The notes beneath the pieces are model-generated. The model ran no database searches. It was given only the letters and a program-made list of their open reading frames with translations, and was not told the DNA's origin. Shown here piece by piece: positions 1-37,287 of a stretch of 37,287 nucleotides of DNA; the stretch's first letter is position 1; every line of letters starts with the position of its first letter. Location of the stretch: contig CANDKY010000034.1 of assembly GCA_947385425.1 (NCBI GenBank), positions 1-37,287 of the forward strand, read 5' to 3'. Both the position numbers and the translations under genes were made by a program. Source of the DNA: an uncultured Lachnospiraceae bacterium. Lineage in GTDB: Bacteria > Bacillota > Clostridia > Lachnospirales > Lachnospiraceae.

Positions 1-32
1 AAGAAGATTCCTATTGGAAACACAGAAATCCC

Positions 33-51
33 CTTAAGTCAATGACATTGG
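33..51. mobile_element. terminal repeat of a transposable element
   Basis: These 19 bases (CTTAAGTCAATGACATTGG) match the outer end of the hairpin elements at 5783-5973 and 7814-8023 with one mismatch. The sequence on the left does not resemble the interior of those small elements. This end may therefore belong to a larger, perhaps transposase-bearing relative lying outside the window. Homology to the LysM protein begins directly after it, so it looks like an insertion into that gene. The matching end and the target duplication would be upstream and cannot be seen. Confidence 0.6.
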
Positions 52-79
52 AAGTATATCCGGTCCATATATTGCACAT

Positions 80-2449
80 ATGCAGGATGGACAGGGAGGA
101 ACTGTGGGGACTTACTCCCGGGAAGAATCGGAGGGGTATGACTATTGCAGTAAGGTTACTTTATATGAGGGATACCATGTGGATGAAATCTATTATCTGA
201 AAATGGGTTACAACAGTGCAGTCGGAAATATTCCTTCCGCAGTGACTGCCGCCTATGTGGGACGGTATTCTTCCATAGGGGAAGCAGCTGCGGATGGGGC
301 GGAGAACATTAAGGATATTTTGTTTGCAGGCGATAACAGCACAGAAAAAGGGTATGGGGCGGACTATAGCCAGGGAGTTGATTTTACGATTTTTGTCGGG
401 GAAGACGGGTCACCGGGGCAGAAGGTTTATCACTGTCGTGTCAGGACGGAGGAAGGGACAAGTTTACCCTCCGATTATAATTGGATCGTTTTTTCGGGTT
501 TAAAGGGTGTCGATGGGGAGGACATCCCCTGTTATGTTGTTCCTTTAAGCTATGACTCTTTTGGGTCTGCAAATTTCTATACGATTCTGGTTGGCGGTGA
601 GGTGGATGTAAGCAGTCTGATCCCGGTATTCCGGACTCCATCGGGGGCAAGGGTATTTACAACGGGCAGCAGCGTGCCGGAGACAAGCGGCGTGTCGGCC
701 CATGATTTTTCCAAAGGTGCGGTATTGTATACCGTTTCCCAGGAAGAAGGGGTTCAGATGGTGAAAAACTATTGGCTGCAGGTTGTAAAGGCTAAGAGCG
801 GCAGGGGGCGTCTGTACATAAACAGCCTGGAGGATGCCGGGGCAGGCACGAGGGAGGAAAACGGCGTTATTTATTCCACACGGGAGGTTGTGCTGGATTA
901 CTATCACAGAAACAGGCATGATATTCTGCTGATGAATATAGGGACCGATGCCATCCCCAACCTGTCCGCGGAACTGGAATCGGATGTGGTGGAACTGGAT
1001 GAATACTGGACATTGAAGGGAAATTACAGCCTGCCCGGACTCAGCACTCTGACGAAAGAGACGGAACACGGGGAACTGCCGAATTTTGCCCAGTTGAGAA
1101 TGAAGGCAAAGGACGGTGTGGAAGAGGGGACGGAGATATCCGGTACGCTGACCATTAAGTCCGGGACGGAACCGCTGATGGTACTGACATTAACGGGTGT
1201 CATCGGCAGTCCGCGGATTATTACGGAAGAGCTTCCGCAGTCGTTAAAATGTACTTTGTGGGTGCCTTACGGGACGTTTATCCAGAACAACAATAAGTAC
1301 AGTTGGAATAAAATAAGCTACAGCCTTGCGGACGGCAGTCTGCCGGCAGGGATGGAACTTAGGGAGAACGGGGAGATATACGGTGTGCCGGAGGAAACCG
1401 GGGAGTTTACATTCACGGTGCGCATGACGAACAGTACGGAGAGTTTCCCGGATGATATGAAAACCTATACACTGGCGGTGGAAAGGAATACGGATGAGAA
1501 TGCGGAAGCATCGACGGACCCCGGGTATGAGCTGATCCAGCGTGTGCCGGATTTCCAGGCGGGCATGGCGACGGCGGACAGCCGGACACTGGTTTCTGTG
1601 GGGCCATATGAGGAATTTGTGGACATCTACCTGGACGGCAGGAAGCTGGAAAGGGGAAGTGAATATACGTCGGAACCCGGCAGCACGAGGATTACGGTGC
1701 GCAGCCAGACCCTTACGCCGCCCGGCGCAGCCGGTACCCATACGCTGGGGGTTGAGTTCCGGACAAAGGATACTGGGCTGTTAAAGCGTGCGGCGCAGAA
1801 TTATAAAGTGGGGTATGACGTTCCGGATAATGGGGACAGCGGAAGCGGAGACGGAAATAGTGGAGGAAACAATGGCGGAAGCGGTAATGGCGGCGCCGAT
1901 AAGGATGGCGAAAGCGGCGGTAACGGCGGCAATGCAGATAACGGCGGCGGTAACCCGGCCGGGGAAGGCGGTGTTTCCGGCGGGGACGGTCCAGGCGATG
2001 ACGTGGGCGCGGCGGTTTCCTCCGCTGTCCGGGCGGTGGCCATCGCGGTTTCCACGACGGATACGGATGCCGTGATCCGTTATACGGTGAAGTCCGGTGA
2101 TACACTCTGGAAGATTGCGGAAAAGTTTTATGGCGCCGGGAAGTACTGGCAGAAGGTTTTTGAGGACAACAGGGCGGTGATCGGCAATCCGAACCGGATA
2201 TACGCGGGGCAGGTTATTGTCATTTATAAGGCGCAGGCGGATATTTCTGCCCGGCAGGGGAATCCGTCCGCAGGCGGCAGCGGCGGGAGTCTTTATACCG
2301 TGGAAGCGGGGGATACCCTGTGGAAGATTGCCCGGGAAGTTTACGGGCAGGGCTGGCGCTGGAGGCAGATTTACCGGGCCAATGCGGATACCGTCCGTGA
2401 GCCGGGGGATATTTATGCGGGGCAGGCGCTTTTTATCCCGGAGGGGTAG
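80..2449 (+). CDS. LysM surface protein, copy A, 5'-truncated by a transposon end
   Basis: This is a paralogue of the intact protein at 15684-19511, matching it from about its residue 540 to the end. The first ~540 residues, including the signal peptide, are missing. The frame is open back to the transposon end at 51, and no good ribosome binding site precedes the first ATG, so I regard it as a 5'-truncated pseudogene that still carries a long open frame. Visible parts are a beta-rich region, an Ig-like putative-Ig segment (about residues 390-470), a Gly/Asn/Ser-rich linker (about 590-650) and two C-terminal LysM domains (about 667-716 and 738-789, each with YTV..GDTLWKIA). LysM domains bind peptidoglycan or chitin glycans. 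Expression and export are unlikely without the lost 5' part. Confidence 0.8.
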   Translation: MQDGQGGTVGTYSREESEGYDYCSKVTLYEGYHVDEIYYLKMGYNSAVGNIPSAVTAAYVGRYSSIGEAAADGAENIKDILFAGDNSTEKGYGADYSQGVDFTIFVGEDGSPGQKVYHCRVRTEEGTSLPSDYNWIVFSGLKGVDGEDIPCYVVPLSYDSFGSANFYTILVGGEVDVSSLIPVFRTPSGARVFTTGSSVPETSGVSAHDFSKGAVLYTVSQEEGVQMVKNYWLQVVKAKSGRGRLYINSLEDAGAGTREENGVIYSTREVVLDYYHRNRHDILLMNIGTDAIPNLSAELESDVVELDEYWTLKGNYSLPGLSTLTKETEHGELPNFAQLRMKAKDGVEEGTEISGTLTIKSGTEPLMVLTLTGVIGSPRIITEELPQSLKCTLWVPYGTFIQNNNKYSWNKISYSLADGSLPAGMELRENGEIYGVPEETGEFTFTVRMTNSTESFPDDMKTYTLAVERNTDENAEASTDPGYELIQRVPDFQAGMATADSRTLVSVGPYEEFVDIYLDGRKLERGSEYTSEPGSTRITVRSQTLTPPGAAGTHTLGVEFRTKDTGLLKRAAQNYKVGYDVPDNGDSGSGDGNSGGNNGGSGNGGADKDGESGGNGGNADNGGGNPAGEGGVSGGDGPGDDVGAAVSSAVRAVAIAVSTTDTDAVIRYTVKSGDTLWKIAEKFYGAGKYWQKVFEDNRAVIGNPNRIYAGQVIVIYKAQADISARQGNPSAGGSGGSLYTVEAGDTLWKIAREVYGQGWRWRQIYRANADTVREPGDIYAGQALFIPEG

Positions 2450-2461
2450 GGAGTAAGCCTG

Positions 2462-2635
2462 GAGCGTGTCTTAAAATTGCTTTTTGCGAGATGCCGTCCC
2501 AATTTGCTCCCAATTTTTGTCCAAATTCAGGAGGTGTAGTGGGCTGCATTGACTGAATTTGGACGAAAAATGGGGGTAAAGTGGTGAAGTGGTTACACCG
2601 CGACAGATTGCGGGAATGAATTTTAAGACACGCTC
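2462..2635. repeat. family-2 dispersed inverted-repeat element, copy 1
   Basis: A 174-bp element with 17-bp perfect terminal inverted repeats, GAGCGTGTCTTAAAATT and its complement. It lies 12 bp past the copy A LysM stop. Its right half (AAAGTGGTGAAGTGGTTACACC and onward) matches the right halves at 11640-11710, 24818-24977 and 30474-30530. It has no coding capacity. It is best read as a non-autonomous miniature element. Confidence 0.75.
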
Positions 2636-2785
2636 TGGCAGGCTTTTGGAATTTTGGTAAGCAAGTCAGGTTTAGATTTTTTTCCATAGGTAGTCATGTG
2701 TAAAGAATCATTCCTTTGGCCTTCGCTTGGGTGATAAAGATCCTGTTGGACGGATCGTTGTGGGATTCTGATTAGTGTTTTCCTG

Positions 2786-3115
2786 TTATGAAGAAATTTT
2801 CCTTATTTCATATAAAATATTGACGATATGTCCCATCTGTTCCTCATTGAAGGAGTTTAGAAGTTCTATCCCCACATCTTTATCGAATCCTTCTTTGTGC
2901 CCTAAAATAATGTAATCCGCGGATATGTTGCAGGCAGTGCAAATTTTATAAATGGTTTTTGACGTTAAGCTTTTTTTTCCACGTTCTACGTCCGCGAGAA
3001 AGCTGGCAGATATATCGCATTTCTCACTGAACTTTTCCCGTGACAGGTGCATGGATTCACGGATTTCACGGATTCTGAGACCTACCATTAAGTTATAGTC
3101 TTTATCAATCATCAT
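2786..3115 (-). CDS. XRE-family HTH transcriptional regulator
   Basis: A 109-aa cytoplasmic DNA-binding protein. Residues about 10-65 form a Cro/C1-type helix-turn-helix (LRIREIRESMHLSREKFSEK, then SASFLADVERGKKS and ISADYIILG), followed by a short C-terminal helix. I chose the ATG at 3115 (MMIDKDYN) because a G-rich ribosome-binding stretch lies just upstream. A longer frame reaches 3205 but adds a hydrophobic segment unlike this family. It is divergent from the LysM copy B gene. The intergenic region contains two TCTATAGA palindromes that are also found before the kinase operon, so it is the leading candidate for their regulator. That link is inference from position and is not demonstrated. 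Confidence 0.85.
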   Translation of the reverse strand: MMIDKDYNLMVGLRIREIRESMHLSREKFSEKCDISASFLADVERGKKSLTSKTIYKICTACNISADYIILGHKEGFDKDVGIELLNSFNEEQMGHIVNILYEIRKISS

Positions 3116-3274
3116 ATTATTATGCCCCCGAAGGATGAGAAAAATAACAAGCCCCGCTGCAAATACCGGAGTTTTATGTTGTTTCCGGCGTATGGTTCGC
3201 AGCAAATCCGGTAAATAAAAGATTTCATATTCTTGTATAGAACAAGTATAGCAACATCGGTTATACTACAATAT

Positions 3275-3336
3275 ATTCTATAGAATACATTATTATACTC
3301 TATAGAATTGACATGACGTGGTAAAATATGTATAAT
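3275..3336 (+). promoter_or_regulatory. promoter with twin palindromic operators (LysM copy B)
   Basis: Two 12-bp dyads, ATTCTATAGAAT (3275-3286) and ACTCTATAGAAT (3297-3308), are spaced 22 bp centre to centre. The second touches a TTGACA -35 box (3308-3313), followed by a 17-bp spacer and TATAAT (3331-3336). This is a near-ideal sigma-A promoter with operators placed for repression or close activation. The same arrangement occurs at 11794-11855. Confidence 0.85.
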
Positions 3337-3691
3337 AAACCCAGTTTACAAAATTTTTAAGAAATTTTAAAAAAGGCATGATGCGGGATGCAAGCAGAAA
3401 GAAGCCCGGATCGGTATGGAATATAAGCGCCATGCCGTTTGATAATAAATAATATACCATGCACAATCCGGCGGGATGCAGAAGGCATGGGAGAGCGTTG
3501 GAGGCTGTAATGGTACGGGGGTATGGCAAATGCCACCGGGATATGGTTCCTGTCGTGGAACCAATAGGGGCGGAAGTGTAAATGTACATTGCCGGAATGC
3601 ATATTTTCAAAATGATAGTTTTTCGGGAATAAAACCTCCCGGGAACAGTAGTTATCAAATTTAGGCCTGTAACAGGCGGAAAGGGGTTCGC
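3337..3691 (+). other. untranslated leader of LysM copy B
   Basis: About 355 bases lie between the promoter and the signal-peptide ATG. A 62-codon open frame (3476-3664) encodes a Gly/Ser/Cys-rich peptide with no recognised family and a poor ribosome binding site. I do not call it a gene. Nothing else distinct is seen. Confidence 0.4.
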
Positions 3692-5078
3692 ATGGGAAGT
3701 GTAAAACGAAGGCTGGCGGCATTGCCGGCCGGGGTATTTGTGGCATCCGGCGTGGCGGAAGCCATGACGGTAAGTATGCCGGTGTTTGCGGCGACGGCTG
3801 CGGCGGATGGCGCGACAGCGGGGTGCACCGGTTATTTTGACGGATAGCATTCCGGATGCAGTAAAGTATGTTCCTTATGGAACTATGATTTAGAATTCCA
3901 ATAAATACAGTAAAACAAGGGTAGAATATGCATTATCTGGCAGATTGCCAGACGGAATGGAGTTTAAGAAAAACAAAGAACTTTACGGAGTGCCTAGGGA
4001 GGAAGGGGTTTTCCATTTCGAAATTCGTATGGTAAGTGTAAATCCATATACAGATATAACAAAGGAGTTTACTTTAACTGTAAAAGAGAATACGAATGCA
4101 AACGTAGATGCGGCCACAGATGCAGGCTATGACGTGACCCAGCGCATCCCCGCAGTTGCCATAGGCTCTTCGGGCAGCCATACTTTTGTATCGCAGGGTG
4201 TCCTGGAAGAGTTCGTGGATGCTTATTTGGATGGTGAAAAACTGGTGAGGGATGTGGACTATGATGCGGAATCCGGAAGTACCAGAATTACAATCAGCAG
4301 CCAGACATTAACGAGGGCAAACGAAGTCGGTACGCATACCCTTGGTGTGGAATTCCGTACAGAGGGTGAAAACCTGCTGAGGAAAGCGGCACAGAACTTT
4401 AATGTTGTGGAGGGTACTGCGACGGATGATAAAGAGCCGGGCGATAATGGCGCCGGAGGCAATACACCGGATAATAACGTGCCGGGAGGCGATGGGCCGG
4501 GAAACGGAAATGCCGGAAATAATGGTTCCGGAAACACAGGGAATAGCAACACGGGAAACAGCGGTTCCGGAAGCGGCAGTTCGAATGATGGCGGCGGTTC
4601 CGCAGGGGACGGAGCGGAAGAGAACAATTCCAACAGCGCTGCCGGAAATCCCGGCTGGTTTACGGCCAACACAATTGCAGCCCGTGGGGCATCGACCGGG
4701 GAAGCGGAGAGCAGGACTATGGTTTATACCGTAGAACCCGGGGATACCCTGTCAAAGATTGCCGTAAGGTATTATGGAAACGCTTCCCTTTGGAGAAAGA
4801 TTTTTGAGGATAACAGGGATGTCATAGCCAATCCCAACCGGGTCCGCGCCGGAATGAGAATCCGGTTATACCTGGCGGATGTGACAGCGGAAACGGCGGA
4901 AGCAGGAGTTCCTGACACAACGGGAACATATACTGTCCGGAGAGGGGACAGCCTGTGGAAAATTGCCAGGGCGATGTACGGCCAGGGATGGCAGTGGAGG
5001 AGAATCTATGACGCCAACCGAAGCGCGATACCGGAGACCCTGATGCTGCGTGTGGGGCAGATCCTTGTGATTCCTTAA
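3692..5078 (+). pseudogene. LysM surface protein, copy B, internally deleted pseudogene
   Basis: The gene starts with an intact signal-peptide coding stretch (MGSVKRRLAALPAGVFVASG, close to the copy C start) and runs to a stop at 3845. Just after it, in another frame, the sequence continues with the late part of the family (IPDAVKYVPYGTMI). There a TAG at 3891-3893 replaces the glutamine codon found in copy C. An open frame from 3945 then carries the Ig-like segment, a Gly/Asn/Ser linker and two LysM domains (about 4722-4872 and 4926-5075). Roughly 850 residues present in copy C are missing at the junction near 3845. The gene keeps a strong promoter but cannot make a full product without frame repair. 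Confidence 0.85.
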
Positions 5079-5131
5079 GGAAATACATAAGAGATAAATG
5101 AAACAGGAAGAATTTAATCGTATCAATGTAA

Positions 5132-5158
5132 AAAGGAGTGTCATTGTGACACTCCTTT
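5132..5158 (+). terminator. intrinsic terminator after LysM copy B
   Basis: A perfect 12-bp stem, AAAGGAGTGTCA with loop TTG and TGACACTCCTTT, lies 54 bases past the stop codon. The A and T runs at the arm ends could let it act on both strands. Confidence 0.75.
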
Positions 5159-5406
5159 AAAATTATACCGTTTTTATTGGTGGTTTCTGATACAATTTAC
5201 GTTCCACAAATTTCTTTTCAAGTGCAAGTTTTTTATCGTCTCAGTGTTACTTTTTTCTATATGTATTAATCGCTCATGGTAAACGCAGGAAATCATTGAA
5301 AACAGGGCATCACAAGAACTCTAAGTATATCACATCAAAAATGTAAAGCCTTTGGTAATGGAATAGGCTTTACACCATTGGTGGTGTGGTGTCTGCTATG
5401 TAGTAG

Positions 5407-5660
5407 TTATGCTATACTTTCAATACGTTCTTTTACTTTTCGTAATTCATTTTCAAGATGATTCACCCGGATAAGCAACATTTCCTTTTCATTATCAACT
5501 TTTCATCAAGTTTACGGCTTAAATCCAAATGACCTTCTGCAATAATTTTTATATTCCGATTTGTTTCATTTTCAAGCGTTAGTTGAATACTTTTAATATC
5601 ATGCTTTATAGGTTCTAATAAAGATTCAATATCTTGCAGATCCTTATTTGCCAGTGCCAT
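5407..5660 (-). pseudogene. frameshifted small gene, function unknown
   Basis: Reading leftward from the ATG at 5660, which is preceded by AAAGGAG at good spacing, the product begins MALANKDLQDIESLLEPIKH and looks like a small helical protein. After DEKL the frame runs into a premature stop near 5463. Shifting by one base in a short A-run near 5500 restores VDNEKEMLLIRVNHLENELR and a coiled-coil-like end stopping at 5407. A single-base deletion is the simple explanation. Programmed slippage is possible but less likely. I do not recognise the family. Its flanks carry imperfect direct repeats (AAGTATATCA...GTAAAG at about 5322 and 5700). Confidence 0.65.
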
Positions 5661-5782
5661 AATATCACGCTCCTTTGAAACTATGTTAATAGGTATAAGT
5701 AAGTATATCATATCCAAGGTGTAAAGTCTATTCTATTATCAATGTACTTTTGATTGTGTGGTGTCCGGGTTACAGTTCACTC

Positions 5783-5973
5783 CCAATGTCATTAACTTAA
5801 GCTTTCCAGAGCGCCGCAGACCACATATCTCATCCGGACGCGCTTTCGCTCAGCGGCAGACGCAACGGTACTAAGGCACCAAAATACGGCGCCTAAGTGC
5901 CGGCATCTTTCAATGGTCCGGATTGAGATATATGATCTGCAGCGCCCCGAAAAGCTTAAGTTAATGACATTGG
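5783..5973. mobile_element. hairpin MITE (family 1), copy 1, with 7-bp target duplication
   Basis: A 191-bp element bounded by perfect 22-bp terminal inverted repeats that begin CCAATGTCATTAAC. The two halves stay complementary with mismatches for about 60 bp, so the element can fold as one long hairpin. It is flanked by TTCACTC on both sides (5776-5782 and 5974-5980), a 7-bp target-site duplication (8 bp if the last G is counted). It has no open frame. A transposase acting in trans is implied. Confidence 0.9.
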
Positions 5974-5989
5974 TTCACTCCCCGGTTCC

Positions 5990-6033
5990 CTATCCCGAAA
6001 CCACCCTGCATTGTTTTTTGTAACATGCAATTC
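5990..6033 (-). pseudogene. 3' scrap of an AAA/PD-(D/E)XK nuclease gene
   Basis: On the minus strand these bases encode ACYKKQCRVVSG followed by TAG. They match the late part of the gene at 7911-9434 almost base for base, and the rest of that gene is absent here. The fragment shows where the native family stop probably lies. At the corresponding place the larger gene has CAG and reads on. Confidence 0.6.
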
Positions 6034-6191
6034 TATGGTAACCTCATCCAGGACATAGGACGCAAAAGACTTCCCGATAAAATCATCACAGGATATTTGG
6101 GAACCATTCCGGCAGATTGTATGTAGGACGTGGCAGAGAACCTTTTCAAAATCCCTGCCGCAGGTAAACGTCTCCCTAAGGACAGAACCCA

Positions 6192-6425
6192 TCTTGCATT
6201 TCTGCAGGAAACAATAGCGAGTATCTCCTCAGTTCCGAGATAGACGAAGAACAGAACTACAACATGGTGGACGGCAGGCGGAATAATATGTCCCCCAGGA
6301 GGAAGAATGGCAGGGCATCCGTCCTGGCAAAGCTGCACCGCAAACAGGCGGAGATTGCAAAGCGGTATGGGAGGCCCGCACAGCAGATGGAGACGGCAGA
6401 AGATATGGAGCGCAGGCGGAAGTAA
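6192..6425 (+). pseudogene. C-terminal fragment of an integrative-element protein (DUF4316-like)
   Basis: The open frame without a start codon ends at TAA 6423-6425 and reads ...SSEIDEEQNYNMVDG, then a basic stretch with ASVLAKLHRKQAEIA. The NYNMVDG...SVLAKL pattern resembles the C-terminus of DUF4316-type proteins carried by integrative conjugative elements, from memory of the family. It is likely debris of such an element. A terminator follows at once. Confidence 0.5.
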
Positions 6426-6431
6426 GAAAGG

Positions 6432-6473
6432 GAGAAGTGCCTGGCGAACGCTGCCGGATGCTTCTCTTTTTTT
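6432..6473 (+). terminator. intrinsic terminator after the ICE-type fragment
   Basis: GAGAAG (6432-6437) pairs with CTTCTC (6461-6466), with an imperfect inner stem, and is followed by seven T residues. Confidence 0.6.
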
Positions 6474-6478
6474 GCGTC

Positions 6479-6507
6479 TTGAACAATGGAGAGTTTCTCT
6501 GTATAAT
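6479..6507 (+). promoter_or_regulatory. promoter of the Rpn-type nuclease gene
   Basis: TTGAAC (6479-6484), a 17-bp spacer and TATAAT (6502-6507) lie 72 bases before the ATG of the downstream gene. Confidence 0.65.
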
Positions 6508-6578
6508 AAAACCATAGCAGACAGGGCATAGCTGATTTGTCAGACTGACCGGCAAAAAGCTGGAACCGAGGTGATACG

Positions 6579-7478
6579 ATGCAGGGTGAGACATTACAGG
6601 AAGAACCAAAAGAGAAAACAGCGGAGAAAAAGGAGACATTTGCAAAATATACGGCGAAAGACAGTGTTTTCGGGGCGCTTTTCCGGGATAAGAAGTACCT
6701 GATGCAGCTATACCATGCGCTCCACCCGGAGGATGTAAAGACGACGGAAGACGCGCTTACGGACATTACGATAAGGAACGTCCTCACGAACGGGATCTAC
6801 AATGATCTGTGTTTCCGAGTTGGGGATAAAGTCATGTTCCTGGTCGAGCATCAATCTTCATGGACGATGAATATCATTATACGTGTGCTGATGTATTTAG
6901 CGCAGATTTATCATGATTACTTTGAGAAACAGGGTGCAGACTTATACGGGAGCAAGAAAGTCCATGTCCCAGAACCGGAGTTATACATGATTTTTACAGG
7001 AGAGCGTGCCAGCAGGCCGGAAATGATCTCACTTACCAAAGAATTTTTCGGCGGGAAGGAATGTGCCATTGAAGTAAAGGTGAAGGTGCTTTATGGCGGC
7101 AAAGGAAATGATATTATCAGCCAGTATGTAAATTTTACAAAAGTATATAATGAACAGGTGAAAAAATATGGGAGAAGCCGGGAAGCTGTCACGGAAACCA
7201 TCTGTATCTGTAAGGACAGGGATGTGCTCCGTGAGTTTTTGGCAGGCAGGGAAAAGGAGGTTATATCTATTATGATGGCTTTGTTTGATGAAGAAAAGAT
7301 CATGCGTACCCATATCGCAAGTGAAAAGAAAGCAGCCTCAAAAGAGACTGCACGAAAAGCTGCGGAACAGATGTTGAGGTTGGGGAAATTGTCGGCAGAA
7401 GAGATTGCAGGCTGTTTTACTGAGTTGTCTGTGGAGGATATTCAGGAAATTGAAAGAGGGCTGCTTCAAACGGTATAA
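6579..7478 (+). CDS. Rpn-family PD-(D/E)XK nuclease / putative transposase
   Basis: A 299-aa protein of the Rpn (recombination-promoting nuclease, YhgA-like) family, DNA endonucleases linked to recombination and anti-phage activity in characterised members. The N-terminus carries DSVFGALFRDKKYLMQLYHAL. The nuclease core follows with NDLCFRVGDKVMFLVEHQSS (about residues 80-100), where the D and the E-x-Q fit the PD-(D/E)XK pattern. The C-terminal third is charged and helical and ends in a helical SAEEIA-type segment. GAGGTGATACG sits just before the ATG, and a good promoter lies at 6479. Such genes occur as scattered multicopy paralogues, which fits the surrounding debris. It appears intact. 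Confidence 0.85.
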   Translation: MQGETLQEEPKEKTAEKKETFAKYTAKDSVFGALFRDKKYLMQLYHALHPEDVKTTEDALTDITIRNVLTNGIYNDLCFRVGDKVMFLVEHQSSWTMNIIIRVLMYLAQIYHDYFEKQGADLYGSKKVHVPEPELYMIFTGERASRPEMISLTKEFFGGKECAIEVKVKVLYGGKGNDIISQYVNFTKVYNEQVKKYGRSREAVTETICICKDRDVLREFLAGREKEVISIMMALFDEEKIMRTHIASEKKAASKETARKAAEQMLRLGKLSAEEIAGCFTELSVEDIQEIERGLLQTV

Positions 7479-7496
7479 TAATTTGGGAGTAAGCAG

Positions 7497-7813
7497 ATAC
7501 AAAAGAAAGAATATTGGAGTCCCCAGCAGATGTGCTGGTTGACATAGGTGTGCTGCCCAAGCAGAAATATGAGGAATGGAGATTCGGGAAAGTACGGTAT
7601 CTGGAAGCAGTCTGTACGTGTAATTTAAAGAAACTTTCTTTTATTATGAAATAGATCCGCTCCTATGCAAAGAAAACGAATTTAAAACCGTCATTCTGCT
7701 ATTACAAGCGGTGGGGCGTGAAAAAAAGGCATGGGCATAAGCCGGTAATCCTCCTGCGGTTCAGCAAAAGCGGAAATCCGGAGATTGAAAAGGCGCATAG
7801 GACGGGGAGTAAA
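7497..7813 (+). pseudogene. broken small Lachnospiraceae-type gene of unknown function
   Basis: The start is degenerate (ATA where ATG is expected) and reads KKEYW before a one-base frameshift near 7512. The main frame then gives ESPADVLVDIGVLPKQKYEE, VRYLEAVCTCNLKKLSFIMK and RFSKSGNPEIEKA. A TAG at 7652-7654 interrupts it after SFIMK. The 3' end is cut at 7813 by the MITE. I recall similar ~100-aa proteins as repeated unknowns in this bacterial family, but no function is known to me. There are three independent lesions, so the gene is dead. Confidence 0.65.
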
Positions 7814-8023
7814 CCAATGTCATTAACTTAAGCTTTTCGGGGTGCTGCAAACCATATACCTCAATCCAGACCATTGAAAGACGCCGGCACTTAGGCACCG
7901 TATTTTGGTGCTACACTACATGCAATGTAGTGTTAGTACCGTTGCGTCTGCCGTGAGCGGAAGCGCGTCTGGATGAGATATATGGTTTGTGGCACCACGG
8001 GAAGCTTAAGTTAATGACATTGG
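7814..8023. mobile_element. hairpin MITE (family 1), copy 2, with 7-bp target duplication
   Basis: A 210-bp element with the same perfect 22-bp terminal inverted repeats as 5783-5973, in the opposite orientation. It is flanked by GAGTAAA on both sides (7807-7813 and 8024-8030). It differs from copy 1 by a 19-bp palindromic insert (CACTACAT and ATGTAGTG arms) near 7912-7931. Reading leftward, it supplies the last codons and the stop of the AAA/nuclease gene. Confidence 0.9.
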
Positions 8024-9434
8024 GAGTAAACTGTAATGTGTCCGGTCCCTGTCTCGAAACCACCCTGCATTGTTTTTTGTAGCATGCAATTCCGTATTTG
8101 CGGATGGCAGCCATGCCATTGTCAGTGAATGTCTCTTCATAGTTCCTGTCATTAATCTGTTTCAGCGCTTCCCTGCATCCTTTGTCAAATGCCGCTTTTT
8201 CGGCATATTTGAGTTCAATAAGGATACCGATCCCTTTATCCTCAACCTCCACGCTGATGTCGCAGTAACCCTCGCCGGATTCGGCGTTGGATTTGACATT
8301 CCATCCATCCATGCCTGCAAATAAGCCAAGTAAGATTCCATGGTAAAAATTCTCTTTCCTTTCTTTTGGGGCATTGGTATCGCGGATGCTGATAGTCTTG
8401 CGCAGGTATGAGGTAAATCCCTTTTCGATGGCGGCTGTATCGTTTTCCTCAAATGCACGGCAGAAGTCTGCCAATGTCTGCGTATCTTTTTTTGTTTCAG
8501 CAACGAACCAGTCCTGTATCTGTTCCTCAAATATCCACTGTATCTCTTTGTTTGGGAACACCAGCCCTGTCAGGCTGCCGTCGTCCTTCCCATGCTGCGT
8601 CAGGTATCCGGCGGTAAAAAGGATGCTCCACAGGTTATCGCTTTTGGAATCCAGATCCCTGTAGGTCAGTTCCTGGCGGATTTTCTTTTTAATACAGCTG
8701 CCGTTGATCAGGATCTCGATTTCGTCCCTGGTTGTCCTGTCCGCTTTCTCTATAAATTTCCGGATAATGTGATTGCCGCTTGTATTTACCCAGTAATTCT
8801 GTGGTTCCGTCACGCTTCCGTCACGGAGGCCGTCGCAGTAATTGATCACATCCCAGGGGCAGTATATCCCTGAACCGCCAAACCGGTAGCCGTCATACCA
8901 TTCCTTTATGGCGCCATACTGGCCGGAAAATCCATAATATGCCAGCATTTGCCTCACTTCTGTATCTGTAAAGCCGAAATATTCCCTGTAGCGTACATCT
9001 TTTATGGTATATACCTTAAAATTGTTCAATCCCGTGAAGATGCTTTCCTTTGATAGCCTGAGGCAGCCGGATAATACTGCGAATTCCAGGCTGTCGTTTG
9101 TTTTCAGTGCGTTTTCAAACAGGGCGCGGATCAGATCTGCCATCGGGCCGTAGTATCCGGACTGGTATGCTTTATCAAGGGGGATGTCATATTCATCAAG
9201 CAGCAGGATTACCTTTTGTCCGAAATGCTTCCGCAAAAGCTGGGACAAAAGCTGCAGGCTGTCCTTCAAAAGTTCATCCGGCATTGTGAAAACGCCGGAT
9301 TTGTCTGTGTGGATCAGAGCTTTGTATTGATTGCGTTCCGGCTCAGTCATTTTACTGCTCTGCAGCAGAAACTGTAACCTCCTGGCAATTATCTGGGAGG
9401 TTATCCCGCACAGTATTGACAAAATATTGGGCAA
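7911..9434 (-). CDS. AAA-ATPase-like / PD-(D/E)XK nuclease-like protein, truncated at both ends
   Basis: The 507-aa open frame belongs to the AAA-ATPase-like (PF09820-type) plus PD-(D/E)XK nuclease-like (DUF1703-type) family, predicted nucleases of unclear role. Visible parts are KVILLLDEYDIPLD (Walker B-like, about residues 74-87), the family stretch SGCLRLSKESIFTGLNN, and a C-terminal nuclease core (DISVEVEDKGIGILIELKYA). The usual N-terminal part with the Walker A loop is missing, and the first residues are read from a promoter-like region at 9416-9434. The last ~36 residues come from the MITE at 7814-8023. The related scrap at 5990 ends in TAG where this gene has CAG. Probably a non-functional remnant. 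Confidence 0.75.
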   Translation of the reverse strand: MPNILSILCGITSQIIARRLQFLLQSSKMTEPERNQYKALIHTDKSGVFTMPDELLKDSLQLLSQLLRKHFGQKVILLLDEYDIPLDKAYQSGYYGPMADLIRALFENALKTNDSLEFAVLSGCLRLSKESIFTGLNNFKVYTIKDVRYREYFGFTDTEVRQMLAYYGFSGQYGAIKEWYDGYRFGGSGIYCPWDVINYCDGLRDGSVTEPQNYWVNTSGNHIIRKFIEKADRTTRDEIEILINGSCIKKKIRQELTYRDLDSKSDNLWSILFTAGYLTQHGKDDGSLTGLVFPNKEIQWIFEEQIQDWFVAETKKDTQTLADFCRAFEENDTAAIEKGFTSYLRKTISIRDTNAPKERKENFYHGILLGLFAGMDGWNVKSNAESGEGYCDISVEVEDKGIGILIELKYAEKAAFDKGCREALKQINDRNYEETFTDNGMAAIRKYGIACYKKQCRVVSRQGPDTLQFTPNVINLSFPWCHKPYISSRRASAHGRRNGTNTTLHVV

Positions 9435-9467
9435 ACGTTTACACTATAAAAAACAGAGTAAACGTTT
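9416..9467 (+). promoter_or_regulatory. promoter region with two LacI-type operators
   Basis: TTGACA (9416-9421) is followed 18 bp later by TACACT. Two AAACGTTT palindromes with a central CG lie at 9433-9440 and 9460-9467, 27 bp centre to centre. This operator form is typical of LacI-family repressors. It probably once stood directly before the sugar kinase gene at 9679. Repeat fragments now fill the 200 bp between them. Confidence 0.55.
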
Positions 9468-9511
9468 AGGAACTGTTAAGAATTAATTTTGCAGACGGCG
9501 TAGGATAAATT

Positions 9512-9577
9512 TTTTCCATCTGTGCGGTTGGCACCCTGTCCCCTCCCGGCTGTGCAGGAGAAGAAAAATCCAACTGC
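9512..9577. repeat. single arm of the family-3 palindrome
   Basis: Sixty-six bases containing TGTGCGGTTGGCACCCTGT and AGGAGAAGAAAAATCCAACTG match one arm of the 261-bp palindrome at 26113-26373. The other arm is absent. Confidence 0.7.
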
Positions 9578-9615
9578 GGCGCACATCTGGCGAAAAGCAG
9601 ATTTTAAACAGGCTC
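9575..9615. repeat. end fragment of a family-2 repeat
   Basis: These bases equal the right end of the element at 11377-11486 (GGCGCACATCTGGCG ... TTTTAAACAGGCTC). No matching left end is present, because it is joined directly to the family-3 arm. Confidence 0.65.
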
Positions 9616-9678
9616 TAAAAAGGTTTAGACAAGTCAGAGGTAAAGATTAATTCGGAAGAAAGGGAGGCCGGATATTTC

Positions 9679-11028
9679 ATGAGAGCGTTAGGGATTGACA
9701 TCGGAACGACAACAATAAGTGCGGTAATTGTGAATATGCGCGGGCAGGGGATCGAAAGAGCCTGCAACATTGCAAACGGAAGTTTTATGGAGACAGGCTC
9801 CGAATGGGAGAAAATCCAGAATCCGGATAGGATCCTCCGGAAAGTGTATAAGCTTCTGGAGGAGATTTTTGAGGAGTATCAGGATATCCGGGTGATCGGG
9901 CTGACAGGGCAGATGCACGGCATTGTATATCTGAACGGGGACGGGGAACATATCAGCCCTCTGTACACATGGCAGGATGGAAGGGGAAATCTGGCGATAG
10001 AAAACGGGAAAAGCATCTGTGAGATGTTAGAGGAAAACTTTTCGCTTAAAACTGCTGCGGGATACGGGCTTGTGACTCATCTCTATAACCTGAGGCAGAA
10101 TCTTGTGCCGGACGGCGCAGTGAAAGTGTGCACGATCATGGACTATGTTGGCATGCGGCTGACAGGGAGGAAAACGCCTCTGGTACATAGCAGCAATGCA
10201 GCCGGCCTTGGGCTGTACGATGTGGAAAAGGGAGGGTTCTTCGAAGAGATATTTAAGAAAGCGGGCGGCGACGTGGAAATACTTCCGGAAGTTACGGAAA
10301 ATTTCACCTGTATCGGCACTTACCGGGGGATTCCGGTGAGCGTTGCCATCGGTGATAACCAGGCCAGTTTCCTGGGTTCTGTGGAAGACGCATCGGATTC
10401 CATTCTGGTAAATGTTGGAACCGGAAGCCAGATATCCGTGTTGTCGGAAGAATACTTTACGGCGAAAGGGGTCGAGGCAAGGCCCTTTGCAGGGAAGTAT
10501 TATCTGCTCGTGGGTTCTTCCCTGTGCGGCGGAAGGGCTTATGCCGCACTGGAGCATTTTTTCAGAATGTATGCAGAGGCATTGGGAGTAGAAAATGCGG
10601 ATCACTACAATGTGATGGAAAAGCTTGTGGATCGAGTGGATAAAAAGGAAAAGACAGAGAAGCTGAAAGTGAACACCACTTTTTCCGGAACCCGGGAAAA
10701 ACCGGAAAAGAGAGGCTCTGTTAAAAATATCGGGATCGGGAATTTTACGCCGGCGGCCCTGACAGAGGGTGTGATGGAAGGGATGGCCTCAGAACTTCGC
10801 AAAATGTATGCCAGAATGGAAAAGGGGCTTCCTCTTTCCAGGACAAGGATTGTTGCGTCTGGTAACGGCTTGAGAAAGAACCATCATCTGCAGGAGATCA
10901 TCAGTGAAAAGTTCGGGATGGGTCTGCAGATGGCGGAGCATGTGGAGGAAGCCGCCTACGGGGCGGCGGTTTCAGGTATGGTTGCATTAGGAGAACGAAC
11001 TTTAAAGGAAGCGGTCGGTATCCTGTAA
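9679..11028 (+). CDS. FGGY-family carbohydrate kinase, sedoheptulokinase-like
   Basis: A 449-aa cytoplasmic sugar kinase. The N-terminal FGGY domain opens with the phosphate-binding loop GIDIGTTTISAVIV and has TGQMHGIVYL (about residues 75-84) and LYTWQDGRG (about 95-103). The C-terminal domain carries VNVGTGSQISV (about 255) and the ATP-site stretch VASGNGLRKN (about 395). The TGQMHGI/TWQDGRG combination is closest in my recollection to bacterial sedoheptulokinases, which phosphorylate sedoheptulose to its 7-phosphate. Xylulose or another ketose remains possible. The ATG at 9679 follows GGGAGG at a rather long 12-base spacing. No transporter or aldolase partner is nearby. LacI-type operators upstream suggest sugar-responsive control. 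Confidence 0.8.
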   Translation: MRALGIDIGTTTISAVIVNMRGQGIERACNIANGSFMETGSEWEKIQNPDRILRKVYKLLEEIFEEYQDIRVIGLTGQMHGIVYLNGDGEHISPLYTWQDGRGNLAIENGKSICEMLEENFSLKTAAGYGLVTHLYNLRQNLVPDGAVKVCTIMDYVGMRLTGRKTPLVHSSNAAGLGLYDVEKGGFFEEIFKKAGGDVEILPEVTENFTCIGTYRGIPVSVAIGDNQASFLGSVEDASDSILVNVGTGSQISVLSEEYFTAKGVEARPFAGKYYLLVGSSLCGGRAYAALEHFFRMYAEALGVENADHYNVMEKLVDRVDKKEKTEKLKVNTTFSGTREKPEKRGSVKNIGIGNFTPAALTEGVMEGMASELRKMYARMEKGLPLSRTRIVASGNGLRKNHHLQEIISEKFGMGLQMAEHVEEAAYGAAVSGMVALGERTLKEAVGIL

Positions 11029-11081
11029 AAATGAAATGCTTCAAGATAAAACTGCATTTTTCCCAGGTATTCCGGTTTGAA

Positions 11082-11113
11082 ATCGTCACTTATTATAGAG
11101 TGGCGGTTTTTTT
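11082..11113 (+). terminator. intrinsic terminator after the sugar kinase
   Basis: ATCGTCAC pairs (with G-T wobbles) with GTGGCGGT around an 11-base loop, followed by a run of seven T residues. Confidence 0.6.
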
Positions 11114-11376
11114 ATGCACAGCCCATGCAGTGGAAATATGCCGCTAAGGCGGCGCATGGGCGCGCGGTGAGTGGGGGAAAAGCATCCCCTACTCGATTGC
11201 ACAGGGGTACCCAAAGGAAAAATGTCAGCAAGGGCTGACGGGTGCCCGGCGTGCGAGTAGGGGAGGATGGCTCTTCCCTACTCGATTGCACAGCCTCATG
11301 CAGGGGAAGTATGCTGCTAAGGAACTGTCCATAAATAACTTGTGCAATTTACTTGTCTTTTTCTCCGGCTGCATTA

Positions 11377-11486
11377 GAGCCTGTTTAAAATCTCATTTCC
11401 ACCATCTGTACACCTCATTTTGCGAGATCTTTGCCCCTCACAAACTGTGGCGCACATCTGGCGAAAAGCAGATTTTAAACAGGCTC
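11377..11486. repeat. family-2 dispersed inverted-repeat element, short variant
   Basis: A 110-bp element with near-perfect terminal inverted repeats (GAGCCTGTTTAAAAT and its complement), flanked by TTA on both sides. It lacks most of the interior seen in the 160-174-bp copies. Confidence 0.7.
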
Positions 11487-11639
11487 TTAGTCAAAAATCA
11501 GTTACATAGTCCTAAGGAATCCACCATTCTGATACCCCCTTAGGGCAAAGCCCACTATGCGCCCGATTTTTGACAATGATGTAATAATTTACACTTCCGA
11601 AGAAAAATTCTGCGCAACTTGCACAAGTCTAATTTGGTC

Positions 11640-11710
11640 TTAATATCGCGCAAAGTGGTGAAGCGGTTACACCGCGTACAGATCGGGGGAATGATTTTTC
11701 AAACAGGTTC
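11640..11710. repeat. right-end fragment of a family-2 repeat
   Basis: It carries ATATCGCGCAAAGTGG and GAATGATTTTTCAAACAGG, matching the right half of the copy at 24818-24977. The paired left end is missing here. Confidence 0.65.
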
Positions 11711-11793
11711 TAAGGCGGCGCATGAGGGGCGCGGCGGGTAACTTGATTGTTTCAAAGGCTGTGTTATCCGGTGTCTGTTAAGATTTTACATAT

Positions 11794-11855
11794 ACTCTAT
11801 AGAATATATTAATGAATTCTATAGAGTTGACATGCGCGTGCGAAATAGGTATAAT
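11794..11855 (+). promoter_or_regulatory. promoter with twin palindromic operators (kinase/LysM operon)
   Basis: ACTCTATAGAAT (11794-11805) and ATTCTATAGAGT (11816-11827) are 22 bp apart centre to centre. The second touches TTGACA (11827-11832), then a 17-bp spacer and TATAAT (11850-11855). The geometry is identical to 3275-3336, which implies control by the same factor. It drives a 222-base leader and then the genes at 12077, 12256 and 15684. Confidence 0.85.
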
Positions 11856-12076
11856 GATCCTTATAATGTAATAGCTGCTGCTTAGCAGTTACGTTGCAAT
11901 TTGATATCGGAGAAAAAGACAGGAAACAGCACAAATTATTTTGCGGCAGTTCCCTAAGCTGTTTGGGATGTTTCGGATGCCATCCGTCAGGAAACGGATA
12001 TTTTTCCGCAATATTGTGGCGGATGCTGCAGAAAAAGGAAATGGTATGTTGTGGAATTGTGGAGAGAAGGGATAAA

Positions 12077-12268
12077 ATGTTTGGTTTATCAGGCAGCGAA
12101 TGCCTGCTTTACGGAGGGATAGCGGTTATGGCGGCGGCTGTGCTGGCAGCAGCGGCCAGTATTGTGGTTTTCCGGATAACAGGGAAGAAGATTGCCCGTG
12201 TTTTGGAGGAAGAGTATGGTATCGGTACATTAAGGGGAAGGTATGGTCAGGTAAAATGTCGCAGATAA
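12077..12268 (+). CDS. small single-pass membrane protein upstream of the kinase
   Basis: A 63-aa protein starting MFGLSGSECLLYGG. One long hydrophobic helix (about residues 11-35, Ala/Val-rich) is followed by a basic/acidic cytoplasmic tail (TGKKIARVLEEEYG). The ATG at 12077 has GAGAAGGG upstream. A longer frame from 11894 has no better start. The gene overlaps the kinase start by 13 bases, so the two are probably translationally coupled. Its product may be a partner or membrane anchor of the kinase, but the family is not one I can name. Confidence 0.6.
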   Translation: MFGLSGSECLLYGGIAVMAAAVLAAAASIVVFRITGKKIARVLEEEYGIGTLRGRYGQVKCRR

Positions 12269-15200
12269 TAGAAGGTATGTATGAAATACAGGAGCAGATA
12301 GGAGCCGGAGGAGGAGGTATTGTTTACCGGGGACGGCATATGCGTCTGGACAAGGATATCGTGCTGAAGGCGGATAAGCGTAAACTCAGCGCCTCCAGGG
12401 AATCCCTGAGAAGGGAAGTGGATATGCTTAAGGATCTGAGCCATACCAATATCCCGCAGGTATATGATTTTATCCAGGAAGGCAGCACGGTATATACCGT
12501 TATGGACTACATAGAAGGGAAAAGCTTTGACAGGATTCTTGCGGACGGGCGGCGCATATCGCAGGCGGAAGTGGTGAACTGGGCCTGCCAGTTATTGGAC
12601 GCATTGGATTATCTGCATAACCGTCCTCCATACGGCATTCTGCACGGAGATATCAAGCCGGCTAATATTATGCTGCGGCCGGATGGAAACATCTGCCTGA
12701 TTGATTATAATATTGCGCTTGCGCTGGGAGAGGAAGGGGCGGTCAAGGTTGGTTTCAGCCGCGGCTATGCATCGCCGGAGCATTACGGGGCGGATTATAT
12801 CAAAAGCAACAGGGCGGCGGCAGTCAAAAGGGTGACAAATGTTTATGCGGATCGTCAGGAAGAAAACGCATGTGCACGGGATGCTTCAAAGGGACAGGGT
12901 GAAGAGAAGGCCGGGAGCGGTCTGCAGGCCGGGCGGGAGGACGCGCCGGGACGGCCGGAAATGCAGAACCGGGCAGGTGCAGAGGAACGGACGGACATGC
13001 CGGTTCCGACAGAAGTAACGGAATTGATGCAGGAACAGACTGAGATAGTGAACTGGGAGGAAGGACAGGCTCAGGCTGAGAAAGGGAACCGGACCGAGGG
13101 ACAGGCCCAGACTGAGATAGTGAACCGGATGGGAGAAGAGGATCTCACGGGAACGGCGGAACAGGCGGGAGCACATAAACCGGCCAGAGGGAAAATGACG
13201 GGAATGGCAGGGCAAAGGGGCGGTTATGCCGGACATAGCCCAGGAAGGCAGGACGTGGAAGGCGGAAAGCTCCCTTTCGGGAGAAGCGGTACGGAGAGCA
13301 GCGCGGGCAGCAGTACGGCAGACGGCAGGAAAGTAATCATGCTGGATGAGCGTTCGGATATTTACTGTCTGGGCGCAACTTTGTACCATATACTGTCCGG
13401 GCGGCGTCCGGCGCAGGATGCCCGGGAGGTCATTCCCCTCGGGCCCGAAATCTGCAGCCCGGCGGTTTCCGGGATTATCCGGAAGGCTATGGATCCGCAG
13501 CCGGATCGGAGATACCAGTCTGCGAAAGAGATGCTGGTAGATTTCCTGGAACTTGGCAGGAACGATCCGCGTGCAGTCCGGCACAGGCACAGGGAAGCTG
13601 CCGCCGCAGTCCTGCTGTCCGTCCTGTTCCTGTCCGGGGGGATGAGCGCTTTTGCCGGGCAGAGCCAGCTAAAGCAGAGGGAGAGCGCGCTGGCCCTGTC
13701 CGAATATTCGGCGAATGCCCTTGCGGAAGGGGATGTGTCCGGCGCTGTAGAGATGGCACTGCAGGCAATCCCGCAGAAGAGAGGGCTGTTCTCCGCGCCG
13801 ATGGCTGCACAGGCACAGAAAGCGCTGACGGATGCGCTGGGGGTCTATGATTTGTCGGACGGGTTTAAGGCATTGGATGCCCTGCAACTTCCGGCGGCGC
13901 CTTTTCACATAACAATATCGCCGGGCGGGACAAGGCTGGCAGTAGTTTATGCTTATGAGGCAGTGATATATGATTTGACGGATATTACGGGCAATAATGC
14001 CCGAAGCAATAACGCCCGAAGCAATAATGCCCGGGGCAATAATGCCAAGGATAGTAATGCCCGGGAATTGGTGGTTCTGCCGGTGCAGGAGTCGGCATTG
14101 TCGGATGCGGTGTTTGTGGGTGAGGATGTGCTTATTTATGCCGGGGAGTATGGCGTAAGCGCCTATGACCTGGCAGGGAAAAAAGAAATCTGGACAGCCG
14201 GTACGGCGACGTCCCTTGCCCTTTCCGGCGATGGCAGCAGGGTGGCGGCGGTTAACCGGAGGGATGGTTATGCTTTGATATACCGGACTTCGGACGGGGC
14301 GGAAGTCGGAAGATGTGATTTTTGGGGACGGCATCTTTCCGTTCCGGAGAATGATATTTTTGCGGATGCAGGGGACAGTATCCTTGCATTGAACCGGGAT
14401 GGCAGCGTGCTGGCGGCCAGCTTCCAGGACGGCGGGCTGGAGCTTTTTGATTTGGATGCCCCTGAAGAGGGGATTATCTTATATGAAACTTCCGGTTATA
14501 CCCATTTTGAGGGAGGGTTCCAGGGGGATTATTTTGCTTACGGGGCATCGGAAGGAGGTCGGTCGGTATTTGGCCTTATCAATGTAAGGGACGGGGTGGA
14601 AGTCGGAGGGTTTGATTCCCCGGACAGGTTCCTTGTCCAGGCTGGGGAGAAGGGGATTTTCCTTGCGAACGGAAACCTCCTGGTATCTTTTGATCCCGGC
14701 ACACTGGAGCAGAAGGAGCTTGCCTATACAGGGAATTTGGATATCACGGGTTTTTCTATAGCGGAAAATTATGTGCTGGTATCCACGGAGGATAACGGCG
14801 CGTTATTTTATGACAGCGGCGCGAACCTGATTTCAACAGAGCAGTGTAAGGAACCCTGTGATTTCCTGGCATTGTCCGGAGGCTTAGGCGTGCTGGCAAA
14901 CCGTAATGAGCCTTCCCTGCGCCTGCTGCGGCTGGAAGACCATAAAGATGCCCTGCTGTTATCCTATGACGCAAGGTATGGACATGACGAAGCCCGAATC
15001 AGCATGGACGGCCAGACCGCCATGCTGTTCAATTATAGACAGTTTGCCATTTATGATATGGCAGGCCGGCTGATAACAGAGGAAAAATTGCCGGACGCTG
15101 ACAGCATTTATGACCAGCAGTTCCGGAAAGGGGAGGATGGATCCTGGCTGGAGGTGACCTGGTATGACGGAACGGTACGCCGCTACAGTGCCGGGGACGG

Positions 15201-15612
15201 TGCGGTGCTGTCGGAGGAAAAAGGGGAGCCGCCCCGGAAGGATCTGTACGAGGAATTTTACACGGAAAAGTACAGGATCGCCTCTTCCCTGCATTCGGCG
15301 GCGGAGGTGTATGACAGGGAAACAGGGAAACTGGTCAGTGTCCTGGAGAAGGACTCCTATCTTACGTATGTCACGCAGGCGGGTGAGTATCTGGTTACGG
15401 AATATGTCAGCGCTGCGGGTGAAAGGTACGGGCTTTTGCTTGACCGGGAACTGCAGACACTGGCGTATCTGCCCGGGCTGTGCGATATCATGGACGGGGA
15501 GCTGGTTTTTGACTATGGTTCGGGAAATCTGCGGAAATGCCCGCTTTATTCTATCGGCGAATTGATAGATATGGGGGAGGCGTATCTGGAAGGAGGGGAT
15601 GCGGGTTTTTAA
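12256..15612 (+). CDS. membrane Ser/Thr protein kinase with extracytoplasmic beta-propeller
   Basis: An 1118-aa protein. The cytoplasmic kinase domain has the glycine loop GAGGGGIVYRG (about 16-26), VLK with the ATP lysine K38, catalytic loop HGDIKPANIML (130-140), LIDYN in place of LxDFG (148-152), and SPE (173-175). A polar Gln/Glu/Gly/Arg-rich stretch of ~175 residues (about 183-360) splits the domain before the DERSDIYCLG helix. One transmembrane helix follows (about 448-467), then a helix with the LALSEYSANALAEGDVSGA pattern common before WD-type propellers, then ~600 residues of repeated beta blades ending at the C-terminus. The HRD arginine is glycine, so this is a non-RD kinase, but the catalytic and metal-binding aspartates are kept. 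Likely role: an envelope sensor that signals through phosphorylation. Start chosen at 12256, just before the kinase fold. Confidence 0.85.
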   Translation: MSQIIEGMYEIQEQIGAGGGGIVYRGRHMRLDKDIVLKADKRKLSASRESLRREVDMLKDLSHTNIPQVYDFIQEGSTVYTVMDYIEGKSFDRILADGRRISQAEVVNWACQLLDALDYLHNRPPYGILHGDIKPANIMLRPDGNICLIDYNIALALGEEGAVKVGFSRGYASPEHYGADYIKSNRAAAVKRVTNVYADRQEENACARDASKGQGEEKAGSGLQAGREDAPGRPEMQNRAGAEERTDMPVPTEVTELMQEQTEIVNWEEGQAQAEKGNRTEGQAQTEIVNRMGEEDLTGTAEQAGAHKPARGKMTGMAGQRGGYAGHSPGRQDVEGGKLPFGRSGTESSAGSSTADGRKVIMLDERSDIYCLGATLYHILSGRRPAQDAREVIPLGPEICSPAVSGIIRKAMDPQPDRRYQSAKEMLVDFLELGRNDPRAVRHRHREAAAAVLLSVLFLSGGMSAFAGQSQLKQRESALALSEYSANALAEGDVSGAVEMALQAIPQKRGLFSAPMAAQAQKALTDALGVYDLSDGFKALDALQLPAAPFHITISPGGTRLAVVYAYEAVIYDLTDITGNNARSNNARSNNARGNNAKDSNARELVVLPVQESALSDAVFVGEDVLIYAGEYGVSAYDLAGKKEIWTAGTATSLALSGDGSRVAAVNRRDGYALIYRTSDGAEVGRCDFWGRHLSVPENDIFADAGDSILALNRDGSVLAASFQDGGLELFDLDAPEEGIILYETSGYTHFEGGFQGDYFAYGASEGGRSVFGLINVRDGVEVGGFDSPDRFLVQAGEKGIFLANGNLLVSFDPGTLEQKELAYTGNLDITGFSIAENYVLVSTEDNGALFYDSGANLISTEQCKEPCDFLALSGGLGVLANRNEPSLRLLRLEDHKDALLLSYDARYGHDEARISMDGQTAMLFNYRQFAIYDMAGRLITEEKLPDADSIYDQQFRKGEDGSWLEVTWYDGTVRRYSAGDGAVLSEEKGEPPRKDLYEEFYTEKYRIASSLHSAAEVYDRETGKLVSVLEKDSYLTYVTQAGEYLVTEYVSAAGERYGLLLDRELQTLAYLPGLCDIMDGELVFDYGSGNLRKCPLYSIGELIDMGEAYLEGGDAGF
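13990..14064 (+). repeat. 15-bp tandem repeat, five units, inside the kinase gene
   Basis: Five in-frame units encode variants of S-N-N-A-R. They lie in a loop of the first propeller blade. Unit number could change without breaking the frame. Confidence 0.85.
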
Positions 15613-15683
15613 CGGGGATTGCGGGATGCGGATTTAATTGGCAAGTAATTTTGAGCCTGTTTGGCGGGCAGAAGGAGGGACAT

Positions 15684-18600
15684 GTGAGAAGTGTGAAACG
15701 AAAGATGGCTGCGCTGTTGGCAGCGGTGCTTATGGCGTCAGGCATAACGGCAAGTATGCCGGTGGCCGCAGCGGGGAACGCGGCGGATGCAGGAACGGAT
15801 GTGTCTGCCGGGAAGAGTGCAGCGGTGCAGGCAGAACTGGCTGCGGGAGCAGATGCAGTTGCGCAGACAGATGCGGATACCGGTGCAGATATCCATGGGG
15901 AAGCAAAGATTCCGGCAAGAACGGACGAGACGGCAGGGGAAACGTATATTCCGACGGCATCCGGGCAGTTAGATAAGAAACCTGAGGGAACGGATGCCGC
16001 AGGTACGCCGGGTGCAGAAGCGTTGGGTGTTGAAAAAATAGTGGAAGCGCTTTACGCGGAAGTGACGGAGGATAGCCTGGCAGAGCTGGTGGGCCGTGCA
16101 GGGGATGCTTTTGCGGAGACGGAAGCGCCGGAGGGCGCCACGGACGCGGAGGAATATGAAAGGATGCTTTCTTTTATAAAGAAGGAAGTGGAAGATTACC
16201 TGCAGGGTGTTTTGGAAAAGGCGAAGGCAGAATATGCACAGTTAGGGCAGGAAGAGGTTTACCGGGCTGTTTTTGACGGGCTGTGTGAGAAAATAATGGG
16301 CGCTATGAAAGAACTGTACGGTTTGGGAGACGCGTCGGTGATGTCTTTGCTGCCGCTGGAGGAGAAAAAGATTAGTGTTGATCTGACCGGGCTTACACCG
16401 ATAGAATTAACCAGGATCCCTTTTTCACGGATATTTGAAGGGGAGGATATGGCAGGGCTGGATAAGATTGCATATGTATACCATTCTTCGGACTATGAGT
16501 GGTCGGATAGTTATTCGGACGGATATACGGTAGAGGATTATTCGGGATATGCCAATCTAAGCTATGGAACCAGTTATGATTCTTCCTACTATAGCAGCCC
16601 ATGGCTGATGATTCCCGGGGGAGATCAGATGAAAGGGGATGCCATAAGGTATATTGTGAATGTCCGGCATACAGGGGCAAGATCATGGCTGGTACCGACT
16701 ATATATACGCAGGATGCGATGGGGAACCGTGCAGAGAAGACGGTAAGTGAGTACTATTATGCGGATACAAATAGTGATGGCAGCCGATACCTGTGGATTG
16801 ATGTGCCGGCGGACAGCGCACCGTATAATCGTCAGGATTATTATTTGAAACTGGATGTAAATTCCTCTCTTTACGGGGAAGCAGCAGACGGAATGGACAT
16901 AAAGGTTTATGAAGGCAGGTATGTGACAGCAGATGCTGCTATGGCTGCAAATGACATAACCGATCAAATACTTGGCAACATAGATATGGGGCAGCAGGGG
17001 GCGGGTTATATTTTTTCCGGTTCCAAAGAGATTACAATGGTGTCCTTTGATGCGGAGGGGAACGTTACCGGATGCCTTCCGCTGCGAATTGCTTTGAGCA
17101 GAATACGGACGGAAAATTATATTTCAACAGGAAGTTTGTTCCGAAGAGTGGAGGACAGCAGCAGGGAATATGTAACTTATACCACCCAAAGCAGGACGGA
17201 TGCTGATGGTATGGAAACGAAAACATGCCAATTATATGAAGGATATCCTGCAAATGGCAGATATTGGTTTACGATGGATTATTATGTCAATGATTCCTCC
17301 TTAAACAGTGCGGTAACAGCAGCTTATGCCGGACAATATGCCTCCATTGGCGAGGCCGAAAGCGCCGGGGCGGCTGACATCAAAGAAAAGTTATTCGGGA
17401 ACGATTATGAAACGGAAGGGTATGAGGCTGATTACAGCGGCGAGGGTGTTTACTTTTCTGTTTTTGTAGGAGAAGAAGGGGAAGGACAGGAAAAATACCA
17501 CTATTGCATAAAAGCGGAAGAAAGTATTGTACCTAAGCACAGTGGAGTGGGTGTCAGGTTCACCGGATTTCTGGACAGGGATGGAAAAAGGGTGGACTGC
17601 TATATCGTAAAACCGAAGGATGATTCTTATGCAGAGGGTAGTTATCCTATTATGATAGTAGGGGATGACGTTGACCTTACCGGCCTGGCACCGATATTTA
17701 CTACGGATACGGGTGTAAATCTGTATGCGCCCGGCAGCAGTACGCCGGAAAAATCAGGTGAGAGTTATCATGATTTTTCAAACGGGCCGATACATTATAC
17801 AACTTCTGCAGAGGATAAGAATAACGCAAAAAATGTCTGGCTGACAGTGAAAACGGAAGATAACAGCGAAACATCCTACAATTTGTATACAAACAGCCTT
17901 TCCGATGAGGATGCCAATACAAGGGTGGAAAACGGTGTCATCTATTCCAGGCGTGAGGTGATGCTGGAAGCGGAGGATGACGCCCATGATATCATCCTGA
18001 TTAACATGGGGGAGAATGATATCCCCAAATTGTCGGTGGAACTGGTATCCGGTGTGCTGGAACTGGATGAATATTGGACTCTAAACGGGAACCATGATTT
18101 GTCGGCGTTTGCAGGTGTTGCGGATGAGACAAGATACGGGGAACTGGCTAATATGGCAAAAGTCCGTTTAAAGAAAAAAAGCGAAGTGGTTTCCGGTTCG
18201 GAAGTGGAGGGGACTCTTACGGTAAAGGCAGACGGCAAAGTGCTTATGGTCCTGGAATTAACCGGTAGTGCCGGTGCGCCGGTTATTACAACAAAAGAGA
18301 TACCGGAAGCAGTTAAGTATGTTCCTTATGGAACCATGATCCAGAATTCGGGTAAGTACAGAAAAACAGAAGTGCGATATGCGTTAGATTACGGTACTTT
18401 ACCGGAAGGAATGGAAATCAGGAGAAACGGGGAACTTTACGGTGTGCCGAAGGAGGAAGGTACTTTCAGGTTTACCGTGCGGATGGTGAGTACAAATCCG
18501 TATGCAAATGATACCCAAAGCTTTGAACTTGTTGTAAAGGAAAACACGGATGAAAATGTAGATGCATCTACGGATTCCGGATATGATGTGACACAGCGTA

Positions 18601-19511
18601 TCCCCACGGTGGCCATTGGGTCTTCCGGCAGCAGGGTCTTTGTTTCGCAGGGTGTTTTCGGCGAGTTTGCCGATGTTTTCTTAGATGGTGAGAAGCTTGT
18701 GAAGGATGTGGATTATTCGGCGGAATCCGGGAGTACCAGGCTTACGATCAGCAGCCAGACACTGACAAGGGCAAATGAAGCCGGGACGCATACCCTCGGT
18801 GTTGAGTTCCGAACATCGGATGAAAATCTTCTGAAGAAAGCGGCACAGAACTTTGAAGTTGCCAGTGCGGGGACTATTATTGACGATGGAAACCCTGGGA
18901 ATGATAGTCCGGGGGACAATGGTTCGGAGGATGGCAACTTGGGGAACAATGGTTCAGGGAATGACAATCCGGGCAGCAATGATTCCGGAAATGGCGGTTC
19001 GGGAAGCAGTAATTCCGGCGGGGGAAGTACTTCAGGAGGAAATACGGAAGGGAACAGTTCCGGCAGTGCTTCCGCCAATTCCAGCCAGTTCACGGCAAAC
19101 ACCATCGCTGCCCAGGGTACAGCCGGGGCAGAAGCTGTCCGTACGGTGATTTATACCGTTGCGCCGGGGGATACTCTTTCTGCGATTGCCGTGAGATATT
19201 ATGGCAATGCGTCTCTGTGGAGAAGGATCTACGAGGATAACCGGGAGGTCATCACTAACCCGAACCGGGTACGTGCCGGGATGCAGATTAAGCTGTATCT
19301 GGCGAATGTAACGGCGCAGACGGATGAAACAGGGAATACAACGGCAGACACAGCCGGACAGTATACCATCCGCGGCGGCGACAGTTTGTGGAAAATTGCG
19401 CGGACAATGTATGGCCAGGGCGGACAGTGGAGGAGGATTTATGAAGCCAACCGGAATGTGATTCCGGATTCCCTGATTCTCCGTGTCGGACAGGTGATTA
19501 CAATACCATAG
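15684..19511 (+). CDS. large secreted LysM surface protein, copy C (intact)
   Basis: A 1275-aa protein. I chose the GTG at 15684 because AAGGAGGGA lies just upstream and it gives a clean signal peptide (RSVKRKM, a hydrophobic core, then PVAAAG). An Ala/Thr/Asp-rich stretch and a helical region follow, then ~700 residues of beta-rich sequence of no family I recognise. Near residues 875-955 is a putative-Ig segment (LPEGMEIRRNGELYGVP). A Gly/Asn/Ser linker (about 1067-1137) leads to two LysM domains (about 1155-1206 and 1226-1275), each with GD(T/S)L and a W-R-R-I-Y motif. It is probably exported and held on peptidoglycan by LysM. It is the last gene of the kinase operon, 71 bases after it, and a plausible ligand, substrate or client of the kinase/propeller sensor (inference). 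Confidence 0.85.
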   Translation: MRSVKRKMAALLAAVLMASGITASMPVAAAGNAADAGTDVSAGKSAAVQAELAAGADAVAQTDADTGADIHGEAKIPARTDETAGETYIPTASGQLDKKPEGTDAAGTPGAEALGVEKIVEALYAEVTEDSLAELVGRAGDAFAETEAPEGATDAEEYERMLSFIKKEVEDYLQGVLEKAKAEYAQLGQEEVYRAVFDGLCEKIMGAMKELYGLGDASVMSLLPLEEKKISVDLTGLTPIELTRIPFSRIFEGEDMAGLDKIAYVYHSSDYEWSDSYSDGYTVEDYSGYANLSYGTSYDSSYYSSPWLMIPGGDQMKGDAIRYIVNVRHTGARSWLVPTIYTQDAMGNRAEKTVSEYYYADTNSDGSRYLWIDVPADSAPYNRQDYYLKLDVNSSLYGEAADGMDIKVYEGRYVTADAAMAANDITDQILGNIDMGQQGAGYIFSGSKEITMVSFDAEGNVTGCLPLRIALSRIRTENYISTGSLFRRVEDSSREYVTYTTQSRTDADGMETKTCQLYEGYPANGRYWFTMDYYVNDSSLNSAVTAAYAGQYASIGEAESAGAADIKEKLFGNDYETEGYEADYSGEGVYFSVFVGEEGEGQEKYHYCIKAEESIVPKHSGVGVRFTGFLDRDGKRVDCYIVKPKDDSYAEGSYPIMIVGDDVDLTGLAPIFTTDTGVNLYAPGSSTPEKSGESYHDFSNGPIHYTTSAEDKNNAKNVWLTVKTEDNSETSYNLYTNSLSDEDANTRVENGVIYSRREVMLEAEDDAHDIILINMGENDIPKLSVELVSGVLELDEYWTLNGNHDLSAFAGVADETRYGELANMAKVRLKKKSEVVSGSEVEGTLTVKADGKVLMVLELTGSAGAPVITTKEIPEAVKYVPYGTMIQNSGKYRKTEVRYALDYGTLPEGMEIRRNGELYGVPKEEGTFRFTVRMVSTNPYANDTQSFELVVKENTDENVDASTDSGYDVTQRIPTVAIGSSGSRVFVSQGVFGEFADVFLDGEKLVKDVDYSAESGSTRLTISSQTLTRANEAGTHTLGVEFRTSDENLLKKAAQNFEVASAGTIIDDGNPGNDSPGDNGSEDGNLGNNGSGNDNPGSNDSGNGGSGSSNSGGGSTSGGNTEGNSSGSASANSSQFTANTIAAQGTAGAEAVRTVIYTVAPGDTLSAIAVRYYGNASLWRRIYEDNREVITNPNRVRAGMQIKLYLANVTAQTDETGNTTADTAGQYTIRGGDSLWKIARTMYGQGGQWRRIYEANRNVIPDSLILRVGQVITIP

Positions 19512-19559
19512 GCGTTTACGAATGATTTCCGGTATGGAAGTTCTGAAATTTTGATTTGG

Positions 19560-19590
19560 CACGCCCTGCAATGCAGTTTCGCGGGGCGTG
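19560..19590 (+). terminator. hairpin after LysM copy C
   Basis: CACGCCC and GGGCGTG pair around a 17-base loop 48 bases after the stop, followed by TTAAATT. A plausible weak terminator. Confidence 0.5.
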
Positions 19591-19601
19591 TTAAATTATG
19601 T

Positions 19602-19643
19602 GGTCAAGTAGACATACCCCTTACGGGGTATGTCTACTTGACC
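19602..19643. terminator. long perfect hairpin
   Basis: A 19-bp perfect stem (GGTCAAGTAGACATACCCC) with a 4-base loop TTAC. Only TTTAA follows, so it may be a terminator backing up the one before it, or simply a stable RNA end. Confidence 0.5.
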
Positions 19644-19746
19644 TTTAAGTGAAATAACGTTACCATTACATAATCCGTGCCGTTGATTTCTGTCCTGCAT
19701 TGCGTTATTATTCAGATAAGTATTAATAATTGGGAGGCGGGAAAGA

Positions 19747-19946
19747 ATGACATTATTACAGGAAGCATACATGCTCATGCAGAGCCAGCCTGAAAAAAAT
19801 ATCCGGTTGATTATTGAACTTCTCCAGGCCATGTCCACGCGGGAGGGTGCGGCGGCTGAAACATCCTCCGAAACATTCAGACGGACCGGCCTTGCGAGGG
19901 GGCAGTGAATCTGCCGGATGATTTTGACGAAACTTTTGACGCATGA
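19747..19946 (+). pseudogene. frameshifted small antitoxin-like protein
   Basis: From the ATG at 19747 (GGAGGCGG upstream) the frame gives MTLLQEAYMLMQSQPEKNIR and ends at TGA 19906 after TGLARGQ. In the next frame the sequence continues NLPDDFDETFDA and stops at 19944. Small proteins with TGxAxG followed by LPDDFDE occur as antitoxin-like or toxin-antitoxin-linked genes in Firmicutes, from memory. A single-base change near 19906 would explain the break. No toxin gene is next to it. Confidence 0.55.
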
Positions 19947-20347
19947 CCATCTGTTGGAAGGCTACGGCGAAAAATGTGTCAGGACGGTGTGATGTCTCCG
20001 TTCTGACTATCCATATCAAAAGCCGTACGGTTCGGAAAAACACTTCATATGTATCCATTTTGAAATATCCCCTGTAATAGTAATTGCAATCTCCCCAGGA
20101 CTATGTTAAAATTTCTTAAAAGCAAATTTTCTAATACATATTTTCGGAGACGGGCTGCTCCGTATCTGGTTCACATCAATACAGGCACAGGCTTGTTCCA
20201 TTCAGAAAATTCATGCTTTGTATCCACAAATATTTAAGGGGGCGGCTATGTGAGCTGTTTAGTCGGAAAGGCAAAATGTATATTTATATGAGAGAGCGGA
20301 ATTATAGGGAAATTTTGGTACTGGTTTATCCAGGTTAGGAGGAGATC
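19947..20347 (+). promoter_or_regulatory. intergenic region with a candidate promoter at 20084-20112
   Basis: A promoter candidate is TTGCAA (20084-20089), a 17-bp spacer and TAAAAT (20107-20112), with a TG extending the -10. Upstream, GTCAGGACGG and CCGTTCTGAC (19979-20008) form a hairpin. The remaining leader to 20347 shows no gene or known RNA that I recognise. Confidence 0.4.
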
Positions 20348-20806
20348 GTGGATTTAAGGGAGGCAAGGTATTATATGGAACACAGGATGCTTCCGCATTT
20401 GTTTTTTACGGGGCCATCCAGGCTTGTCAGTGTGCTGGCAGTGGGGAAGGGGGAATTCCTGTTTAATATCATGAATGATATATGCGAAAATAACCAGGTG
20501 AAGAATGTATACGCACCGAAGGATTTTGAAGTCAGCATCGGGAAAGCGGAGGAGGGTTTGGGGATAATAAAGCTCCGTATGCCGGAGCCGCTGTGGGAGC
20601 CGCTTTGCTACCGCATTTATCTGATTTTCGATGAGCCGTATAAAAAGCTCGGATATTTTACGGTGGAAAGAGGGGCGGCGGCAGGGGAAGTTTTCCTTTG
20701 CTGCTGGAATACGGAAAGTTCGCATATGTCTTTCGGTACGGAGGAACTGTCGGAAGAGGAAGAGGCGGAAAAGTGTGTCCGGCTGTATAAAGATCCGATG
20801 GGATGA
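20348..20806 (+). CDS. hypothetical protein
   Basis: A 152-aa soluble protein. The start is GTG at 20348 with AGGAGGAGATC upstream. It shows no signal peptide or membrane helix, and the C-terminus is very acidic (TEELSEEEEAEK). I do not recognise the family. It ends 41 bases before the metallo-hydrolase gene and is probably co-transcribed with it, which is the only hint of function. Confidence 0.65.
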   Translation: MDLREARYYMEHRMLPHLFFTGPSRLVSVLAVGKGEFLFNIMNDICENNQVKNVYAPKDFEVSIGKAEEGLGIIKLRMPEPLWEPLCYRIYLIFDEPYKKLGYFTVERGAAAGEVFLCCWNTESSHMSFGTEELSEEEEAEKCVRLYKDPMG

Positions 20807-20847
20807 AAGGGCAAAAGCAAAAAGGGAATGGTTCAGGAGGCAGGATT

Positions 20848-21675
20848 ATGGTAAAATTTCATTCGGAAAAAATTTCAGGACATGTGACAAGGATTTACGG
20901 CCTTGCAGGGGAACAGATGTACCTGGTGGAGGGGACGCAGAAAGCCGCGCTGATAGATACCGGCAGCGGGGCGGGGAGTTTGCGCAGGTTTGTGGAAACG
21001 TTGACGGATAAGCCGCTTGTGGTGCTTTTAACTCACGGGCATGTGGATCATGCCATGGGGGCGCCGGAATTTGATACGGTTTATATGAGTTATGAAGATA
21101 AGTATATTTATGAACAGCATTGCGATATGGAAGTCAGGAAGGGGTATCTTTCGCAGGCTCCTGCTTTTGCCATGGTTGAAGAAGAGGATTATATTCCGGT
21201 AAAATCCGCGGATTCTTTCCTGGATTTAAAGGACGGCGATGTCTTTGCGCTTGGCGGCATATCCATCGAAATTTTTGCCTGCCCGGGGCATACGAGGGGC
21301 AGCGTATGTATGCTGCTCCGGGAGGAACGTGCGCTGCTTACGGGGGATGCCTGCAATACCTTTGTATTCCTGTTTGACGATTATTCCACAGGCGTTGCGA
21401 CCTATGAAAAGAACCTGCGGGATTTGAAAGCAAGGACGGAAGGGAAATATGAACGTATTTATCTGTCCCATGGGCCCGGTATGGAATATCCGCCGGTATT
21501 GCTGGATGAGGTGATTGAGGTTTGCGGGGATATAAGGAACGGCAGGGTGGATGATATGCCGTTTGAATTTATGGGAAGGAAGGCATGTGTTGCAAAAGCG
21601 GCGAAAACAGGCGGTGGCCGTCTGGATGGGAAGTTTGGGAATATTGTATATAATAAGGGACGGATAGAGGAATAA
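20848..21675 (+). CDS. metallo-beta-lactamase-fold hydrolase
   Basis: A 275-aa cytoplasmic protein of the MBL superfamily. The zinc-binding motif THGHVDH occurs about residue 65, followed by CPGHTRGS (about 148), LTGDACNT (about 163) and the late LSHGPG (about 206). This pattern fits glyoxalase II-like or general MBL hydrolases, and the substrate is unknown. The ATG at 20848 is chosen because AGGAGG lies 8 bases upstream. An upstream in-frame ATG at 20803 would overlap the preceding gene and lacks a ribosome binding site. Confidence 0.8.
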   Translation: MVKFHSEKISGHVTRIYGLAGEQMYLVEGTQKAALIDTGSGAGSLRRFVETLTDKPLVVLLTHGHVDHAMGAPEFDTVYMSYEDKYIYEQHCDMEVRKGYLSQAPAFAMVEEEDYIPVKSADSFLDLKDGDVFALGGISIEIFACPGHTRGSVCMLLREERALLTGDACNTFVFLFDDYSTGVATYEKNLRDLKARTEGKYERIYLSHGPGMEYPPVLLDEVIEVCGDIRNGRVDDMPFEFMGRKACVAKAAKTGGGRLDGKFGNIVYNKGRIEE

Positions 21676-22009
21676 CCGCTGTCCAAAACGATGTAAAAAA
21701 GCAAATTGTCTGTGAACAGCAACGTTATGCATATATATTCCGAAAAAAATGCAAAATACGGTAGCGTTTTACCCAATAGGATGTTATTATTAACATAAGG
21801 GAATGGATGGATTTTCGTTTTGGAATGCGGCTGTGTTCCGGGCGGAGGTCTGTTCCTTATATAAAGAGCACTCTCGGAAATTCCCCGGCATTCCTTTTTG
21901 CGGCCGATTTTCTGCCGGAAGCGTCCAAATAACAAGTAGCCGTTTCACAGATCTGTGCACAAGGAGTTCCCGGGAGTACATATAAAATACAAGGAGGGAC
22001 AGGGTTACT
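21676..22009 (+). other. intergenic leader of the GH3 gene
   Basis: AAGGAGGG lies before the GH3 ATG. The stretch is AT-rich near 21690-21800, but no promoter boxes with good spacing stand out. A 60-codon frame at 21803-21985 has no ribosome binding site or recognisable product, so it is not called. Confidence 0.35.
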
Positions 22010-24559
22010 ATGAATAAGATCAGGGTTACATCACCGGAGGTTCAGCCTTTTGAGACGGAGCATACCGGGGCAGTGCGGAAATTGGCGCCGGAATGTATGG
22101 TGCTGCTGAAAAATGACGGGACGCTCCCGCTGCAGGGGACGGGGAAGCTTGCGTTGTACGGAAGCGGCGCCAGGAGGACCATTAAAGGCGGTACGGGTTC
22201 CGGTGATGTGAATGTACGCCACTTTGTAACTGTTGAGGAAGGGCTGAAAAATGCCGGGTTTGAAATCACTACAGGCGCATGGCTGGACGGTTATGACAAA
22301 GTGATGGAGGAGGCGAAAAAAGCGTTTTACGGTGCGCTGCGCAAGGAAGCGGAAGCTGCCGGGGTGACAGGCCCCCAGATGGCGATGTATTCCATGGGAA
22401 GGGCATGCCCGGAACCGGAGTATGATCTTGCATTGGACGGGGAAGGCGGCACGGCGGTTTATGTACTGGCCCGTAATTCAGGGGAAGGTGCAGACCGGAA
22501 ACCGGCGGCAGGGGATATCAATCTGACGGAGACGGAAATACGTGACATCCTGGCATTGAAGGATAAATATGATAAATTTGTCCTTGTCCTGAACGTGGGC
22601 GGTATGATTGATTTAAAACCGGTGGAAGCAGTGGGGACAGTCCTGCTGTTAGGGCAGTTAGGTTCCGCGACAGGGGATGCGCTGGCGGATGTTGTCCTCG
22701 GCAAGGCATATCCTTCCGGCAAGCTGACGATGACATGGGCGCCGATCGGGGACTATGCGTCAACGGAAGGGTTCGGTGATCCCAATGATACATATTATAA
22801 AGAAGGGATCTATGTAGGCTACCGCTATTTCGATACCATTGGTTATACACCGACGTATCCTTTTGGCTATGGCCTTGGTTATACTTCTTTTACCGTAGAA
22901 CCGAAAAGCATGGCGGCGGATGCGGCAAAAGTATCTGTGACCGCGGTGGTTACCAATACGGGAAACGCGGCGGGGAAGGAAGTAGTCCAGGTTTATTATT
23001 CCGCGCCGGCAGGGAAACTGGATAAGCCCTATCAGGAACTGGCAGGATATGCCAAGACGGAGGAATTAGCGCCCGGGGAAAGCCAGGAAGTGACGGTGGT
23101 TTTCGATACGGAATCCATGGCTTCTTACTGTATCAAATGCGCGTCTTACGTGATGGAGGCAGGCACTTATTATATCCGCGTGGGGAACAGCTCCAGGAAT
23201 ACACATATTGCGGGGGCGGTTGTGCTGGATGAGACTAAGGCGGTCGAGAAATTGAAAAATATCTGCGGGGACAGCGGGTTCGAAGACAGGAAGCCGGAAG
23301 GCGCTCCGATTACCTATGACGGGGAAGAGCAGGAAAAGGAAAATGCAAAGACTGTGGAAATCAAGGCGGCCGATTTGGCAGTAAAAGAAGCTGTTTACCA
23401 GGAGGTTCCGGCTGAAATCCCGGCTGGCCCGGCGGTAAAATGGGAAGAAGTGAAGAACGGCACGAAGTCACTGGATGAATTTGTGGCGGGCCTGAATGAC
23501 GATCAGCTTGCTTATCTTTGCATCGGTGCGTACAAAGATGCGGAAGATTTGATGGAAGTGATTGGAAATGCATCCTCGTCTGTGGCAGGAGCGGCAGGGG
23601 AGACGACACATCAGTTGGAAGAACTGGGCACACCGACTTTGGTAATGGCGGACGGGCCTGCGGGCCTGCGCCTTGCGCCGACTTATAAGCTGGTGGCAGG
23701 ATGTGCCAAGGCGACTTCCACCAATTTCGGCAGTGATTTCGCGGCGATGCTGACACCGGAAGAACTGCAGGCAATGGCGGCCAATGCACCGCAGCCTGGT
23801 GAGGAAGAGAAAGCGGCTCCCACAAATTACCAGTACTGCGTGGCGATTCCGATCGGCACGGGGATAGCCCAGTCCTGGAACGACGGGCTGGCAAAACAGT
23901 GCGGCGACCTGGTAGGCAATGAGATGGAAATGTTCGGCACCCATCTTTGGCTTGCACCCGCCATGAATATTTACCGTTCCCCGCTTTGCGGACGCAATTT
24001 CGAATATTATTCCGAAGACCCGCATCTTTCCGGATGCATCGCGGCGGGTATTACGGACGGCGTACAGGCACATGAGGGCTGTGCGACGACGATCAAACAT
24101 TACGCATGCAACAACCAGGAGACGAACCGTTATTTCTCCAACAGCAATGTAGGGGAGAGGGCATTACGTGAAATTTATCTGAAAGGATTTGAGATCTGTG
24201 TGAAGAAATCACAGCCTCATTTTCTCATGACCTCCTACAATCTGATTAACGGCGAACATGCCTGCAGCACAAAGGACATCCAGACATGCACATTGCGTGA
24301 TGAATGGGGCTTTAAGGGTGTTGTCATGACAGACTGGCTGGTGACAGGCGGCATGGGGGCAAGCGGGGAAAAATGGCCCTGCGCATCCTGTGCGGGAAAT
24401 GTAAAAGCAGGCAACGATATTACGATGCCCGGTATCCCTTCCGATAAAGCGGATATTTTAAAGGCGCTTAACGACAAGTCACACCCGTATGCCCTGAGCA
24501 GGGCGGAACTGCAGCTTTCGGCGAAACGTGTGCTTGGCATGATATTGAAACTGGCGTAA
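22010..24559 (+). CDS. glycoside hydrolase family 3 beta-glucosidase, domain-permuted
   Basis: An 849-aa GH3 enzyme that hydrolyses terminal beta-linked sugars. The order is reversed relative to most GH3. The C-terminal alpha/beta domain comes first (ECMVLLKNDGTLPL, about 28-41), then a fibronectin III-like domain (about 295-400). The TIM-barrel catalytic domain is last, with MADGPAGLR (about 545), GRNFEYYSEDP (about 663-673), IKHYACNNQE (about 695) and the nucleophile motif GVVMTDW (about 770). This order is known from Butyrivibrio and Ruminococcus beta-glucosidases. There is no signal peptide, so it acts inside the cell on imported oligosaccharides. No transporter is adjacent. Its stop codon touches the end of a repeat element. 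Confidence 0.9.
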   Translation: MNKIRVTSPEVQPFETEHTGAVRKLAPECMVLLKNDGTLPLQGTGKLALYGSGARRTIKGGTGSGDVNVRHFVTVEEGLKNAGFEITTGAWLDGYDKVMEEAKKAFYGALRKEAEAAGVTGPQMAMYSMGRACPEPEYDLALDGEGGTAVYVLARNSGEGADRKPAAGDINLTETEIRDILALKDKYDKFVLVLNVGGMIDLKPVEAVGTVLLLGQLGSATGDALADVVLGKAYPSGKLTMTWAPIGDYASTEGFGDPNDTYYKEGIYVGYRYFDTIGYTPTYPFGYGLGYTSFTVEPKSMAADAAKVSVTAVVTNTGNAAGKEVVQVYYSAPAGKLDKPYQELAGYAKTEELAPGESQEVTVVFDTESMASYCIKCASYVMEAGTYYIRVGNSSRNTHIAGAVVLDETKAVEKLKNICGDSGFEDRKPEGAPITYDGEEQEKENAKTVEIKAADLAVKEAVYQEVPAEIPAGPAVKWEEVKNGTKSLDEFVAGLNDDQLAYLCIGAYKDAEDLMEVIGNASSSVAGAAGETTHQLEELGTPTLVMADGPAGLRLAPTYKLVAGCAKATSTNFGSDFAAMLTPEELQAMAANAPQPGEEEKAAPTNYQYCVAIPIGTGIAQSWNDGLAKQCGDLVGNEMEMFGTHLWLAPAMNIYRSPLCGRNFEYYSEDPHLSGCIAAGITDGVQAHEGCATTIKHYACNNQETNRYFSNSNVGERALREIYLKGFEICVKKSQPHFLMTSYNLINGEHACSTKDIQTCTLRDEWGFKGVVMTDWLVTGGMGASGEKWPCASCAGNVKAGNDITMPGIPSDKADILKALNDKSHPYALSRAELQLSAKRVLGMILKLA

Positions 24560-24712
24560 GGAACTGTAGGAAAATAAGTGATACAGATTGCGCAGGATAT
24601 TTCTTCGAGTGTACAGGCCAAAAAACGTAGGCGTAGCGGGCTACGTTTTTTGGCCTGTGCAATCGGAGAAATAGACAAGTCAAGATGTGTCACTTATTTT
24701 TCTACAGTTCCT
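24559..24712. mobile_element. MITE-like inverted-repeat element (family 4)
   Basis: A 154-bp element whose ends are inverted repeats over ~27 bp with two mismatches (AGGAACTGTAG, then AAAATAAGTGA). Inside, CAGGCCAAAAAACGTAG (24614-24630) and its exact complement (24641-24657) make a 17-bp stem with poly-A/T flanks that can end transcription on either strand. The last A of the GH3 stop codon is the first base of the element. Similar ends occur at about 9467 and 11320. Confidence 0.7.
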
Positions 24713-24745
24713 AAGGCTGGAAAGCAGACTGGTTTAGATTGGAAC

Positions 24746-24783
24746 ATAAAAAATCATCCTTCCCGGGAAGGATGATTTTTTAT
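24746..24783. terminator. bidirectional terminator between GH3 and ribU
   Basis: A perfect 38-bp palindrome with A and T runs at its ends around a GC core (ATCCTTCCCGGGAAGGAT). It lies between two converging genes and should stop transcription from both sides. Confidence 0.85.
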
Positions 24784-24817
24784 GCTGTCTTCTATTTCTG
24801 TTCCGCCACCTGCCTTA

Positions 24818-24977
24818 GAGCGTGTTTGAAAAATGCTTTCCGGCAGATGTGCGTCACAATTTGTGGGAGATTTGCGCCAAATGAAGGGCGCATAGTGGGC
24901 TATGTAACCTGAATTTGGCGCAAATATCGCGCAAAGTGGGGCGTGCAGATGGTGGGAATGATTTTTCAAACATGCTC
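24818..24977. repeat. family-2 dispersed inverted-repeat element, copy with TA flanks
   Basis: A 160-bp element with ends GAGCGTGTTTGAAAAAT and the near-complement ending ATTTTTCAAACATGCTC. TA stands directly outside each end, which would fit a TA target duplication. Its right end covers the last codons of ribU. Confidence 0.75.
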
Positions 24978-25712
24978 TAGGAACTGCCTGTGGCTTTCTT
25001 TCAAAATCGGGCTGAGTTTCTTGTATACAAGCATGGTAACTATGGACACACTGCCGCCTTTTAAAATATTCATAGGGGCAACGGCAAAGATGACCAATGT
25101 CGCCACGCTGTGGATCGCCGGGTTAATTGCCGTACCCATGCCGACAATTGCATCCAGCGGCATACCATAAAGCTGTGCGAATTTAGGCAGCAGATAAACC
25201 GCGTTAAAAGCCGTCCCGAATACCGTCATACATAATGTGCCTGCCGCGGAACCGATAATGGCCATTTTTTTTGTCTTCTTGTTCAGATACAGGATGGAAG
25301 CAGGTAAAATGAAACTGCATCCAATCACAAAATTGGCAAGATCCCCGACAAAAGCGGTAGTGGTTCCCTTAAAAACAAGTTTTAATAATATTTTGCAGAA
25401 TTCAATCATGACGCCGGCTACAGGCCCGAAAGCGAAAGTCCCGATTAACACCGGAATCTCGCTGAAATCCAGTTCATAAAAAGCAGGTGCGAAGGGCACC
25501 GGGAATTCCAGAAGCATAAGGATAAAGGCGATTGCCGAAAACACACCGATCAAAGCGATTTTCCTTGTGGAGAGGATGCGCTCCGTATCCCCGTTTTTTT
25601 TCTTTGCCTGTTTTTCCGCACCGTATGCCGCCGCGAACATCAGGGCAACGATGCCTAAGAACTCCAGGACAAAAATAAGATTTTCTGTTACCGATTCCAT
25701 TAAACCATTCAT
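24966..25712 (-). CDS. ribU: ECF-type riboflavin transporter substrate-binding subunit RibU
   Basis: A 248-aa membrane protein that binds riboflavin and works with the shared ECF energising module, which is not encoded here. An N-terminal helix (about 10-30) and a basic linker precede the S-component core, which starts at RKIALIGVFSAIAFILMLLE. The family motif FPVPFAPAFYELDFSEIPVL follows (about 70-89), then four to five further helices. The extra N-terminal helix makes it longer than the usual ~190-200 aa. The ATG at 25712 has GGAGGG upstream. An FMN riboswitch and a terminator precede it, so FMN should switch expression off. The final LEHV and the stop codon lie inside a family-2 repeat. 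Confidence 0.9.
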   Translation of the reverse strand: MNGLMESVTENLIFVLEFLGIVALMFAAAYGAEKQAKKKNGDTERILSTRKIALIGVFSAIAFILMLLEFPVPFAPAFYELDFSEIPVLIGTFAFGPVAGVMIEFCKILLKLVFKGTTTAFVGDLANFVIGCSFILPASILYLNKKTKKMAIIGSAAGTLCMTVFGTAFNAVYLLPKFAQLYGMPLDAIVGMGTAINPAIHSVATLVIFAVAPMNILKGGSVSIVTMLVYKKLSPILKESHRQFLEHV

Positions 25713-25783
25713 TTCTTTCCCTCCTGTTTCTGTTATAATAATATGTTTCAGTGAAAACTCTCCATGGAAATATTATGGAAGCC

Positions 25784-25811
25784 AAAAAGCCCCGGATTAC
25801 TTCATCCGGGG
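25784..25811 (-). terminator. riboswitch-controlled terminator before ribU
   Basis: On the minus strand, GCCCCGGAT and ATCCGGGGC pair around GAAGTA and are followed by TTTTT. It lies between the riboswitch and ribU and is the likely expression platform. Confidence 0.8.
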
Positions 25812-25900
25812 CACATTTCGTAATCTTCCGCCCTGACTGAAACGGTATTATGTGCACTCTTTGCGCACTGCCATCCCATCCAGGCACGTTCCTTACTTTT

Positions 25901-26042
25901 CTTCTCTCATCCAGACTTTACTGTCGGTTTTGGAATTCCACCAAATCAGCCGTTACGGAAACCTGCCGGTTTCCTCACGGGTCGCGGACTGTCACCGCCG
26001 GTAGGGAATGACGATTCTATCGTTTCACCCAACCCCGAAGAA
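25901..26042 (-). ncRNA. FMN riboswitch (RFN element)
   Basis: The minus strand shows the conserved RFN blocks in order: CTTCGGGGTTGGGTGAAA, then CCCTACCGGCGGTGACAGT, CCGCGACCCGTGAGG, GATTTGGTGGAATTCC, and AAAGTCTGGATGAGAGAAG at the 3' end. FMN binding is known to promote termination in Firmicutes, and a terminator lies 90 bases downstream. Confidence 0.95.
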
Positions 26043-26112
26043 TTTTCCTGTTGTGATTATTATCATAAAGCGGGCGGGGGGATTTGTCAAGGGGGAGAAG
26101 AAGTACATTTTT

Positions 26113-26373
26113 TTCCACCTGTGCGGTTGGCACCCTGTACCTTCCTGGCCGCCCCTGGCCGCGCAGGAGAAGAAAAATCCATTCAAAAAAATGATGAGAT
26201 TTCTTGCGGCTTTTCCGAACAGATTTGCTGTTGTTTTTGGCGGAGTCACCGCTTAACAGCAAATCTGTCCGGAAAAACCGTTAGAAATATCTCATTTTTG
26301 CAGTTGGATTTTTCTCCTCCTGCGCGGCCAGGGGCGGCCAGGAGGGTACAGGGTGCCAACCGCACAGGTGGAA
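26113..26373. repeat. 261-bp imperfect palindrome (family 3)
   Basis: Two arms of ~120 bp are reverse complements of each other with few mismatches: each reads TTCCACCTGTGCGGTTGGC inwards and goes on through GGCCGCCCCTGGCCGCGC. They meet at a short centre near 26234-26254. It has no open frame. A single arm copy lies at 9512-9577. It could be a mobile hairpin or a very stable RNA. Confidence 0.85.
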
Positions 26374-26385
26374 TTTTTTTTAAAA

Positions 26386-26631
26386 TTATGAAGAAAATTT
26401 CCCATCTCATCCGTTATACTAATGAAAGCAGTTAAGCGACGGTTGTTTTTAAGAAAAATTAAGAAAAATTTAAGCTTGTATCCAGATTATTGTCAGGAAA
26501 ATGCAATATAATGGAACAGTGGCCAGGCGGGGACGGCGCCGATCCCGATGCGGAAAGCAGGCAGGGAATCTCCGGGTGCGGAGCCGGAACACAGGCTTTG
26601 GACATAACATGAAAAAATATCTTGACATGGG
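26386..26631. other. spacer before the ABC operon
   Basis: An AT-rich part to about 26520, then a GC-rich part. The minus-strand open frames across it have no ribosome binding site or known family. No gene is supported. Confidence 0.4.
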
Positions 26632-26680
26632 TTGACAAAAACGGAAAAAGATATTATTGTATTAGACGAGTAATACAATA
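26632..26680 (+). promoter_or_regulatory. promoter and perfect operator palindrome of the ABC operon
   Basis: TTGACA (26632-26637), a 17-bp spacer and TATTGT (26655-26660). The -10 box lies inside a perfect dyad, TATTGTATTA (26655-26664), GACGAG, TAATACAATA (26671-26680). Such a site over the -10 and the start is suited to repression by a dimeric regulator, for example of the GntR, TetR or MarR type. No regulator gene is adjacent. Confidence 0.8.
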
Positions 26681-26779
26681 AGACAGCGTCCGGCGGTTTG
26701 CATGGCCGGACAGGGAATGCCGGGAGGGAATGGGGCAGCATCAGGGGAGCAGGATGCGGTACCGGGACGAGGAGGATAA

Positions 26780-27490
26780 ATGAGTGCATTAGTGGAAATA
26801 CGGGATATATGCAAGGTATATAATCCCGGGGAAAATGAGGTGAGGGCATTGGATCATGTGAACCTGACAATCCATGAAAAGGAATTTGTCGCGATCATAG
26901 GCCAGTCCGGTTCAGGCAAATCTACGCTGATGAATATGCTGGGGTGCCTGGATGTGCCTACCAGCGGTACATATATGCTGCATGATAAGGATGTATCGCA
27001 TTTGAGTGATGACGAGCTCTCGGACATCAGGAATAAGGAGATAGGGTTTATTTTCCAGGGTTTTAACCTGATAGCCAATCTGACGGCTATGGAGAATGTG
27101 GAGCTTCCGCTGATTTACCGGGGAGTGTCGAAGCGGGAAAGAATGAGGCTTTCGGAAACGGCTCTGGAAAAAGTAGGGCTGGCGAAGCGTAAGACGCATA
27201 AACCGTCGGAGATGTCAGGCGGGCAGCAGCAGAGGGTGGCGATCGCAAGGGCCATTGCACAGGCGCCGCCGATTATCCTGGCCGATGAGCCTACCGGCAA
27301 CCTGGATTCCGGTTCTACCAGGGAGATCATGGGAATATTAAGGAGCCTGCACGAGGAAGGCAGGACGGTGATATTGATTACCCATGACAATGAAATTGCG
27401 GCACAGGCAAAAAGGGTAATTAAGATTATGGATGGCCATATTGTCCATGATTCCGCGGCTGTGGAGTATGGGGAAGAGATGGAGCATTAG
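26780..27490 (+). CDS. MacB/LolD-type ABC transporter ATP-binding protein
   Basis: A 236-aa ATPase. Walker [10 protein letters not shown] (about residues 40-48), the Q-loop region [10 protein letters not shown], signature [14 protein letters not shown] (about 143-156), Walker [13 protein letters not shown] (about 164-175) and the switch histidine in LITHDN are all present, so it should be active. It is the first gene of a three-gene export operon with an adaptor and a permease. This class powers outward or mechanical transport of peptides, lipids or drugs across the membrane. GAGGAGG precedes the ATG at 26780. The cargo cannot be told from the sequence. Confidence 0.9.
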
Positions 27491-27533
27491 AAAGTATAAG
27501 GCATAAAAATCCAGTGCGAGAGGAGAGCAGGGT

Positions 27534-29042
27534 ATGAGTGATATGGATTTGAAGAAACAGGACAAACAAAGGCAAAAAGAACTTAAGAAAGAAGAAAAGA
27601 AACGGGCAAAAGCGGAAAAAAAGCAGGGGAAAACGCCAATGGATCCCGCACGCCGGAAGAAAATCATAAAGAGGAGTATCTTTGGCGGCGTGGCGGCGGT
27701 TTTTGTCCTTTTTATCATTTATAACAATATAGCGGCGGCTAATACGAAACCGATGGTTTCTACGATCCCGGTATCAAAGGGGGACATTGAGCAGTCTGTC
27801 AGTACGAGCGGCTCCGTGGTATCGGATGAAATAAAAACATATTTTGCCCCGGTCAGCGTCCGGATAGGCACGGTGAATGTAAGCGTGGGGGAGATGGTTG
27901 CAAAAGGCGAAGCGGTACTCAGCTATGACAGTACGGATCTTGCGAATGAAAAACGCAGCGCGGAACTGAAGCTGCAGGAAAATGAAGGAAGCTACAGGAA
28001 TTCCATCCAGAAGAATAATGAAAGCCTGGGGGATATCAGCGAGGCGAATGTTAACTTAAGCGTGCTGGAGCAGCAGATTACGGATATCGACAATTACATC
28101 AAAGAACTGCAGCGGAGAGTGGACGAGAAGAAAGCGGAACTGGCCCATGAGGGGGCTCTTTTGCAGATATCCCTCATTGACTGGGCTGACAAGCCGGATT
28201 CGGATGAATACGAAAACCTGCAGAAGCTGGTACAGCTCAATACATACGAGCAGTCCAACAATGAAGAAATCCGTGCGTGGCAGGAAGAGATCACAAAGTA
28301 TACGGAGATGCTCAATAACTGCAAAGAATATAAATCGGAAATGAAATCGCAGAAAACCTCCGGGGAAAGTTCCAGGATGAATGCAGGCGGGAAGGAAGAA
28401 CTGGAAGCAAAAACCGAACTGGAGAAAATCAGTTCACAGGAAACCCTGGAAGCCGTTTCCAACCTGGAAGCCGGTGTACTGGCGGATTTCAACGGCGTGG
28501 TAACGGAGATGAACGCAGTCGAAGGAAAGACGCCTGCGGCAGGTGAACAGTTGTTTAAGCTGGAAAGCACCGAGGACGTGAAAGTCAGCATTTCCATATC
28601 AAAATACGACCTGGAAAAAATAAAGGTCGGGCAGAAAGCGGTAGTTACCATCGGCGGTTTCACCTATGACGGGGAAGTGGAGAAGATAGACAAGATGGCG
28701 ACCAAAAACAACAGCGGTGCGGCTGTGGTCAACACGGATATCCGCATCACGAATCCGGACGAGAACATCTTCCTCGGCGTGGAAGCCAAAGTTTCCATCA
28801 GCACGGCGAAATCCGAAGGAACCCTTTTAGTGCCCTACAGCGCGGTCAATTCCGATATGGAAGGCAATTTCGTATATGCGGTGGAAGACGGGGTTGTGGT
28901 AAAGAAACCGGTTCAGACGGGTATTTCCTCCGATATCAACATCGAGATCACGGAAGGGCTGAACGAAGGCGACCAGATATTGTCGGAAGTAAACAGCACT
29001 ATTTCCGAGGGCATGCAGGTTACGGCAGTGCCGCAGCAATAA
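27534..29042 (+). CDS. MacA/HlyD-like periplasmic-adaptor-type protein
   Basis: A 502-aa adaptor. A very basic, lysine-rich cytoplasmic head (residues 1-44) leads to one membrane helix (about 45-68). After it come the N-terminal half of a lipoyl-like barrel (VGEMVAKGEAVLSYDSTDL), a long coiled-coil region (about 130-310), the second barrel half (VLADFNGVVTEMNAVEGKTP) and beta-barrel and membrane-proximal domains. In Gram-positives such proteins bridge the permease and the cell wall space. The gene starts 43 bases after the ATPase and ends 13 bases before the permease. Confidence 0.88.
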   Translation: MSDMDLKKQDKQRQKELKKEEKKRAKAEKKQGKTPMDPARRKKIIKRSIFGGVAAVFVLFIIYNNIAAANTKPMVSTIPVSKGDIEQSVSTSGSVVSDEIKTYFAPVSVRIGTVNVSVGEMVAKGEAVLSYDSTDLANEKRSAELKLQENEGSYRNSIQKNNESLGDISEANVNLSVLEQQITDIDNYIKELQRRVDEKKAELAHEGALLQISLIDWADKPDSDEYENLQKLVQLNTYEQSNNEEIRAWQEEITKYTEMLNNCKEYKSEMKSQKTSGESSRMNAGGKEELEAKTELEKISSQETLEAVSNLEAGVLADFNGVVTEMNAVEGKTPAAGEQLFKLESTEDVKVSISISKYDLEKIKVGQKAVVTIGGFTYDGEVEKIDKMATKNNSGAAVVNTDIRITNPDENIFLGVEAKVSISTAKSEGTLLVPYSAVNSDMEGNFVYAVEDGVVVKKPVQTGISSDINIEITEGLNEGDQILSEVNSTISEGMQVTAVPQQ

Positions 29043-29055
29043 TGGAGGGCTGGAT

Positions 29056-30276
29056 ATGGCACAGATATGGGAGTATATTAAAATTGCCCTGATGAATATC
29101 AAGAGCAATAAGGGCCGTTCCGTCCTTACCATGCTGGGTATTATCATCGGTATTGCTTCGGTGATCATGGTTATGGCCATCGGCAACGGCGTAAGGGGGC
29201 AGATTAACGATGAACTGGAGAGCATGGGGAGCGGTCTGATTGAACTGATGCTGGACACTACCCTGGACAGCGTGACAATGCGTTTCACGCCGGATGATTT
29301 TGACCTGATTAAAGAAAATGTGGAGCATGTGAAAGGGGTTACACCGCTGATCGGCGGCTGGGGGAACGCTTATGGGGCAAAGGGAAGCTTCGAAGCCCGT
29401 GCAATGGGCGGGACGGAAGGGCTGCAGTATTACTCCGGCAACGGAGGCCCTATCATCAAGGGAAGATATTTTACCCAGGAAGACGTGGCGGGAAGTAAGC
29501 GCGTGTGCGTAATATCGGAAAGCAGCGCGATCAATATGTTTGGGACAACCGATGTGGTTGGGATGAGTTTCGAACTGTCCATCTATGGAATTTCCAATGA
29601 GGTGACAATCGTCGGCATCCGTGAGGACAGTGCGGGTACGATGGTAAATATGACAATGAGTACGCGGGTCGATTTGGAGATGCCGTATACGGCTATGGCG
29701 GATGCCTTTTACTATTATGTGGAAGAGTTTACCGATATGCTTGTTTTTGCGGAAACTTCGGAGTATTGTACGGAAGTGGCCCAGAGGACAATCGCTTTGT
29801 TGGAGAACAAATATAACGTACGCGGTGAAGGGCAGATTATGGTACAAAGCATTTCGGATATGTCTGCCCAGTATGACAGTATACTCGGGGTACTGACTAC
29901 TTTCGTATCCTTTGTAGCGGCCATATCCCTGCTGGTCGGCGGCATCGGCGTTATGAATATTATGCTTGTGTCCGTGACAGAGAGGACGAGGGAAATCGGT
30001 ATCAGGAAATCACTGGGCGCCAGAACCGGTTCCATCCTGCTGCAATTTCTGGCGGAGGCGGCGATCATTACCCTGCTTGGCGGCATCGTCGGCATCATAC
30101 TGGGTGTGCTGGGAGGGAATGCAATCGGTTCCGTGGTGAATGTACCGGCAAAGACACAGGTTTCCACAGTGATAGGCGCTACGGTGTTCTCTTCGGCAGT
30201 AGGTATCTTCTTTGGTATTTACCCGGCCAGGAAAGCGGCAAAACTCAGCCCGATTGAGGCGCTGCGCCACGAGTAG
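29056..30276 (+). CDS. MacB/FtsX-type ABC transporter permease
   Basis: A 406-aa membrane protein. The first membrane helix (about 20-43, LTMLGIIIGIASVIMVMAIG) is followed by a ~230-residue extracytoplasmic MacB-like domain, then three helices (about 275-300, 330-355, 370-390) with the conserved cytoplasmic stretch SVTERTREIGIRKSLGAR and the closing PARKAAKLSPIEALRHE. These are hallmarks of the FtsX/MacB family. GGAGGG precedes the ATG. It completes the operon. Confidence 0.9.
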   Translation: MAQIWEYIKIALMNIKSNKGRSVLTMLGIIIGIASVIMVMAIGNGVRGQINDELESMGSGLIELMLDTTLDSVTMRFTPDDFDLIKENVEHVKGVTPLIGGWGNAYGAKGSFEARAMGGTEGLQYYSGNGGPIIKGRYFTQEDVAGSKRVCVISESSAINMFGTTDVVGMSFELSIYGISNEVTIVGIREDSAGTMVNMTMSTRVDLEMPYTAMADAFYYYVEEFTDMLVFAETSEYCTEVAQRTIALLENKYNVRGEGQIMVQSISDMSAQYDSILGVLTTFVSFVAAISLLVGGIGVMNIMLVSVTERTREIGIRKSLGARTGSILLQFLAEAAIITLLGGIVGIILGVLGGNAIGSVVNVPAKTQVSTVIGATVFSSAVGIFFGIYPARKAAKLSPIEALRHE

Positions 30277-30283
30277 CGCAAAA

Positions 30284-30414
30284 AGAAGTTCTAAGGCGTC
30301 AAAGGACGCCGCCTAAGAACTTCTGGGATTTGCTATGCGTAGCATAGCAAATCCGTTTCGCGCGTAAGAACGCCGCGTTCCTAAGCGAAGTGTCGCTTAG
30401 GAACGCGGCGTTCT
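30284..30414. repeat. cluster of three strong hairpins after the ABC operon
   Basis: Three back-to-back stem-loops: 30284-30324 (AGAAGTTCTAAGGCGTC arm, one bulge), 30326-30354 (perfect 13-bp stem GGATTTGCTATGC) and 30367-30414 (perfect 22-bp stem with loop AGTG). A fourth small one, GCTGCCGCA/TGCGGCAGC, is at 30441-30459. The first begins 8 bases after the permease stop. They may end or stabilise the operon mRNA. A clear T-run is missing. Confidence 0.75.
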
Positions 30415-30473
30415 TCCAGGTTTTTCATGGCCGGATTTGTGCTGCCGCAATGCGGCAGCATCAGTGGTAAAGT

Positions 30474-30530
30474 AGGGGCAAAGATCTCGCAAAATGGTGA
30501 ACGGTTTCACCGTGTACAGATGGTGGAAAT
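30474..30530. repeat. internal fragment of a family-2 repeat
   Basis: It contains AGGGGCAAAGATCTCGCAAA and GTGTACAGATGGTGGAAAT, as in the family-2 copy at 11377-11486 read in reverse. Neither terminal repeat is present. Confidence 0.6.
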
Positions 30531-30560
30531 CGAAAAAGTGCCCTTGTCCGGAGTTAATGC

Positions 30561-30588
30561 TTGCACTTTAACAGAATTTCAGTATAAT
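30561..30588 (+). promoter_or_regulatory. promoter of the YcxB-tsaE-tsaB block
   Basis: TTGCAC (30561-30566), a 16-bp spacer and TATAAT (30583-30588) lie 72 bases before the first start codon. Confidence 0.65.
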
Positions 30589-30659
30589 AGGATAATAAAC
30601 AGAAGAACTTTAGTGGTGCATTATCGCAGGCTCTGCCTGCGGTATGCGGGGGTATGGCA

Positions 30660-31136
30660 ATGGAATTGGAATTTGATGTGAAAATAACAGCGGATGCTTT
30701 ATATGATTATATGCTGCGGCATACATATTACAGCGCTTCAGGGTTAATCGGTACGATAGTGGGGGCGCTTATGATCGTATATTTTTTCGCGCGGGGAGGT
30801 TTGGTCTTCCTGATAGCGGGTGTGGTTATTCTCCTGTACCTGCCATGGACGCTTTTTATTAAGTCGCGGCAGCAGATGGCCGGTACGCCTGCTTTCCGGG
30901 AACCGCTGCACTATAAGCTGACGGAGGAAGGTATGGAAGTATCCCAGGGCGGGGAGGTGCAGACGCAGAAATGGGAAGACATGTTCCGTGCGGTATCCAC
31001 CCAGAGAAGCCTGATTGTATACACATCCAGGGTAAATGCTTCTATTTTCCCGAAAAAGGATCTGGGGGAGCTGACGCCGAGGGTTATCGAAATGATATCC
31101 ACGCACATGCCGCCGGCGAAGGTAAAAATACGCTGA
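30660..31136 (+). CDS. YcxB-like membrane protein
   Basis: A 158-aa protein. Two adjacent membrane helices (about residues 27-45 and 49-67) are followed by a cytoplasmic C-terminal domain with LTEEGMEVSQGGEVQTQKWEDMF-type strands, matching the YcxB family. Its function is unknown. I prefer the ATG at 30660 over 30654. The ribosome-binding stretch GGGGGTAT then stands 4 bases before the start, as it does before tsaB (31732) and ispD (36343). Confidence 0.75.
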   Translation: MELEFDVKITADALYDYMLRHTYYSASGLIGTIVGALMIVYFFARGGLVFLIAGVVILLYLPWTLFIKSRQQMAGTPAFREPLHYKLTEEGMEVSQGGEVQTQKWEDMFRAVSTQRSLIVYTSRVNASIFPKKDLGELTPRVIEMISTHMPPAKVKIR

Positions 31137-31231
31137 ATATACTGTTGTTATCTGGCGCGGACGGGGAAAGCAGGAGCCGGGGCAGGGTGGAACAGAAAAG
31201 GATAATGGCTGGGACGGAAAGGAAAAGACAG

Positions 31232-31672
31232 ATGGCTGCGGAGGTTGCGGAAACATACAGTGCAGAGGAAACTTATGCGCTGGGACGCCGGATAGGGGAA
31301 CAGGTATCCCCTGGGGAAGTTTATACCCTGTCCGGGGACTTAGGGGCAGGCAAGACGGTATTTACCCAGGGGGTTGCCAGGGGGATGGGGATAGAAGAGG
31401 CTGTCAACAGCCCGACTTTTACGATTTTGCAGATATATGACAGCGGAAGGCTGCCATTTTATCATTTTGATGTCTACCGTATCGGGGATGTTGAGGAAAT
31501 GGATGAAATCGGTTATGAGGATTATTTCTATGGGGAGGGCGTATGCTTCATTGAATGGGCAGAACGGATCCGGGAGATTTTGCCGGGACGGTATAAGGAG
31601 ATTTCCATTTGCAAAGAGCTGGATAAGGGAACGGAGTACCGGAGGATAACCATGGAAGAAAAGGGGATTTGA
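31232..31672 (+). CDS. tsaE: tRNA threonylcarbamoyladenosine biosynthesis ATPase TsaE
   Basis: A 146-aa ATPase of the TsaB-TsaD-TsaE complex that makes t6A37 on ANN-decoding tRNAs. The P-loop SGDLGAGKTVF (about residues 34-44), SPTFT (about 61-65), HFDVYRI (about 79) and FIEWAERI (about 105) are all typical. The ATG at 31232 has AAAGGA eight bases upstream. The in-frame ATG at 31205 has it too close. The tsaB gene starts 59 bases later, consistent with one operon. Confidence 0.9.
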   Translation: MAAEVAETYSAEETYALGRRIGEQVSPGEVYTLSGDLGAGKTVFTQGVARGMGIEEAVNSPTFTILQIYDSGRLPFYHFDVYRIGDVEEMDEIGYEDYFYGEGVCFIEWAERIREILPGRYKEISICKELDKGTEYRRITMEEKGI

Positions 31673-31731
31673 AAGAAAGTATTATTGGTGCAGTACTGCA
31701 AGCGGGGCTTGTGGTATGCGGGGGTATTATG

Positions 31732-32520
31732 ATGAAAATTTTGGCGCTGGATAGTTCCGGTTTAGTGGCATCCGTGGCAGTGGTTGAGGATGACCGGCTC
31801 ATCGCGGAATATGATATTCAATATAAGAAAACCCATTCCCAGACTTTGCTGCCCATGTTGGAAGAGATCCGAGGCAGGATTGAGCTGGATATGGCATCCG
31901 TGGATGCCGTGGCCCTGGCAGCGGGGCCGGGATCTTTTACCGGGCTGCGGATTGGTTCGGCTACGGCAAAGGGGCTGGGGCTGGCTCTGCATATTCCCAT
32001 TGTGGAGATCCCCACTCTGGAAGGGCTTGCCTATAATATGTACGGGGCGGCGGATTACATATGCCCGATTATGGATGCAAGGAGGGGACAGGTTTATACG
32101 GGGATATATGAATTTACACAAGCGGGCCAGGATATCGGTGAGGCCGGCGGAAAGGAAGGGCCGGAAACCGGGAGAGGCCAAACGGAATGCGGCGCAGAGG
32201 GATATTCCATGCATACGGTGATGGATCAATGTGCGGAGGCGATAGAAGAAATTGCCCAAAAGCTGAATGAATTGGGGCGCCGGGTCATATTTTTAGGAGA
32301 CGGGGTGCCGGTATTCAGGGAGCGGCTGGGAGAGCTTATGCAGGTAAGTTACAGTTTCGCGCCGTCCCATATGAATCGGCAGCGGGCGGCATCCGTTGCG
32401 GCGCTTGGAAGCATTTATTTCAGGGAAGGAAGGATTGTTCCGGCAGCGCAGCATGCCCCTGTTTATCTGCGGCCGTCTCAGGCGGAACGGGAACGCGACG
32501 AGCGGGCGGGAAACGCATAA
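31732..32520 (+). CDS. tsaB: t6A biosynthesis protein TsaB
   Basis: A 262-aa ASKHA-fold protein that pairs with TsaD. It starts MKILALDSSGLVASVAVV and has HSQTLLPMLE and AAGPGSFTGLRIGSATAKGL (about residues 60-80), the usual TsaB signature. A loop near residues 128-155 (Gly/Glu-rich) is longer than usual. Two ATGs adjoin (31729 and 31732). The second fits the GGGGGTAT spacing seen elsewhere in this window. Confidence 0.9.
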   Translation: MKILALDSSGLVASVAVVEDDRLIAEYDIQYKKTHSQTLLPMLEEIRGRIELDMASVDAVALAAGPGSFTGLRIGSATAKGLGLALHIPIVEIPTLEGLAYNMYGAADYICPIMDARRGQVYTGIYEFTQAGQDIGEAGGKEGPETGRGQTECGAEGYSMHTVMDQCAEAIEEIAQKLNELGRRVIFLGDGVPVFRERLGELMQVSYSFAPSHMNRQRAASVAALGSIYFREGRIVPAAQHAPVYLRPSQAERERDERAGNA

Positions 32521-32563
32521 CGGTATAAGGGTAAGGAACGGTAAAGATTTTCCGGAGGTGTGT

Positions 32564-33046
32564 ATGATTACAGTCAGGCGGATGGAGGCGGGCGATGCAA
32601 AGGCGGCGGCCCGTCTGGAAGCAGAGAGCTTTTCGGCGCCATGGTCGGAACGGGCTTTTGCGGAAACGCTTCAATGCGGCTATGCTTACTATTATGTGGC
32701 CGAGACGGAAGCGGGAAAGCCGGACGGCCAGGTAGTCGGAATATGCGGACTGCGGAATATTGCGGGGGAGGGGGAGATTACGAATGTGGCGGTAGGGAAG
32801 CATTTCCGGCGTATGGGGGTGGCAGGGATGCTTCTGGAAAAAGTTTTGGCGGCAGGAGAAGGGCTGGGAATCCGGGATTTCACCCTGGAAGTGAGAAGCG
32901 GCAATGAGCCGGCAGTCAGCCTGTATGAAAAATACGGATTCCGGGTGGAAGGCGTCCGCAGAAACTTTTACGAAAAGCCGCGGGAGGATGCCTTGATTAT
33001 GTGGAGGCGGCAGGGCCGCTCCGGGTGCGGAGCCGATACCGGGTGA
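32564..33046 (+). CDS. rimI: ribosomal protein alanine N-acetyltransferase RimI
   Basis: A 160-aa GNAT-family enzyme. It begins with ITVRRMEAGDAKAAARLE, has SFSAPWSERAF, ITNVAVGKHFRRMGVAGMLL (acetyl-CoA site, about residues 75-94) and the late LYEKYGFRVEGVRRNFY. This fits RimI, which acetylates the N-terminus of ribosomal protein S18 in E. coli. GGAGGTGTGT precedes the ATG. It follows tsaB by 43 bases, a classic neighbourhood. A family-2 repeat end begins right after its stop codon. Confidence 0.9.
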   Translation: MITVRRMEAGDAKAAARLEAESFSAPWSERAFAETLQCGYAYYYVAETEAGKPDGQVVGICGLRNIAGEGEITNVAVGKHFRRMGVAGMLLEKVLAAGEGLGIRDFTLEVRSGNEPAVSLYEKYGFRVEGVRRNFYEKPREDALIMWRRQGRSGCGADTG

Positions 33047-33047
33047 T

Positions 33048-33071
33048 GGGAATGATTTTCCAAACACGCTC
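33048..33071. repeat. right-end scrap of a family-2 repeat
   Basis: GGGAATGATTTTCCAAACACG and CTC match the right terminus of the family. It starts one base after the rimI stop codon. Confidence 0.6.
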
Positions 33072-33175
33072 TGGAAAGGAGAAGAAATAACAGGAATTAC
33101 CACTTTTTTTGTCGTAAAAGCTCGTGTATAATGACAGATATAGCAGCACATTGGACATCTAGGGAGGATGAGACT

Positions 33176-33424
33176 ATGCGTAAATATCTGGATGAAAATA
33201 ACATGGAACTTGTTTCTGTAGTTTGCAATTATTGCGGAAAAGAATTATTGGTAGAAAATGGTATTTTGAAAGAAGGATGCCTGGAAGTGAATACTTCTTT
33301 CGGATACTTCAGCAGAAAAGACGGGCAGGTCCATAAATTTGATTTATGTGAGGACTGCTACGAAAAAATGATTGCCAGATTCCGGATACCTGCGGAGTGT
33401 GAGGAGGTAAAGGAGCTTTTGTAA
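33176..33424 (+). CDS. small protein with two CxxC pairs
   Basis: An 82-aa protein with CNYCGK (about residues 17-22) and CEDCYEKM (about 62-69), a spacing suited to one zinc or iron-sulfur site. GGGAGG stands before the ATG at 33176. A TATAAT (33127-33132) lies upstream but with no clear -35. I do not know its function. Such short CxxC proteins are common unknowns in Lachnospiraceae. Confidence 0.75.
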   Translation: MRKYLDENNMELVSVVCNYCGKELLVENGILKEGCLEVNTSFGYFSRKDGQVHKFDLCEDCYEKMIARFRIPAECEEVKELL

Positions 33425-33487
33425 GGCTTTGCCGTCCGGGCTGGCAAAGTGTATGCCCGAAAAGGACATGCACTGGATAGGAGTCAT

Positions 33488-34399
33488 ATGTTGGATGTAT
33501 GTTTGCTCGGAACAGGAGGGATGATGCCGCTGCCTTACCGCTGGCTGACGTCCCTGATGGCGAGATATAATGGAAAGAGTATATTAATTGATTGTGGGGA
33601 GGGGACACAGATTGCCATGAAGGAAAAGGGCTGGAGCCCGAAACCGATTGACATTATCTGTTTTACCCACTATCATGCGGATCATATCAGCGGACTGCCC
33701 GGGATGCTTCTCACTATGGGGAATGCAGAACGGACAGAGCCGCTTCTTTTAGTGGGGCCGAAAGGGCTGGCCAGGGTAGTGAATGCGCTCCGGGTCATTG
33801 CACCGGAGCTTCCTTTCCCCATAGAATATATGGAGATAACGGAAACGGAGCAAAAGTTTGAATTTGACGGATTTCGGATTGAAGCTTTTCGTGTGAACCA
33901 TAATGTGGTATGCTATGGATATAACATAGTGGTGGAACGTATCGGGAAATTCCAGGTGGAAAAGGCAATAGAGCTAGGCTTGGACAGAAGGTACTGGAAC
34001 CGCCTGCAGAAGGGGGAAACCATTGAACTGGACGGCCGGGTATATACGCCCGATATGGTATTGGGCGCTGCCAGGAAAGGAATCAAGCTGACTTATTGTA
34101 CCGATACAAGGCCCACGGAAAGTATAGTGCGCAATGCGGCGGGAGCCGACCTCTTTATTTGTGAAGGCATGTACGGGGAGCCGGATAAGCAGGAAAAGGC
34201 CAAAGAATATAAGCACATGACTTTTTATGAAGCGGCGCGTCTGGCCAGGAAGGCGGAAGCGGCTAAATTGTGGCTGACCCACTATAGCCCCTCTTTGGTA
34301 CGTGCGGAAGATTTTATGAAGGATGTAAGGAAGATCTTCCCGCAAGCGGAAGCGGGAAAAGACGGGAAAAGCATAGAGCTTATGTTTGAGGAGGAATGA
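33488..34399 (+). CDS. rnz: ribonuclease Z (tRNA 3'-processing endonuclease)
   Basis: A 303-aa MBL-fold enzyme that cuts 3' trailers from tRNA precursors. It has LLGTGGMMPLPYR at the start, CGEGTQIAMK, the zinc motif HYHADHISGLPG (about residues 61-72), the YCTDTRP stretch (about 206) and LTHYSP (about 263), as in RNase Z. The ATG at 33488 follows TAGGAG at good spacing. It sits among t6A genes, so this block is rich in tRNA maturation functions. Confidence 0.9.
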   Translation: MLDVCLLGTGGMMPLPYRWLTSLMARYNGKSILIDCGEGTQIAMKEKGWSPKPIDIICFTHYHADHISGLPGMLLTMGNAERTEPLLLVGPKGLARVVNALRVIAPELPFPIEYMEITETEQKFEFDGFRIEAFRVNHNVVCYGYNIVVERIGKFQVEKAIELGLDRRYWNRLQKGETIELDGRVYTPDMVLGAARKGIKLTYCTDTRPTESIVRNAAGADLFICEGMYGEPDKQEKAKEYKHMTFYEAARLARKAEAAKLWLTHYSPSLVRAEDFMKDVRKIFPQAEAGKDGKSIELMFEEE

Positions 34400-34416
34400 T
34401 TCCGGGCGGGCAGAGC

Positions 34417-34436
34417 GCTTAAGTTAATGACAGTGC
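34417..34436. repeat. solo end of a family-1 element
   Basis: GCTTAAGTTAATGACAGTGC matches the right terminus of the family-1 MITE over 16 bases and then diverges. No partner end lies nearby. A relic of excision or decay, or a chance match. Confidence 0.45.
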
Positions 34437-34587
34437 TTGTCAGCTACCGCTGCGATGCAGCCCCGGCATACTGTAAATTTAACTGGTGTGCGTTATAAAT
34501 CAGGGCGTTTCCGGCAAAAATTCAGCCGCAAAGATGGGGCAGGGGAGTTTCCGGGAGCGTTCTTTGGGGAGAAAGGAGGGAATGAGT

Positions 34588-35166
34588 ATGAGGAAGGAGA
34601 GACAGAACCCTGTGAAACTGGTGATTATCGGCTGTATACTGGCGGCGCTGATTATCGGGTTTTACTTTTATTTGTCCAATAAGACAAGGGGAAACGGCAA
34701 AGAGGATAATCCGACGATATCCAAATCGCAGCAGGTACTGCTGCGGAACCTGGAAACCAATTACCCGCCGTCGCCCAGGGAAGTGCTGAAATATTATTGC
34801 GATATCCTTCAGTGCCTTTACAACGAATCCCATACCGATGAGGAATTGGAAGATCTGGCAATGCAGATCCAGCGTCTGTATGATGGAGAATTCATTGCAA
34901 ACCAGAATGCGGATATGTATTTGCTCAGCCTTGCAGGCGAGATCGCCAATATGGAAAAAAACGATATGAAAATATCCAGTTATTCGACTTCTTCCAGCAC
35001 AGATGTGGATTATTTTACGGAGGATAATTATGACTGGGCAAGGCTGTATTGCATACTCAGCATTCGGAAGGGGACACGGATTGTAAGTTCGGAAGAACGG
35101 TTCCTTATGAGGAAAGATGAAGACGGGCATTGGAAGATATATGGATGGGAACTTGTGGAAGAATAA
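34588..35166 (+). CDS. membrane-anchored protein of unknown function (DUF6715-like)
   Basis: A 192-aa protein. A short basic start, one membrane helix (about residues 10-30, [19 protein letters not shown]) and an extracytoplasmic or cytoplasmic domain with [20 protein letters not shown] and a final [11 protein letters not shown] strand. This resembles the DUF6715 family of Lachnospiraceae. The ATG at 34588 is preferred, because AAAGGAGGG is too close to the ATG at 34582. It lies between rnz and tsaD. Confidence 0.7.
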
Positions 35167-35290
35167 ATTTAACCGGATTTTGGTAATTAGGAATTTTGTG
35201 CTTTCGAAGAAGAATCCGGCGCAACTGTCACATGTTGTTTTCATATTGTCCCGAAGGTTGGCGCCGGAAAGAAAAGGTGTGGTTAAAAGT

Positions 35291-36310
35291 ATGGAAGAAG
35301 TGTTAATATTGGCGATTGAGAGCTCCTGTGACGAAACGGCGGCGGCAGTTGTGAAAAACGGCAGGGAAGTACTGTCCAATGTGATTTATTCGCAGATAGC
35401 GCTGCACATGGAGTTTGGGGGCGTTGTACCGGAGATCGCATCAAGGAAACATATTGAGAAAATCAACCAGGTCATTGAGCAGGCGCTTTCCGATGCAGGT
35501 GCGTCGCTGGAAGATATGACGGCTATAGCAGTAACCTACGGGCCGGGATTAGTAGGGGCGCTTCTTGTAGGGGTATCCGCCGCAAAAGCAATTAGTTTTG
35601 CTTCCGGGATACCCCTGGTAGGCGTACACCATATCGAAGGACATATCAGCGCTAACTTTATAGAAAATAAGGAGCTGGAACCTCCGTTCGTCTGCCTTGT
35701 GGTATCGGGAGGGCATTCCCATCTGGTGATTGTGAAAGACTACGGGGAATATGAGATAATCGGAAGAACCAGAGATGATGCCGCAGGGGAAGCTTTTGAC
35801 AAAGTAGCAAGGGCTGTCGGGCTTGGATACCCGGGAGGGCCGAAGATTGACAAAGCGGCCAGGGAGGGGAATCCGGATGCCGTTCATTTCCCTCGGGCAA
35901 AGGTAGCCGGTTCTGTATATGATTTCAGTTTCAGCGGATTAAAGTCGGCAGTGCTGAACTACCTGAATACCTGTGAAATGAAAGGGGAATCGGTTAATAC
36001 TGCCGATGTGGCGGCCTCTTTCCAAAAAGCGGTTGTGGAGGTCCTGGTCGGACATTCCATGGAGGCGGTGAGAGAATACGGATACCGGAAATTTGCCATA
36101 GCAGGCGGCGTGGCCTCGAATTCTGCCCTCAGGGAAGCTTTCGGGCAGGCATGTGCGGAGGCGGGCGTGGAATTTTTTTACCCTTCCCCGGTTTACTGTA
36201 CGGATAATGCTGCTATGATTGGGGCGGCAGGGTATTATGAGTACCGGAAAGGGGTCAGGCATGGCTATGATCTGAATGCGGTCCCTAACTTAAAACTTGG
36301 GGAAAAATAA
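35291..36310 (+). CDS. tsaD: t6A transferase TsaD
   Basis: A 339-aa ASKHA-fold enzyme that transfers the threonylcarbamoyl group to A37 of tRNA. It has [15 protein letters not shown] at the start, the metal-binding HHIEGH (about residues 112-117), VSGGHSHL (about 138), the [19 protein letters not shown] stretch (about 162) and [11 protein letters not shown] (about 275). It is full length. The ATG at 35291 starts the fold, with only a weak ribosome binding site. The frame reaches 58 codons further upstream, but these have no family match and overlap the preceding gene. Confidence 0.93.
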
Positions 36311-36342
36311 AGGCGGGGCTTGCGGTATGCGGGGGTATAAAA

Positions 36343-37098
36343 ATGGAAAAGGAATGGACAGCGGGAGAGAGCGGGTTTGTACGGCGGGATAAAAAGTGTA
36401 CGGCGATAGTGCTTGCAGCCGGACGGGGGACAAGGATGCACAGTGATATCCCGAAACAATATTTGCAGTTGAAGGACAGACCGGTATTGTATTATTCCCT
36501 GAAAACGTTCCAGGAGAGTTTTATTCAGAAAATAGTGCTGGTGACGTCCGGGGAGGATGTAGAGTATTGCCGGAAGAACATTGTACAGCGGTTCGGATTT
36601 GATAAGGTGGCTGCGGTGGTGGCGGGAGGGAAGGAGAGATATCATTCAGTACAGGAAGGGTTAAAAGCGGCAGAGGAATGTGATTATATCTTTATTCATG
36701 ACGGCGCAAGGCCCTTTGTGACAGGAAGCATGCTGGAACGGGCTTATGCATGTGTATGCGAATATCAGGCATGTGCAGTTGGGATGCCGGTGAAGGATAC
36801 GATAAAGATAGCCGATGAAGAAGGGTTTGCCCTGTCGACACCTGAAAGGGATTTGGTCTGGATGATACAGACGCCGCAGGTATTTTCTTATGCATTGATC
36901 CGGGAGGCATACGCCTCTTTGACGGAAAAGGAAGCGTGGCTCTTTCGGCAAGGGATACGGGTTACGGATGATGCCATGGTGGCGGAGATTTTTACCGGGC
37001 GGAAGGTTAAGCTGGTGGAAGGGGATTATCGGAATATTAAGATTACAACACCGGAGGATTTGCAGGTAGCAGAGTTGTTTTTAAGGGGGAAAAAATAA
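36343..37098 (+). CDS. ispD: 2-C-methyl-D-erythritol 4-phosphate cytidylyltransferase IspD
   Basis: A 251-aa cytidylyltransferase of the MEP isoprenoid pathway. Motifs are VLAAGRGTRMHSDIPKQYL (about residues 23-41), VVAGGKERYHSV (about 90-101), FIHDGARPFV (about 117), PVKDTIK, IQTPQVF (about 173) and VTDDAMVAE. The first ~18 residues are extra relative to many homologues. GGGGGTAT plus four bases precedes the ATG. Some Clostridia make isopentenyl precursors this way, so it is probably essential. Confidence 0.92.
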   Translation: MEKEWTAGESGFVRRDKKCTAIVLAAGRGTRMHSDIPKQYLQLKDRPVLYYSLKTFQESFIQKIVLVTSGEDVEYCRKNIVQRFGFDKVAAVVAGGKERYHSVQEGLKAAEECDYIFIHDGARPFVTGSMLERAYACVCEYQACAVGMPVKDTIKIADEEGFALSTPERDLVWMIQTPQVFSYALIREAYASLTEKEAWLFRQGIRVTDDAMVAEIFTGRKVKLVEGDYRNIKITTPEDLQVAELFLRGKK

Positions 37099-37122
37099 AT
37101 TGAAAAAAATTAAAAAAAGGTG

Positions 37123-37151
37123 TTGACAGAATAAAAGTTTTTTGCTAGAAT
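37123..37151 (+). promoter_or_regulatory. promoter of the tRNA-Ser gene
   Basis: TTGACA (37123-37128), a 17-bp spacer and TAGAAT (37146-37151), 84 bases before the tRNA. Confidence 0.8.
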
Positions 37152-37234
37152 AGTTTTTGCGCTGCTGAGGAAACAAAAAATTCCAAACAGCCGATTGCCG
37201 AGAATTGAAGGTGCCTGCGAGGGCATGTTGAGAT

Positions 37235-37287
37235 GGAGAGGTATCGAAGTGGTCATAACGAGGCGGTCTTGAAAACCGTTTGTCCGC
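37235..37287 (+). tRNA. tRNA-Ser (anticodon UGA), cut by the window end
   Basis: GGAGAGGTATCGAAGTGG begins the acceptor and D arm. The anticodon stem CGGTC/AACCG holds loop TTGAA with anticodon TGA. The variable arm starts at the window end. The 3' part is outside. Confidence 0.88.

Follow-up and report, generated by a model that had tools for sequence, protein, structure and literature searches.

A twin-palindrome operator and its candidate XRE regulator before surface-machine genes in a Lachnospiraceae genome

Twin operators in the window and the genome

The window, i.e. the whole 37,287-bp stretch of DNA analysed here, contains exactly four copies of TCTATAGA, arranged as two pairs (P2 and P3; Table 1) with a start-to-start distance of 22 in both. 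In 100 dinucleotide shuffles of the window the exact sequence occurs 0.23 times on average (maximum 2), and the pattern of a pair, one free base and TTGAC is never found, even with three mismatches. Single copies with one mismatch are at background (9 observed and 9.25 expected in the window), and the signal thus resides in the exact, paired form. As claimed in an earlier note on this DNA, the two palindromes of each pair stand exactly 22 bp apart, and TTGACA, a 17-bp spacer and TATAAT follow the second; the base said to be shared with TTGACA is shared if the palindrome is extended to at least 12 bp, but one base separates the 8-bp core from the hexamer. The surroundings differ as described: P2 and P3 are identical at 51/68 positions of operator plus promoter versus 39/152 upstream and 32/150 downstream, and because the similarity is limited in this way and the flanks differ, a simple recent duplication is rejected.

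Table 1. Coordinates of features in the window
Feature	Position	Strand	Basis or remark
LysM/He_PIG gene, 3' half	80..2449	+	5' half ends contig C90, with insertion-sequence ends between
XRE (HTH_3) regulator, 109 aa, divergent from P2; proposed binder of three twin operators	2786..3115	-	Pfam, co-occurrence, model
Predicted extended -10 of the XRE promoter, TTGCTATACT on the minus strand	3245..3254	-	Predicted
P2 operator as extended 16-bp palindromes	3273-3288 and 3295-3310		Sequence
P2 twin operator, TCTATAGA at 3277-3284 and 3299-3306	3277..3306	+	Sequence
P2 core promoter, TTGACA 3308-3313, 17 bp, TATAAT 3331-3336	3308..3336	+	
LysM ORF behind P2	3945..5078	+	Remnant of a long LysM gene
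P3 twin operator, TCTATAGA at 11796-11803 and 11818-11825	11796..11825	+	Sequence
P3 core promoter, TTGACA 11827-11832, 17 bp, TATAAT 11850-11855	11827..11855	+	
63-aa ORF with one hydrophobic segment, putatively first in the P3 series	12077..12268	+	
Ser/Thr protein kinase, 1118 aa from conserved start	12256..15612	+	
LysM protein 3 (LysM3), two LysM repeats	15537..19511	+	ORF start; true start probably slightly downstream

A search of the 4.42-Mb genome finds the pair at three places with no more than one mismatch, the third (P1, one mismatch) being on contig C90; the motif is therefore not scattered at random. Eleven weaker matches (2-3 mismatches) are background, since a reversed control gives 33. 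Together with the shuffles, this search rules out a chance origin of the pairs. Downstream of P1 lies a run of genes for FHA, EssC and WXG100 proteins, a type VII secretion locus of the EssC type, in which both the EssC ATPase (TIGR03928, 1144 bits, cut-off 778) and the WXG100 substrate (TIGR03930, 58.6, cut-off 44.9) score above curated cut-offs. A Pfam scan of the longer C90 ORFs, several of which gave no family, named no EssB/YukC, EsaB/YukD or EsaA. Insertion-sequence ends common to both suggest that C90 adjoins the window. The two-promoter regulon of the earlier note is accordingly one promoter short.

The LysM gene behind P2 bears a deletion and a frameshift, with one frame (3698-3784) matching residues 52-76 of LysM3 (E 9e-4) and another, from 3822, matching residues 913-1324. 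The proposed link of the promoters to LysM and kinase genes stands, with the qualification that the LysM gene at P2 is a remnant. The P3 kinase is 56-74% identical, in two segments, to the kinase of a Tad series in a congener, and an orthologue in another species has its own operator pair; its description as a membrane kinase is sound for the kinase and weak for the membrane, a simple hydropathy script giving one borderline hydrophobic stretch.

The XRE gene lies divergently beside P2, as had been stated, and its product matches PF01381 with 46.9 bits (gathering cut-off 23), placing it in the HTH_3 (Cro/C1-type) family. Structure prediction gives a good monomer (pLDDT 91.3) with helices at residues 77-87 and 91-108 after the HTH. 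The predicted -10 box of the XRE gene is at a near-constant distance from the operator in relatives. A phage origin was considered and rejected: 84 stretches matched peptide patterns in IMG/VR viral contigs, none of which was confirmed as a relative.

Recurrence beside XRE genes in relatives

Lachnospiraceae are a large gut-associated family, of which 397 genomes were searched with a 25-position operator-promoter pattern allowing up to three mismatches. Eight genomes contain the pattern and all eight carry this XRE; counted on both strands there are 10 matches versus 3 for a reversed-pattern control in the same 397 genomes. In the seven genomes besides the window's own the XRE is 57-79% identical and lies beside the motif, except in two where the motif is ~0.9 kb beyond the 3' end of the XRE gene. 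An XRE profile is positive in these eight genomes and two more, which carry a weaker pair with 2 and 3 mismatches respectively (Fisher p 3e-15 for co-occurrence in the 397 genomes, ignoring kinship among them). At the genus level, 2 of 16 genomes have a close XRE orthologue (89%), and it is these two that have the motif. The XRE module is uncommon, being found in only 10 of the 397 family genomes. One weak site, with two mismatches, lies at G434 C1:18118.

In the opposite direction, from protein to motif, the profile fetched 50 loci, 45 of them with 48-91% identity and five distant ones (L135-L139) serving as controls only. Spacing was counted in the 44 close loci with at least 60 bp upstream (L124, with 18 bp, was left out), a pair being scored when within 300 bp of the XRE gene with no more than three mismatches. 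A pair at spacing 22 lies upstream of XRE in 30, 34 and 40 of the 44 loci at up to 1, 2 and 3 mismatches; without the eight loci already known from the motif (L090, L096, L105, L108, L109, L112, L116 and L118) it is present in 23/36 at up to one mismatch and 32/36 at up to three. Distant XRE loci have none (0/5 and 0/18), and Markov shuffles yield a pair at this spacing in 0.45% of cases at up to three mismatches and in 0/2200 at up to one. Other spacings from 10 to 45 reach at most 2/44 at up to one mismatch, and none comes near 22 at up to one or two. Allowing three mismatches brings in other spacings as well, the DNA being rich in A+T (23/44 at 13, 18 at 24 and 16 at 30), so that three-mismatch pairs are individually weak. 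Near the XRE gene the pair is absent in four of the 44 relatives (L102, L103, L104 and L125); the genome of L125 has a pair elsewhere. The profile was derived from the XREs of motif-bearing genomes and the two search directions are therefore not fully independent, nor are all the loci, as L114 and L115 have identical XREs and L120/L121, L105/L108 and L127/L129 are near twins (L121 was omitted from alignment A2).

The recurrence of the 22-bp pair at relatives' XRE loci supports the earlier view that an operator layout with exact two-turn spacing is selected, and the co-occurrence of motif and XRE argues for this protein as the cognate factor. The putative switch is not confined to LysM or kinase genes: in relatives the twin operator fronts Tad pili, EssC/kinase loci and varied exported proteins. 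In the congener's Tad locus Pfam cut-offs are exceeded by a TadZ-like receiver, TadA (T2SSE), a prepilin peptidase and one T2SSF protein; a second T2SSF and TadG match below them, and TadE was named by eye. On a tree of the XRE family, only 8 of whose 41 inner branches are well supported, target class changes 14 times or more among 30 labelled rows; the labels are coarse (L108, L125 and L134 were labelled without scanning their own first genes against Pfam, and L099 by a first gene without a family), and the tree gives only a hint that targets may have been swapped during the history of the family.

Proposed mode of control

We consider it probable that these elements form an autoregulated switch resembling those of SinR and controller proteins. 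The XRE protein, very probably the binder of the twin palindrome judging from its comparative distribution, would bind the two TCTATAGA copies as a pair of dimers that cooperate from the same face of the DNA, within an extended site ATAYTCTATAGARTAT with centres 22 bp apart, and so control both the divergent promoter of its own gene and, opposite, the genes for surface machines. Three promoters in what would be one cluster could respond: P1 before type VII secretion (C90), P2 before the decayed LysM gene, and P3 before the Ser/Thr kinase-LysM genes.

Promoter fit was surveyed in 43 operators (40 loci and the three described here). In 32 the second palindrome is followed immediately by a -35 that departs from TTGACA at one position at most; a -10 with no more than two mismatches accompanies it in 31 of these, the spacer being 17 bp in 29 and 16 bp in the other two. 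The proximal site of the operon promoters, centred at -40.5 from the predicted start, abuts this near-consensus -35, and its occupancy would most likely exclude RNA polymerase; repression of the surface genes is accordingly the reading we favour, with some reserve. A third in-register TCTATAGA inside the -35/-10 spacer of L107, one of the 43 operators, fits with repression. On the other side an XRE promoter box (up to 3/10 mismatches) is present at -31 to -33 in 33/43 operators; the near site would lie at about -42.5, before an extended -10 without a good -35, and could activate or tune XRE synthesis. Autoregulation is likely; in its favour, 11 of the 40 loci retain the pair next to XRE although TTGACA is missing from that precise position.

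Alternatively, the XRE protein may activate the surface operons, with dimers at -40.5 and -62.5 recruiting RNA polymerase in the manner of class II and class I activators, or may be an activator at low and a repressor at high concentration, as are the controller proteins of restriction-modification systems. We regard this as possible but the less likely course. Sites near -41 and -63 are classic activator positions, and both computed centres fall there; the distal palindrome is also closer to the motif than the proximal one (14.7 vs 12.8 of 16), and in 10 of the 32 promoters whose -35 is good the -10 deviates at two or more positions. By sequence, C.BclI and C.AhdI are among the nearest relatives of solved structure; their class is reported to activate from a distal and repress from a proximal site (PMC4041747, PMC4321490). 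Against activation, 22 of the 43 operators have a -35 and a -10 each within one base of consensus and should need no help, and the L107 spacer operator suits repression better, albeit at a single locus. That another factor binds the palindromes, the XRE gene being an adjacent passenger, is very improbable: two of the three operators here (P1 and P3) do not adjoin the XRE gene, but whichever way the search is run, motif and XRE go together across genera while the neighbours opposite vary. That the promoters resemble one another by chance or through duplication, with no regulatory significance, scarcely merits consideration, for although a degenerate XRE promoter box (3/10 mismatches) in the DNA upstream of P1 may point to derivation of P1 from a duplicated XRE-side region, the flanks have diverged while the 68-bp core was kept, and dozens of other loci show the same layout.

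With the XRE protein as a putative repressor of the operons and regulator of itself, XRE and the pair at 22-base spacing, found together in numerous Lachnospiraceae, look like a reusable on/off switch before cell-surface machines (secretion system, pili, adhesins), and regulator, operator and targets can be proposed together for surface machinery in Lachnospiraceae. More speculatively, and with considerable doubt, it may be a self-contained cassette plugged before Tad pilus, type VII secretion or giant adhesin genes across Lachnospiraceae lineages, giving all-or-none expression in subpopulations, with the kinase-phosphatase-FHA-LysM set coupled to a Tad pilus in one species but, in a congener, to type VII secretion. 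One switch would then connect kinase, phosphatase, FHA and LysM genes with two different secretion machines, and a TCTATAGA pair at 22 bp before TTGACA offers a simple sequence test for co-regulated surface systems. Among the matches listed in the open-licence literature such a regulator of type VII secretion or Tad/Flp pili in Lachnospiraceae is not described, and among those listed for TCTATAGA none is relevant by title.

Comparison with known systems

SinR, the master regulator of biofilm genes in Bacillus subtilis, is a tetrameric repressor, 111 residues long, that prefers an inverted repeat and whose consensus, GTTCTYT, varies in number and orientation (PMC3163267). The XRE protein is similarly small (109 residues) and has an HTH and a C-terminal helical pair in its predicted model, for which Foldseek ranks the SinR-SinI entry 1b0n 14th (105 columns, TM 0.56, rmsd 8.8). 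It differs in its palindrome and strict 22-bp pair; no SinR-named chain is among its 16 PDB sequence matches at E <= 0.01, and it scores 16.2 bits with the NCBIfam SlrR model (cut-off 250).

Of the restriction-modification controller proteins compared (C.BclI, C.AhdI, C.Esp1396I and C.Csp231I), C.BclI is the best PDB sequence match (E 2.7e-6) and C.AhdI the third (1.1e-5). Controller proteins have two operators upstream of their own gene, each bound by a dimer, those of C.Esp1396I being centred on TATA (PMC4041747, PMC4321490). Paired palindromes, putative dimer sites, lie upstream of XRE in 40 of the 44 loci. The XRE gene is divergent from its target and not co-transcribed, and recognition sequence and spacing differ. 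Neither the proteins scanned from the window, C90 and G013 nor the 27 relatives' proteins run against Pfam include products of restriction-modification genes.

The lambda-type OR switch has paired operators between divergent promoters, one with a strong -35/-10 and one weak, an arrangement that the predicted promoters here would repeat; the targets here are surface machines, and no relative was confirmed in IMG/VR viral contigs. The machines themselves resemble Firmicutes type VII secretion systems and Tad pili, given the EssC and WXG100 proteins of C90 and the congener's Tad genes above cut-offs, but differ in that either machine is joined here with PP2C, FHA and LysM genes and a kinase under an XRE operator of the same kind.

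Twin-palindrome promoters in the genome

The sequence TCTATAGA occurs exactly four times in the window, against a mean of 0.23 in shuffled sequences, and forms two pairs with a start-to-start distance of 22 bp in each; in the promoters concerned, P2 and P3, a single base separates the pair from TTGACA, with TATAAT another 17 bp on. Searching the whole genome (4.42 Mb in 198 contigs) at no more than one mismatch yields a pair at three places, P2, P3 and a third promoter on contig C90 (stretch L015), P1, whose core promoter is TTGGCA-17-TATAAT in the same register. The 11 further matches at 2-3 mismatches are regarded as background, since the reversed pattern yields 33. Over the 68 bp of operator and promoter P1, P2 and P3 share 48 to 54 identical positions, and their flanks are unlike (32 to 51 identical of 150 or 152). 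The twin-palindrome promoters of the earlier note are correct and strongly non-random. A degenerate form of the promoter box of XRE, the small regulator gene divergent from P2, is also present at P1, where an XRE gene is not seen; it suggests duplication of the XRE-side region.

Coordinates of features in the window, on C90 and in a relative
Feature	Position	Description	Basis
P1 operator	C90:2917-2946	pair, ≤1 mismatch	whole-genome pattern search
P2 pair	window 3277/3299	two TCTATAGA	
P3 pair	window 11796/11818	two TCTATAGA	
Degenerate XRE promoter box	L015 2884-2893	at P1	
BrxC/BrxD-like genes	L015 260-2714	two adjacent genes	BREX ATPase model
Insertion-sequence ends	window 1-80 and last 80 bases of C90 (L015)	18-bp inverted repeats, 9-bp target repeat	
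Repeat region	window 5770-8036	several 50-109-nt repeats	
ORF within repeat region	window 6579-7478	299 aa	
45-nt repeat	window 9572-9616 and 11443-11487	98% identical copies	
Kinase site of a relative (L153)	G419 C10:7515	perfect second pair	whole-genome pattern search

Genes behind P1, P2 and P3

Downstream of P1 are FHA, ParA-like, EssC, TPR, WXG100, VWA-FHA and PP2C genes interspersed with ORFs of no family, and the series also takes in the 5' half of a LysM-type gene. The EssC and WXG100 proteins exceed NCBI's curated cut-offs and the locus is therefore assigned to type VII secretion; from the layout, we infer that these genes form one operon. Just upstream of P1, the two adjacent genes match a BREX BrxC/BrxD ATPase model. 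The LysM ORF behind P2 aligns with residues 52-76 of LysM3, the window's third LysM protein (E 9e-4), and then with residues 913-1324 in a different frame, and is thus a remnant. Behind P3 lie an ORF of 63 aa containing a hydrophobic segment, the Ser/Thr kinase gene and LysM3. The 45-nt repeat brackets an FGGY carbohydrate kinase gene, its second copy being upstream of P3.

Inverted copies of CAATGTCATTGACTTAAG, flanked by a 9-bp direct repeat GAAGTATAT, are located at the C90 end and the window start, and the LysM gene halves on C90 and the window match residues 3-482 and 522-1238 respectively of one 1238-aa congener protein. From these we infer that C90 adjoins the window, with the LysM gene disrupted by an insertion sequence. 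Elsewhere in the window, inverted and direct repeats whose ends resemble this insertion sequence (CAATGTCATTAACTTAAG) surround the 299-aa ORF and extend to the end of an AAA/PDDEXK_9 gene; they are probably small mobile elements.

Co-occurrence of XRE and the palindromes in relatives

Among 397 family genomes, a 25-position pattern (≤3 mismatches) is found in eight, against 3 matches for its reversed control, and all seven motif genomes besides the window's own have an XRE, 57-79% identical, near the site. It is divergent and within 120 bp in five; in the other two, G030 and G354, one gene separates XRE from the matched site, ~0.9 kb past the 3' end of the XRE gene, and an additional pair is present at XRE's own promoter. 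An XRE profile (E ≤1e-30) detects 10 of the 397 genomes, the eight motif genomes together with G044 and G257, where the pairs are weaker (2 and 3 mismatches).

Scanning GTDB species genomes with the profile gives 50 loci, 45 of them at 48-91% XRE identity and titled as Lachnospiraceae or its genera, Eubacteriales/Clostridiales, a Candidatus genus, or bacterium (L095). A pair at spacing 22 is present in 30, 34 and 40 of the 44 loci with enough upstream DNA at up to 1, 2 and 3 mismatches respectively; other spacings from 10 to 45 score at most 2 of 44 at ≤1 mismatch, and spacing 13 scores 23 of 44 when three are allowed. The profile was built from motif-bearing genomes and eight of the 45 loci were already known from the motif; without these eight, the pair is present in 23 of 36 (≤1 mismatch) and 32 of 36 (≤3). 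It is absent (≤3 mismatches) upstream of XRE in L102, L103, L104 and L125 and, among controls, from the 300 bp upstream of all five distant XRE loci and from all 18 distant XRE loci of the genus, scanned whole. Taken in both directions, from motif to XRE and from XRE to pair, the comparative evidence gives good support to XRE as the putative cognate factor of the twin palindrome, as had been proposed.

The motif occurs in only two of 16 genus genomes, the window's and that of the congener G013, and the same two alone have a close XRE orthologue; the next best genus matches by E-value are 32-42% identical across the matched parts. In G013 the single pair, at 1 mismatch, has a divergent XRE of 89% identity on one side and on the other a long gene series, all on one strand, encoding LysM, TadZ-like, TadA (T2SSE) and two T2SSF-type proteins (one above cut-off), then TadE-like (by eye), TadG-like (below cut-off), DUF5702 and prepilin peptidase, and finally WG/TPR, DUF6382-FHA, PP2C, kinase and LysM proteins. 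The kinases of G013 and the window share 56-74% identity in two segments, and G013's FHA and PP2C proteins are only distantly like those of the window's strain (27-39% over part). A similar accessory set thus accompanies a Tad pilus in G013 and type VII secretion in the window's strain.

Tad genes lie downstream in eight of the 45 loci by BLAST to G013's (L090, L097, L098, L116, L117, with TadZ only, L118, L130 and L133), and EssC and/or kinase genes in five (L092, L093, L094, L096 and L107). In a Pfam scan of 27 hand-picked proteins, the first protein is surface-type (GBS_Bsp-like, Big_2, LRR_5, RCC1, or GH85_C/fn3) in eight (L101, L109, L110, L113, L119, L120, L126 and L128). The remaining 24 are mixed, cut off or outside the Pfam scan, and include glycan transferases (L095, L123), a histidine kinase (L102), LytTR (L105) and a rhamnogalacturonan lyase (L129); the surface theme is not seen in some loci (e.g. 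L091, L106, L111 and L115).

Whole-genome searches find the pattern (≤2 mismatches) in 30 of the 45 relatives' genomes (control, 2 matches), with three further sites, and a fourth, weak one (2 mismatches), away from the XRE promoter. Of the three, one (L153), 13 kb off, precedes a kinase orthologue 62% identical to G013's, an independent repeat of the P3 arrangement; the other two (L142, L145) precede proteins with exported-looking starts. A PP2C-like gene is upstream of L153. In place of the two-promoter LysM/kinase regulon of the earlier note, we propose three promoters serving a secretion-kinase-LysM cluster, governed by a putative switch that is employed in relatives for Tad pili and adhesins.

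Operator architecture and the XRE protein

In 43 operators (40 loci, P1, P2 and P3) the consensus is ATAYTCTATAGARTAT, twice, with 22 bp between centres. A -35 at most one base off TTGACA follows the second palindrome in 32, and 31 also have a -10 at ≤2 mismatches (29 at 17 bp, two at 16); with the usual distance to a predicted start, the palindromes would be centred at -40.5 and -62.5 on the operon side. On the XRE side, 33 of the 43 carry a predicted extended -10, a box resembling TTGCTATACT at ≤3 mismatches, positioned between -31 and -33, with centres near -42.5 and -64.5 of the predicted XRE promoter. The first palindrome has 14.7 matching positions of 16 and the second 12.8, ceding its outer half to the -35.

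The pair is kept beside XRE without TTGACA at that exact place in 11 of 40 loci (in L128 it stands five bases further on), and second pairs with TTGACA lie elsewhere in L105 and L130, before a LytTR gene and Tad genes respectively; the putative autoregulation is thus separable from target control. L107 has three successive TCTATAGA at 22-bp spacing ~62-114 bp upstream of XRE, and is the only one of the 43 with a third in-register palindrome between -35 and -10, a position in the core promoter that would fit repression.

The XRE protein (109 aa, HTH_3) reaches no NCBIfam model's cut-off, and its AlphaFold2 monomer (pLDDT 91.3) has seven helices. Its closest solved relatives are C.BclI, PezA and C.AhdI by sequence, and a C. 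difficile possible transposon-related DNA-binding protein, C.BclI, ClgR and C.AhdI by fold, with SinR at rank 14. Controller proteins of the C.Esp1396I type occupy paired TATA-centred sites, of which the distal activates and the proximal represses (PMC4041747, PMC4321490), and SinR represses biofilm genes as a tetramer (PMC3163267). XRE probably resembles the controller proteins and SinR in its mode of working, and is at most a putative member of either group.
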